Assembly (NCBI GenBank): GCA_017397835.1
Contig: JAFQHV010000038.1
Coordinates: 1-50,584 of the forward strand
DNA from: Oscillospiraceae bacterium
GTDB lineage: Bacteria > Bacillota > Clostridia > Oscillospirales > Oscillospiraceae
DNA: 50,584 bases
Direction: 5' to 3'
Shown: positions 1 through 50,584 of the stretch, one piece after another
How the letters are laid out: every line of letters starts with the position of its first letter
Numbering within the stretch: the stretch's first letter is position 1
Made by a program: the position numbers and the translations under genes
The notes under the pieces: model-generated
The model's database searches: none
The model's input: only the letters and a program-made list of their open reading frames with translations
Told to the model about the DNA's origin: nothing

Positions 1-1179
1 GTAGCCGGCAGCGGCGGTGGTGACGATCTTACGCTGGGGCAGCTTGCCGGGCATGGTCTGATCCACGCTCTTCAGAGGATCCGCAGCGCCGGTGACGCGC
101 ATGGCGGCGTAGACATAGGCACGGCTGGCCAGCGGGTCGCGAATGGCACCGCCGATGCAGGTGGCGGCACCGCCGAAAGGCTCGATCTCCGTGGGGTGGT
201 TGTGGGTCTCGTTTTTGAACATGAGCAGCCAGTCCTGCTCCTTGCCGTCCACAGTGGCGGGGACGTGGATGGAGCAGGCGTTGATCTCCTCGCTCTCGTC
301 CAGCTCGGGCAGCAGACCGCGCTTTTTCAGGGTTTTTCCGCCGATGGTGGCCACGTCCATCAGGGTCTGGGGCCGCTTGGCGGCCTTCTCCTCGCCGTAG
401 ACCTCCACACGGGCGGCCAGATACCGCTCGTAGGCGGCCTTGACGTCGGCATCGGCAATGTCCACGTTGTCGATGTGGGTGGAGAAGGTGGTGTGGCGGC
501 AGTGGTCGGACCAGTAGGTGTCCACCAGACGCACCTCGGTAATAGTGGGGTCGCGCTTCTCCTCGTCACGGAAGTAGGCCTGCAGGAACTTCAGGTCGTC
601 CAGATCCATGGCAAGGCCCAGCTTGTTCAACAGGTCGGACAGGGCCGCCTCGTCCATGGCGATGAAGCCGTCCACCGTGGCCACGGTGGTGGGGGCGTCG
701 TAGGTACGCTCCAAAGTGGCGGGCTTGTCCATAGACGCCTCGCGGCATTCCACGGGGTTAATGAGGTAGCCGCGGATCTTGTCCATATCGGCGGCGGACA
801 GCTCACCCTCCAGAACGTAGACACGGGCGAAAGCGATCAGGGGGCGATCCACACCGGCCATGAGCTGGATGCACTGGGCGCAGGAGTCGGCGCGCTGGTC
901 GAACTGACCGGGCAGTGCCTCCACCGCCAGCAGGGTGTGGGGGGCGGCGGGAACGGGGAACTGCTCGGCGTAAACGCTGTCCACCTGCGGCTCGGAAAAT
1001 ACGATGTCCTTGGCCTGCTCGTACACGGCGGGGTCGATGTGGTCGGCATCGTAGCGGTTGAGGATGTCCACCCGCTTCAGGGCGGTGACACCCAACTGCT
1101 CGCGCAGCTGGCGGCACAGGCCCTGTGCCTCTACGTCGAAGCCGGGGCGCTTTTGGGAGTAGCAGCGAAAAACACTCAT
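1..1179 (-). CDS. purL: Phosphoribosylformylglycinamidine synthase, N-terminal part (cut by window edge)
   Basis: Converts FGAR to FGAM with glutamine and ATP in de novo purine synthesis in the cytoplasm. The minus frame is open for 393 codons and runs off the left edge, so the C-terminal two thirds, including any glutaminase part, are not visible. The product begins MSVFRCYSQKRPGFDVEAQG, typical of the long clostridial PurL, and contains the family motif ETHNHPTEIEPFGGAAT near residue 325 followed by GGAIRDPLASR. The ATG at 1179 is preferred over the in-frame ATG at 1185 because GGAGG lies 7 bases upstream of it. It follows pgeF by 41 bases and is probably co-transcribed with it. Confidence 0.93.
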   Translation of the reverse strand, partial: MSVFRCYSQKRPGFDVEAQGLCRQLREQLGVTALKRVDILNRYDADHIDPAVYEQAKDIVFSEPQVDSVYAEQFPVPAAPHTLLAVEALPGQFDQRADSCAQCIQLMAGVDRPLIAFARVYVLEGELSAADMDKIRGYLINPVECREASMDKPATLERTYDAPTTVATVDGFIAMDEAALSDLLNKLGLAMDLDDLKFLQAYFRDEEKRDPTITEVRLVDTYWSDHCRHTTFSTHIDNVDIADADVKAAYERYLAARVEVYGEEKAAKRPQTLMDVATIGGKTLKKRGLLPELDESEEINACSIHVPATVDGKEQDWLLMFKNETHNHPTEIEPFGGAATCIGGAIRDPLASRAYVYAAMRVTGAADPLKSVDQTMPGKLPQRKIVTTAAAGY

Positions 1180-1220
1180 GTCCATTCCTCCATATATCTC
1201 TAAATCGTTTTTCTCTTCTC

Positions 1221-2033
1221 TTACAGTAGCTGTATCATAGCGGCCATGCTGCCCCGGGCGTTGCCGATCAGCCGGTGGGACCAGTAGAGGTCGGGGCGGC
1301 AGGCGGTGCAGTGGTCGGAACCATCAATGTGGTGGGGTGACAGCCCGGCGTGGCGCAGGCTCTGGGCGATGATGCCCCGCAGGTCCACCCGGAAGTGGTC
1401 CGCCCCGTCGGGACGGATGAACGGCGCGGCCATGAGGCCGTAGGTTTCCAGCATGGCATCAGGCACCTCGTTCCGGGTTTGGAAGCAGCAGCCGCCGATG
1501 GCTGGGCCGATGGCGGCTAAGATGTCACCGCGGCGGCACCCGAAGCGGTCGGCCATGACCTGCACGGTCTTTGGCACGATGGCCATGGCGGTGGAGCGCC
1601 AGCCGGAGTGGACGGCGGCCACGCACCGGGCAACCGGGTCGCAGAGTAGCACACTCACGCAGTCGGCGGTGAAGACGGTCAGGCACAGGCCGGGCACGTT
1701 GGTCACAAGACCGTCCGCCTCGTAAGGGGCGGGCTCGCACAGACCGACTCCCACGTCCGCCTCGGTCACCACCCGGATGTTGTCGGTGTGGATCTGGCGG
1801 CTTTTCACCACACGGGTGTGGTCGGCGCCGATGGCGGCGCAGAATCGGCGGTAATTCTCCGCCACATGGGCGGGATCGTCCCCCCGGTTATAGCCCAGAT
1901 CCAAACTGTCGAAGGGAGCACAGCTGACGCCGCCCAGCCGGGTGGAGAACCCGTGGGCAATGCCGCCTGCTTCGGTCAGCAGGGTGCTGGACAGGTGGGG
2001 GACGGGGTGGGTCGCGTTCAAAATGACGGACAA
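1221..2033 (-). CDS. pgeF: PgeF/YlmD family multicopper-type purine nucleoside phosphorylase-like protein
   Basis: Laccase-domain protein of the PgeF/YlmD/LACC1 family (about 270 residues). Members act as peptidoglycan editing factors or as purine nucleoside phosphorylases and adenosine deaminases; which activity applies here is not visible. The family signatures are present: HGFSTRLGG near the N-terminus, then KSRQIHTDNI, FTADCVSVLLCD and AAVHSGWRSTAM, and near the end the Cys-His metal ligands in DGSDHCTACRPDLYWSHR. I chose the TTG at 2033 as start because GGGAGGG sits 6 bases upstream; a longer reading from a TTG at 2048 would place that ribosome site inside the gene. Its position just upstream of purL fits a purine-related role. 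A good promoter lies upstream. Confidence 0.85.
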   Translation of the reverse strand: MSVILNATHPVPHLSSTLLTEAGGIAHGFSTRLGGVSCAPFDSLDLGYNRGDDPAHVAENYRRFCAAIGADHTRVVKSRQIHTDNIRVVTEADVGVGLCEPAPYEADGLVTNVPGLCLTVFTADCVSVLLCDPVARCVAAVHSGWRSTAMAIVPKTVQVMADRFGCRRGDILAAIGPAIGGCCFQTRNEVPDAMLETYGLMAAPFIRPDGADHFRVDLRGIIAQSLRHAGLSPHHIDGSDHCTACRPDLYWSHRLIGNARGSMAAMIQLL

Positions 2034-2072
2034 AACAGGCCCTCCCAACGAAGCGTTTGAAAGTCAACCTCT

Positions 2073-2101
2073 ATTCTATAATAAAAACATGGTTCTGACA
2101 A
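2073..2101 (-). promoter_or_regulatory. Sigma-A type promoter of pgeF-purL
   Basis: On the minus strand, TTGTCA (2096-2101) and TAGAAT (2073-2078) are separated by exactly 17 bases, about 40 bases before the pgeF start. This fits a housekeeping promoter for the pgeF-purL unit. Confidence 0.5.
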
Positions 2102-2165
2102 GCGGTTGAAACGGAAAAAAGCGGGGGAATTTGTGCGGGAGAATGGGTGAGGATACCCAAAAGGC

Positions 2166-2936
2166 TTACACGTAGTCCCACAGACCCCGCACGGACACCT
2201 CGCCGGAGTTCAGCGCGGCGGTGGAGCCGTCCCCGTACCGTACCAGCAAGCGGAAGTGGTCATCAATGGCCTCCGCCACGGCGGGGGTGGCGGCGTTGCC
2301 GGCCAAGACCCGCACGGGCTGCCCCAAAGTCACGCAGTCGGCCCGGTAACGGGAGAGGAAACCTTGACGGTCGTGGGGGAAGTGGCGGTACATTTCGTCC
2401 AGCGCGGTGATTACGTGGTGTGCCAGTGTGTCCCGGTCAAACGCCTGCCCCAGCCAGCGGGACAGGGAGGTGGCCATATCCTGCAACTCCGGGTCGAAGT
2501 CCTCACGTTTGTGGGAAACGTTGATGCCGATGCCGACCACCACGTGGGACAGGGTGCCGTCCGGGTTCAGGGCCAGCTCGGTCAGGATGCCGCCCAGTTT
2601 ACGGTTTTCGGCGATCAGGTCGTTGATCCACTTGACCTTTGGACGCTTGCCGCAGGCGGCTTCGATGCCGTCGCACACGGCAACTGCCGTCCATGCGGTC
2701 AGCTCCGGCACGTCAATGGCGGGCAGGTCGGGGCGCACCAGCACGGACAGATACAGACCAAGGCCACCGGTGGACTGGAAGCTGCGGCCCCGGCGGCCCC
2801 GGCCGGCGGTCTGCCGGTCGGCAATGACCACAAGGCCTTCGGGGGCACCTTCCGCGGCCAGCCGCATCAGGTAACTGTTTGTGGAGTCTATACAGTCCAG
2901 CCGGAGGATCTCGCGGCCAATGATGGATTGGGACAT
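2166..2936 (-). CDS. birA: Biotin--[acetyl-CoA carboxylase] ligase, catalytic-only form
   Basis: Attaches biotin to the carrier domain of biotin-dependent carboxylases through biotinyl-AMP. The product (256 residues) carries the adenylate-binding loop ADRQTAGRGRRGRSF, the KVKWINDLIA motif (usually KWPND) and GIGINVSH, followed by the small C-terminal SH3-like domain. There is no N-terminal helix-turn-helix, so this is the group I ligase without repressor function. The ATG at 2936 was chosen because a near-perfect AGGAGGTGA lies just upstream; the open frame extends 19 codons further, but those codons would cover the ribosome site and the divergent promoter region. It is transcribed away from yabP. 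Confidence 0.93.
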   Translation of the reverse strand: MSQSIIGREILRLDCIDSTNSYLMRLAAEGAPEGLVVIADRQTAGRGRRGRSFQSTGGLGLYLSVLVRPDLPAIDVPELTAWTAVAVCDGIEAACGKRPKVKWINDLIAENRKLGGILTELALNPDGTLSHVVVGIGINVSHKREDFDPELQDMATSLSRWLGQAFDRDTLAHHVITALDEMYRHFPHDRQGFLSRYRADCVTLGQPVRVLAGNAATPAVAEAIDDHFRLLVRYGDGSTAALNSGEVSVRGLWDYV

Positions 2937-3002
2937 AGGGTCACCTCCTGTCCAAAAAAATCGATACTTCATTATAAAACATTTGCGTGCCATCGTCCAG
3001 CG

Positions 3003-3030
3003 GTATATTCACAGACCCTGTCCCATAAAT
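3003..3030 (+). promoter_or_regulatory. Sigma-E-type sporulation promoter of yabPQ
   Basis: GTATATT (3003-3009), a 14-base spacer and CATAAAT (3024-3030) match the Bacillus sigma-E consensus (about GHATATT-N14-CATACAHT). It lies 22 bases before the yabP start. In B. subtilis yabP and yabQ are mother-cell genes of the sigma-E regulon, so site and gene agree. Confidence 0.65.
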
Positions 3031-3052
3031 TGAAGGGAAAGGAGTGACGACA

Positions 3053-3340
3053 ATGGCGTACGATACCCAGTATTTGCAGGAACAGACCCACAGGCTGACT
3101 CTGGACAACCGGCAGCAGCTGACGGTCAGTGGGGTGGAGGAAGTAGAGAGCTTTGACGAGGGCGGCATCATCATGGTCACCGGGCAGGGGACACTGGTGG
3201 TGCGGGGCAGCGGCCTGCACATCGAGCAGCTCAGCCTGGATGGCGGTCAGCTGCGGGTGGAGGGACAGGTGGAGTCCCTGACCTATGAGGATATGGGCAA
3301 CCGGGGCGGCGGTGGTTTTCTCAGCCGCCTGCTGCGGTAA
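3053..3340 (+). CDS. yabP: Spore coat morphogenesis protein YabP
   Basis: YabP-family protein of 95 residues, needed in the mother cell for spore cortex/coat assembly in Bacillus. The sequence has the family pattern of a small beta-rich protein: LTLDNRQQLTVSGVEEVESF near the start, then GTLVVRGSGLHIEQLSLDGG and VEGQVESLTYED, ending in a Gly-rich FLSRLLR tail. The ATG at 3053 has AGGAG 8 bases upstream; the in-frame GTG at 3044 would be too close to that site. A sigma-E-like promoter precedes it, and the yabQ ATG follows the stop codon directly, indicating translational coupling. Confidence 0.88.
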   Translation: MAYDTQYLQEQTHRLTLDNRQQLTVSGVEEVESFDEGGIIMVTGQGTLVVRGSGLHIEQLSLDGGQLRVEGQVESLTYEDMGNRGGGGFLSRLLR

Positions 3341-4072
3341 ATGGAGATCGACGTAGCCCGGCAGGGCTGGGCCATGGGCCAGTCCCTGCTGCTGGGGATG
3401 GGCGCGGGGGTTGTGTACGACCTTGGACGGGTGCTGCGGGTCCGGGTACGTCTGCGGGGACTTGGCGCCCTGCTGGACCTGCTGTTTTGGCTTTCTCTGA
3501 CCGCCGTGCTGTTTCTGTGGTCACTGGAGGCCTGGGGCGGTTGGGTGCGGCTGTACGGTGCGGCGGGTATGTTTGCGGGGGGAGTCATTTATTTTCTTAC
3601 CCTGAGCCCGCTGATGCTGAAAATCGCCTACCGGGGGGCGGATCTGGTCCATATGCTGGTCTGTTTGGTACTTCTGCCCATGAAAGGCCTGTTTTTTCTG
3701 CTGAAAAAAATCGAAATTTTTGCAAAAAATAGCTTTCATTATGGCTGCAAATGGTATAAAATAAAGCAACTGGACCGAGAAATGGAACAGGCGCGCCGCC
3801 GCAGGGCGGACGTTCAATGCGGAGGTGGCGGTTGTGCAGGTAAAAAAGGCGGGGTTGCTGACCAAAATCGTGGTGCTTGCGCTGCTGATCTACCTGGCAA
3901 CGGCACTGCTGGATCTGCGCGGACAGCTGCAGGACGCGCGGACCGAGCAGGACATCCTTTCCGCTCAGGTCGCGCAGACACAGCAGGAGATCGCCGAAAA
4001 GCAGTACGTGCTGGAAAACAAGGACGACCCGGACGTGCTGGAACAGGTAGCCCGGGACAAGGGGTTTGTTAA
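3341..4072 (+). CDS. yabQ: Spore cortex biosynthesis membrane protein YabQ, with unusual 3' overlap
   Basis: YabQ is a mother-cell membrane protein required for spore cortex formation. The first 130 or so residues contain four hydrophobic segments (around MGQSLLLGMGAGVVYDLG, LLDLLFWLSLTAVLFLW, GMFAGGVIYFLTLSPLML and LVHMLVCLVLLPMKGLFFLL), followed by a basic stretch KQLDREMEQARRRR. The frame does not stop there: it continues about 80 codons through divIC in another frame, giving a Gly/Ala/Arg-rich tail with no resemblance to the family. That tail is probably non-functional read-through after loss of the original stop, or the result of a small sequencing indel. The ATG directly follows the yabP stop. 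Confidence 0.8.
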   Translation: MEIDVARQGWAMGQSLLLGMGAGVVYDLGRVLRVRVRLRGLGALLDLLFWLSLTAVLFLWSLEAWGGWVRLYGAAGMFAGGVIYFLTLSPLMLKIAYRGADLVHMLVCLVLLPMKGLFFLLKKIEIFAKNSFHYGCKWYKIKQLDREMEQARRRRADVQCGGGGCAGKKGGVADQNRGACAADLPGNGTAGSARTAAGRADRAGHPFRSGRADTAGDRRKAVRAGKQGRPGRAGTGSPGQGVC

Positions 4073-4109
4073 GCCCGGGGAAAAACTGTTTGTAGACGTG
4101 ACCAACTGA
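3834..4109 (+). CDS. divIC: Septum formation initiator DivIC/FtsB family
   Basis: Small bitopic membrane protein (91 residues) of the FtsB/DivIC family, part of the FtsL-DivIB-DivIC divisome subcomplex. It has a short basic cytoplasmic start (MQVKKAG), one membrane helix (LLTKIVVLALLIYLATALL), then a coiled coil (DLRGQLQDARTEQDILSAQV onward) and the typical end VARDKGFVKPGEKLFVDV. The GTG at 3834 is chosen because GGAGG (3821-3825) lies 8 bases before it; an earlier in-frame GTG at 3825 overlaps that site. Its 5' part overlaps the extended yabQ frame. The order yabP-yabQ-divIC-yabR is the conserved one. Confidence 0.9.
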   Translation: MQVKKAGLLTKIVVLALLIYLATALLDLRGQLQDARTEQDILSAQVAQTQQEIAEKQYVLENKDDPDVLEQVARDKGFVKPGEKLFVDVTN

Positions 4110-4152
4110 ACAGGTTCCGGTTATATATCACAGAGAGGGTTTTGGGTCGATT

Positions 4153-4614
4153 ATGGAGTTTGAAGTAGGTTCTGTTGTAGAGGGAAAGGTTACCGGTGTC
4201 ACCAAATTTGGCGCATTTGTGTCTCTGCCCGGGGGAAAGTCCGGCTTGGTGCACATTTCCGAGATCGCCTATTCCTACGTCAGCGAGGTCAGTGAGCATC
4301 TGAAAGAGGGACAGGAAGTCAAAGTGAAAGTCATCAACATTGATGACTCCAACCGCATTAACCTGTCCATTAAGCAGGCGGCTCCGCCCCCTGCCCGCCC
4401 CGCGGCTTCTACGCAGCGTCCGCCCCGCCCGGCGGGCCCCCGCAACGACGGAACTCGTGCGCCTGCGTTCAATCCCCGCCCCGCCGCCAACAAGGAACCG
4501 GTGGATTTCGAGGATCGGCTCAAGCAGTTTATGCAGGCATCCGACAGCAAGCTGTCCGAGCTGCGCTACATCGAAAAGAAGGGCAATTCCCGCCGCGGGA
4601 ACGGCCGCAGATAA
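4153..4614 (+). CDS. yabR: S1 RNA-binding domain protein YabR
   Basis: YabR-like protein of 153 residues. Residues 1-75 form one S1/OB-fold RNA-binding domain: GSVVEGKVTGVTKFGAFVSL, then GLVHISEIA and a VKVKVINIDD strand ending NRINLSIKQA. The rest is a low-complexity Pro/Ala/Arg linker and a basic tail (KKGNSRRGNGRR) after an amphipathic FEDRLKQFMQASDSKLSELRY. The family is linked to general stress and RNA or ribosome binding. The upstream AGAGGG is distant from the ATG, so initiation may be weak. It closes the yabPQ-divIC group and is followed by a strong terminator. Confidence 0.88.
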   Translation: MEFEVGSVVEGKVTGVTKFGAFVSLPGGKSGLVHISEIAYSYVSEVSEHLKEGQEVKVKVINIDDSNRINLSIKQAAPPPARPAASTQRPPRPAGPRNDGTRAPAFNPRPAANKEPVDFEDRLKQFMQASDSKLSELRYIEKKGNSRRGNGRR

Positions 4615-4619
4615 GAAAA

Positions 4620-4758
4620 CAAAACGCCGTAGTTTCCATGAAACTGCGGCGTTTTTTGCTGCGCAGGCAGAAAGACGGCGCCCGCTCGCAAACGAGGGGC
4701 GCCGCAAACCGAAGTTGAGAATGAACGTGCGGAGGTACGCTCCGCTTGGTTGAGCTGC
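4620..4758 (-). ncRNA. Candidate small RNA between yabR and hpf
   Basis: This gene-free stretch has a minus-strand promoter at one end (4765-4794) and a terminator at the other, predicting a transcript of about 139 nt with no plausible coding frame. Readable hairpins are GCGGAG/CTCCGC (4729-4745), a UUCG-capped AAC/GUU stem (about 4707-4716) and a very stable GGCGCCC/GGGCGCC stem with inner CTCG/CGAG (4677-4703), followed by the terminator stem. I do not recognise a known family. The raiA RNA motif is known upstream of this gene class, but I cannot match it here and this RNA points away from hpf. Confidence 0.4.
4622..4657. terminator. Bidirectional intrinsic terminator after yabR
   Basis: The stem AACGCCGTAGTTTC / GAAACTGCGGCGTT with a CAT loop is followed on the plus strand by TTTTTT, and on the minus strand by TTTTGTTTTC. 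It can end yabR from one side and the candidate minus-strand RNA from the other. Confidence 0.85.
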
Positions 4759-4764
4759 AGGGAA

Positions 4765-4794
4765 AGTATAGCATGGGCTTCCAATAAATGTCAA
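4765..4794 (-). promoter_or_regulatory. Promoter of the candidate small RNA
   Basis: On the minus strand, a perfect TTGACA (4789-4794) and TATACT (4765-4770) with an 18-base spacer point leftward into a region with no protein gene, about 110 bases before the yabR terminator. Confidence 0.55.
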
Positions 4795-4863
4795 TTGGGA
4801 GGATGGTCGAAGCCGGTCGGCAGGATAAATTTTCCAAACTTTGCAAAAAATTTACAAAAAAGT

Positions 4864-4892
4864 GTGGAAATCCTGTGCCGTTATGGTATAAT
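4864..4892 (+). promoter_or_regulatory. Promoter of hpf with 5' hairpin
   Basis: A perfect TATAAT (4887-4892) lies 65 bases before the hpf ATG; the -35 (GTGGAA, 17 bases upstream) is poor, which suggests regulation or activator help. The expected transcript begins directly with the hairpin GGACGC-gagg-GCGTCC (4901-4916), which may protect the mRNA 5' end. Confidence 0.55.
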
Positions 4893-4957
4893 ACTGACAA
4901 GGACGCGAGGGCGTCCGGGACCAACACCGCCCCTCGGGGTGAAAGGAGCTGACACGC

Positions 4958-5497
4958 ATGAAGTTTACGTTCACAGACAAGAAGATCAACCTGCCCAACT
5001 ACGTCCACAATTACGCCGAGAAAAAGGTGGGCAAGCTGGATCGCTACTTCAAGGAGGATGCCGCCGCCGCTGTTACCTTCAGTGTAGAAAAGGACCGGAA
5101 CAAGGTGGAGATCACGGTCCGGTCCGGCAGCACCATCCTGCGCGTGTCCGAGAGTACCAGCGATATGCTGGCGTCCATCGACTCCGCCGTGACCATGCTG
5201 GAGCGGCAGATCCGCAAGAACAAGACCCGCCTGGAAAAGCGCCTGCGCCAGGGTGCCTTCGAGCGCACCGTGGATGAGGAGAGCACCTTCGTTCCCATGG
5301 CGGAGGAGGGGGAGTACGACATCGTGCGCACCAAGACCTTCCCCATCAAGCCTATGACCCGGGACGAGGCGATCCTGCAGATGAACCTGCTCAGCCACAG
5401 CTTCTACGCCTTTAAGGATGAAGCGGCGGGCGGCGCCTTTGCCGTGGTCTACCGCCGCAACGACGGCGGCTACGGCCTGATCGAAGACGAAACCTGA
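4958..5497 (+). CDS. hpf: Long-form ribosome hibernation promoting factor
   Basis: Binds the 30S subunit and dimerises 70S ribosomes into inactive 100S particles in stationary phase or stress. The 179 residues show the long-form layout. The N-terminal RaiA/HPF domain (1-100) starts MKFTFTDKKINLPNYVHNYA with KKVGKLDRYF. A charged linker follows, and the C-terminal dimerisation domain (about 120-179) has IVRTKTFPIKPMTRDEAILQ and ends with SFYAFKDEAAGGAFAVVYRR and DGGYGLIED. AAAGGAG precedes the ATG. It is monocistronic, with its own promoter and terminator. Confidence 0.95.
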   Translation: MKFTFTDKKINLPNYVHNYAEKKVGKLDRYFKEDAAAAVTFSVEKDRNKVEITVRSGSTILRVSESTSDMLASIDSAVTMLERQIRKNKTRLEKRLRQGAFERTVDEESTFVPMAEEGEYDIVRTKTFPIKPMTRDEAILQMNLLSHSFYAFKDEAAGGAFAVVYRRNDGGYGLIEDET

Positions 5498-5507
5498 TCG
5501 AATACGA

Positions 5508-5541
5508 AAACACCGGGGCAGAGATGCCCCGGTGTTTTTTT
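5508..5541 (+). terminator. Intrinsic terminator of hpf
   Basis: Stem ACACCGGGGCA / TGCCCCGGTGT with a GAGA loop followed by seven T, 11 bases after the hpf stop. It lies directly before the 3' end of the convergent AraC gene. Confidence 0.9.
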
Positions 5542-5548
5542 GTGCCTT

Positions 5549-6412
5549 TCATGGATTGGGTTCCTGCGACCCGGCGGCCTGAAGTGCCTGCGACGGAGCA
5601 TAGCCGAAGTGAGCGGTGTAGTTGCGGAAAAAGGTGGCGTAGTCGCCAAATCCGCAGCAGGCAAAGATGGACGACGGCTTTTCGCCCGTCTGAAGCAGCC
5701 ACTGTGCCTTGGTCAGCCGCTGGAGGTTGATATACTTCTTGGGTGTGGTATTCATGAACTGGGCGAACAGGTGGTGCAGGTGGCTTTTGGTGATACCCAG
5801 ATGGGAACTGACCTCCTCGACGGAGATGGGTTCGGTATAATGGCGGTTTATGTACGCAAGGGCGGATTTCAAAGTGGGGTGAATGGCCAGCAGCTCACCC
5901 TGAAAATCGCTGGGGGGAGAGAGGTAGATGTGGTACAAAATCTCCTCAACGGTATTTTTGACAAGCAGGCGAAAGTCCTCACCCTTGAAGTGCTGGTAGT
6001 AGAAATCCAGCTTCTTGAACAGACCCAAAAGGGTGTGATTGCCGTTGCAGTCGATAAAGCACAGATCCTTGGGGATCCGGTCGAACACACCGTTGCCCAG
6101 CAGGGTGTGGTCAAACTGGAGGTCATAGCGCTCGTAGGGGCTGTTGTCGGCAAAGACCGTCCGGTGGAGGGTATTGGGGCGGATGATGGCAAGGCAATTC
6201 TTCTTCAGCCGGTAGACCTGCGATTCAATGGTGATGCTTGCGGTGCCGCTCTTGGCCAAAATCAGCTCCGCCCGGTCGTGGACATGGAAATCCGTGGAAT
6301 GTTCCGTGGGAGAAAACAGGATGACGTGTGTGTAATACAGCGGCTCGCTGCGGTATGCGGTCAGTCGGCGCAGGTACGGTCGGTACGGGCGGCTTGTGTC
6401 CATGGTCAGCAC
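5549..6412 (-). CDS. AraC-family transcriptional regulator 1
   Basis: One-component regulator of about 287 residues. The N-terminal half is a cupin-like effector domain (FHVHDRAELILAKSGTASIT, CLAIIRPNTLHR). The C-terminal 100 residues carry two helix-turn-helix units (PISVEEVSSHLGITKSHLHH, then KPSSIFACCGFGDYATFFRN) with the AraC signature ending FGYAPSQ. The GTG at 6412 has AAGG rather close, and the in-frame ATG at 6403 (MDTSRPY) is an alternative start. It is divergent from the secreted phosphoesterase pair beginning at 6578, and the shared 165-base region holds promoters for both, so it likely controls that pair. The effector is unknown. Confidence 0.85.
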   Translation of the reverse strand: MLTMDTSRPYRPYLRRLTAYRSEPLYYTHVILFSPTEHSTDFHVHDRAELILAKSGTASITIESQVYRLKKNCLAIIRPNTLHRTVFADNSPYERYDLQFDHTLLGNGVFDRIPKDLCFIDCNGNHTLLGLFKKLDFYYQHFKGEDFRLLVKNTVEEILYHIYLSPPSDFQGELLAIHPTLKSALAYINRHYTEPISVEEVSSHLGITKSHLHHLFAQFMNTTPKKYINLQRLTKAQWLLQTGEKPSSIFACCGFGDYATFFRNYTAHFGYAPSQALQAAGSQEPNP

Positions 6413-6438
6413 ACATCCTTTCCGGTGAGGGTGCTATT

Positions 6439-6467
6439 ATCATAAACCGGCACCACACTTTTTGCAA
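6439..6467 (-). promoter_or_regulatory. Promoter of AraC regulator 1
   Basis: Minus-strand TTGCAA (6462-6467) and TATGAT (6439-6444) with a 17-base spacer, 27 bases before the AraC start. Confidence 0.45.
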
Positions 6468-6474
6468 GATAAAA

Positions 6475-6518
6475 TTGCACTTTATGCACTTGGAGTGGCA
6501 GGGGAAAACCAGTATACT
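6475..6518 (+). promoter_or_regulatory. Promoter and putative AraC half-sites of the phosphoesterase operon
   Basis: TTGGAG (6490-6495) and TATACT (6513-6518) are 17 bases apart and lie 60 bases before the 6578 gene. Two direct repeats, TTGCACTT (6475-6482) and ATGCACTT (6484-6491), sit immediately upstream, the second touching the -35. This is a usual place for an AraC-type activator, presumably the divergent regulator. Promoter: seen; binding: inferred. Confidence 0.5.
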
Positions 6519-6577
6519 TAAAATTAGCTTTTTAGGCACATGCACGCAATTTTGGGTGATTAACGGAGGATGAAACG

Positions 6578-9500
6578 ATGGTGCGAACAATGAAACGACT
6601 GACGGCCTGGCTATGCTGTATGGCGCTGCTGGTCACGCTGCTGCCTGTGGCGGTAATGGCTGCGGACAGCCCGTTGTCTGCATCTAAATTTATTCGCAGC
6701 GGTGTTTTAACCCTGACGGAAGACACGCAGTTGTCCGCCTTCGGTGCAGCGTTAAGAACCAAAGGCAAGTATACACTAGATTTGAATGGTCACGTTCTGT
6801 CCGGCCCGGAGGCACCCTATATTAGTGTTGGAACCGGTGTTACGTTGACCATCTTGGACAGTGCCGGTGGTGGCGAGATTCGTGGTATCGAGACCGGTAC
6901 CTGCATGATTGACGTGCAGTGGGGTGGCAAGCTGGTGCTGGAGAGCGGCACTCTGACCGGCCACACCAGCACCACCAAGGGCGGTGCCATCTACAACGCC
7001 GGCACGGTGGAAATCAAGGGTGGCACCATCTCGGATAATACTGCTCATATGGGTGGCGGTATCTTTGTGGAGGAAAATTCCACCACCTTGATTTCCGGTG
7101 GCGTGATTACCGGCAACGTTTCCACCCGTCGTGGTGGTGCAATCAGTACAGCGGAACGAAATCTGCCTGACGAGAGTGTTTACCCCGTGGTGGAAATCAC
7201 CGGCGGCGACATTACCGGAAACAAGACCATGGAGCGGGGTGCCACCCTGTACCTGCACACCACCAAGCTGTCCATCAGCGGGGGTAAGATTGGTTACGGC
7301 TACCTTTGGGATACGGCCAAGTCAGCCTATGTTTCCGCGGCCGGAGGACAGGAGAGCTGGCTGCGGGGCAGCATCATCACCCTCAGCGGCGGCACGCTGG
7401 AAGAGGCGGCGGTCCGTCCCGAAAACGGCGGACACAACACCTACCTGACCATCACCGGCAAGCCTGTGGTGGACAGTCTTGCCGTGAGCCTGACCGCGGG
7501 CGACAGCACCACGGTCAGCAGCGTGGAAAATCTGGTTGGCGGCGCGTACGTCAAGTCCTCCGCCCAACTGACGGTGGCGGAGGGAGATACCTCGGTCAAG
7601 GCCAGCGGAACCTATATCTACGAGGCGTCCGCTTCCGCGCCCTCCGGCGAGCCGGTTTTGCCCATCACCAACGTAGTCATGCAGCCGGGCAGCGACATCA
7701 CCCAACGCAACTTCACCTGGTTCTCCCAGAGCGGGGAAACGGGTTACATCACCTGCGCCAAGACGGAGCAGATGTACAACGGCGGCTTCCCGACCTACGC
7801 GGTGAAGGTGGCGGCCACCCGGGATGGGGACAAGTCCCTGCGCCCGGGCTTCTACAACAATAAGGCAACCATCTCCGGACTGGAACCCGGCACCGAATAC
7901 AGCTATCAGCTCTCCAACGGCAGCGACAGGAGCGAGATTTTCACCTTCCGCGTGGGGGAAAAGTCGGACGAGTTCAGCTTCCTCTTTGTGGGTGACCCCC
8001 AGTTGGGTCAGCCGTCCAGCCCTTTGTTCCGGCAAAAAGAGGGCTGGGACCGTACCCTGAACCAGCTGACCACCGACCCCACCTTTGCCGACGTGGATCT
8101 GTGGGTGGGCGCCGGTGACCAGGTCACGGCCGGTGCCGACCACGATGCCCACGCCAATATGTACGACGCGTTTTTGAATAACCAGTGGATGCCCTCCATC
8201 CTGTACAGCAGTGCCGTGGGCAACCACGATGACGGCTCCAAGGGTGACCACTTCCAGCATTTCAACGAGACGGGCTATATGATTAACCCTGCCACCGGGA
8301 AGTACTACGGCTGGACCCAGACCTCCGGCGATACCAACCTGGTAGGTGCCGACTACTGGTACACCTACAACTCGATTTTGTTCGTGTGCCTGAACGTGAA
8401 CGATATGTCCTGGGGCAGCACGGCCCAGGCTCATGCCGGCTACCGCGGCCCCGAAAATCAGAAGCTGGCGCAGTATCATCTGGAATTCATCGACAAGGTG
8501 CTGGAACTGAACCGTGACAACAAGGACATCAAGTGGAAGATCGTGGTCTATCACGAGTCGCCCTACGGTGCCAGCTACCACAACAACTTCACCCGGGACA
8601 GCGCCGGCGAGTATTCCGCCCGACCCGAGCAGTACATGTTCGTGGATATGCGCCAGTACCTGCTGCCCGGCATTGACGAGCGCGGCTTTGACGTGGTTCT
8701 GTCCGGCCACGACCACGTTTACACCCGCACTCACGTAATGGACCATTCCGCGAACAGCACCAACGGCCTGTATTACGGCAACGAATCGGTTTCCGCCCTG
8801 GAAAATACGGCGGAGGACGGCGCCAACTACTACACCTACGCCGACGGAACCACCAGCCCTACCTATGTGAGCTGGACCGACCTGAACGGCGTGACCCACA
8901 CCAACACCAAGCTGGCCTCTGTCCCGGTGAAGGTCACGGCCCCCACCGGCGTGCTGCACATCACCGCCTCGTCCAGTTCCGGCTCCTCTCGCAACGCCGA
9001 CGACTACATCCATCCCATGGCGCTGGTCACCGTGTCCGGCAAGGAGGTGGACCGTCAGGTGGTTCTGGTGGAGGTCACCGATAACACCCTGACCTTTACC
9101 AACTACGCGCTGGGCTCCACCATTGAGGATTATGTGCTGAGTGAGAACGTGCTGGACACCTTCACCATCGAGAAGGCTCCCGGTGCGGACAAGCCGGAGG
9201 CATCCAAAACCTTTGCCGACACGGTGGGTCACTGGGCGCAGAAGGCCGTGGACTATGTGGTGGCCAACGGCATCATGAGCGGCTACAATGCCGATAAGTT
9301 TGGCCCCGACGATACGCTGAACCGCGCCATGATGGTGCAGGTTCTGTACAATAAGGAGGGTCAGCCTGCCCTGAACGGGGCCACCCACAGCTTCAAGGAT
9401 GTCCCGGCGACCCAGTGGTTCAACAACGCGGTCACTTGGGGCAGCAACCGGGGCGTGGTCAGCGGCTTTGGCGGCGGCCTGTTCAAGCCCGAGGATGCGG

Positions 9501-9730
9501 TGACCATCGAGCAGGTGGCGGTCATTCTCCGCAACTACTCCGGTTCGCCCAACGGAAACGGCGATTTGAGCCGCGTGGGCAGCTACAGCGACTGGGCGGC
9601 GGATGCCCTGCGCTGGGCGGTGGAAACCGGTCTGCTGGAGGGAGTCCCCTTCACCAACGCCACCGAACAGGCCACCCGCGCCCAGACGGCGCAGATTTTA
9701 ATGAACTTCAGCCAAATGAATGGGAAGTGA
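6578..9730 (+). CDS. Secreted SLH-anchored beta-helix/purple acid phosphatase-type metallophosphoesterase
   Basis: Cell-surface protein of 1050 residues. A signal peptide (MKRLTAWLCCMALLVTLLPV, cut near AVMA-AD) is followed by a right-handed beta-helix region (about 60-300) of Gly-rich rungs such as GGAIYNAGTVEIKGGTIS. Next are a purple-acid-phosphatase N-terminal Fn3-like domain (about 362-460, ISGLEPGTEYSYQLSNGSD) and a metallophosphoesterase domain (about 465-830). The metal motifs are present: GDPQ, GAGDQ, GNHDD, VVYHES and SGHDH. Three SLH repeats (about 878-1050, FADTVGHWAQ onward) should hold it on pyruvylated wall polymer. The substrate is unknown; phosphate esters or phosphorylated wall or host polymers are possible. 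GGAGG precedes the ATG; the next gene starts 10 bases after the stop. Confidence 0.88.
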   Translation: MVRTMKRLTAWLCCMALLVTLLPVAVMAADSPLSASKFIRSGVLTLTEDTQLSAFGAALRTKGKYTLDLNGHVLSGPEAPYISVGTGVTLTILDSAGGGEIRGIETGTCMIDVQWGGKLVLESGTLTGHTSTTKGGAIYNAGTVEIKGGTISDNTAHMGGGIFVEENSTTLISGGVITGNVSTRRGGAISTAERNLPDESVYPVVEITGGDITGNKTMERGATLYLHTTKLSISGGKIGYGYLWDTAKSAYVSAAGGQESWLRGSIITLSGGTLEEAAVRPENGGHNTYLTITGKPVVDSLAVSLTAGDSTTVSSVENLVGGAYVKSSAQLTVAEGDTSVKASGTYIYEASASAPSGEPVLPITNVVMQPGSDITQRNFTWFSQSGETGYITCAKTEQMYNGGFPTYAVKVAATRDGDKSLRPGFYNNKATISGLEPGTEYSYQLSNGSDRSEIFTFRVGEKSDEFSFLFVGDPQLGQPSSPLFRQKEGWDRTLNQLTTDPTFADVDLWVGAGDQVTAGADHDAHANMYDAFLNNQWMPSILYSSAVGNHDDGSKGDHFQHFNETGYMINPATGKYYGWTQTSGDTNLVGADYWYTYNSILFVCLNVNDMSWGSTAQAHAGYRGPENQKLAQYHLEFIDKVLELNRDNKDIKWKIVVYHESPYGASYHNNFTRDSAGEYSARPEQYMFVDMRQYLLPGIDERGFDVVLSGHDHVYTRTHVMDHSANSTNGLYYGNESVSALENTAEDGANYYTYADGTTSPTYVSWTDLNGVTHTNTKLASVPVKVTAPTGVLHITASSSSGSSRNADDYIHPMALVTVSGKEVDRQVVLVEVTDNTLTFTNYALGSTIEDYVLSENVLDTFTIEKAPGADKPEASKTFADTVGHWAQKAVDYVVANGIMSGYNADKFGPDDTLNRAMMVQVLYNKEGQPALNGATHSFKDVPATQWFNNAVTWGSNRGVVSGFGGGLFKPEDAVTIEQVAVILRNYSGSPNGNGDLSRVGSYSDWAADALRWAVETGLLEGVPFTNATEQATRAQTAQILMNFSQMNGK

Positions 9731-9740
9731 GGTTAAGAAG

Positions 9741-12700
9741 ATGAGAACTTGTATGAAGAAACTCACGGCTATGCTGTGCTGTATGGCGCTGCTGGTCACC
9801 CTGCTGCCGGCTGCGGCAACCCCTGCCCTTGCGGCGGAGGGGACGGAACTGACCGCCACCTCCGGCAATCTGAATGCGGGCAGCTATTATCTGTCCGGCG
9901 ACCTGACCCTGACCGGCTCTTTGAGTGTGAAGAGCGACGTGTCCATCGACCTGAACGGCCACACCATCACCATGCCCACCAGTGTGGATAAGAGTATGTT
10001 TGTCATTTCCGCCGACGGCGAGCTGACGGTCAAGGACACCGGAACGGGCGGCACGATGCAGTTTGGCACCACCACCTCCGGCGCCCCCGGTGTCAACGTT
10101 ACCGGCAAGTTTACGCTGGAAAGCGGCACCATTACCGGCTGGAAACGCGCCAGCGCGGGCGGCGCGGTTTATCTGAATGCCGGGGCTACCTTTACCATGA
10201 ACGGCGGTTCCATTACCGATTGTGAGGCGACCTACGCCGGTGCGGTCCGTGCGGCGGGCGCCGGGGCCACCTTTACCATGAACGGCGGTACCATCACCGG
10301 CAACAACTGCTCAAACGCCACGAACTACTCCGTCGTGGATCTGCGCGGCACGGCCGACGGCGCTGCCGTGCTGAACGTCAACGGCGGCACCATTTCCGGC
10401 AACACCTGGGGCGGCGCGGCCTATACCGCGGGCGGCAGCGAGATCTACTGCCGTGACACCGTGACCACCATCACCGGCGGCACGCTGGGTCATATTTACA
10501 GCCTGCTGAACAAGCTGTCCACCGGCGACAAGCTGGCCATCAGCGGCAAGCCGGTGATCGCCGGCGTGTGCGTGAAGGACACGGACAACACCCCTGCCAC
10601 CATCACCAAGCTGGTGGAGGGTGCCAGCATCACCGCTCACAACACTGTTTTTGAAACCGACGACACCGTGGTGGTGAACGGCTCGGTCTACACCTACGGC
10701 GTAAAGGAGCCCGCCGCCAGCGACGCGCTGGACTTTTCCGCCGACAGTTCCATCAAGCTCAGCGCCGACGTGACCACCGGCGGCATCAGCCTGACCACGG
10801 CCGGCAACTATGTGCTGGATCTGAACGGCAAGACCGTCAACGGTACCAAAGCCCCCTACATCACCATTGGCAGCGGCGTTACCCTGACCGTCCGGGACAG
10901 CGCCGGCGGCGGCAAGATCAAGGGTATGTCCACCTCTGCCGCCATGCTGAAGGTGGCTGCCGGCGGCAAGCTGGTGCTGGCCAGCGGCACCCTCACCGGC
11001 CACACCAACAGCGGCAACGGCGGCGCGGTGTACAACGCCGGCACCTTCGAGATGACCGGCGGCACCATTTCCGGCAATACCGCCAAGTACGGCGGCGCGA
11101 TTCTGGTCGATAAGGGTTCCGTGACCAACATTTCCGGCGGTACCATCACCGACAACCGCGCCACCTATCGCGGCGGCGCTCTGTCCACCCCCGATGCCAC
11201 TGTGGCCGATGAGGCACTGCAGCCCGTTATCAACATTTCCGGCGGCAGCATCACCGCCAACCGCGCGGACAACAACTCCTCCACCATGTACATCTACACC
11301 TCCAAGGTGACCATTTCCGGCGGTATCATGGGCTATGGCGGCAAGCTGAACGCCACCACCGGCAAGTATGACGACGGCGACGGCGCGGGCGACATCTGGA
11401 TCCGCGGCTCCGTGCTGACCATCACCGGCGGTAAGATGGACGATTTGGCCACCCGACCCGACACTAACTTCAACTTTACCCTGAACATCTCCGGCAATCC
11501 CGAAATCGAGGCGGCGTATCCTGCCTTCACCGTGGGCAACTTCACTACCACCGCCACCGTGGGCACCCTGACCAGCGGCGCTTACATCAAGTCCAACACG
11601 GAGATCCCCGTGGCGGCGGATGCCAAGAACGTCCACGTGACCAGCGGCACCAAGGGTTGGTTCTACCGCTGCGCCACCGACAACGTAGATGACGCGGTGA
11701 CTACCACCGATGCCATTACCAACGTGACCATTCAGCCCGGTGCCGACGAGACCGGCCGCAACTTCAACTGGTTCTCCACCAGCGATGCCGCCGGCTATAT
11801 CACCTACGCCAAGGCCGCCGATCTGGTGGATGGCGTCATGCCTGCCAATGCCGCCAAGGTTGCGGCGGAGCGGGAGGTCTCGCTGAAACCCGGCTACTAC
11901 CACAACAAGGCATCCGTCGTCGGCCTGGAACCCGGCAATGAGTATGCCTATCAGCTGTCCAACGGCAGCGATGTCAGCCCTGTCTATACCTTTGAGGTGG
12001 AGCAGAAGTCTGACACCTTTAACTTTGCCTTTGTGGGCGACCCCCAGCTGGGTCAGCCTCACATCCCCATTGCACGACAGGTGGACGGCTGGAGCCGCAC
12101 CCTTGGCCAGCTGACCGGCGACCCCGTCTTTGCGGGCATTGATCTGGTGGTGTCCGCCGGTGACCAGATCACCTCGGCCGACGCCAACGATGACGGCGTG
12201 ACCAACTCCACTATGTACAACGCCTTCCTCAACCACGAGGAGATGACCGGCCTGACCTTTGCCCCCATGCTGGGCAACCACGACAGCTGGACCCGCGGCG
12301 AGCATTACCAGCAGTTCAACGCCCCCGGCTACATGGTCAACCCCGCTACCGGCAAATACTACGGCATCACCGAGAACTACGGCATGACCAACAGTGCCGA
12401 CTACTGGTTCGTGTACAACAGCGTGCTGTTCGTCTGCCTGAACGTCAACGACTTCGTCTATGGCGGCGCCGCGACCCACACCCAGGCTAAGCGCGACCAG
12501 AACAAGCAGACTGCCGAGTATCACCTGGAATTCATTGACAAGGTGCTGGAGCTGAACGAGGACAACGAGGACATCCAGTGGAAGGTCATCGTCTACCACG
12601 AGTCCCCCTACGGCAGCAGCTATCACGGCAACTTCACGCAGAACGCGGACGGCCTCTATGAGGAGCGCCCCGAGCAGCATATGTTCGTGGATATGCGCGA

Positions 12701-13544
12701 GTACCTGCTGCCCGGCATCTATGACCGGGACTTCGACGTGGTGCTGTCCGGTCACGACCACACCTACACCCGCAGCCACATCCTCAAGCACGAGGCGGTG
12801 GACACCGACAGCCTGTACTACGGCAACGAGACGGTTACCCCCTTTGAGAACACCTTTGGCAATAACTACTACACCTATGCCGATGGCACCACCAGTCCCA
12901 CGTTTGTGAACTGGAGCGACTCCAACGGCGTGGTGCACACCGACAAGAAGACCGCCAGCCTGCCGGTCAAGGTGACCAACCCCGACGGCGTGCTGCACAT
13001 CACCGCCTCCTCCAGCTCCGGCTCCACCAACAACGCCGCCGTTCATGAGCATCCTGCGGTGGCGGTGGTGCACTCCGGCCGCGAGCCCAAGCGTCAGGCC
13101 ATTCTGGTGGAGGTCACTCCCACCACCCTGACCTTTACCAACTACGGTCTGGGTACCGCCAACGAGGATTACGTGCTGGCGGACAACGTCATCGACACCT
13201 TCACCATCGAGCGGGTGGAGGAGCAGAGGGGCACCGTCACCGTGGAGCAGGGGGCCAACGGTACCATCAGCGTGGATAAGACCGAGGGCGCTTACGGCGA
13301 AACGGTCACCGTTACCGTCAAGTCCGACTCCGGCTACAAGCTGAAGGAGATTTTGGTGGACGGCGCTGCCATTGCGGGAAAAACCTTCGCCATCAGCGGC
13401 GACCACATGGTTACCGCGGTGTTTGTTGAGCGCGGCGACGAGCCGCTGCTGGGCAGCTTCAGCCTGCAGGTCATCAAGACCATTACGCTGGAGGGCCAAA
13501 CGGTGGATATTTGCCGCTGGGTCTGGACTCCCTTCGAAGACTGA
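9741..13544 (+). CDS. Secreted beta-helix/metallophosphoesterase paralogue with ICRWVWTPF tail
   Basis: Paralogue of the preceding protein (1267 residues, same signal peptide style CCMALLVTLLPA). It has a longer beta-helix (two arrays, about 60-600), the purple-acid-phosphatase Fn3-like domain (about 660-755) and the metallophosphoesterase (GDPQ near 766, GNHDS near 845, SGHDH near 1003). Unlike its neighbour it has no SLH repeats. After the enzyme comes a divergent InlB-like repeat (VEQGANGTISVDKTEG, YGETVTVTVKSDSGYKL, about 1165-1230) and then a 32-residue tail containing LGSFSL and ending ICRWVWTPFED, shared with the 43171 protein. GAGG lies 7 bases before the ATG at 9741. It probably forms an operon with the 6578 gene. 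Confidence 0.87.
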   Translation: MRTCMKKLTAMLCCMALLVTLLPAAATPALAAEGTELTATSGNLNAGSYYLSGDLTLTGSLSVKSDVSIDLNGHTITMPTSVDKSMFVISADGELTVKDTGTGGTMQFGTTTSGAPGVNVTGKFTLESGTITGWKRASAGGAVYLNAGATFTMNGGSITDCEATYAGAVRAAGAGATFTMNGGTITGNNCSNATNYSVVDLRGTADGAAVLNVNGGTISGNTWGGAAYTAGGSEIYCRDTVTTITGGTLGHIYSLLNKLSTGDKLAISGKPVIAGVCVKDTDNTPATITKLVEGASITAHNTVFETDDTVVVNGSVYTYGVKEPAASDALDFSADSSIKLSADVTTGGISLTTAGNYVLDLNGKTVNGTKAPYITIGSGVTLTVRDSAGGGKIKGMSTSAAMLKVAAGGKLVLASGTLTGHTNSGNGGAVYNAGTFEMTGGTISGNTAKYGGAILVDKGSVTNISGGTITDNRATYRGGALSTPDATVADEALQPVINISGGSITANRADNNSSTMYIYTSKVTISGGIMGYGGKLNATTGKYDDGDGAGDIWIRGSVLTITGGKMDDLATRPDTNFNFTLNISGNPEIEAAYPAFTVGNFTTTATVGTLTSGAYIKSNTEIPVAADAKNVHVTSGTKGWFYRCATDNVDDAVTTTDAITNVTIQPGADETGRNFNWFSTSDAAGYITYAKAADLVDGVMPANAAKVAAEREVSLKPGYYHNKASVVGLEPGNEYAYQLSNGSDVSPVYTFEVEQKSDTFNFAFVGDPQLGQPHIPIARQVDGWSRTLGQLTGDPVFAGIDLVVSAGDQITSADANDDGVTNSTMYNAFLNHEEMTGLTFAPMLGNHDSWTRGEHYQQFNAPGYMVNPATGKYYGITENYGMTNSADYWFVYNSVLFVCLNVNDFVYGGAATHTQAKRDQNKQTAEYHLEFIDKVLELNEDNEDIQWKVIVYHESPYGSSYHGNFTQNADGLYEERPEQHMFVDMREYLLPGIYDRDFDVVLSGHDHTYTRSHILKHEAVDTDSLYYGNETVTPFENTFGNNYYTYADGTTSPTFVNWSDSNGVVHTDKKTASLPVKVTNPDGVLHITASSSSGSTNNAAVHEHPAVAVVHSGREPKRQAILVEVTPTTLTFTNYGLGTANEDYVLADNVIDTFTIERVEEQRGTVTVEQGANGTISVDKTEGAYGETVTVTVKSDSGYKLKEILVDGAAIAGKTFAISGDHMVTAVFVERGDEPLLGSFSLQVIKTITLEGQTVDICRWVWTPFED

Positions 13545-13554
13545 TCGGAACATG

Positions 13555-13592
13555 GCAGGGGCGGCCCGATACGGGCCGTCCCTGCTTTATTC
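13555..13592 (+). terminator. Probable terminator after the phosphoesterase pair
   Basis: Strong stem GCAGGG-G-CGGCCCG / CGGGCCG-T-CCCTGC with an ATA loop, followed by a short broken T tract (TTTATT). Confidence 0.6.
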
Positions 13593-13699
13593 CCGCAAAG
13601 AGCCTGCGTGGAACGCGGGGGCCGTTCCTGCAAGGAACCGGAAAAAGCGGGCAAAAAGGCGGCTTGTCAAGAAAAAATTGAAATTTCATCAAGAATAAC

Positions 13700-13728
13700 T
13701 TGCATTTTACCGGTCAAGATAGTATAAT
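13700..13728 (+). promoter_or_regulatory. Promoter of the liv operon
   Basis: TTGCAT (13700-13705), 17 bases, TATAAT (13723-13728), 89 bases before livJ. A perfect 10-base palindrome TGAAATTTCA (13679-13688) just upstream is a possible operator. Confidence 0.7.
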
Positions 13729-13817
13729 CACTTCATATCCACGCACAAGTGTCTTTTGACGGCGGACAGTGCCGATAAAAAGATACACAAATCCAATCAA
13801 AAAGGAGAAAACAAGTT

Positions 13818-14999
13818 ATGAAGAAGATCATTTCCCTGTCCCTGGCTCTGATCATGGCCCTGGGCCTGGTCGCCTGCGGCGGCGGCGACGTGTCCGGCGA
13901 GCAGGCCGGCGAGAAGGTCGTCAAGATCGGCGTGTTTGAGCCCGCCTCCGGCGACTCCGCTTCCGGCGGCAAGAAGGAGACCCTGGGTATGCAGTACGCC
14001 AACCAGGAGACCCCCACCGTTGAGATCGGCGGCGAGACCTACAAGGTCGAGCTGATCCCCGCGGACAACGGCTCCTCCACCGACAAGGCTCCCACCGCGG
14101 CTGCCGATCTAGTGGCCAAGGATGTTGCCATCGTTCTGGGTTCCTACGGTTCCGGCGTGTCCATGGCCGGCGGCCCCATCTTTGACGAGGCCGGTCTGGC
14201 TGCTCTGGGCGTGACCTGCACCAACCCCAACGTTACCGCCGGTAACGACTACTACTACCGCATCTGCTTCCTGGATCCCTTCCAGGGCACCGTGCTGGCC
14301 AACTTCGGTAAGGATAAGTTCGACGCCAGTGTCGCCTACTGCCTGGGCGAGATCGGCAACGAGTACGACCAGGGTCTGATCACCTTCTTCGAGCAGGCCT
14401 TCACCGCCGCCGGCGGCACCGTCATCAAGGACTCCTTCCCCACCAACAACTCCGACTTCACCTCTTATCTGAACAAGGCCAAGAGCGAGGGTGCCGGCGT
14501 GATCTTCACTCCCGTGTCCATCGCCTACGCCACTCAGATCATCACCCAGGCCAGCTCTCTGGGCATCGAGATCCCCTTCCTGGGCTCCGATACTCTGGAC
14601 GACAACATGGTTCTGGAAGCTGCTAAGGGCACCGACATCCAGCTGTACGTTTCCACCTTCTATCAGGAGGGCGGTAACCCCGAGTTCGACGCCGGTATCA
14701 AGAACTACATCAACAGCGACTCCGTTGCCAAGGACGCCAACGGCGGCAACGACACCATCTCCGCTGTGACCGCCATGGGTTATGACGCTTACTACGTTGC
14801 TCTGGAGGCCATGAAGGCTGCCGGCAGCGTGGAGCCCGAGGCCATCAAGGCTGCTCTGGGCGGCGTGATCTACACCGGCGTGTCCGGCGACATCGCCTTT
14901 GACGAGGTCGGCGACGCCATCCGCGACACCGCTTACATCAAGACCGCCAACACCGCTGACGGTACCTGGGCTCTGGAGACTGTCCAGAAGGCCAACTGA
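13818..14999 (+). CDS. livJ: Liv-type ABC transporter substrate-binding lipoprotein
   Basis: Extracytoplasmic binding protein of 393 residues (Peripla_BP_6 / leucine-binding class) for a branched-chain amino acid or similar ligand. The lipoprotein signal peptide is clear: KKIISLSLALIMALGLVACG with the lipobox L-V-A-C, so the acylated residue is Cys20. The mature part starts KVVKIGVFEPASGDSASGG and has the two-lobe pattern with VAIVLGSYGSGVSMAGG and GVTCTNPNVTAGNDYYYR. AAGGAG precedes the ATG by 10 bases. It is the first gene of livJHMGF, but two strong hairpins after it suggest that it is made in excess over the membrane parts. The ligand cannot be told from sequence. Confidence 0.92.
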   Translation: MKKIISLSLALIMALGLVACGGGDVSGEQAGEKVVKIGVFEPASGDSASGGKKETLGMQYANQETPTVEIGGETYKVELIPADNGSSTDKAPTAAADLVAKDVAIVLGSYGSGVSMAGGPIFDEAGLAALGVTCTNPNVTAGNDYYYRICFLDPFQGTVLANFGKDKFDASVAYCLGEIGNEYDQGLITFFEQAFTAAGGTVIKDSFPTNNSDFTSYLNKAKSEGAGVIFTPVSIAYATQIITQASSLGIEIPFLGSDTLDDNMVLEAAKGTDIQLYVSTFYQEGGNPEFDAGIKNYINSDSVAKDANGGNDTISAVTAMGYDAYYVALEAMKAAGSVEPEAIKAALGGVIYTGVSGDIAFDEVGDAIRDTAYIKTANTADGTWALETVQKAN

Positions 15000-15018
15000 T
15001 AACCAACGGATACACATT

Positions 15019-15048
15019 GCTTGGCGGGGGCCTGTGCCCCCGCCAAGC
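15019..15048 (+). promoter_or_regulatory. Stable GC hairpin after livJ (3'-end stabiliser or attenuator)
   Basis: Perfect 13-base inverted repeat GCTTGGCGGGGGC / GCCCCCGCCAAGC around CTGT, with no T tract after it. Such stems often protect the 3' end of a processed upstream message, here livJ. Confidence 0.6.
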
Positions 15049-15056
15049 GCTGTATC

Positions 15057-15108
15057 TTGGGCTGCCTCGAAAAAGGCTGATTTTTCGGCAGTTTTCGAGA
15101 CAGCCCAA
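15057..15108. repeat. Second inverted repeat between livJ and livH, MITE- or IS-end-like
   Basis: TTGGGCTGcCTCGAAAA pairs with TTTTCGAGaCAGCCCAA over 17 positions with one mismatch, enclosing an 18-base loop. The GGGCTGTCTCGAAAA arm resembles terminal repeats seen on some clostridial IS elements, but no transposase is near. It could be a miniature element or an ordinary regulatory hairpin. Confidence 0.4.
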
Positions 15109-15129
15109 TCTGTGCTTTAGGAGGAACTT

Positions 15130-16017
15130 ATGGAATACATCATTTCCATCCTGCTCTCCGGTATTTCGGTGGGCGGGCAATACGCCCTGATCGCCATTGG
15201 CTACACCATGGTGTACGGCATCCTGCGCCTGATCAACTTCGCCCACGGCGACGTGTTCATGGTGGCGGGTCTGATGGGCATTTACCTGTCGGCCAGCATG
15301 CCCCTGTACGTGGCCATTCCCATGGTCATCGTGCTGACGGCGATTCTGGCGTTCTTCATTGAGCGCGCGGCCTATAAGCCTCTGCGCAGCGCGCCCCGTA
15401 TGTCGGTCATGATCTCCGCCATCGGCGTGAGCTACCTGCTGCAGAACATGGCCACCTACATCACCGGCGCCCAGCCCATGACCTATCCCACCATCCCCGG
15501 TCTGTCCGATACGGTGCAGATCGCCGGCACCCCCACCAAGTGGGCCGTGCTGCTGACTCCCGTGCTGGTGGCGGTACTGGTGGTGGCGCTGACCGTGCTG
15601 ATCAACAAGACCAAGGTGGGCATGGCCATGCGCGCCGTGTCCAAGGACTTTGAGACCGCCCAGCTCATGGGCATCAAGATCAACACCGTTATCTCCGTCA
15701 CCTTCGTCATTGGCTCCGTGCTGGCGGCGGTGGGCTCCATCCTGTACTTTACCAACTACTCCGCCGTTACCCCCACCATCGGCGCCCTGCCCGGCCTGAA
15801 GGCTTTTGTGGCGGCGGTGTTCGGCGGTATCGGCTCCATCCCCGGCGCGGTGATCGGCGCGTTCATCATCGGCATCTGCGAAACGGTCATCAAGGGCCTG
15901 CCCTCTGCCTGGGACGTGTCTGTGTTCTCGGATGCATTTACCTTTGCCCTGCTCGTTATCGTGCTGGTGTTCAAGCCCACCGGCCTGTTTGGCGAGAAGG
16001 CCACCGACAAGGTTTAA
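15130..16017 (+). CDS. livH: Liv-type ABC transporter permease LivH
   Basis: Inner-membrane permease of 295 residues with about eight hydrophobic segments. It has the LivH start YIISILLSGISVGGQYALIAIGYTMVYG and the signature ILRLINFAHGDVFMVAG, then MRAVSKDFETAQLMGI, the cytoplasmic EAA-like loop that meets the ATPases. It ends in a membrane helix and KPTGLFGEK. AGGAGG lies 5 bases before the ATG. It is the partner of livM 12 bases downstream. Confidence 0.94.
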   Translation: MEYIISILLSGISVGGQYALIAIGYTMVYGILRLINFAHGDVFMVAGLMGIYLSASMPLYVAIPMVIVLTAILAFFIERAAYKPLRSAPRMSVMISAIGVSYLLQNMATYITGAQPMTYPTIPGLSDTVQIAGTPTKWAVLLTPVLVAVLVVALTVLINKTKVGMAMRAVSKDFETAQLMGIKINTVISVTFVIGSVLAAVGSILYFTNYSAVTPTIGALPGLKAFVAAVFGGIGSIPGAVIGAFIIGICETVIKGLPSAWDVSVFSDAFTFALLVIVLVFKPTGLFGEKATDKV

Positions 16018-16029
16018 GGAGGTGCCCCA

Positions 16030-17205
16030 ATGATTCAGAAAAAAAGCAAAAAGGGCGCCTTTATTGCCCTGGGGTGCATCCTCGTATTTTTGGCAGTCAT
16101 CGTGCTGCTGGAAAATCTGGGCCTGTTTATGGACAACGTGCCCAAGGTGCTCAAGCCCACCAGCCAGCTGTTCGTGGTGCTGAAAAAGACGGCTGTGTAC
16201 GCTTTGGCCGCCGTGTCCATGAACCTGCTGACCGGCTTTACGGGTCTGTTCTCTCTGGGTCAGGCCGGCTTTATGCTGCTGGGTGCTTACACCTACGCCA
16301 TTCTGACCGTTCCCATGGCCAACAAGGATCAGGTCTATTACGCCTTTAACGGCTCTGCGGTGAAGTTCTCTCTGCCCGACCTGTTCGGCGGCGTGGACAC
16401 CGTTGCCGGCCTTGTGCTGGGTGTGCTGCTGGCCATTATTCTGGCCGGTATCGTGGCGGCCATCTTCGCCTGGTTCATCGGTCTGCCCGTGCTGCGCCTG
16501 AAGAGCGACTATCTGGCCATTGCCACCCTCGGCTTTGCCGAGATCATGCGTGCCATCTTCCAGTGGCAGAAACTGGGTCCCGTCACCAACGGCGCAAACA
16601 TGATCAACAAGATCCCCACCTTTGCCAACTTCAACATCGAGAACGCCGCCGGCAAGGTGGTGCTGCGCCTTTCCACCTTTGTGCCGTTCCTGCTGGCCAT
16701 CATCTGCATCGCCATCATCGTGCTGCTCATCAACTCCTCCTACGGTCGGGCATTCAAGGCCATTCGCGAGGATGAGATCGCTGCCGAGGCCATGGGCATC
16801 AATCTGGCCAAGCACAAGCGCATGTCCTTCTGCATTTCCTCTTTCTTCGCCGGTATCAGTGGCGCTATGTTTGCCATGTTCGTCAACAACGCTCAGGCGA
16901 AGCCCTTTACCACCAACCTGACCTATGAGATCCTGCTCATCGTGGTCATCGGCGGTATCGGCTCTATCACCGGTTCCTGCATTGCCACGTTCCTGTACGT
17001 GGCCTGCTCCGAGTGGTGGCTGCGCTTCCTGGATACCCAGACCGTGATCGGCGATTTCCAGGTGCCTCTGCTGCGCCCCGGCTTCCGTATGGTGGTGTTC
17101 TCCATCGTCATCATGGTGGTGGTGCTGTTCTTCCGCCGCGGCATCATGGGCAACAAGGAATTACCCGACCTCTTTAAGGGCAAGAGAAAGGAGGCGGCGA
17201 AATGA
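16030..17205 (+). CDS. livM: Liv-type ABC transporter permease LivM
   Basis: Second permease, 391 residues. After a basic start (MIQKKSKKG) there are about nine to ten hydrophobic segments. Diagnostic parts are MNLLTGFTGLFSLGQAGFML, LRLKSDYLAIATLGFAEIMR, and the ATPase-contact loop YGRAFKAIREDEIAAEAMGI. It ends in FFRRGIMGNKELPDLFKGKR. AAGGAGG precedes the ATG, and the stop overlaps the livG start by four bases (ATGA), so the two are translationally coupled. Confidence 0.94.
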   Translation: MIQKKSKKGAFIALGCILVFLAVIVLLENLGLFMDNVPKVLKPTSQLFVVLKKTAVYALAAVSMNLLTGFTGLFSLGQAGFMLLGAYTYAILTVPMANKDQVYYAFNGSAVKFSLPDLFGGVDTVAGLVLGVLLAIILAGIVAAIFAWFIGLPVLRLKSDYLAIATLGFAEIMRAIFQWQKLGPVTNGANMINKIPTFANFNIENAAGKVVLRLSTFVPFLLAIICIAIIVLLINSSYGRAFKAIREDEIAAEAMGINLAKHKRMSFCISSFFAGISGAMFAMFVNNAQAKPFTTNLTYEILLIVVIGGIGSITGSCIATFLYVACSEWWLRFLDTQTVIGDFQVPLLRPGFRMVVFSIVIMVVVLFFRRGIMGNKELPDLFKGKRKEAAK

Positions 17206-18050
17206 GCGAGAACGTGCTGCGTCTTGAAAATATCACTATGCAGTTTGGCGGCGTGGTGGCGGTCAACGACCTGTCCATGGAAGTGAACAAGGGCGAGATC
17301 GTGGCCCTCATCGGCCCTAACGGCGCCGGTAAGACCACCGCCTTCAACTGCATCACCGGTGTGTATGAGCCTACCAACGGCCGCGTCAGCTTCAACGGCA
17401 CCCCCATGGTGGAGAACCACCCGCAGGGCAAGATGAAAAAGCTGTACGCCGGCGAGCACGACGGTGCCTTTACCGCCGTCATCAGCCCCACTCCCGACAA
17501 GATCACCCAGCTGGGCATCGCCCGTACGTTCCAGAATATCCGCCTGTTCTCCGCGCTGACGGTGTTTGACAACGTGCTGATCGCCAAGCATATGCGTGCC
17601 AAGCAGAACTTTATGTCCGCCACCTTCCGCCTTAACGCCGCGGAGGAAAAGCGTATGCGCCAGGAGGCCATGGCTCTGCTGGAAGAGCAGAATCTGGCCC
17701 ACCTGAAGGACGAGGTGGCAGGTTCGCTGCCCTATGGTCTGCAGCGCCGTCTGGAGATCGCCCGCGCATTGGCTACCGAGCCCAGCCTGCTGCTGCTGGA
17801 CGAGCCGGCTGCCGGCATGAACCCGCAGGAGACCCACGAGCTGACCGAATTTATCAAGGAAATTCGTCAGCGCTACGACCTGACCGTGCTGATGATCGAG
17901 CATCACATGGATCTGGTCATGAAGATTTCCGACCGTATCTACGTGCTGGACTTCGGCAAACTGATCGCTCAGGGTACGCCGGAGGAAGTACAGAACAATC
18001 CTCGTGTCATCGAGGCGTACTTGGGGGTGACTGACGATGCTGAAAATTGA
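17202..18050 (+). CDS. livG: Liv-type ABC transporter ATPase LivG
   Basis: Cytoplasmic ATPase of 282 residues. Walker A is GPNGAGKTT near residue 40. The LivG-specific insert with GIARTFQNIRLF forms the Q-loop region, the ABC signature is degenerate (GSLPYGLQRRLEIARALA) as is normal for LivG, and Walker B is LLLLDEPAAGMNP, followed by the switch His in MIEHHMDLV. It overlaps livF by 14 bases. Confidence 0.95.
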   Translation: MSENVLRLENITMQFGGVVAVNDLSMEVNKGEIVALIGPNGAGKTTAFNCITGVYEPTNGRVSFNGTPMVENHPQGKMKKLYAGEHDGAFTAVISPTPDKITQLGIARTFQNIRLFSALTVFDNVLIAKHMRAKQNFMSATFRLNAAEEKRMRQEAMALLEEQNLAHLKDEVAGSLPYGLQRRLEIARALATEPSLLLLDEPAAGMNPQETHELTEFIKEIRQRYDLTVLMIEHHMDLVMKISDRIYVLDFGKLIAQGTPEEVQNNPRVIEAYLGVTDDAEN

Positions 18051-18732
18051 TGGTCTGAAAGTCAACTACGGCGGCATCGAGGCCGTTAAGGGCATTTCCA
18101 TCGACGTGCCCGAGCGGCAGATCGTCACCCTGATCGGTGCCAACGGTGCCGGCAAGTCCACCACCCTGCGTGCCATCGCCGGTCTGGTGAAACCCGCCGC
18201 CGGCCGCATCCATCTGCAGGGGGAGGACATCACCGGCCTGTCTCCCGACCACATCGTGTCCCGGGGCATCACCCTGGTGCCGGAGGGGCGCCGGGTGTTT
18301 CCCGACCTGACCGTGCTGGAGAACCTGAAAATCGGTGCCTATCTGCGCAACGACAGCCTGGAGGACGATTTGAAGTGGGTGTACGACCTGTTTCCCCGCT
18401 TGAAGGAGCGCTCCTGGCAGGCGGCGGGCACTCTGTCCGGCGGTGAGCAGCAGATGCTGGCCGTGGGCCGCGCTCTGATGAGCCGCCCCAAGATCATGAT
18501 GATGGACGAGCCTTCTCTGGGCCTTGCTCCGCTGGTGGTCAAGGGCATCTTCGACATCATCAAGGAGATCAACAAGCAGGGTGTGACCATCCTGCTCATC
18601 GAGCAGAACGCCAATATGGCCCTGCGTGTGGCGGATACCGCCTACGTGCTGGAGACCGGCCGTTTGACCATGACCGGCACCGGCGACGAGCTGCTGCATA
18701 ACGAGGCGGTCAAGAAGGCCTACCTCGGTTAA
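18037..18732 (+). CDS. livF: Liv-type ABC transporter ATPase LivF
   Basis: Second ATPase, 231 residues. Walker A is GANGAGKSTT, the Q-loop region is ITLVPEGRRVFPDLTV, the signature is TLSGGEQQMLAVGRALM, Walker B is KIMMMDEPSLGLAP and the switch region is LLIEQNANMAL. The start lies inside the end of livG. It is the last gene of the operon and is followed by a terminator. Confidence 0.95.
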   Translation: MLKIDGLKVNYGGIEAVKGISIDVPERQIVTLIGANGAGKSTTLRAIAGLVKPAAGRIHLQGEDITGLSPDHIVSRGITLVPEGRRVFPDLTVLENLKIGAYLRNDSLEDDLKWVYDLFPRLKERSWQAAGTLSGGEQQMLAVGRALMSRPKIMMMDEPSLGLAPLVVKGIFDIIKEINKQGVTILLIEQNANMALRVADTAYVLETGRLTMTGTGDELLHNEAVKKAYLG

Positions 18733-18738
18733 TAAGAC

Positions 18739-18773
18739 AAAAAGGCCGTTCCCCATGGGGAACGGTCCTTTTT
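18739..18773. terminator. Bidirectional terminator between livF and the AAC(3) gene
   Basis: Stem AAAAGGCCGTTCCCC / GGGGAACGGTCCTTTT around AT, with T runs on both strands, placed between convergent genes. Confidence 0.85.
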
Positions 18774-19614
18774 ATTGCTCTTTGGGCCAAACGGTCATGC
18801 TGCAGTCGTCTACGTCCAGCAGCCATTGGATCCATTCGGGGTCGGTCACGTCGGTGTAGACGGTGGGTTCGTTCAAAATCAGCTCCAGCAAGGTGTCCAC
18901 GAAGGTGCGGACATCAATGGTCTGAAACGTGGCGCTGCCGCAGGGGGCGGACAGCAGCTGCCCCCGATCCCGGAACAGGCACTCGCAAATGGAGTCCTTC
19001 AGACGCCACTTGAGGGAGGGGAAGAAGGTGTGCTGGCGGGGGTCGTTATAGGCGGTCAGCACCGCCAGTGCCTCCGGGTGCTTTTCCACCACCTTTTCTG
19101 CTGCCACGTATTCCGCCAGATGGCGGTGAGTTCCGGTGAGGGTGCTGGTGCCTACCCACACGATTTTGCCGTCGTAGTCGTACAGCTTTTGCCAGGGGGA
19201 GGAGTGAGAAAAAGCCCATGGGCCAAAGGCACCGGGACGGGGACCGTAGCCGTCGTGCTCGCAGGTCAGCGCGTGAGCCAGTTTGCCCCGGGCGGCCAGG
19301 GAATGGGTGGGGTTGTCGCTGCGCAGTGTGCCGGGCATGGTACGGAACACCTCGGTGATATACCCCACCTCGGAGGGGGTGGTGTCCCGTTCCCAAATGT
19401 CAAAGGCGATGGAGTAGCTTTCGCCCAGCAGGGTGGGGACGGACACGGTGCCCTCGGGCCCCACCTGCTCCAAAAACGCGTCGATGACGGTCCGGGCGCC
19501 GCCCTCCACGGTGCCCATGCTCTTCAGGGAGGAGTGAAAGACGACGGTGTCCCCCTCTTTGATGCCCAGTTGGGTCAGGGTGTTTTTAATGTCCTGCTTG
19601 GTCACGACGGCCAT
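18772..19614 (-). CDS. AAC(3)-family N-acetyltransferase
   Basis: Protein of 280 residues in the aminoglycoside 3-N-acetyltransferase family (Antibiotic_NAT), which moves acetyl from acetyl-CoA to an amino group. Family landmarks are DTVVFHSSLKSMG near the start, GTVSVPTLLGESYS, SEVGYITEVFRTMPGTLRSD followed by NPTHSLAARG, and WVGTSTLTGTHRHLAEY in the second half. Many chromosomal gut members have no shown resistance role, so its substrate (aminoglycoside, amino sugar or other amine) is open. The ATG at 19614 has AGGAGG upstream. It is a single gene on the strand opposite to its neighbours. Confidence 0.85.
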   Translation of the reverse strand: MAVVTKQDIKNTLTQLGIKEGDTVVFHSSLKSMGTVEGGARTVIDAFLEQVGPEGTVSVPTLLGESYSIAFDIWERDTTPSEVGYITEVFRTMPGTLRSDNPTHSLAARGKLAHALTCEHDGYGPRPGAFGPWAFSHSSPWQKLYDYDGKIVWVGTSTLTGTHRHLAEYVAAEKVVEKHPEALAVLTAYNDPRQHTFFPSLKWRLKDSICECLFRDRGQLLSAPCGSATFQTIDVRTFVDTLLELILNEPTVYTDVTDPEWIQWLLDVDDCSMTVWPKEQ

Positions 19615-19693
19615 ATTGCCTGCCTCCTGTGCGCCGCGGCGCTGATGTTAACGTCATTCTAGCACAACCAAAGGGAAAAGAAAACTCTTCCGT

Positions 19694-19760
19694 TGGGACA
19701 TTTTTATGGGACATATTGGCCTTGCTAGCTATTGAAATGGGACATAGTGAACGATATAAT
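19694..19760 (+). promoter_or_regulatory. Promoter with three TGGGACAT operator repeats
   Basis: TTGAAA (19732-19737) and TATAAT (19755-19760) have a 17-base spacer, 49 bases before the first GH20 gene. TGGGACAT occurs three times, at 19694-19701, 19707-19714 and 19738-19745, the last lying between the -35 and the -10. That placement suggests repressor binding. A palindromic form of the same motif occurs at 43058-43072. Confidence 0.65.
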
Positions 19761-19809
19761 TTGGAGGAGAGAATGCGGCACCTGTGCCGTCAAAGAGAGG
19801 AGAACGAAT

Positions 19810-21489
19810 ATGAATAACCTGCCGTTCAAACGTGACACCGGAATCCCCTTCAAGCGCTTTGGCGTGCGCACCGACTGCTCCCGCAACGCGGTGTGGTCTG
19901 TTCCCGCCCTGAAGAAGTGGATCGACATTATTTCCAAGCTGGGCTACAACACCCTGACCCTGTACTGCGAGGATACCTATGAAATCGAAGGTGAGCCCTA
20001 CTTCGGCTACGGCCGCGGCCGCTTCACCAAGGACGAACTGAAGGAGCTCAACGCCTACGCCCGTGAACGCGAAGTAGAGATGATCCCCGGAACCAACACC
20101 CTGGCCCATTTGGGGAGCATTTTCCGCTGGGCCCACTACGCCGAGATCAACGACAACGCCGACATCCTGCTGTGCGAGGACGAGCGTACCTACGCCCTCA
20201 TTGAGAAGATGATCGCCACCGCCGCCGAGTGCTTTGACAGCCGCGTGATCGACATCAACATGGACGAGGCGGATATGCTGGGCCGGGGCAAGTACTACGC
20301 CAAGCACGGCCCCGACAAGCGCATCGAGATCCTCAAGCGCCATATGAACCGGGTCTGCGAGATTGCCCGCAGCTACGGCTTTGAGATGATCATGATCTCC
20401 GGCGATATGTCCTTCCGTCTGGCCACCCACAGCGAAAGCTACAGCAACACCAAGGCCGTGGTGCAGGAGGACGTGTCCGACCTGATCCCCGAGGGTGCCG
20501 TGCTGAAGTACTGGGACTACTACAAGCGCAGCAAGGAGGACTATACCGCCCTGACCAAGGTTCACCAGCAGATCAAGGCCGAGGGCCTGTGGTATCAGTG
20601 CGGCGTGTGGACCTGGCACGCCTTCTCTCCCGAGAACAACTACAGCACCGGTGCCATCCGCAACAGCCTGCAGGCCGCCATGGAGAATGGCGTGGAGAAC
20701 ATCAACGTGTGCTTCTTTGGCGACGACGGCGGCGAGTGCGCCCGTTTTGCCGGCCTGCCCGGTCTGTTCTACGCCAGCCAGATCGCCAAGGGCATCGACG
20801 ATGAGGCGGTCATCAAGCAGAACTTCGAGAAGGAATTCGGCATCCCCTATGACCAGTTCCTGCTCATCGACCTGACCCAGCGCAACGAGACCGAGGAGTA
20901 CTGTGTGCACCCCACCCGTTATATCCTGTACAACGACCCCTTTATCGGCCTGATGGACATGACCCTGCCCGAGAGCACCCGCGCCGACCACGAGGAACTG
21001 GTCAAGCTGCTCAAGCCGCTGTGCGGGAACAAGGAATGGGGCTATCTGTTCCAAACCATGCACGACCTGTGTGCCGTCACGGCCGCCAAGTGCGACATCG
21101 GCACCCGCATCCGTGCCGCTTACGATGCCGGGGACAAGAAGCAGCTGAAGAAGCTGGCCAAGGAGCTGCGCCGCATCCGGGATCTGGTGGAGAAGTTCTA
21201 CTACTCCTTCCGCCGTCAGTGGATGCTGGAGAACAAGCCCCACGGCTTCGACGTGTCCGACGTGCGCATCGGCGGCGTGATGACCCGCCTGCTCCACTGT
21301 GCCCAGCGGCTGGATGAGTACGTGGCCGGCAAGGTGGACCGCATCGAGGAGCTGGAGGAGACCCTGCTGGACGTGCGCACCCCCCTCAGCCCCGACTACG
21401 GCAAGCGCAAATACCTCAATTACTGGGACCGCAACAGCCGCTACTACACCGAGATCGTGTCCGCCAACTGGGTGGGCAAAGGTTTCTGA
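19810..21489 (+). CDS. GH20C-like cytoplasmic exo-beta-N-acetylhexosaminidase 1
   Basis: 559 residues with no signal peptide. It resembles the intracellular GH20C type (Streptococcus GH20C: removes terminal GlcNAc or GalNAc). The TIM barrel covers about residues 15-375. Its catalytic Asp-Glu pair is read in DINMDEADMLGRG (D152, E153), with later active-site-like stretches GVWTWHAFSPENNYS and CFFGDDGGECARFAG. The C-terminal 180 residues are helical (DLCAVTAAKCDIGTRIRAAY, KKLAKELRRIRDLVEKFY), matching a GH20C C-terminal domain. GAGGAG precedes the ATG. It is the first of five paralogues, with its own regulated promoter and terminator. Substrate preference is inferred. Confidence 0.82.
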   Translation: MNNLPFKRDTGIPFKRFGVRTDCSRNAVWSVPALKKWIDIISKLGYNTLTLYCEDTYEIEGEPYFGYGRGRFTKDELKELNAYAREREVEMIPGTNTLAHLGSIFRWAHYAEINDNADILLCEDERTYALIEKMIATAAECFDSRVIDINMDEADMLGRGKYYAKHGPDKRIEILKRHMNRVCEIARSYGFEMIMISGDMSFRLATHSESYSNTKAVVQEDVSDLIPEGAVLKYWDYYKRSKEDYTALTKVHQQIKAEGLWYQCGVWTWHAFSPENNYSTGAIRNSLQAAMENGVENINVCFFGDDGGECARFAGLPGLFYASQIAKGIDDEAVIKQNFEKEFGIPYDQFLLIDLTQRNETEEYCVHPTRYILYNDPFIGLMDMTLPESTRADHEELVKLLKPLCGNKEWGYLFQTMHDLCAVTAAKCDIGTRIRAAYDAGDKKQLKKLAKELRRIRDLVEKFYYSFRRQWMLENKPHGFDVSDVRIGGVMTRLLHCAQRLDEYVAGKVDRIEELEETLLDVRTPLSPDYGKRKYLNYWDRNSRYYTEIVSANWVGKGF

Positions 21490-21508
21490 AACAGAAACAA
21501 AATGCAAC

Positions 21509-21545
21509 AAAAAGCCGCGAAAATTTTCGATTTTCGCGGCTTTTT
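21509..21545 (+). terminator. Terminator of GH20 gene 1
   Basis: Stem AAAAAGCCGCGAAAA / TTTTCGCGGCTTTTT with a seven-base loop, 20 bases after the stop. Confidence 0.88.
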
Positions 21546-21547
21546 GC

Positions 21548-21576
21548 TTGTATTTTGAACAAAATTGCAATATAAT
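21548..21576 (+). promoter_or_regulatory. Promoter of GH20 genes 2 and 3
   Basis: TTGTAT (21548-21553), 17 bases, TATAAT (21571-21576), starting directly after the preceding terminator and 54 bases before the gene. Confidence 0.65.
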
Positions 21577-21629
21577 GATGGACGAAAAACCTGCCGGGGA
21601 GCCGGCTGAAAAAGGAGACTGGGACAAAA

Positions 21630-23315
21630 ATGAGCGATTTGTCTGTCAAAAGCGGGAACGTGATCCCGTTTAAGCGTTTTTCCGCCACGTTGGACTGTTC
21701 CCGTAACGCGGTGGTTACGGTGGAGACCTTCAAAAAGTGGGTGGACATCATTGCCGCGTTGGGCTACAACCTGACGAGTCTCTACATGGAGGACACCTAC
21801 GAGGTGGAGGGACACCCTTACTTCGGCCACGGGCGGGGTCGCTACTCCAAGGCGGAGCTGAAGGAGATGAATGCCTACGCCCGCTCCAAGGGGGTGGAGC
21901 TGTTCCCCAGTATCAACACCCTGGGGCATATGGACACCATCTACCGCTGGCCCCAGTACAAGGCCATCAATGATGCCTCCGACATCCTGCTGTGTGAGGA
22001 TGAGCGCACCTATGAGTTCATCGAGAAGATGATTGCCACCTGTGCCGAGTGCTTTGACAGCCGCATCATCAGTGTGGCCATGGACGAGGCGGAGCTGCTG
22101 GGTCGGGGTCAGTATCTGGAACTTCACGGCTATCACAAGAGCCTTGACATCCTCAAACGGCACATGGCCCGGGTGTGTGAGATGACCGATCGGTACGGCT
22201 ATGAGATGATGCTGGTGGCCGGCGATATGCCCGTGCGCCTTGCCACCGGCAATGATAGTTACATCGACCCCAACAAGACGGTTACCGCCGACGTGTCCGA
22301 CCTGATGCCGAAGAACGCCGCCCTGATGTACTGGGAGTACTACAAGCGGGACAAGGAAATTTACAAGGCGCACATGGCCATCCACCAGCAGATCAAGGCG
22401 GACAACCTGTGGTATCTGGGCGCGGTGTGGAACTGGCACTCCTTCTCGCCGGAGAACTATTACAGTACCCGTGCCCTGCGCAACAGCATACAGGCCTGCC
22501 GGGAGATGGGAATTGAAAATGTGGAGATTTGCACCTACGGTGACGATGGCGCCGAGTGCGGCCGCTTTGCTGTGCTGCCGTCCATGTTTTATGCCAGCCG
22601 CGTTGCGGCCGGCATCACCGACGAGGAGCAGATCAAGCGGGAGTTTGAGCAGATGTTCCACATCGCCTACGATGACTTCCTGCTGCTTGACCTGACCCAG
22701 CGCAAGGAGGGAGAAATCTACGGCAGCCATCCCCAGCGCTATATTCTGTACAACGATCCCTTCATCGGCCTGATGGACTTGACCATCCCCGACCATACCC
22801 GCGCCGACCACGAGGAACTGATGGAACTGCTGAAACCACATTGCAGCCATCCCGAGTGGGGCTATCTGTTCCGGACCATGTACGATTTGTGCGCCGTTAC
22901 CGCCGCCAAATGCGACATCGGTATGCGCATCCGTGCCGCTTACGAGGCCGGGGACAAGGCGGAACTGGGCAAGCTGGCGGTGGAGCTGCGCCGCATCCGC
23001 GGTCTGGTGGAAACCTTCTACGAATCGTTCCGTTATCAGTGGATGAAAGAGAATAAGCCCCACGGTTTTGATGTGTCCGATATCCGCCTGGGCGGTGTGA
23101 TGACCCGATTGAGCCACTGCGCCGACCGCCTGGAGGACTACATCAACGGCGACATTGACCGCATTGAGGAGTTGGAGGAAGCCCTGCTGGATATGCGTAC
23201 CCCCATGAGTGCCGACTACGGCCAGCGCAAGTACCTGAACTACTGGGACCGCAACGCCCGGCAGTACTGCGACATCGCCACGGCCAATATGCTGTTCAAG
23301 CCCCGCACCTGCTGA
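21630..23315 (+). CDS. GH20C-like cytoplasmic exo-beta-N-acetylhexosaminidase 2
   Basis: 561 residues, no signal peptide, same architecture as the 19810 product. The start NVIPFKRFSATLDCSRNAV carries the paralogue hallmark CSRNAV. The catalytic pair is intact in SVAMDEAELLGRG, and CTYGDDGAECGRFAV replaces the CFFGDDGGECARFAG of copy 1, a difference near the active site that may change substrate choice. AAAGGAG precedes the ATG. The third paralogue begins 16 bases after this stop, so the two share a transcript. Confidence 0.82.
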   Translation: MSDLSVKSGNVIPFKRFSATLDCSRNAVVTVETFKKWVDIIAALGYNLTSLYMEDTYEVEGHPYFGHGRGRYSKAELKEMNAYARSKGVELFPSINTLGHMDTIYRWPQYKAINDASDILLCEDERTYEFIEKMIATCAECFDSRIISVAMDEAELLGRGQYLELHGYHKSLDILKRHMARVCEMTDRYGYEMMLVAGDMPVRLATGNDSYIDPNKTVTADVSDLMPKNAALMYWEYYKRDKEIYKAHMAIHQQIKADNLWYLGAVWNWHSFSPENYYSTRALRNSIQACREMGIENVEICTYGDDGAECGRFAVLPSMFYASRVAAGITDEEQIKREFEQMFHIAYDDFLLLDLTQRKEGEIYGSHPQRYILYNDPFIGLMDLTIPDHTRADHEELMELLKPHCSHPEWGYLFRTMYDLCAVTAAKCDIGMRIRAAYEAGDKAELGKLAVELRRIRGLVETFYESFRYQWMKENKPHGFDVSDIRLGGVMTRLSHCADRLEDYINGDIDRIEELEEALLDMRTPMSADYGQRKYLNYWDRNARQYCDIATANMLFKPRTC

Positions 23316-23331
23316 TGGAGGAGTGATTGCC

Positions 23332-24843
23332 ATGACATTCAAACATGAGAATATCCCCTTCAAGCGCATGGCCGCCAAGGTGGACTGCAGCCGCAATGCC
23401 GTGTGGAATTTGCCCGCGCTGAAGAAGTGGATCGATGTGATTTCCAAACTGGGCTATAACGCCCTGATGCTCTATACCGAGGATACCTACGAGGTGGACG
23501 GCCACCCCTACTTCGGCTACGGCCGGGGTCGCTTTTCCAAGGAGGAACTGAAGGAAATCGACGCCTACGCCCTGACCAAGGGTGTGGAGCTGATTCCAAG
23601 CATTGCCACCCTGGCGCACCTGCCCACCATCTTCCGCTGGCCCCAGTACATGCAGATTTTGGATACCTACGACATCCTGCTGTGTGAGGACGAGCGAACC
23701 TATGAGTTGATCGACGCCATGCTGACCACCTGCGAGGAGTGCTTCACCTCCCGGGTCATCGATCTGAATATGGATGTGGCAGATATGCTGGGCCGGGGGA
23801 AGTATATGAGCCTCCACGGCTACCACGAGCGGGCGGAGGTGTTTGCCCGCCATGAGGACAAAGTACGCGAACTGGCGAGCAAGCACGGCTTTGAAACCAT
23901 ACTGCTCTCCGGCAAGGACGGGTGCAAGGCGGACGAGAGCTGGTGCGTGGGCGATGTGTGGGTGCGCAACGCCTTCAACCCTGAAAACAACTACAGTATC
24001 CATGCCCTGCGCGGCCAAATCGAGGAGGCAAAGCAGGAAGGCGTGGAGAATATGATGGTGTGTTTCTTTGGCGATGACGGCGGCGAGTGCGCTCGCTTTG
24101 CCGGCCTGCCCAGCCTGTTCTGTGCCAGCCGGTTTGCCAAGGGTATCACCGACATAGATACCATCAAGCAGGACTTTGAGAACGAGTTTGGCATGGCCTT
24201 TGATGATTTTATGCTGCTTGACCTGACCCAGCGCAACGAAACCGAGGAGTGTGGTGTCCACCCCAGCCGTTACATTCTGTACAACGATCCCTTTATGGGG
24301 CTGATGGATTTGACCATACCCGACCACACCCGTGCCGACCACGAGGAGCTGATGGAACTGCTGAAACCCCATTGCGGCCATCCCGAGTGGGGCTATTTGT
24401 TCCAAACTATGTACGACCTGTGTGCCGTTGCTGCCGCTAAGTGCGACATCGGTATGCGTATCCACGCCGCTTACGAGGCGGGGGATAAGGCCAAACTGCA
24501 GGAGCTGGCTGGTGAACTGCGCCGCATCCGTGATCTGGTGGAGACGTTTTACAAGTCCTTCCGCAGACAGTGGATGGCCGAGAACAAGGGTCACGGCTTT
24601 GACGTGTCCAATGTGCGCATGGGCGGCGTGATGACCCGATTGGTCCACTGTGCCCGCCGGCTGGAGGAGTACGTGGCCGGGCAGACGGATCGCATCATGG
24701 AGCTGGAGGACGAACAGCTGGACGTGCGTACCCCCACGAGTGCCGATTGCGGTGTGCGCAAGTATATGAATTACGGTGACCGCAATGCCTGTATGTACTG
24801 CAACACCGTGTCTACCAACGTGCTGTTCAAGCCCCGCCGCTAA
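23332..24843 (+). CDS. GH20C-like paralogue 3, probable pseudoenzyme
   Basis: 503 residues, in frame and expressed behind paralogue 2 (GGAGGAG before the ATG), but altered in two ways. The catalytic pair reads DLNMDVADMLGRG: the Glu expected at residue 149 is Val (GTG for GAG). About 50 residues of the barrel, corresponding to the region from GDMSFRLATHS to the W-x-x-HAF stretch of the other copies, are missing and replaced by LSGKDGCKADESWCVGDVW. The C-terminal helical domain and the CFFGDDGGECARFAG loop remain intact. Loss of the acid/base residue should abolish hydrolysis, while the conserved frame argues for a binding or partner role, or for early decay. Confidence 0.8.
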   Translation: MTFKHENIPFKRMAAKVDCSRNAVWNLPALKKWIDVISKLGYNALMLYTEDTYEVDGHPYFGYGRGRFSKEELKEIDAYALTKGVELIPSIATLAHLPTIFRWPQYMQILDTYDILLCEDERTYELIDAMLTTCEECFTSRVIDLNMDVADMLGRGKYMSLHGYHERAEVFARHEDKVRELASKHGFETILLSGKDGCKADESWCVGDVWVRNAFNPENNYSIHALRGQIEEAKQEGVENMMVCFFGDDGGECARFAGLPSLFCASRFAKGITDIDTIKQDFENEFGMAFDDFMLLDLTQRNETEECGVHPSRYILYNDPFMGLMDLTIPDHTRADHEELMELLKPHCGHPEWGYLFQTMYDLCAVAAAKCDIGMRIHAAYEAGDKAKLQELAGELRRIRDLVETFYKSFRRQWMAENKGHGFDVSNVRMGGVMTRLVHCARRLEEYVAGQTDRIMELEDEQLDVRTPTSADCGVRKYMNYGDRNACMYCNTVSTNVLFKPRR

Positions 24844-24855
24844 TGGAAAATCATG

Positions 24856-24895
24856 AAAAATGCCGTGTCGGTTTTTGGCCGACGCGGCATTTTTC
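24856..24895 (+). terminator. Terminator after GH20 gene 3
   Basis: Stem AAAAATGCCGTGTCGG / CCGACGCGGCATTTTT with a TTTTTGG loop, 12 bases after the stop. Confidence 0.88.
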
Positions 24896-24898
24896 TGC

Positions 24899-24927
24899 TT
24901 GTGTTTTATGCGGCGATAGATTATAAT
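24899..24927 (+). promoter_or_regulatory. Promoter of GH20 gene 4
   Basis: TTGTGT (24899-24904), 17 bases, TATAAT (24922-24927), placed directly after a terminator exactly as for gene 2. Confidence 0.65.
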
Positions 24928-24977
24928 GGCGGCGAGAAGAAGCGCCTTGAAAGCAGGCGGAAAAGGAGATAAGAGAC

Positions 24978-26624
24978 ATGAGTGAACTGACCTTCAAGCG
25001 GTTTGGTACACAGATCGACTGTAGCCGCAACGCGGTGATGAATGTGGAGTCCATCAAAAAGTGGATCGATTTGGTTGCTGCCATGGGCCACAACACCCTG
25101 ATGATGTATACCGAGGATACCTACGAGGTGGACGGCCATCCCTACTTTGGCTACGGCCGCGGCCGCCTGACCCGCGAAGAAATGAAGGAGATCAACGCCT
25201 ACGGCGCCGAGCGGGGCATCGAGCTGATCCCCTCCATCAACACCCTGGCCCACATGGGTACCATCTTCCGCTGGAAGCAGTACGCCGACATCCACGATTG
25301 CGAGGATATCATGCTGTGCGACGACGAGCGCACCTACGAGCTGATCGACGCCATGTTCCGCACCCTGAGCGAGTGCTACACCTCCAAGGTGGTCAACGTG
25401 GGCATGGACGAGGCCGGTATGCTGGGCCGGGGCAAGTACTACGATGCCCACGGCGATGCCCGCCGTATTGACATCATCTACCGCCACCTGCAGAAGGTGG
25501 CCGAGATCGCCAAGAAGTACGGCAAGGAACTGCTCATTTACAGCGATATGTTTTACAGCCTGGCTACCCACGCCGAGTACTCCGACGAGAATGCCAGGGT
25601 GGTGGAGGACGTGGCTACCCAGATCCCCGACAACGTCAGCCTTGTCTACTGGAACTACTACAAGCGCACCGTGGAGGATTACTCCGCCATTATGAACGTC
25701 CACCGCCAGATCAAGCCCGAGGGCCTGTGGTACTACGGCGGCACCTGGAACTGGTTCAGCTTCAACCCCGAGAACAGCTACGGCATCGCCCATCTGTCCA
25801 ATGCCATCCGTGCCTGTCAGAACACCGGCGTGGAGAACATGATCATCTCCATGTGGGGCGACGACGGCGGCGAGTGCGGCCGGTTTGCCAGCCTGCCCGC
25901 CGTGTTCTGGGCCACGGAGCTGGCCAAGGGCAACGCCGACGAGGCGGATATCAAGAAGAAGTTTGAAAAGCTGGTGGGAGTGCCGTTTGACGACTTTATC
26001 AAGCTGGATCTGACCAGCCTGGGCGAGACCGAGCGCTACGGCAGCCACCCCAGCCGTTACATCCTGTATAACGACCCCTTTATCGGCCTGATGGATCTGA
26101 CTCTGCCCGAAAGCACCCGTGCCGACCACGAGAAGCTGGCAGCGCAGCTGGCCCCCCTGTGCAAGCATCCCAAGTGGGGTTATATGTTTGAGACCATGCA
26201 CGACCTGTGTGCTGTGGCCGCCGAAAAGTGCGACATCGGTCCGCGCATCCGTGCCGCGTACGATGCCTGCGACCTGAAGGAGCTGAAAAAGCTGGCCCGC
26301 GAACTGCGCCGCATTGCCAAGCTGGTGCGCAAGTTCTACCTGTCTTTCCGCAGGCAGTGGATGCTGGAGAACAAGGGTCACGGCTTTGACGTGTCCGATG
26401 CCCGCATCGGCGGTGTTATGACCCGTCTGGAAAGCTGCGCCGACCGTCTGGAGGACTACATCGACGGCCGCATCGAGCGAATCGAGGAGCTGGAAGAAGA
26501 ACTGCTGGACGTGCGCTGCCCCGGTCATGCCGAATATGGCAAGCGCATGTACATGGACTACTGGGGTAAGGGTCGCCACTATGCCGATATCGTGTCCGCC
26601 AACGTGGTGGGCAAAGGGTATTAA
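24978..26624 (+). CDS. GH20C-like cytoplasmic exo-beta-N-acetylhexosaminidase 4
   Basis: 548 residues, no signal peptide. It starts SELTFKRFGTQIDCSRNAV. The catalytic pair is intact in NVGMDEAGMLGRG. This is the most divergent active member: YGGTWNWFSFNPENSYG replaces the GVWTWHAF type, ISMWGDDGGECGRFAS has Trp before the GDDGGE loop, and the usual DLTQR is DLTSL. These differences suggest a different leaving-group or linkage preference (inference). The C-terminal helical domain is typical (KKLARELRRIAKLVRKFY). AAAAGGAG precedes the ATG. It is monocistronic. Confidence 0.82.
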   Translation: MSELTFKRFGTQIDCSRNAVMNVESIKKWIDLVAAMGHNTLMMYTEDTYEVDGHPYFGYGRGRLTREEMKEINAYGAERGIELIPSINTLAHMGTIFRWKQYADIHDCEDIMLCDDERTYELIDAMFRTLSECYTSKVVNVGMDEAGMLGRGKYYDAHGDARRIDIIYRHLQKVAEIAKKYGKELLIYSDMFYSLATHAEYSDENARVVEDVATQIPDNVSLVYWNYYKRTVEDYSAIMNVHRQIKPEGLWYYGGTWNWFSFNPENSYGIAHLSNAIRACQNTGVENMIISMWGDDGGECGRFASLPAVFWATELAKGNADEADIKKKFEKLVGVPFDDFIKLDLTSLGETERYGSHPSRYILYNDPFIGLMDLTLPESTRADHEKLAAQLAPLCKHPKWGYMFETMHDLCAVAAEKCDIGPRIRAAYDACDLKELKKLARELRRIAKLVRKFYLSFRRQWMLENKGHGFDVSDARIGGVMTRLESCADRLEDYIDGRIERIEELEEELLDVRCPGHAEYGKRMYMDYWGKGRHYADIVSANVVGKGY

Positions 26625-26640
26625 GTCTGTTTGCAAACAA

Positions 26641-26679
26641 AAAGGAAGGCGTCGGCTATAACCGATGCCTTCCTTTTTT
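26641..26679. terminator. Terminator between GH20 gene 4 and AraC 2
   Basis: Stem AAAGGAAGGC-GTCGG / CCGAT-GCCTTCCTTT with a short AT-rich loop and a T6 run. It serves convergent genes. Confidence 0.85.
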
Positions 26680-27574
26680 ATGTTGTGGGGTGTTCCTTGC
26701 GGTGCGCCCGACGGTAAGCACCGGGGGAGATGCCGAAGGTGCGCTTGAACGCCACGAAAAACCCGGAGGTGGAGGTGTAACCCACCAAAGGGGCAATGTC
26801 CTCCACCGGCGTGTCGGTCAGAAGCAGATGCTGCAGGGCGTGGTGCATTCGTATTTCGTCCAGCTTTTTTTGAAACGTTGCTCCCTCGTACAGCCGGGGC
26901 AGGATGCGGCTGAGCTGCCGGCGGCTGACACACAGCTCCCGGGCCAGATCCTCCTGAGTGATGCCGGTGGCGAAGTTGCGCTGCATGAACTGCTCGATCT
27001 TATGGTACTGGGCGCTCTCTGCGTCCCAAGCGGCCGAGGCAGGGGAGGGGATGGAGGCACTTTGCCCGCAGTGGCGCAGCAGCAGCAGGCAGAATTGCTG
27101 CAGCAGGACGCGCAGAAGCGACTCGGAGAACAGGCCCGGCATAGATGCCTCCTGGCACACGGCCAGCATAGAGGCACGCAGCGGTTCCTCCCTGTGCAGA
27201 CGCAGCGGCACGTCCTTGGGCAGACACGCAAGGGTCTGGGCAAGGAGGGAGGGACGACCCTGCCCCGGTTTGCGCTGCCAAAACAGAAACAGGCTGAACT
27301 GACGGGCGGGCCGGAGTCCGGGACTGCTGCGGTGGGTCAGACCGGCGGGGATCAGGCACAGATCCTCCGGCGCGGTAAGCTCCAGCGACCCGCCGTCAAA
27401 TTCGAGGCAATAATGCCCGGACAGGGGCAGCTGCACTTCCAGCGCCCGATGGGTGTGGAAGGAGGAGATGCCGATGTTGTGACTGCCGTTGCTCTGAACA
27501 TGGAAGAGCAGGTCCTCCAAATCGAACTGAACGCTGAAATCGAATCCTTCGTGTGGAACGAGGGGTAAGGCCAT
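26678..27574 (-). CDS. AraC-family transcriptional regulator 2
   Basis: 298 residues. The N-terminal cupin-like sensor shows ISSFHTHRALEVQLPLSGHY and EDLCLIPAGLTHRS. The C-terminal DNA-binding domain carries ITQEDLARELCVSRRQLSRI and VEDIAPLVGYTSTSGFFVAF with FKRTFGISPGAYRRAHR. The ATG at 27574 has GGGAGA upstream at a good distance; the frame is open for 19 more codons without a better site. It is divergent from GH20 gene 5, its likely target, and may also act on the other GH20 genes. The inducer is presumably a HexNAc-type sugar (inference). Confidence 0.87.
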   Translation of the reverse strand: MALPLVPHEGFDFSVQFDLEDLLFHVQSNGSHNIGISSFHTHRALEVQLPLSGHYCLEFDGGSLELTAPEDLCLIPAGLTHRSSPGLRPARQFSLFLFWQRKPGQGRPSLLAQTLACLPKDVPLRLHREEPLRASMLAVCQEASMPGLFSESLLRVLLQQFCLLLLRHCGQSASIPSPASAAWDAESAQYHKIEQFMQRNFATGITQEDLARELCVSRRQLSRILPRLYEGATFQKKLDEIRMHHALQHLLLTDTPVEDIAPLVGYTSTSGFFVAFKRTFGISPGAYRRAHRKEHPTT

Positions 27575-27756
27575 ATCCGTCATCTCCCATAAACATTTAA
27601 AATAGGGCCACGTTCGGCAAAAAATAGACACCTTTGTTTATTTACGGATCTGCGGGAAAGAGATAGAATAAAAGAAATTGGGGAACGAAAACATTTTAAT
27701 ATGAGCCATCCCCGAAAGTCAATAGCGACACAAACGAACCGAGAGGAGAATGAATT
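27575..27756. promoter_or_regulatory. Divergent control region between AraC 2 and GH20 gene 5
   Basis: AT-rich 182-base region. Candidate -10 TAGAAT at 27664-27669 (plus strand) has no good -35, as expected for an activator-dependent promoter. Similar AT-rich words ACATTTAAAAT (near 27592) and ACATTTTAATAT (near 27693) sit at both ends and may be regulator sites. Confidence 0.35.
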
Positions 27757-29418
27757 ATGCCTAACACCATTCCGTTCAAGAGATTTTCGTCCTTCCTGGA
27801 CTGCTCCCGCAACTCTGTGGTGAACATCCCAACTCTGAAACGCTGGGTGGATGTCATCTCCAAGATGGGCTACAACGTGATGACCATCTATACTGAGGAT
27901 ACCTATGAGCTGGAGGACGAACCCTACTTCGGCTATGCCCGTGGCCGCTACACCAAGGAGGAACTGAAGGAGATCAACGCCTATGCCAAGGAACATGGGG
28001 TGGAGATCTTTGCCAACATCAACACCCTGGCCCACATGAAGTCCATCTTCCGCTGGAAGAACTACGCCGAGATCAACGACTGCGGCGACATCCTGTTGTG
28101 CGAAGATGAGCGTACCTATGCCCTGATCGACAAGATGTTTGCCACTTATTCCGAGTGCTTTGACAGCCGCATCATCAGCGTTAATATGGATGAGGCGGAG
28201 CTGCTGGGCCGGGGCAAGTATCTGGAACGCAACGGCTATCACAAGCGCATCGACGTGTTGCAGCGGCATCTGGCCAAGGTGTGTGAGCTGGCCAAGAAGC
28301 ACGGCTACGAGATGGTATTGATCGCCGGCGATATGCCCGTGCGCCTTGCCACCCACAACGACAACTACAGTGACACCACCGCTACCGTGCAGGAGGACGT
28401 GACCAACCTCATTCCTGATGTCGGTGCGCTGATGTATTGGGACTACTATAAGCGTGAGAAAGAGGACTACAAGGCCCTGATGGCCATCCACCAACAGATC
28501 AAAAAGGAAGATCTGTGGTATTTGGGCGGCATCTGGACCTGGCACGCCTTCAACCCCGAGAACTACTACAGCACCCGGGCCCTGCGCAACTCCATGCAGG
28601 CCTGCCGTGAGCAGGGGATGGAGAACGTGGAGGTGTGCATCTTCGGTGACGACGGCGGCGAGTGTCCCCGCTTCTCCGTCATGCCAGCCCTGTTCTACGC
28701 CAGCCAGATCGCCAAGGGTATCACCGACGAGGACGAGATCAAGAAGAACTTCGAGGAGATGTTCCACATCCCCTACGACGCCTTCCTGCTGCTGGACCTG
28801 ACCCAGCGCAAGGAGGAGGACGAATACTGCGTCCATCCTACCCGCTACGTGCTGTATAACGACCCCTTCATCGGCCTGATGGATCTGACCCTGCCTGACA
28901 ACACCCGTGCCGACCATGAGGAGCTGGTCAAGCTGCTGAAGCCCTGGTGCAGCCATCCCGAGTGGGGCTATCTGTTCCAGACCGCCCACGACCTGTGTGC
29001 CGTTACCGCCGAGAAGTGCGACATCGGTCCCCGTATCCGCGCCGCTTACAAGGCCGGGGATAAGAAGATGCTGAAGAAGCTGGCCCGCGAGCTGCGCCGC
29101 ATCCGCAAGTTGGTGGAGCAGTTCCATCGCTCCTTCCGCAAGCAGTGGATGATCGAGAGCAAGTCCTTCGGCTTCGAGGTGTCCGATGCCCGTATCGGCG
29201 GCGTGATGACCCGTCTGAATACCTGTGCCGACATTCTGGAGGAGTACGTCCGAGGCGACATCGACCGCATCGAAGAGCTGGAGATGGAGCAGCTGGATCC
29301 CCGCACCCCCCTGGACCCCACCTACGGCGTGAAGAAGTACCAGACCTACTGGAACCGCAACAGCCGTTACTACTCCGACATCGTGTCCGCCTGCGTGACC
29401 GACAAGCCGGAAAACTGA
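27757..29418 (+). CDS. GH20C-like cytoplasmic exo-beta-N-acetylhexosaminidase 5
   Basis: 553 residues, no signal peptide. It starts NTIPFKRFSSFLDCSRNSV. The catalytic pair is intact in SVNMDEAELLGRG. It is closest in motif detail to copies 1 and 2 (GIWTWHAFNPENYYSTRALR; CIFGDDGGECPRFSV), and ends with the same helical domain (KKLARELRRIRKLVEQFH). GAGAGGAG precedes the ATG. It is divergent from AraC 2 and is followed by its own terminator, so it is a single-gene unit. Activity on terminal beta-GlcNAc or beta-GalNAc is inferred from the family. Confidence 0.82.
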   Translation: MPNTIPFKRFSSFLDCSRNSVVNIPTLKRWVDVISKMGYNVMTIYTEDTYELEDEPYFGYARGRYTKEELKEINAYAKEHGVEIFANINTLAHMKSIFRWKNYAEINDCGDILLCEDERTYALIDKMFATYSECFDSRIISVNMDEAELLGRGKYLERNGYHKRIDVLQRHLAKVCELAKKHGYEMVLIAGDMPVRLATHNDNYSDTTATVQEDVTNLIPDVGALMYWDYYKREKEDYKALMAIHQQIKKEDLWYLGGIWTWHAFNPENYYSTRALRNSMQACREQGMENVEVCIFGDDGGECPRFSVMPALFYASQIAKGITDEDEIKKNFEEMFHIPYDAFLLLDLTQRKEEDEYCVHPTRYVLYNDPFIGLMDLTLPDNTRADHEELVKLLKPWCSHPEWGYLFQTAHDLCAVTAEKCDIGPRIRAAYKAGDKKMLKKLARELRRIRKLVEQFHRSFRKQWMIESKSFGFEVSDARIGGVMTRLNTCADILEEYVRGDIDRIEELEMEQLDPRTPLDPTYGVKKYQTYWNRNSRYYSDIVSACVTDKPEN

Positions 29419-29428
29419 CCGAATACGC

Positions 29429-29465
29429 AAACAGGCCGTCAAGCAACGCTTGACGGCCTGTTTTT
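29429..29465. terminator. Terminator after GH20 gene 5
   Basis: Stem AAACAGGCCGTCAAGC / GCTTGACGGCCTGTTT around AAC with a T run. The convergent amidohydrolase gene ends just beyond it. Confidence 0.88.
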
Positions 29466-29471
29466 GTTGGA

Positions 29472-30395
29472 TTACTTGTTAAGTTTCAGGATTCGGATGG
29501 CGTTTTCCCGGACCAGCTTGCGGTAGTTTGTTTCGCTGATTTTGCCCTCATTCACCATGGTTTCGAGGAAATCTACAAAGGGGAAGGGGTGGGTGTTGGT
29601 GGCAAAGCAGATGTCGCAGCCGTACAGGATGCGGTCGGGGAACTCCTCGATGAACCGGGCGGTGAAGTCCGGGTCCCGCATCATGGCGTTGTGGCCGCTG
29701 CCGGCGGACACGTCGCAGTACAGGTTGGGATACTTGCGCATCAGCTCCACGATGCGGCCACCCTCGGTCACGGGGGTTTTGGGATACTGCCCGCGGGACG
29801 CCTCCGTCACGTCGCCGGAGATCTCCGTCCAGAAAACGGTGGAGTGCCCGATGAGCTTCAGGTCGGGCATATCAGCCAGCAGCTTTTCGATGCGGGGCAG
29901 ACCCAAATCGTCATACATGCCGTAGAGCTTGTCCAGGGTGAAGTTGATGTGGATGATGGCGGGCATATCGCACTTGGCGCAGGCGGCAAAGAGGTTGTAC
30001 ATCCGAGGGTCATCGATGTTCAACGGGGTGGTGATTTCGCCCACGCCCTTGGCACCTAAGGCCTTATAGTGGTTGATGAGGGAAACCAAATCGCTGTCCG
30101 GGGAGTTTGGGAAGGCGCGGGGATCCACGCCGCAGAACCATTTAAAGCGGTCGGGGTACTTGTCCACGATGTACTTGGTCATCTCGGTGGTGATGGGGGT
30201 GAGCTGCCCCTCGGCGGACACGATGGGTAGCAGCACGCCGGTTTCGATGCCCAGCCGGTCATACATCTCAATCAAATCCTCGGCGCAGATAAACTGACTT
30301 GTGGGGTCGCCGGGCTTGTAGAAGGGGGTGTATTCGGGGAAGGCCAGTACGTGGGCGTGGATGTCAATTTTCTTAACGGATTTGGGGTCGAACAT
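29472..30395 (-). CDS. Amidohydro_2 family metal-dependent hydrolase/decarboxylase
   Basis: 307 residues, TIM-barrel amidohydrolase of the PF04909 type (family members include ACMSD-like decarboxylases and lactone hydrolases). Metal-site motifs: KIDIHAHVLAF near the start (HxH), AIIHINF in the middle, LIGHSTVFW (third His), and ILYGCDICFATNTHPFPF near the end with the metal Asp. The ATG at 30395 has GGAGG 8 bases upstream; the frame extends 5 codons further. A perfect palindrome CCAAATTTGG (30407-30416) overlaps the ribosome site. The substrate is unknown; the setting among sugar genes leaves a sugar-lactone or carboxylate role possible. Confidence 0.8.
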   Translation of the reverse strand: MFDPKSVKKIDIHAHVLAFPEYTPFYKPGDPTSQFICAEDLIEMYDRLGIETGVLLPIVSAEGQLTPITTEMTKYIVDKYPDRFKWFCGVDPRAFPNSPDSDLVSLINHYKALGAKGVGEITTPLNIDDPRMYNLFAACAKCDMPAIIHINFTLDKLYGMYDDLGLPRIEKLLADMPDLKLIGHSTVFWTEISGDVTEASRGQYPKTPVTEGGRIVELMRKYPNLYCDVSAGSGHNAMMRDPDFTARFIEEFPDRILYGCDICFATNTHPFPFVDFLETMVNEGKISETNYRKLVRENAIRILKLNK

Positions 30396-30427
30396 GGCAA
30401 ACACCTCCAAATTTGGATCGTGACACC

Positions 30428-30456
30428 ATTATAGGGCGGGAAAACCGGAAAAGCAA
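30428..30456 (-). promoter_or_regulatory. Promoter of the amidohydrolase gene
   Basis: Minus-strand TTGCTT (30451-30456), 17 bases, TATAAT (30428-30433), 32 bases before the ATG. For the opposite gene at 30638 a perfect TTGACA is visible at 30539-30544 but with no matching -10. Confidence 0.6.
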
Positions 30457-30637
30457 TATCGGTAATTGTTCGAATAGATTGCGTTTTTGGCACTCGTGTG
30501 CGGAGGAATGATAAAATATCGCAATAAATGCAATGTAGTTGACAAAATCTATATAGCGGGTTAGCGGTTTTTAGTGTAAAATAAATAGCATAGTGAAACA
30601 CACAGGAAGAACCCACTCTACTTTAGGAGGAACAGCG

Positions 30638-33600
30638 ATGAAAAAAGCAATGTCTTTCCTGCTGGCGCTGATCATGGTTGTGTCCATGGTCCCCGGCACC
30701 GCCCTGCCTGCTGCGGCGGCTGAGGCGGAACCCCTGCAGGCTTATTACACCAACGAAAACGTGTCGGTGGACGGCGCGCTGCGCGAGGAGCACTGGCTGC
30801 TGCGGGATAAGATCGGCAGCACTCCCATCGCCCTGCTGAACGCGCAGAACGCCCTGTACATCGCTCTGAAGACCGAGGAGAAGGTCATTGACGTGACCGT
30901 CAGCGGCAAGACCTTCAAGGTGGATCTGGCCGCCGGTGCCGTGATGGCGGGCGGCGAAAAGATCGGCGTGGCTGCCTTTGATATGCAGAACGGCACGTCC
31001 GAGATCGAGATCCCCATGACCGCCCTTGGCCTGACCTACAGTGTGGGCCGTGAGGTGGACTTTGCCATCACTGCGGGCACAGACAGCTACAACGGCAAGC
31101 TGATGTTGGCAGAGAAGGCGGTCAAGCTGGCCGAGAGCTTTGACGACATTACCAAGCTGACCAAGGGCGGCACCACCAAGTTCGGCGGCTCCACCGCCGA
31201 GGTCTACGCCACCCAGGGCGAGGGTGGCTCCCTGCACATCCAGACCGGCGATATGACCGACAACGGATACTCTTTCCATCAGCCCAACTGGGTGGCCGAA
31301 AAGCTGGGTATGGACCTGAGCCGTGGCTACGAACTGTCCTTCACCGCCGACTTCAACGACCTGAACGTGCCTGCCGCGGACAATGTGGCCCATCAGGCCA
31401 TCGTGGGCTTTGCGGTGGACGTGCGCGCCGAGGTCTATCTGCGCCACAGCTTTACCGCCGACAAGAACGGCAACCTGATGGTCAGCCAGTACGAAAACAC
31501 CGCCGACCAGACCAAGGTCATCGACACCGGCTACGATCTGCCTGCCAAGGACCTGTTTGTCAAGTTCGTGGTGGACGATAACTTCAACGTGGACGTGCAG
31601 ATCAACGGCAAGAGTGTGGCCAAGTTCGGTCAGACCACCCGCCGGGTGGCCGCCGGCACCGTGATGTTCAGCACCTGCACCGGCCGCCGTGACCTGTCCA
31701 GCCCCCGCAAGAACGACGTGGCCGTTTACGACCTGCTGATCACTCAGGCGGCCCCCAGCGAACAGGTGACGGTGAACACCATCGCCAACGCGGACGACCT
31801 GAAGCTGGACGGCGCCACCTCCGAGGTGCTGTGGTCCATGCCCTACACCGTGGGCGGCACCCGCTACGGTCTGCTGTACGATGCGGAGAACCTGTACATC
31901 GCTCTGAACACCGACAAGTCCCAGGTGGACTTTACGCTGGGTGAGCAGAAGGCCACCGCCAAGCTGGGCAAAAAGCCTACTGTGGCCCTTGGCTTTACCA
32001 TGGGTCCCACCATTGCCACCGACGGCAAGGGCGGCTATGAGATCACCATTCCCCGGAACCTGCTGAAGGTGGAGGGAAAGATCCCCTTCTCCATCACCTC
32101 CGGTGACGAGACCCGAAGCAGCGACCTGACGCTGGGCAACACCTCTCTGTCCGTGGTGGAGAAGCAGATCACCTCCGGCGACGGCAAGCAGGATGCCATT
32201 GCCTACCTGAACACCGATAAGGTGACGATGGACGGCAAGCTGAAGGAAAACCACTGGTACACCCCCTATGACACCCAGGGCGCCGCCGGTACCATCGCCA
32301 CCGGCGCGGGCTTTATGTGGGACGCCAACTATCTGTATCTGGGCGCCCAAATGTTCAGCGCCAGCCGCCCCGAGGCCATGAATTTGACCATCAACGGCAA
32401 GAGTATGTCCGCCGACATCTCCGCCAACACCGCCACTGTGGGTGACGTGATGGGCGACGGGCAGACCATGGAGTGGCGTATCCCCCACGCCGAGCTGGGC
32501 CTGACGGCCGGCAACGGCGTGTCCGCCGACTATAAGCTGGAGGTGGTGGGTGCAAACGGCACCTCCACCCTCTACGGCAAGCTGACCATGCAGGCCGTGG
32601 TGGTGGTCTTTGGCGACACTTGTGACGATATCAACGCCAAGGACTACTCCGTTGCCAACAACAAGCTGGCCGGCACCGAGGTGGTGCAGGGCACCGGCGT
32701 GTACGACATTAACACCAAGGATGGATTCACCGGCAACGAGTACTATCAGATGCACACCCCCCTGCTGAACTACGAGGGCGGTGCCTATGAGTTCGTTATC
32801 GACCTGACCGTGGAGTCCCTGCCCCACAACACCCGCACCCTGGGTTGGCGCGGCCTGAACTGGGAGATTCGCCAGCCCGGCCTGCAGACCCGCTTCTGCC
32901 TGCGCAGCGACGGCAACGGCAACGTCATGATGGACGTGCTGAACCGCCGTGACTCCGCTGCGCTGGATACCGGCATCGACTTTGGCGAGCGGGCGGTCAT
33001 CCGCTTCTCCGTGGACGACAACCTGAACCCCACTCTGTACGTCAACGACAAGATGGTGGGCGGCTTCCCCGCGCTGGACCGTACCGCTTTTACCATCAGC
33101 GATAACCTGCACATGCCCCGCCTGATTCTGCAGGCCATGAACTACGACCGCGACCCCGATGCCGACGGCAAGCTGAACGGCCTGAACGTGGAGGTTCACG
33201 ACATGCTGTGGACCCAGACCGTGTTTACCGACGCCCGCGGCGCTGCCGAGAGCGCCATGGAGACCGTCACCGAGAAGAACCTGCTGCTGGGCGCCGACCC
33301 CGAGGACGTGACCAAGCTGTATCTGGTGAAGTCCATTTCCGACACCAATACCGGCGTGACCAGCACCGTCACCTGGAAGGCCATCGACAAGGCCACCGGC
33401 AAGGTGGCCGCCAACGTGAACACCGAGACCGGTGTCATCACCCGCGGTGACAAGCCCCTGTACTTCGATCTGATCGCCACCGTGACTTACGACGGCGTGG
33501 GCGTGTCCAAGACCTTCACCTTCCAGACCAAGGGCACCAAGAACCTTGGCTCCGTGGGCCTCATTACTTGGGACAATGACCCCCGCACCGGCCACCCCGA

Positions 33601-36600
33601 GAGCTGGGGCGGCAGCAGCTTTGAGTACTTTGACAACACCCACAACAGCCTTGTGGTGGATCAGGGTTCCTCCAAGCAGTTCAACACCATCACCCTGTAC
33701 GACTTTGACGACGTGTCCCGTGTCAACAAGCAGCATTTGAGCGTGTACGTCAGCAACGACGGGAAGACCTATACCAAGGTCTACAACTGGCTGCTGCATC
33801 AGGACGGAAAGGCCTATACCATCTACAACCTGAGCGAAACCGCCCGCTACGTCAAGGTCCACAACCACCACGACGATTTGGACGAGATGGGAAATAAGCC
33901 CAGCTTCTACAACGCCGTGGCCGACATGATGACCGTCAGCAACAACCCCAATTTTGTGGGCGCCAACGGCGGCTTTGCCCACAAGGCGGATTATAAGGTC
34001 AGCAATCCCACCGGCAAGGCGGTGAAGGACTATCCCGTTTTTATCAGCCTGACGGATCTGGGCGCAAAGACCGGTGAGTACAAGGCCGACTGCACCGACT
34101 TCCGCTTCACCATGGGTGAGAATTATTTGGCCTATTGGTACAACGGGGTGGACGGCTTCTACGTCCGTATTCCCGACATGACCGCCGGCGGCGCCGCCAC
34201 CGTCACCGCCCACTGGGGCTGCGCCTCCGCCGCCGACTTCTCCGACGGTGAGAGTGTGTTTGAGGTGATGTACGGCAACATTACCATCACCGACTTTACC
34301 CGTGACCACAATCTGGGCTCTCACGGCCGTCCCGTCACCATGCCCAACGGCGACATCATCGTGGCCGGCCGTACCGCCGATACCCGGGGCAACACCGGCT
34401 TCGTCCGCTCCACCGACGGCGGCCGCACCTTCAGCACCGTGCCCGAGTTCGTTATGCGCGACAGCGACTACTCCGGTCGTGCCCTGGGCTTCGGCGGCTT
34501 CCTGGTGGACGAGGAGATCGGCCGCGTGTGGGCCATTTCCTACAGCGGCAAAAACCTCAAGGACGGCAGAACCGAGTACCGCCTTGTCATTAGCTACACC
34601 GACGACAGCGGCTACACCTGGTCCAAGCCCGTGTTCCTCACGAACCCCGCTTTGGAACCCGTTCAGGATAACGATGCCATGCTGGAAAACGCCGATCCCA
34701 ATGTCATTTACTCCCTGACCTACTGTAACGGCATCAAGCTGCGGGATGCCGACGGCAAGGGTCCCAATGTGGACTATGTGCTGGCCGGTAACGGCACCAA
34801 CCACGTGACCAAGTATAACTGCACCCAGGTTTACTACTCCAAGGACGGCGGCGAGAGCTGGGCCTGCGGCGAGAATGTTTACATGGATCTGGACGCCAAG
34901 TCCAACGCCGAGAACGGCGTGACCGAACCCGCCATTACCCAGCTGGATGACGGTCGCCTGTATATGCTCATGCGCGCCCAACAGGAGGGTAACTTCTACT
35001 TCTACGAGGCGTTCTCCAGCGACTACGGCGCCACCTGGGAGGCCGGGTATTCCAAGGTCATCGCCTCCAACACCTCTCCCGTTATGACCACCTACAACAA
35101 CCAGCGCATCCTGCTGTGGACCAGTATGAACAGCGTGGGCGCCTTCTCCTATCGCCGCACCCCCGTCCACGTGGCCACCACCAGCGACAACTACAAGAGC
35201 TTTGACCACATCGTGGACGTGGTCTTCGGCACCTCTTACGACGGTCTGGAAGAGATGTACAGCCATATGTTCCAGCCCGGCATCACCTTCACCAAGGACG
35301 GCAAGGATGCCTACGTGGCCTTCTACGCCGGCAGCCAGCTGCGCCGCTTTACCGAGCCGGCCACCGGCGGCTTCCTGGCTGAGGACTTCCAGGATATGAT
35401 CAACTACACCAAGGGCGGCTACGACGACTTTGAGGTGGCCAGCCTGAAGTTTGAGGGCTGGATGACCGTGGACGGCGTTGTGCTGGAAGTGAGTGAGGAT
35501 GCGGCTGTCTCCGGTCAGCGGTCCTTGAAGCTGTATGACCGCAATCCCGGTTCCATTGTCCACACCACCCGTCAGATTCCCTCCATGAAGTACGGCACCG
35601 TGGGTGCCAAGATGATGGTGCCTGCCACCAACACCGATTACTTCGCTTTGGAGCTGAAGGCCGGTTACAACTTCGAGCATCTGCAGCATGCGCTGGCGGC
35701 CGTTGCCGTTAAGGGCGACGGCACCGTGGCCGTCTGCTATGCCGACGAGATTGTCCCTGTTGGTAAGGTGGAGCCCGGCACCTGGAACGACTACGCCGTC
35801 AGCTTTGACATCGCCAAGAACATGGGTAAGCTGTATGTCAACGGCAAGTTTGTCAGCGACATCAAGCTGAACACCAGCGCTCCTCTGCTGGACAAGATGG
35901 TGGAGGACATCATCCGCGAGGTCACCTGTATCCAGTTCATGCAGACCGAGGCGACCACCGGCACCAGCGACGTGCTGTACGTGGACGACGTTTATTTCAA
36001 CGAGCTGACCGCACCCCTGAGCCGCACCGGCGCCGAGTCCGGCGGTCTGACCCCCGTGGAGCCGCCCAAGGAAGAGCCTGAGGACGAACTCACCTTCGCC
36101 GACGTAAAGACCGGCGACTGGTTCTACGACGCGGTCGCCTACGCCACCGCCAACGGCATTATGAGTGGCTACAGCGCCGACAAGTTTGGCCCCAACGACA
36201 CCCTGAACCGCGCCATGGTGGTGCAGCTGCTGTACAACAAGGAGGGCCAGCCTGCTCTGAACGGTCTGAAGCACAGCTTCTCCGACGTGCCCGCTTCCCA
36301 GTGGTACAACAACGCAGTCACTTGGGGCAGCAACAAGGGCGTGGTCAGCGGCTACGGCGGCGGCGTATTCAAGCCGGAGGATGCTGTGACCGTCGAGCAG
36401 ATCGCGGTCATCCTGCGCAACTACTCCGGTTCGCCCAACGGCAACGGAGATCTGTCCAAGGTGGGCAACCACAGCGATTGGGCCGCCGATGCTTTGAAGT
36501 GGGCGGTGGAGAAGGGTATTCTCAACAACGTGCCCTTTACCAATGCCACCGAGCAGGCCACTCGCGCTCAGGCAGCGCAGATGCTGACCAACTATCTGCG

Positions 36601-36610
36601 CGCCAACTGA
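30638..36610 (+). CDS. Giant SLH-anchored Asp-box (sialidase-like) multidomain surface protein
   Basis: 1990 residues. A signal peptide (KKAMSFLLALIMVVSMVPGT) is followed by CBM9/DOMON-like modules (about 30-130, 380-500 and 520-640, each starting like DGxLxExxW or DGATSEVLW) and LamG-like jelly rolls (about 150-380 and 660-860). A discoidin-like domain (about 970-1090) precedes a beta-propeller (about 1208-1590) with four Asp boxes: STDGGRTF, TDDSGYTW, SKDGGESW and SSDYGATW. Another LamG-like module follows, then three SLH repeats (about 1818-1990). Asp boxes and GRPVTMPNGDIIVAGR fit an exo-sialidase or related glycan-binding propeller; I could not confirm the Arg triad. AGGAGG lies 7 bases before the ATG. 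Role: cell-surface capture or cleavage of host sialoglycans (inference). Confidence 0.8.
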   Translation: MKKAMSFLLALIMVVSMVPGTALPAAAAEAEPLQAYYTNENVSVDGALREEHWLLRDKIGSTPIALLNAQNALYIALKTEEKVIDVTVSGKTFKVDLAAGAVMAGGEKIGVAAFDMQNGTSEIEIPMTALGLTYSVGREVDFAITAGTDSYNGKLMLAEKAVKLAESFDDITKLTKGGTTKFGGSTAEVYATQGEGGSLHIQTGDMTDNGYSFHQPNWVAEKLGMDLSRGYELSFTADFNDLNVPAADNVAHQAIVGFAVDVRAEVYLRHSFTADKNGNLMVSQYENTADQTKVIDTGYDLPAKDLFVKFVVDDNFNVDVQINGKSVAKFGQTTRRVAAGTVMFSTCTGRRDLSSPRKNDVAVYDLLITQAAPSEQVTVNTIANADDLKLDGATSEVLWSMPYTVGGTRYGLLYDAENLYIALNTDKSQVDFTLGEQKATAKLGKKPTVALGFTMGPTIATDGKGGYEITIPRNLLKVEGKIPFSITSGDETRSSDLTLGNTSLSVVEKQITSGDGKQDAIAYLNTDKVTMDGKLKENHWYTPYDTQGAAGTIATGAGFMWDANYLYLGAQMFSASRPEAMNLTINGKSMSADISANTATVGDVMGDGQTMEWRIPHAELGLTAGNGVSADYKLEVVGANGTSTLYGKLTMQAVVVVFGDTCDDINAKDYSVANNKLAGTEVVQGTGVYDINTKDGFTGNEYYQMHTPLLNYEGGAYEFVIDLTVESLPHNTRTLGWRGLNWEIRQPGLQTRFCLRSDGNGNVMMDVLNRRDSAALDTGIDFGERAVIRFSVDDNLNPTLYVNDKMVGGFPALDRTAFTISDNLHMPRLILQAMNYDRDPDADGKLNGLNVEVHDMLWTQTVFTDARGAAESAMETVTEKNLLLGADPEDVTKLYLVKSISDTNTGVTSTVTWKAIDKATGKVAANVNTETGVITRGDKPLYFDLIATVTYDGVGVSKTFTFQTKGTKNLGSVGLITWDNDPRTGHPESWGGSSFEYFDNTHNSLVVDQGSSKQFNTITLYDFDDVSRVNKQHLSVYVSNDGKTYTKVYNWLLHQDGKAYTIYNLSETARYVKVHNHHDDLDEMGNKPSFYNAVADMMTVSNNPNFVGANGGFAHKADYKVSNPTGKAVKDYPVFISLTDLGAKTGEYKADCTDFRFTMGENYLAYWYNGVDGFYVRIPDMTAGGAATVTAHWGCASAADFSDGESVFEVMYGNITITDFTRDHNLGSHGRPVTMPNGDIIVAGRTADTRGNTGFVRSTDGGRTFSTVPEFVMRDSDYSGRALGFGGFLVDEEIGRVWAISYSGKNLKDGRTEYRLVISYTDDSGYTWSKPVFLTNPALEPVQDNDAMLENADPNVIYSLTYCNGIKLRDADGKGPNVDYVLAGNGTNHVTKYNCTQVYYSKDGGESWACGENVYMDLDAKSNAENGVTEPAITQLDDGRLYMLMRAQQEGNFYFYEAFSSDYGATWEAGYSKVIASNTSPVMTTYNNQRILLWTSMNSVGAFSYRRTPVHVATTSDNYKSFDHIVDVVFGTSYDGLEEMYSHMFQPGITFTKDGKDAYVAFYAGSQLRRFTEPATGGFLAEDFQDMINYTKGGYDDFEVASLKFEGWMTVDGVVLEVSEDAAVSGQRSLKLYDRNPGSIVHTTRQIPSMKYGTVGAKMMVPATNTDYFALELKAGYNFEHLQHALAAVAVKGDGTVAVCYADEIVPVGKVEPGTWNDYAVSFDIAKNMGKLYVNGKFVSDIKLNTSAPLLDKMVEDIIREVTCIQFMQTEATTGTSDVLYVDDVYFNELTAPLSRTGAESGGLTPVEPPKEEPEDELTFADVKTGDWFYDAVAYATANGIMSGYSADKFGPNDTLNRAMVVQLLYNKEGQPALNGLKHSFSDVPASQWYNNAVTWGSNKGVVSGYGGGVFKPEDAVTVEQIAVILRNYSGSPNGNGDLSKVGNHSDWAADALKWAVEKGILNNVPFTNATEQATRAQAAQMLTNYLRAN

Positions 36611-36636
36611 ATTTGCTTTCTTCTCCTCTATTTTCC

Positions 36637-36680
36637 AAGCAAAACCCCGCGGTTCATTTGAACCGCGGGGTTTTGCTTTT
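36637..36680. terminator. Terminator after the 30638 gene
   Basis: Stem AAGCAAAACCCCGCGGTTC / GAACCGCGGGGTTTTGCTT with an ATTT loop. The 3' untranslated stretch (CTGAATTTGCTTTCTTC and the terminator) resembles that after the 37767 gene. Confidence 0.88.
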
Positions 36681-36708
36681 CGTTTTCACTGTACGGCTGT
36701 GGGTGGGG

Positions 36709-37542
36709 TTACTGTGCTTCGTCCGATTGGCTCCGGTCCCGGAACTGCTTGGGCGGGCTGCCGTGGAACTGGCAAAAACTGCGGCTGAACGAGGGAACGG
36801 AGGTGTACCCCACCTGGAGGGCCACCTGCTGGATGGACAGCCCGGTATTGCGAAGCAGCCAGCCGGCGTGGGTCATGCGGGTGCTGACCAGCTTTTCCCG
36901 GAAGTTCATGCCGTAACGCTTCTGCAGGAAACGGTGAAGCTGTCGGGGGGATAGGTGGAGCAGCGCGCAGAGGTCGGCTTTCGTCACGTCCTCCTGAAGG
37001 GAATTGGCGAAAAAGGAGTCGATCACATCCACACGCAGGTCGGAGTTCATGACGGGAGTGGAATCCGCATCCGCCACGCCCAGCAGACGCAGCAGGTGGA
37101 GGGTCAGATGGCTCAGCAGGAAATAGAGCATCTTCTGGTGGAAAGGGCCGGGGTGGGCAAACTCCTCCATCAACTCCTCCAGCAGGGCGAGGGTGGAGGT
37201 GGGGAAGTCCAGCACCACGCAGGGCACGTCCGGGTCGGGGAGCAGCTGCCCCGAAACGGGGAACAGGTCCACCACCATCCGCTGAAAATCCGCGGAATAG
37301 TTGACCGGAGTGTGAAAACGGTCCGGCGGGATCAGGATACCCTGACCGGTGTGCAGGGAGTACACGGTGCCCTCCACGTCCACGTTACAGGTGCCCTGAC
37401 GGACGATGTGCAGCTCGTAGTCGGCATTGCGGTGCCGTCCAACCGCCCAGGTGTGTGCGGAGGCCAGGAGCGCGCGGGCAGGGACGTACAGCTCAAGACG
37501 AATGTCCCCGAACGCGGTTCGGACAAATTCCTTGTGGGCCAT
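36709..37542 (-). CDS. AraC-family transcriptional regulator 3
   Basis: 277 residues. The cupin-like sensor has ELHIVRQGTCNVDVEGTVYS and GILIPPDRFHTPVNYS. The C-terminal domain carries DVTKADLCALLHLSPRQLHR and LSIQQVALQVGYTSVPSFSR with FCQFHGSPPKQFRDR. The ATG at 37542 has GGAGG 8 bases upstream; the frame stays open for 79 codons further, but these cover the divergent promoter region. It is divergent from the 37767 gene and probably controls the DUF4886/sialidase-like pair. Confidence 0.87.
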   Translation of the reverse strand: MAHKEFVRTAFGDIRLELYVPARALLASAHTWAVGRHRNADYELHIVRQGTCNVDVEGTVYSLHTGQGILIPPDRFHTPVNYSADFQRMVVDLFPVSGQLLPDPDVPCVVLDFPTSTLALLEELMEEFAHPGPFHQKMLYFLLSHLTLHLLRLLGVADADSTPVMNSDLRVDVIDSFFANSLQEDVTKADLCALLHLSPRQLHRFLQKRYGMNFREKLVSTRMTHAGWLLRNTGLSIQQVALQVGYTSVPSFSRSFCQFHGSPPKQFRDRSQSDEAQ

Positions 37543-37766
37543 GGCAAAAACCTCCTTTATGCCGAAACGGCCGTTTTTGCAAACAATACGGCCAATTCGG
37601 ATATTCCAAAACAAGCCGCATAATGGTAAAATAACAAAGACAGGCGTGTGTTGCGCGCAAGTATTGTGCAAACAACAAAAGCTCTGCACCCGTATGGTAC
37701 AGGAAAACGACCACGTTGTCAACGAGAGAGTAATGCCTGAAACAGGTATGAACAGGAGGAACGAAC
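37543..37766. promoter_or_regulatory. Divergent control region between AraC 3 and the 37767 gene
   Basis: 224 bases with no gene. Operator-like words are TTGCGCGCAA (perfect 10-base palindrome, near 37649-37658), the related TTGTGCAA a few bases on, and CGTTGTCAACG (near 37715). A weak promoter (TTCGGA, 17 bases, CATAAT ending near 37625) is possible; no strong -10/-35 pair is seen, consistent with activator dependence. Confidence 0.35.
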
Positions 37767-40700
37767 ATGAAACACACAATGTTCAGTAAGGTGCTGTCCG
37801 CACTGCTGGCGCTGGTGCTGTGCCTTGGCATGGTGCCCGCAACGGCCATGCCCGCCGCCGCGGCTGCCAACCTGGGCAGCAAGGAGTGGGTCGCCCGGAA
37901 CGACGACTTCAGCGGCTACCCCGTGGGTACGGATACGTTCTACGGCAACGCCAAATACAACGGCTTTGGCGAGAGCAGTCACGGTACCTACGGCGGCGAA
38001 AGCTACGCCACCTACGGCATTATCGAGGAAAACGGGAACAAGATGCTGGAGCTGGTCAGTGTCAACAAGACCGGCACCTACTTCAACGGTCCCCGTGTCT
38101 CCGGTGCCCATTCCGTGACCATGGACGTGTATATGCCGCGTTCCACCGGCGGCTCCGTTCCCGGTCTGGTGCTGAGCCTGTTTGACGGCCTGCAGCCCAG
38201 CCTGCCCGGCAGCCTGCTGGTCTATATCGACGGCGGTTACGATATCCGCCTGGTGGAGAGCATCTCCACCGCCAGCACCACCAAGGCCAACGTGACCACC
38301 ACCATGCAGAAGGCAGACGGCAACCGGATGGCTTTGGAGCTTGATTCGTGGCACACGGTGAAGATGTCCGTGGAGCCGGGCAAGTTCGTGGTCAAGGTGT
38401 GGAAGCAGGGCGAGCAGGAGCCGGCGGACAACGCCGGGGCCGGCGTGTGCGTGTTTGAAAACGCCGTGTTCTCCGAGTCTATGCTGAACGGCAGCATGAT
38501 GGCCCGTATCCAGTCCCGCGCCCGCAATCAGGCCGGCGTGGCCTATAAGGTCCGCATCGACAACCTGAAGGTCACCAAGCCCTATGAGAGCGTGACTCTG
38601 CCCAAGATGCTCTACGGCGACCCCGGGGAGCGGCTGACCGTGGACGCGGTGTTCACCGGTCAGGACCTGGCTGCCCAGATGCCCGCCCCCAAGTTCAGCT
38701 ACACCTTCTCCAACCCCGCTCTGGGCAGCGCTTCCGGCAACGGTGACCTGATCCTGGGCAAGGAAGGTCAGGGCACCCTTACCATTGAGCTGGCCGATAT
38801 GGACGGCAAGGGCACCGGCGTGACCCACACCGCCAAACTGGTGGTGGGCGGCAACGCGGTGTTCAAGTTTAAGGACGCTCTGGTCAAGGTGCCCGAGACC
38901 GACATCGGCAAGACCTATAAGCTGGAAACTGTGACCCAGTATGACCTGAATCTGGCCATCCCCGGTCACTCCATTACGTGGCTGTCCAACAACGAAACCG
39001 TTGCCACCGTGGATCAGACCGGTGTGGTCACCCTTAAGGATTTCGGCACCGCCAAGATCACCGCCATGGTCAAGGATTCCGCCGGCAACGACGTGGGTCT
39101 GATCGCCAGCTGCAAGGTGCAGGTGGGCGAGGAGCCCCTGCGCATCCTGTCCATCGGCAACAGCTACAGCCGCGATACCTTCTACTACCTGAGCCATCTG
39201 GCCAAGCTGGTGGGTAAGCGCGTGGAGGCCGGCTACCTGATGCTGGGCAGCGCTACCCTGCGTATGCACGCCCGAAACGTGGCCAAGAACGCCGCCGAGT
39301 ACAGCTACTACAAGAGCAATCCCATGACCGGCGAGATGCTGGGCAGCTCCGGCATGAGCAGCATCAACGAGACGGTCCTCAGCCAGGATTGGGACGTCAT
39401 CATGCTGCAGCAGGGCGTGGAGGAGTCCGGCGTTTACACTACCTTCAACGCTGACCTGCAGTTCCTGCTGGACTATTTGGCCGATGTGCAGCCGAACGCC
39501 AAGGTCTATTGGAATATGACCTGGGCCAACCAGGCGGACACCAAAGAGCGCAGGGCGGATTTCGACCACCTGTTTGACGGCAACCAGAACGTGATGTACA
39601 ACGCCATTGTGGAGTGCTTGGGTCGCTTCATCGTGGGTAAGGATGCCGAGTACGCCGACGACTTTGATGGTTGGTTCCCTGTGGGTGCCGCCATTCAGAA
39701 CGTGCGCGCCACCGCCATCGGTGACAAGCTGACCCGTGACGGCTACCACCTGTCCCTGCAGGCCGGTCGCCTGACCGCGGCAATGACGGCGCTGAAGGTG
39801 CTGTTCCCCGATGCCGACCTGTCCAAGATCACCCCCGAGGCGATCAAGCCCTTCCTTGACACCGATAAGAAGGATTTGAGCACCAGCTTCCCCGACGACC
39901 CCAACTACGCCAACACCGAGGCCAATTTGGCTCTGATCCGTCAGAGCGTGGAGGCCGCATGTAAGGACCTGACCAAGGTCCCCGCCAAGCTGAAGGTTCC
40001 CACCCCCCGCACCGTGGAGAACACCACCCCCGAGACCGATGACGTGACCGTGGGTCAGGTTACCGCTCCCATGGGTCTGCACTTTGGCGACCTGGTGGTG
40101 GACAAGGCCGGTGTCATCTATACCACCGCCTATGAGTGTATCTGTCATGTGCCCACCCGTAACACCGGCGACTACAAGCAGGACGGTAAGGAGGGTGCCG
40201 GTATTCTGCAGATTTGGAAGAGTACCGACAACGGCAAGACCTGGGACTATGACCACCCCCTGCTGACCATCGACCAGCGCAAGTACGAGGAGTGGGGCAT
40301 CGTTCCCGATATGTACAACCGCTATGAGAAGGTGAGCAACGGCGCGGACGACTACACCTACTTCTTCGATGGCCGTGACCCCAACATGGGCATCATGTAC
40401 TACGACATGGATGGCAACGGCACCGAGGATGAGGTGCTGCTGTACACCTTCTGGGGCTTCCAGTTCCTGGAGTCCGGTGCTTCCAACTCCGAGGGTACCT
40501 ATCTGATGTACTCCATCGACGGCGGCGAGAACTGGACGGTGCCCCAGCGTGTTACCACCCAGCATTGCCCCGGCAACGGCGGTATCAAGCGCGGTGATAT
40601 CACTTACTTCTCCAATGGTCAGATTCTGGTGCCTCTGTACGGCACCCCCACCGTTGTGGCTCTGTTGCTGCAGTGGGATGTGGCCACCCAGAAGTGGGTC

Positions 40701-42974
40701 ACCCTCAGCGACGTGGTCATTCCCAACTTCGTTCCCGAAAAGGGCGCTGAGATGAACGAGTGTTCCTTCGTTGCTCCCGACCCCAATGGCGACTATGTGG
40801 AGGGCTTTGTTCGCTCCAACGGTCAGGTTGTGGCATCCCATGACCGCGGCCGCACTTGGGAGCATATCCACACCATTGCGTACAACGTGCAGCAGCCCGG
40901 TTGGGCCTACATCGACGAGAACCGTGCCTTTGCTACGTGGGCCTTTCTGGAGGGTTATGTCCGTCCCACCAAGGGTCAGATGGTCTACTTCGATGCCGGT
41001 TGGGAGGCTACCCAGCCCGCGGTTATTCACAACCACTACTACACCGGTGAGCACGACAACGGTGACCCCTCCAGCAAGCTGCTGGCCGATGGTCGGATTC
41101 TGTCCATCATGTACGATGACTACTTCCGCTCCATCGTGGGTAAGTTCGTCGATCCCAACGATTCTGCCTTCCTGCTGCCTGAAATGGATCCCAAGGCCGG
41201 GCAGATTACCGTGAAGGAAGTTGCCGGTGGTGCCAATGTGACCATCGGTGATGACCTGCCCTTTGCCCACACCCTCAACACCACTGCGACCTTTGCGGCC
41301 AATGGTAAGCTGACTGTCAATGCTGCCAACGGTGCCGTGGTGGAGTTTGCAGTGGGTCAGTACGGCATCGAGGCCGGCAAGGCCACCGAACTGCGTGTGG
41401 CCATCACCAATGGTGCCACCTACCTCAAGGCATGGCCTGTGGGCGGTACCGAACCTGCTGAGTGGACCTTCGTTCAGGGCGGTACCGACCAGATTAGCGG
41501 CAAGGCGGTTCTGACTGCCAGCGGTGTGGAGATGGGTACTGTAAAGGTTACCCGCCGCGCCACCATCACCATGAACAAGGGCGGTGAGACCGAGTCCGGC
41601 AAGGGCGCCGTGGCCGGTGTCATCAACCCTGCTGAGCTGAACAACAAAGCCACCTGGACCAGCAGCAATCCCAAGATTGCCACCGTGGATGGCGAGGGCA
41701 ACGTTTTCTTTGTGGGCTCCGGTACCGTGACCATCACCGGTGAGATTGCCGGTGCGACCGGTTCCGTTACTTACAACGTCAAGTCTGCCCCTGCTGAAGT
41801 AATTGGCCGCGGTGAGAAGAAGGTTATTTTCCAGGATAACTATGAGAGTTACACTGTGGGCGAGAACACCTTCTACAACGAGATGTCCGGCAAGGGCTAC
41901 GTGGGTATTGAAAGCCAGGCGCCTGTGGCCGGTGTCAGCTACTACAATGTGGAGCAGGAGGGCAACAACAAGTACTTGAAGTTGGTGGCCCGCAACTCCA
42001 AGCAAGTTTGGTTCAAGGTGAATACCCCCATTACCGGTGACTACACCGTACAGTTTGACTATCGCAACACGGACGGTAATATGGACCGCTGGATGTACGT
42101 CACCCTGTGGCAGGACACCGACGTCTACGGCTTTGTCCAGATGCGTGGTGACAACTTCCGCTTCCAGTACAAGGACAAGGATGGTGTTAACACCAACTCC
42201 GATACCTTCTACGCTTACGATGCCGCAGTCTGGAACACCATGAAGATTGCCCGTGTCAACGGTGCTGTGTATGTCAAGGTGTGGCCCCGCGGTACTCAGG
42301 AGCCTGCCGGCTGGCAGTACAGTGTGCATGCAGATACGCTGCCCACCGATGTGGAGAGTTATTTCCGTATTTCCTTCTACTCCAAGCTGAACGAGGACCA
42401 CGTCACCCTGCTGGATAACCTCATCATCACCCAGCAGCAGGTCAGCGGCGCCGACGCCATGACCGACGTGGGCAGCGGCGACTGGTACTACGATGCGGTG
42501 GACTACGTCATCAACAACAAGATCATGTCCGGCTACAACGCCTCGACCTTCGGCCCCAACGATACCCTGAATCGCGCCATGGTGGTGCAGGTGCTGTACA
42601 ACAAGGAGGGCCAGCCCGCCCTGAACGGTGCCAAGCACAACTTCAAGGACGTGCCCGGTACCGAGTGGTACAACAACGCGGTCACCTGGGGCAGCAACAA
42701 GGGCGTGGTGTCCGGCTACGGCGGCGGCGTGTTCAAGCCCAACGATGCCGTCAGCCTGGAGCAGGTGGCGGTCATCCTCCACAACTACGCCGGAAAGCCC
42801 GCCGGAAACGGCGACATTTCCAAGTTCGGCGCGTGCAGCGACTGGGCCCAGCCCGCCCTGAAGTGGGCGGCACAAAAGGGCCTGTTTGACGGTATGGAGT
42901 ACGGCTCCGTCACCGCCAGCGCCACCCGCGCCCAGACGGCTCAGATGCTGACCAATTATCTGAGCGGAAACTGA
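37767..42974 (+). CDS. SLH-anchored DUF4886 (SGNH esterase) / Asp-box propeller fusion protein
   Basis: 1735 residues. A signal peptide (LSALLALVLCLGMVPATA) is followed by a jelly-roll module (about 33-280, WVARNDDFSGYPVGTDTF), a BIG2-like Ig domain (about 370-455) and a DUF4886/SGNH-type domain (about 460-710). That domain has block I IGNSYSRD (Ser466) and the terminal dyad RDGYHLS (Asp658, His661). An Asp-box propeller follows (about 760-1150; STDNGKTW, SIDGGENW, SHDRGRTW) with a calcium-loop-like DMDGNGTEDE, then Ig-like and LamG-like modules and three SLH repeats (about 1565-1735). A sialate O-acetylesterase plus sialidase-like function on O-acetylated host sialoglycans is a reasonable inference. 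AGGAGG lies 7 bases before the ATG. Confidence 0.8.
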   Translation: MKHTMFSKVLSALLALVLCLGMVPATAMPAAAAANLGSKEWVARNDDFSGYPVGTDTFYGNAKYNGFGESSHGTYGGESYATYGIIEENGNKMLELVSVNKTGTYFNGPRVSGAHSVTMDVYMPRSTGGSVPGLVLSLFDGLQPSLPGSLLVYIDGGYDIRLVESISTASTTKANVTTTMQKADGNRMALELDSWHTVKMSVEPGKFVVKVWKQGEQEPADNAGAGVCVFENAVFSESMLNGSMMARIQSRARNQAGVAYKVRIDNLKVTKPYESVTLPKMLYGDPGERLTVDAVFTGQDLAAQMPAPKFSYTFSNPALGSASGNGDLILGKEGQGTLTIELADMDGKGTGVTHTAKLVVGGNAVFKFKDALVKVPETDIGKTYKLETVTQYDLNLAIPGHSITWLSNNETVATVDQTGVVTLKDFGTAKITAMVKDSAGNDVGLIASCKVQVGEEPLRILSIGNSYSRDTFYYLSHLAKLVGKRVEAGYLMLGSATLRMHARNVAKNAAEYSYYKSNPMTGEMLGSSGMSSINETVLSQDWDVIMLQQGVEESGVYTTFNADLQFLLDYLADVQPNAKVYWNMTWANQADTKERRADFDHLFDGNQNVMYNAIVECLGRFIVGKDAEYADDFDGWFPVGAAIQNVRATAIGDKLTRDGYHLSLQAGRLTAAMTALKVLFPDADLSKITPEAIKPFLDTDKKDLSTSFPDDPNYANTEANLALIRQSVEAACKDLTKVPAKLKVPTPRTVENTTPETDDVTVGQVTAPMGLHFGDLVVDKAGVIYTTAYECICHVPTRNTGDYKQDGKEGAGILQIWKSTDNGKTWDYDHPLLTIDQRKYEEWGIVPDMYNRYEKVSNGADDYTYFFDGRDPNMGIMYYDMDGNGTEDEVLLYTFWGFQFLESGASNSEGTYLMYSIDGGENWTVPQRVTTQHCPGNGGIKRGDITYFSNGQILVPLYGTPTVVALLLQWDVATQKWVTLSDVVIPNFVPEKGAEMNECSFVAPDPNGDYVEGFVRSNGQVVASHDRGRTWEHIHTIAYNVQQPGWAYIDENRAFATWAFLEGYVRPTKGQMVYFDAGWEATQPAVIHNHYYTGEHDNGDPSSKLLADGRILSIMYDDYFRSIVGKFVDPNDSAFLLPEMDPKAGQITVKEVAGGANVTIGDDLPFAHTLNTTATFAANGKLTVNAANGAVVEFAVGQYGIEAGKATELRVAITNGATYLKAWPVGGTEPAEWTFVQGGTDQISGKAVLTASGVEMGTVKVTRRATITMNKGGETESGKGAVAGVINPAELNNKATWTSSNPKIATVDGEGNVFFVGSGTVTITGEIAGATGSVTYNVKSAPAEVIGRGEKKVIFQDNYESYTVGENTFYNEMSGKGYVGIESQAPVAGVSYYNVEQEGNNKYLKLVARNSKQVWFKVNTPITGDYTVQFDYRNTDGNMDRWMYVTLWQDTDVYGFVQMRGDNFRFQYKDKDGVNTNSDTFYAYDAAVWNTMKIARVNGAVYVKVWPRGTQEPAGWQYSVHADTLPTDVESYFRISFYSKLNEDHVTLLDNLIITQQQVSGADAMTDVGSGDWYYDAVDYVINNKIMSGYNASTFGPNDTLNRAMVVQVLYNKEGQPALNGAKHNFKDVPGTEWYNNAVTWGSNKGVVSGYGGGVFKPNDAVSLEQVAVILHNYAGKPAGNGDISKFGACSDWAQPALKWAAQKGLFDGMEYGSVTASATRAQTAQMLTNYLSGN

Positions 42975-43000
42975 ATTTGCTTTCTTCCTGTCTTCCCTTT

Positions 43001-43038
43001 GCAAAACCCCGCAGTCCGGTCGGACTGCGGGGTTTTGC
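43001..43038 (+). terminator. Terminator after the 37767 gene
   Basis: Stem GCAAAACCCCGCAGTCC / GGACTGCGGGGTTTTGC around GGTC. It is closely related to the terminator at 36637-36680. Confidence 0.85.
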
Positions 43039-43057
43039 TCCGGATGAGACGATCTGT

Positions 43058-43072
43058 GGGACACTATGTCCC
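43058..43072 (+). promoter_or_regulatory. Palindromic GGGACA-CTA-TGTCCC operator candidate
   Basis: Perfect inverted repeat of six bases around a 3-base centre, 34 bases upstream of the -35 of the 43171 gene. Its half-site equals the TGGGACAT repeats at 19694-19745. Confidence 0.5.
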
Positions 43073-43106
43073 GAACAGGAGAATTTGCGGAATATTGTCT
43101 TGCGTT

Positions 43107-43135
43107 TTGGCTGAAAAATCTGTAAACTATATAAT
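43107..43135 (+). promoter_or_regulatory. Promoter of the 43171 gene
   Basis: TTGGCT (43107-43112), 17 bases, TATAAT (43130-43135), 35 bases before the start codon. It gives the second paralogue its own transcript after the 43001 terminator. Confidence 0.68.
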
Positions 43136-43170
43136 GAGACCGGTGTGACTATCCGAATGGAGGAATGAGC

Positions 43171-46100
43171 ATGAAAAACAAACGATTCAACAAGGTCCTT
43201 TCCGGCCTGCTGGCGCTTGTACTGTGTGTCGGTATGGTGCCGGCAACGGTGATCCCCACGGCTGCGTTTGCGGCCGAACTGGGCAGCAACGAGTGGGTCG
43301 TCCGCAACGACGATTTCAGCAGCTACCCCGTAGGTGAGGACACGTTCTGGAAAAACGAGAGATACCTCGGCTTTGGCAGCAGCAGCCACGGTGTCTACGG
43401 AAGTGACAGCTATTCCACTTACGGCATCGTGGAGGAAAACGGGAACAAGGTTCTGCGGCTGGTCAGCATGAACACGACTCCCAATAATTTTTACCTACCC
43501 AAGGTTTCCGGTGCTTACTCCCTGAGCTTTGACTACGCCATGGAGAAGTCCCAGTCGTCTGTCCCCGGTCTTGCCCTGCAGATGTTCAACAACGTTTCCC
43601 CCAGTCTGCCCAAGAGTGTTACGGTTTATATCGAGCCCTACGGAGTCCGACTGGTGGAGTACATCTCCACCGGGGAAAAGAGCGAAACCTATGTACAAAC
43701 CGCGGCCGGCAAGAATATGGAGATACCCTATAACACGTGGTACACCATCAAGCTGACCGTGGAGCCCGGCAAGTTTATCCTTAAGTCCTGGCCCAAGGGT
43801 CAGGCGGAGCCGGCCGACGATGCCGCTGCCGGTGTCATCGTGTTTGAAAATGAGTGCTTCACGCAGGAGCGGCTGGACAGCGGCATGAATCCGTATTTTA
43901 CCAACCGTGCCCGCAGCTATGCCGGTGTGACTCAGGTTTTCCGGCTGGATAACCTGAAGGTCACCAAGCCTTATGACACCATGACCCTGCCCGCCCTGAG
44001 CGGTCAGGTGGGTCAGGTGCTGAATGCCGTTCCTTCCTTCACCGGTCAGGATCTGATGGCCCAGCAGCCCGCGCCCAAGTTCCGCTATACCGTTTCCAAC
44101 ACCGCCCTGGGCCGCGCCACGCCCGGCGGTTACCTGGCACTGAACGGTGCGGGTACGGGCACGGTCACCGTTGAGCTGCTTGACATGGATGGCAAGAGCA
44201 CCGGTGCGACCACCAGCACCAACCTGACTGTCACTGCGGCCTCTGCCGGAGAGCAGCCCCTGCGCATCCTGTCCATCGGCAACGGCTACAGCCGTGACAC
44301 GCTCTATTATCTGGACAATTTGGCCGCTTTGGTGGGCAAGAATGTGGAGAGCGCCTATCTGTCCATGACCGATGCCACCCTGCGTTATCACGCCCACAAC
44401 GTGGCCAAGAACACCGCGGACTACAGCTACTACGCCGATGCCTCCGGCGACACCGCCGTCACCAGCACCATCAACGACGTGGTGGAGGGTGAGCGGTGGG
44501 ACATCATCATGCTGCAGCAGGGCGTGGAAGCGGCCGGTATGAACAATACCTTTGCCGGCGACCTGCGCTATCTGCTGGACTATTTGGCCGATGCCCAGCC
44601 CAACGCCAAGGTGTACTGGAACATGAACGCGGCCAATCAGCAGGATACCCAGAACCGCAAGACGAACTTTGACGATTATTACAACGGCAGCCAGGCCGTG
44701 ATGTATAACGCCATCGTGGGTTGTGTGGATAAATTCATCGTGGGTGCGGATGCCGAATACGCCGACGATTTTGACGGCTGGTTCCCCGTGGGTGCCGCCA
44801 TTCAGAATGCCCGCGCCACCGCCTTTGGCGACACCCTGACCCGTGACGGCTATCAGCTGTCCCTGCAGGCGGGCCGTCTGACCGCCGCCATGACGGTGCT
44901 GAAGGTGCTGTTCCCCGAAACCGACCTGTCCGCCATCACCGCGAGTGAGGTGTCCTCTTTCCTGGACACGGACAAGGCCGATCTGGGTGTGTCCTTCTCC
45001 GCCGACCCCGATTACACCAACGATGACGCTAACATGGCCCTGATCCGTCAGAGCGTGGAGGGGGCCTGCGCCAACCTGAACAAGGCACCTGCCAAGCTGG
45101 CCACCACCATTGCCACCATTGAGTCCTCTACCAAGGACCCCAACGACGTGACGGTGGGTCAGACCGATGCGCCTTTGAACCTGCGCTTTGCCGATATCGT
45201 GGTCACCGAGGACGGCACGGTCTACGCCGGTGCCTATGAGTCGGTCACCCACGTCCCCGCCCGCGGCACTCTGCCTTACACCGAGTACTGCCCCGAGGGC
45301 TACGGCCGTCTGAAGATCTGGAAGAGCACCGACAACGGCAAGACCTGGGACTTTGATGATCCCGTGCTGGTCATCGACCAGCACGAGCTGGATGACTGGG
45401 GCATTTCCCCCGGTCTCTACGACCGCTACGAGCGGCTGAAGAGCGGTGTCCAGGACTACGCATTCTTCAACGATGCCCGTGATGCCAACCTGGGTCTGAT
45501 GTACTACGACATGGATGGCAACGGCACCGAGGATGAGGTGCTGCTGTTCACCTTCTTCTGCAACGACTACAACGAGTCCGGCACCAGCACGTTCCAGGGA
45601 ACCTTCCTGATGCACTCCATTGACGGCGGCGCGACCTGGTCCATCCCCCAGCGCATTCAGTCCAAGGTGCTGGGCGGCGGCGGCAAGCGCGGCGACATCG
45701 CCGTGTTCTCCGACGGTCAGATCCTGTTCCCCATGTACTCCCACCCCCACGTGTCCGGCGTACTGCTGCAGTGGAATGTGAATACCAAGCAGTGGGAGAC
45801 CATCGCGGATACCGAGATCCCCAACTACGTGCCCGAAAAGACCACGGACTTTACCGAGCCGGCCTTCATCGCCCCCGATCCCGACGGCGACGTCGTGTAC
45901 GGTTTCGTCCGCGACAACGGTCAGGCGGTCATCTCCTATGACCGGGGCCGCAGCTGGGAGCACATCCACACCATCGACGGCAACGTGCAGCAGCCCGGCT
46001 GGGCCTACATTGACGAGAACCGCGCCTTTGCAACCTGGTCCTTTGCCGACGGCGGCATCCGCCCCACCAAGGGCCAGATGGTGTACTTTGACGCCGGCTG

Positions 46101-48708
46101 GGAGGCCACCCAGCCCGTGGTCGTTCACGAGCATTACAACCGGACCCCCCGCGACACCGGTGACCCCTCCAGCAAGCTGCTGGCTAACGGTAAGCTGCTG
46201 ACCATCACCTACGATACCTACTTCCGGTCCATCGTCGGCAAATTCATCGACCCCGATGCGGAGCCGTTCCTGCTGCCTGAGCTGAACGACGATGCGGCTC
46301 AGGTCACCCTGCAGACCGTTTCCGGGGCCACCAATCTGACGGTGAATGACCTGCCTGCCGCTCATACCCTGGCGTTCACTGCTGCCTTTAACAACAACAG
46401 CAGTACGCTGACCGTCACGGCCGCCAACGGAGCCAAGGTGGTGCTGAAGCTGGGCGAGTACGGCATCAAGTCGGCGCAGAAAGACTACCAGGTACGTATT
46501 GCCGTAACCAACGGTACCACCTACGTCAAGGCGTGGCGCGAGGGCTACGCGGTGCCGGATTGGACCGCCGTTAAGGGCGGAACGTCCACCAACAGCGGCA
46601 AGGCCGTCTTTACCGGCAGCGGCGTTACCCTCGGTGACGTGACCGTCACCCGCAACGCCACCATGACCATGAACGAGGGTGGCGCAAACACCGCCGGCAT
46701 GGGCATTTCCAGCCCTCTGCAGCTCAATCCTGCGGATATGGTTGATCGGGTCGTCTGGGACACCAGCGATCCTGCCGTGGCCACCGTGGACGGCCAGGGC
46801 AATATCAGCTTTGTGGGTACGGGCAGCGTTACCATCACGGCGACTCTGGGCGACAAGAGTGTCAGCGCCGATTATGAGGTGGGCGAAGCGACCGGTGAAG
46901 TCACCGGCGACGGTGTGAAGAAGGTTCTGTTCAGCGATGATTTTGAAAGCTATACCGCCGGTGACAATGCGTTCTATAAGGCGATGCTCTCCAGCGGCTA
47001 TGCGGCGATTTCCAGTGCATATGCCAAGACCGGCTACAATATTGTGGCAGAGAACGGCAACAAGCATTTGCAGCTGATTGGCAGCGAGGGCAAGGCCAAC
47101 TATCCCTGGGCCATCGTGGATACCCCCATCTTTGGCGACTATACCGTGCAGCTTGACTTCCGGTTCGATGCCAACGTTGGTGAGATCTTCTTCAATATGT
47201 GGCATGGAAACAGCATTTACTCCATGGTGCAGATCGGCACGGATCATTTCAACTTCCAGTACACGGATGCCGAAACCGGGGATTACGTCAATTCCCCCAT
47301 ATTCTACAGCCATGAGCCCGGTGTCTGGAACACCATCAAGGTGGCCCGCGTGGACGGCGGTATGTACGCCAAGGTGTGGCCCAAGGGCACGCCCGAGCCT
47401 GCCAACTGGCAGTACAATATGCTGGCGGATGAGATGAACACCGACAACACGGTCAAATTCCGTATGTCCTTCAGCGTGCAGGAGGAGGAAAGCTACAGCG
47501 CCCGGTTCGACAACCTGATCATCAGCAAGCAGCGGATCAGCGACGTGGGCGGCAAGGAATGGATCGCCCGCAGCGACGACTTTGAGGACCGTACCGTGGA
47601 CCAGGACGCCTTCTGGAACGACAGCAAGTACAGCGGTTTCAGCAGCAGCTACCACAAGCTCACCGAGGGCGGTATCCTGGGAGGATTGATTGGCGGCACC
47701 ACCTACTACTCCCGCTACAACATCATTGAGGAAAGCGGAAACAAGATGGTGGAGCTGCTCAGCACCTACAAGGTGGCCAACTACTTCAAGACCACCAAGG
47801 TGACCGGCGCCTACTCCGTCAGCATGGATCTGTACATGCCCAAATCCACCGGCAGTTCCGTTCCCGGCGTGGTCATCAATCCGCTTACGGACGTTTCGCC
47901 CAGTCTGCCCGGCAACCTCGGCATCTATATCGACGGCGGCGACGGCGTACGGCTGAGAGAGGACCTGAGCACCGGCACCGCGGTCAACACATATATCACA
48001 GATGCGGCCGGCACCAAGATGCCCTTTAAGCTGGATACATGGTACACGGTGAAGGTGTCCGTGACCCCGGGCAAACTGGTTGTGAAGCAGTGGGCCAAGG
48101 GTGAGCAGGAGCCTGCGGATAACGCAGCCGCCGGCGTGCTGGTCTTTGAGAGCGACGAGCTGACGGAGGCTCGGCTCGGTACCGGTGTGACCACCAGCAT
48201 CATGACCCGCAACCGCAATGAGAAGAACGTCAACTACATTGTGCGTGTGGACAATCTGAAGATTGCAAAGCCCTACAAGAGCCTGAACCTGCCCACGGAG
48301 CTGACCGGCTATGCCGGCGGCACCGTGACCCTGGAGCCGCGCTTCGTCGGTCAGGATCTGGCGGATCAGACCCCCGCGCCTACGATCCGCTATACCAGCA
48401 CCAACACCGCCGTGGCCAGCGTGAATGCCGCCGGTGTGGTGACCTACGGCGACGTGGGCGAGGCGGCGATCTCCGTGGAGCTGCTGGATATGGACGGAAA
48501 GAGCCACGGCGTGGCCCACGAGGTCGCCGTGACCGTGACGGCCCAGACAGAGCCGGAGCAGCCCGAGGAGCCCGAGGAACCGGAGAAACCCGTGGAACCT
48601 GAGGAGCATTCCACTCTTGGCACCTTCAGCCTTGAAGTGGTCAACTATATTACCATCAACGGCGAAGAGGTTGCCATCTGCCGCTGGGTGTGGACACCGT
48701 TCTATTAA
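43171..48708 (+). CDS. Giant DUF4886-like/Asp-box paralogue with inactivated esterase site and ICRWVWTPF tail
   Basis: 1845 residues, paralogue of the 37767 product up to about residue 1460. A signal peptide (LSGLLALVLCVGMVPATV) and an N-terminal jelly roll precede the DUF4886-like domain (about 365-610), whose key residues have changed: IGNGYSRD (Gly372 for Ser) and RDGYQLS (Gln562 for His). The propeller keeps the Asp boxes STDNGKTW, SIDGGATW and SYDRGRSW. Instead of SLH repeats, a second copy of the N-terminal module (about 1463-1790, KEWIARSDDFEDRTVDQDAF) is followed by a Pro-Glu-rich linker (about 1793-1812). The last 31 residues carry LGTFSL and end ICRWVWTPFY. GGAGG lies 7 bases before the ATG at 43171, preferred to the ATG at 43165. 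Probably a surface glycan-binding protein. Confidence 0.8.
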   Translation: MKNKRFNKVLSGLLALVLCVGMVPATVIPTAAFAAELGSNEWVVRNDDFSSYPVGEDTFWKNERYLGFGSSSHGVYGSDSYSTYGIVEENGNKVLRLVSMNTTPNNFYLPKVSGAYSLSFDYAMEKSQSSVPGLALQMFNNVSPSLPKSVTVYIEPYGVRLVEYISTGEKSETYVQTAAGKNMEIPYNTWYTIKLTVEPGKFILKSWPKGQAEPADDAAAGVIVFENECFTQERLDSGMNPYFTNRARSYAGVTQVFRLDNLKVTKPYDTMTLPALSGQVGQVLNAVPSFTGQDLMAQQPAPKFRYTVSNTALGRATPGGYLALNGAGTGTVTVELLDMDGKSTGATTSTNLTVTAASAGEQPLRILSIGNGYSRDTLYYLDNLAALVGKNVESAYLSMTDATLRYHAHNVAKNTADYSYYADASGDTAVTSTINDVVEGERWDIIMLQQGVEAAGMNNTFAGDLRYLLDYLADAQPNAKVYWNMNAANQQDTQNRKTNFDDYYNGSQAVMYNAIVGCVDKFIVGADAEYADDFDGWFPVGAAIQNARATAFGDTLTRDGYQLSLQAGRLTAAMTVLKVLFPETDLSAITASEVSSFLDTDKADLGVSFSADPDYTNDDANMALIRQSVEGACANLNKAPAKLATTIATIESSTKDPNDVTVGQTDAPLNLRFADIVVTEDGTVYAGAYESVTHVPARGTLPYTEYCPEGYGRLKIWKSTDNGKTWDFDDPVLVIDQHELDDWGISPGLYDRYERLKSGVQDYAFFNDARDANLGLMYYDMDGNGTEDEVLLFTFFCNDYNESGTSTFQGTFLMHSIDGGATWSIPQRIQSKVLGGGGKRGDIAVFSDGQILFPMYSHPHVSGVLLQWNVNTKQWETIADTEIPNYVPEKTTDFTEPAFIAPDPDGDVVYGFVRDNGQAVISYDRGRSWEHIHTIDGNVQQPGWAYIDENRAFATWSFADGGIRPTKGQMVYFDAGWEATQPVVVHEHYNRTPRDTGDPSSKLLANGKLLTITYDTYFRSIVGKFIDPDAEPFLLPELNDDAAQVTLQTVSGATNLTVNDLPAAHTLAFTAAFNNNSSTLTVTAANGAKVVLKLGEYGIKSAQKDYQVRIAVTNGTTYVKAWREGYAVPDWTAVKGGTSTNSGKAVFTGSGVTLGDVTVTRNATMTMNEGGANTAGMGISSPLQLNPADMVDRVVWDTSDPAVATVDGQGNISFVGTGSVTITATLGDKSVSADYEVGEATGEVTGDGVKKVLFSDDFESYTAGDNAFYKAMLSSGYAAISSAYAKTGYNIVAENGNKHLQLIGSEGKANYPWAIVDTPIFGDYTVQLDFRFDANVGEIFFNMWHGNSIYSMVQIGTDHFNFQYTDAETGDYVNSPIFYSHEPGVWNTIKVARVDGGMYAKVWPKGTPEPANWQYNMLADEMNTDNTVKFRMSFSVQEEESYSARFDNLIISKQRISDVGGKEWIARSDDFEDRTVDQDAFWNDSKYSGFSSSYHKLTEGGILGGLIGGTTYYSRYNIIEESGNKMVELLSTYKVANYFKTTKVTGAYSVSMDLYMPKSTGSSVPGVVINPLTDVSPSLPGNLGIYIDGGDGVRLREDLSTGTAVNTYITDAAGTKMPFKLDTWYTVKVSVTPGKLVVKQWAKGEQEPADNAAAGVLVFESDELTEARLGTGVTTSIMTRNRNEKNVNYIVRVDNLKIAKPYKSLNLPTELTGYAGGTVTLEPRFVGQDLADQTPAPTIRYTSTNTAVASVNAAGVVTYGDVGEAAISVELLDMDGKSHGVAHEVAVTVTAQTEPEQPEEPEEPEKPVEPEEHSTLGTFSLEVVNYITINGEEVAICRWVWTPFY

Positions 48709-48734
48709 AATAACACCTGCGCTGCAGCAAAAAT

Positions 48735-48779
48735 AAAAAAGGATGCCTGAATGGGATTTCCCATTCAGGCATCCTTTTT
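48735..48779. terminator. Bidirectional terminator after the 43171 gene
   Basis: Stem GGATGCCTGAATGGG / CCCATTCAGGCATCC with A and T runs on both sides. It also serves the convergent aldolase gene. Confidence 0.9.
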
Positions 48780-48800
48780 GTTTGATTTGAATTTATTTGA

Positions 48801-49679
48801 TCAAATCTCGCCCAGACGCTCCATGATCGCCTTGGTGTCGGCCTTCTGCTTGTCGGTGGGCTCGGGGTCGTAGTCGTGACCGAACTTGCCCTCGCAGCCC
48901 AGCAGATTCATGGCGTAGGAAAACATGGGCCACAGACCGCCGGCCAGCATCTCGTCCCGGGCCTGCATCATCTTCTTCAGCCACTGCTTGGCACCCTCGT
49001 GGTCGCCGGCGTTAAAGCACTTCTGCACCTTGCCGATGGTGGCGGGGAAGCAGGAGAAGATGCCGTCCAAAATGCTGTCGATACCGTACAGGTTGGCCAC
49101 GGCGAACAGGTCGGAACCGGAGAAAATGGGCTGGAAATCCGCCTTGATCTCGGGATCGTCGTGCAGGGACTTGATGAGTACCAGATCGGCGCTCTTGATG
49201 CCCTTCAGGTTGGGCACCTGAGTGAGCTTTTTGACCAGGGGGTACTTCAGCTTGTGCTGGGTCAGACCCAGGTGGTCGTAAAGATACACGTCCTTGTCGG
49301 TCATGGCGGCGCACTTGGTAAAGAACTCGCCCAGCAGGGCATCGCCCAGCTTGTCGTAGTAGGGGGCGGTCAGCACCACCACGTCCACGGGATAGCGGTT
49401 GATGATGTCCATGCGGGCCTTGACGCGGGTCAGGGAGTTGTCGGTGGCACCCACCATCACGCGGACACGGCCGGCCACGGCATCGCAGGCGATGCGGATG
49501 GTGCGCTCATACTCCGCCTCGGGCACGCAGCCCAGCAGACCCATGGTGCCCATGACCAACAGGCCGCTGGCACCGGCAGCGATCTGCTGCTCGATCTCCT
49601 TGCGGAAGCCCGCCTCACACAGGGTGCCGTCGGGCAGGTAAGGGGTGCCAAGGGCCGTGTAAAAACCGCTTTTCTTCAT
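48801..49679 (-). CDS. DapA/NanA superfamily class I aldolase, divergent active site
   Basis: 292 residues, (beta/alpha)8 pyruvate-dependent aldolase family (dihydrodipicolinate synthase / N-acetylneuraminate lyase). The Schiff-base Lys is in KGIKSAD (Lys162) and the helper Tyr in VYLYDHLG (Tyr134), spaced 28 residues as in NanA. The substrate loop normally reading GSTGE or GTTGE is GTMGLLG (residues 44-50), and YNxP is YDHL, so the acceptor is unlikely to be that of standard DapA. The sialidase-like surroundings suggest a sialic-acid-like or other 2-keto-3-deoxy acid (inference). AGGAGG precedes the ATG. It lies 18 bases after the SGNH gene and shares its promoter. Confidence 0.85.
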   Translation of the reverse strand: MKKSGFYTALGTPYLPDGTLCEAGFRKEIEQQIAAGASGLLVMGTMGLLGCVPEAEYERTIRIACDAVAGRVRVMVGATDNSLTRVKARMDIINRYPVDVVVLTAPYYDKLGDALLGEFFTKCAAMTDKDVYLYDHLGLTQHKLKYPLVKKLTQVPNLKGIKSADLVLIKSLHDDPEIKADFQPIFSGSDLFAVANLYGIDSILDGIFSCFPATIGKVQKCFNAGDHEGAKQWLKKMMQARDEMLAGGLWPMFSYAMNLLGCEGKFGHDYDPEPTDKQKADTKAIMERLGEI

Positions 49680-49697
49680 TGTCGTTTCCTCCTGTTT

Positions 49698-50294
49698 TTA
49701 ACCCAAAATGGATTTGATTTTCTCGGCAAGAGCCACGCCGAGGCTGCGGTGGTTCTCTGCGTTCATGTGGCAACCGTCGGCGGGGTCGGGTACGGCGAAT
49801 TCCGCCGCGTTGAGCCACGGCATACCAAGCTCACCGGCCAGCCGGGACACCGGCTCCACGTAGGGAGTTTCCTCCGGCACGGCGTAGATGGGAGCCACCA
49901 GCAGCAGCTTGGGCTCACCGGGGAAGACGTCCGAGGTGCCGGGGAAGAGCTTGTTGGCGTTTAAGATACGGCGGGACAGCATGGCAAGGCCGTCGTAAAA
50001 ACCGTTGATGTCGGTGTAGTGCTTGTCGTTGGTGCCCAGCATGACCACGGCCAGATCCAGCGGCTTGGCCCGGTACAGGGTGTAGCCGATGGCACTCAGG
50101 CCGTTGCGGCACTGGTTGGCGGGGTCGTCGTAGGCGGTGGTCCGACCGGGGATGCCGTCGTCGATGATGTTGTACTCGGGGCCGAGGATGTTCTGGACCA
50201 CGCCGGTCCAGCGCACGTCCTTGGGATGGCGGGTCAGCACGCCGGGCACGCTGCCCCAGGTGTTGGAGTCGCCGAAGCAGAGTACGTTTTTCAT
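49698..50294 (-). CDS. Cytoplasmic SGNH/GDSL-type esterase
   Basis: 198 residues, no signal peptide. All SGNH blocks are visible: VLCFGDSNTWG (catalytic Ser8), DDGIPGRTT (block II Gly), VVMLGTNDKHY (block III Asn) and DPADGCHMNAENH (Asp173, His176). It resembles small intracellular carbohydrate or sialate O-acetylesterases; removal of acetyl groups from an imported sugar before the downstream aldolase acts is plausible but inferred. AAAGGAGAG precedes the ATG. It is the first gene of a two-gene operon with the aldolase. Confidence 0.87.
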   Translation of the reverse strand: MKNVLCFGDSNTWGSVPGVLTRHPKDVRWTGVVQNILGPEYNIIDDGIPGRTTAYDDPANQCRNGLSAIGYTLYRAKPLDLAVVMLGTNDKHYTDINGFYDGLAMLSRRILNANKLFPGTSDVFPGEPKLLLVAPIYAVPEETPYVEPVSRLAGELGMPWLNAAEFAVPDPADGCHMNAENHRSLGVALAEKIKSILG

Positions 50295-50338
50295 ATTTCT
50301 TTCTCTCCTTTGCCAAAGGTGTCAGTTCAAGCAAACTC

Positions 50339-50367
50339 ATTATAAGATATATTAGCGGCACTGTCCA
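50339..50367 (-). promoter_or_regulatory. Promoter of the SGNH-aldolase operon
   Basis: Minus-strand TGGACA (50362-50367), 17 bases, TATAAT (50339-50344), 45 bases before the SGNH start. Confidence 0.68.
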
Positions 50368-50445
50368 TTTCACAAGATGACAAAAACGTGTGCAAATTGG
50401 CGCAAAAAAATAATCGACTCGGAGGGGAGGACGTTTTATGCAGGA

Positions 50446-50479
50446 ACCCGGCCCCGCAGCAAATGCTGCGGGGCCGGGT
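50446..50479. terminator. Strong hairpin downstream of the edge SLH gene
   Basis: Perfect stem ACCCGGCCCCGCAGCA / TGCTGCGGGGCCGGGT around AA, 14 bases beyond the SLH stop. No proper T tract follows on either strand, so termination efficiency is uncertain. Confidence 0.55.
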
Positions 50480-50492
50480 CAATTTGGCGGAT

Positions 50493-50584
50493 TTACTTTG
50501 CCTGCAGGTAGTTGGTCAGCATCTGGGCCGCCTGGGCGCGGGTGGCGTTCTCGGTGGCGTTGGTGAAGGGCACGTTGTTGAGAA
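50493..50584 (-). CDS. C-terminal end of another SLH-domain surface protein (cut by window edge)
   Basis: The minus frame entering from the right edge reads LNNVPFTNATENATRAQAAQ and ends NYLQAK followed by a stop. This is the last part of the third SLH repeat and is nearly the same as the end of the 30638 protein. The protein continues beyond the window, so what it carries is unknown. SLH repeats bind pyruvylated secondary wall polymers. Confidence 0.85.
   Translation of the reverse strand, partial: LNNVPFTNATENATRAQAAQMLTNYLQAK

Follow-up and report, generated by a model that had tools for sequence, protein, structure and literature searches.

We identified a short C-terminal peptide, about 29 residues long, that ends proteins of four architectures in three Oscillospiraceae genomes and, in three protein families, stands where paralogues carry SLH repeats. 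Our preferred reading, to which we give about even odds (roughly 0.5), is that this tail is a lineage-specific C-terminal localisation module by which exported enzyme-like and repeat proteins are retained on the cell surface, in the SLH slot. The rivals to surface retention, taken together, account for about one half.

The tail came from the window, by which we mean the whole 50,584-nucleotide stretch analysed here (contig JAFQHV010000038.1), where it ends P0002 (LLGSFSLQVIKTITLEGQTVDICRWVWTPFED) and P0004 (TLGTFSLEVVNYITINGEEVAICRWVWTPFY). The initial annotation had aligned these two ends by eye without gaps and counted 19 identical positions. Recomputing the ungapped alignment gave the same figure, 19 of 30, against a maximum of 9 in 20,000 shuffles; the best ungapped 30-mer between the two protein bodies has 11 identities. 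The annotation had also held that the proteins share no other domain, and we find no Pfam domain common to both at E ≤ 0.1 and no alignment between them at E ≤ 1e-20. The paralogues upstream, P0001 and P0003, end in SLH repeats, with PF00395 passing alone in two stretches of each and a third repeat recognised by eye. The proposed arrangement, in which the upstream paralogue carries SLH and the downstream one the tail, holds for both window pairs but not as a rule: both gene orders occur, and the tail gene comes first in contig C32 of G012 and contig C6 of G000 (genomes are introduced below).

Table 1. Positions of the genes, tails and related features discussed in the text; positions without a genome or locus prefix are those of the window.
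Feature	Position	Strand	Content or basis
P0001, metallophosphoesterase paralogue	6578..9730	+	SLH repeats at end, about 9209-9727
P0002	9741..13544	+	signal-peptide-like start, Pur_ac_phosph_N and Metallophos, InlB-type repeat, tail; without SLH
P0002 C-terminal tail, 32 residues	13446..13541	+	translation; profile match E 1.5e-20 (the tail is itself in the profile); 19/30 identical to P0004 tail
P0002 tail core VDICRWVWTP	13503..13532	+	SIG489 orthologue has the same residues at 10/10, with 4 synonymous codon changes
Aminoglycoside 3-N-acetyltransferase family member (PF02522)	18772-19614	-	by family name
Five paralogues of ~550 aa	19732-29418		by shared start; the three tested match GH20 and the GH20C C-terminal domain
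P0005, ~2000-aa BNR protein with SLH	30593..36610	+	Pfam, alignment, end classification
P0003, DUF4886/BNR paralogue	37767..42974	+	SLH repeats at end, about 42465-42971
P0004	43171..48708	+	signal-peptide-like start, DUF4886, BNR, Big_2, linker, tail; without SLH
Pro/Glu-rich linker between preceding domains of P0004 and tail	48547..48612	+	read directly from translation
P0004 C-terminal tail, 31 residues	48613..48705	+	translation; genome and profile searches
P0004 tail core VAICRWVWTP	48670..48699	+	translation
Metallophosphoesterase carriers			P0002, P0014
DUF4886/BNR carriers			P0004, P0013, G014 fragment P0015, shorter P0012
~2000-aa BNR/LamG carriers			P0007, P0008
LRR_5 carriers			P0010, P0011
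P0010	L007:7494-10715		N-terminal Cys/His region, by eye cysteine peptidase-like; Pfam names none at E ≤ 0.01
Eleventh tail copy, G000 contig C42	L006:9587-9847		adjoins, by eye, an apparent nucleoside phosphorylase gene
Second PF04230 copies	G000:C17:23011; G012:C38:33969; G014:C16:33124

Searching the window's own genome (G000; 1.84 Mb, 96% complete) with one tail as query gave five places, and a profile built from these five tails was then run on 64 genomes of the genus. The tail is present in 11 copies: five in G000, five in G012 (the Oscillospiraceae MAG SIG489, 87% complete) and one in a third congener, G014. Of the 64 genomes, 8 had matches at E ≤ 0.1; the six weak matches in five of these (E 0.014-0.097) were discarded as alternative frames of other genes, so that G000, G012 and G014 remain. 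Relatives of P0002 and P0004 (E ≤ 1e-30) are likewise confined to these three among the 64 genomes. Wider sampling covered 400 genomes of the family, 394 of the order, 391 of the class and 398 of the phylum, in overlapping sets that each contain G000, and gave two matches outside G000 for the family (E ≤ 0.01), one for the order (E ≤ 0.01), three for the class (E ≤ 0.003) and none for the phylum (E ≤ 0.001). One of these (L030) lies inside a 704-aa frame that is read otherwise, another (L031) falls, by eye, in a gene and alternative frame that also gave three of the genus matches, three further matches are copies of a single 68-aa frame that runs past the motif, and in L035 no motif was seen. 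We found no convincing copy of the tail outside the three genomes, either in the genus (n = 64) or in the family, order, class and phylum samples. A scan of genome contigs with one peptide pattern, which may leave out the window's own records, had SIG489 as its sole source of confirmed matches (4 loci). We rejected a phage or plasmid origin, as none of 36 pattern stretches in viral contigs was confirmed and no plasmid or phage match was obtained. The motif strings are absent from the open-licence library of papers searched, and PADLOC returned nothing for P0002 or P0004.

The initial annotation had allowed that the motif might be found only in the orthologues of its two proteins. Instead, ten of the 11 copies sit on four architectures (metallophosphoesterase, DUF4886/BNR, ~2000-aa BNR and LRR_5; Table 1), and the eleventh belongs to a gene remnant. 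The G014 fragment P0015 has no Pfam match and was assigned to DUF4886/BNR by homology. The eleventh copy closes, with its tail intact, an 86-aa reading frame that matches the C-terminus of P0011 at 72% identity over 82 residues; no credible LRR part was found in the 15.7 kb fetched, and the frame looks like the 3' remnant of a P0011-like LRR_5 gene. All nine carriers whose N-terminus is in hand begin with a signal-peptide-like hydrophobic stretch, judged by hydropathy alone, and none of the ten carriers has SLH or another wall-binding domain in Pfam. The tail thus occurs several times per genome (5, 5 and 1 copies) on exported-looking proteins of four architectures with nothing else in common, as short C-terminal homology domains do. 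In G000 the BNR family has 11 full-length proteins of ~2000 aa (10 ending in SLH and 1 in the tail) on contigs C1, C6, C22, C25, C26 and C35 that amount to about 66 kb, or 3.6% of the 1.84-Mb genome; SIG489 and G014 have somewhat smaller sets.

These carriers invite the idea of a small element for ligand binding, which might bind a glycan, say, through the two invariant Trp of the tail and aim the proteins at a substrate, not at the producing cell. Many carriers are BNR, DUF4886 or metallophosphoesterase proteins, and genes for GH20-type hexosaminidases, a DHDPS-family protein and a GDSL-type esterase also lie in the window. The stretch with the five ~550-aa paralogues, near which BNR, DUF4886, DHDPS-family and GDSL-type genes stand, looks like an amino-sugar or glycan utilisation region. 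However, the tail also ends LRR_5 proteins, in which Pfam detected no enzyme domain, and every carrier seen has just one copy, at its end. We hold out little expectation for this ligand-binding reading.

An argument for a localising role comes from the exchange with SLH. In the three families in which both endings occur, members were gathered with P0002, P0004 and P0009 as queries, and their ends were classified by two profiles, one for the tail and one for SLH, the latter made from five of the SLH ends in these families. Five of 50 entries were dropped because they are truncated at the 3' end (L008_3, which duplicates L081; L077_7536, the opening piece of the tail gene in G014; L088; L090; and L089, with partial SLH), and distant or partial matches, e.g. 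on G000 C31 and C37, G012 C19 and G014 C33, stand outside the classified set, as do the LRR_5 carriers. Among the 45 classified members, many of which are related and do not represent 45 independent events, 37 end in SLH, 8 in the tail, none in both and none in neither. The SLH members comprise 26 BNR, 9 DUF4886 (5 of them distant, at ~30% identity) and 2 metallophosphoesterase proteins, and the tail members 2, 4 and 2, respectively. In all three families, then, homologues of the carriers bear a different C-terminal device, and the suggestion that the tail occupies the place of SLH in paralogues is borne out.

The DUF4886 body tree points in the same direction, as the ending changed at least 2 times on well-supported branches. 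P0012, a short SIG489 tail protein, clusters with SLH bodies (97/97) and not with P0004; it shares 64-70% identity with three SLH relatives and ~60% with P0004 and P0013, and its alignment to the SLH relatives stops just before their SLH. The tail follows almost directly after the shared body in P0012 and in the BNR carriers. Between body and tail lie a repeat in P0002 and ~340 further residues in P0004, so in these two proteins the swap is not exact. The two tail-bearing BNR proteins (L008:6626-12673; L074:644-6745) are 39% identical to P0005 over the aligned part. We rejected a direct swap of a tail BNR gene for an SLH orthologue in G014, where the gene beside the same SDR gene is 40-41% identical to the tail BNR proteins, too little to establish orthology. 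Together with the other architectures, these comparisons lead us to infer at least 5 attachments of the tail to different bodies; the changes may have run in either direction.

Another possibility is that the tail has no general role and is a terminal segment that was copied between surface genes of one lineage and kept by descent, and its limitation to 3 of 64 genus genomes agrees with that. The codons bear on this possibility. In 54 of 55 tail pairs the third codon position is the least conserved, and the 60-base flanks on both sides show an ungapped identity of 0.08-0.43, the only exceptions being the upstream flanks of two orthologue pairs (0.62 and 0.80). We therefore conclude that between families the peptide is what is kept, and on the same figures we rejected a recombining DNA cassette. 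Within orthologue pairs the picture is different. In four orthologue comparisons the ten core residues are identical at 10/10, 10/10, 9/10 and 9/10 positions with dS of 0.75-1.73, and core dN is 0, 0, 0.12 and 0.04 against a body dN of 0.14, 0.20, 0.07 and 0.23. However, these proteins contain many other ten-residue windows of full identity (195/1248, 257/1824, 284/553 and 139/1995), so conservation of the core within these pairs is not special; being no better kept there than many other stretches, it speaks for mere descent. In three of the four pairs the N-terminal half of the tail, made up of the 19 residues that precede the core, has diverged more than the body. Against mere descent stand the core residues kept between families whose third positions have diverged and whose flanks cannot be aligned, and the fact that every classified member of the three families has one ending or the other. 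We regard a tail with no general role as improbable.

Five positions are invariant over the 11 tails (V21, I23, W26, W28 and P30) and three nearly so (F6, V10 and G18). The initial annotation described the tail as rich in Trp with one Cys. The two Trp are indeed invariant, but the Cys falls outside the invariant core, since the residues before the first Trp are C-R in nine tails and V-E in the two BNR tails. All 11 tails have the Pro 2-4 residues ahead of the stop; after WxWxP they end in FY, FED, VEG, TDK, GL, GL, YSE, LNKQ, LREL, IEE and VEE. The tail is strictly C-terminal and single in every case: against the 148 predicted proteins of the fetched loci, a set that held 9 of the 11 tails because the gene caller missed P0010 and the remnant, the profile gave the tails 50-69 bits and internal matches no more than 4.7 bits. 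A Pro/Glu-rich linker precedes the tail in the three DUF4886 orthologues; in the other carriers the tail comes after a repeat or where another domain ends. Given the alternating residue pattern and a turn-like N/D-G step midway along most tails, the fold is probably a two-stranded beta-hairpin with the core V-x-I-[CV]-[RE]-W-x-W-x-P.

The possibility that the tail is the last strand of a known domain was rejected as far as sequence searches of Pfam, NCBIfam and PDB reach. No tail matches a Pfam or NCBIfam model at E ≤ 10, a threshold to be read with HMMER filters that drop most matches above about 0.1; the best PHROGs value is 0.067, and the PDB sequences gave the tail profile a single 7-residue match at E 0.98. 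The SLH triplet (PF00395), which fills the same C-terminal slot in the same families, differs from the tail in having three repeats over about 170 residues, and we find neither a match of any tail to PF00395 at E ≤ 10 nor SLH in any of the ten carriers.

Short C-terminal sorting regions offer a second comparison. The LPXTG (PMC5817068), PEP-CTERM and GlyGly-CTERM (PMC1569441, PMC3237569) sorting signals resemble our tail as short C-terminal homology regions found several times per genome on otherwise unrelated exported proteins whose relatives carry other tails, but they are built of a motif, a TM helix and a basic end. The tail lacks this build, in keeping with what was first noted of it: no TM-like stretch occurs at the C-terminus of 10/10 carriers (19-residue Kyte-Doolittle (KD) hydropathy maximum 1.13 in the last 60 residues), and none of the 11 ends has a basic cluster. 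The tail may work like these groups, by analogy, but is not a member of them.

It could accordingly be asked whether the tail is a secretion or assembly signal for a dedicated export or processing machine, as in PEP-CTERM or GlyGly-CTERM. The short core close to the stop, its presence on several otherwise unrelated proteins of a genome and the relatives with another C-terminal device follow the general pattern given for those systems in PMC1569441 and PMC3237569. However, there is neither TM helix nor basic cluster nor NCBIfam match, no co-occurring machine was seen among the genes compared, and SLH relatives with similar starts do without the tail. We consider a sorting signal of this kind decidedly unlikely.

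Two other devices share features with the tail. The WxL domain (PF13731; PMC5817068) is C-terminal like the tail, with a Trp motif near the end (YxxxITWxLxxxP, the motifs lying within the last ~120-190 residues) and reported non-covalent binding to the wall; PF13731 has no match in the tails (E ≤ 10) or in the carriers.

Dockerin-type docking modules are small and exchangeable between enzymes, as the tail is small and exchangeable, but neither the tail nor its carriers have a dockerin match in Pfam.

A gene for an SLH protein is the immediate neighbour of six of the nine tail genes whose flanks can be judged. Four of these neighbours (those of P0002, P0004, P0012 and P0014) are on the same strand and of the same family; the G014 tail gene has an SLH neighbour of the BNR family on the same strand, and that of P0013 is divergent, with SLH within the same long frame. 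P0007 nearly joins them, as a same-family SLH gene comes next except for an intervening AraC-type regulator gene on the other strand, and P0008 lies at a contig end. This proximity would suit a C-terminal oligomerisation module, in which the hairpins of two or three chains pair to form secreted multimers or to join a tail paralogue to its SLH-anchored neighbour, and the strict C-terminal position, the alternating hydrophobic pattern and the aromatic core would suit strand pairing as well. Against it, family members that end in SLH manage without the tail, no SLH gene adjoins either LRR_5 tail gene (P0010 and P0011) in the stretches seen, and SLH genes of these families often stand in tandem anyway, which makes SLH neighbours weak evidence for pairing. 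We consider oligomerisation unlikely.

No receptor or partner gene was found among the neighbours or by comparing PF04230 and sortase genes. The pyruvyltransferase PF04230, which we take to be the CsaB family, has two genes in each of the three tail genomes and one in each of the three congeners tested. In G000 and G014 the second copy is flanked by shared polysaccharide genes (82.8% over 3.8 kb), but the G012 copy lies elsewhere without these flanks, and we dropped the second PF04230 as a partner of the tail. Sortase matches number 3 in G000, 3 in G014 and 0 in SIG489 (87% complete).

Returning to surface retention, we picture the tail after export folding as a hairpin, with a strand, a turn around N/D-G and a second strand V-x-I-[CV]-[RE]-W-x-W-x-P, whose Trp face would dock non-covalently on a surface receptor, either a wall polymer or an envelope protein. 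The tail would thereby do for its carriers what SLH does for their paralogues, holding them at the envelope by a different contact. As SLH anchoring seems intact in the three tail genomes (53, 45 and 46 SLH matches, and PF04230 in all three), the tail would provide an additional docking site, not a substitute for one that had been lost; by the same token there is no evident need for a second anchor, which counts against surface retention. The exchange with SLH would fit equally well a release from the wall together with another function. Tentatively, and at clearly less than even odds, we further propose that the tail is an undescribed, very short anchor without a TM helix, a ~29-residue Trp-core hairpin that replaces the ~170-residue SLH triplet and docks on its own receptor, with two subtypes (C-R and V-E) that may mark two receptor specificities.

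The devices by which Gram-positive bacteria attach proteins to the wall form a short list (LPXTG, SLH, CWB2, WxL, LysM and others; PMC5817068). If our reading is true, a ~30-residue stand-in for SLH in several families adds a wall-attachment device and points to a second envelope docking site, in a tail small enough to be examined directly as a fusion tag. It would also show that such devices can be restricted to few species and hence be missing from domain libraries. For these Oscillospiraceae, the pattern of endings suggests that proteins may be kept on the cell surface in a second way.
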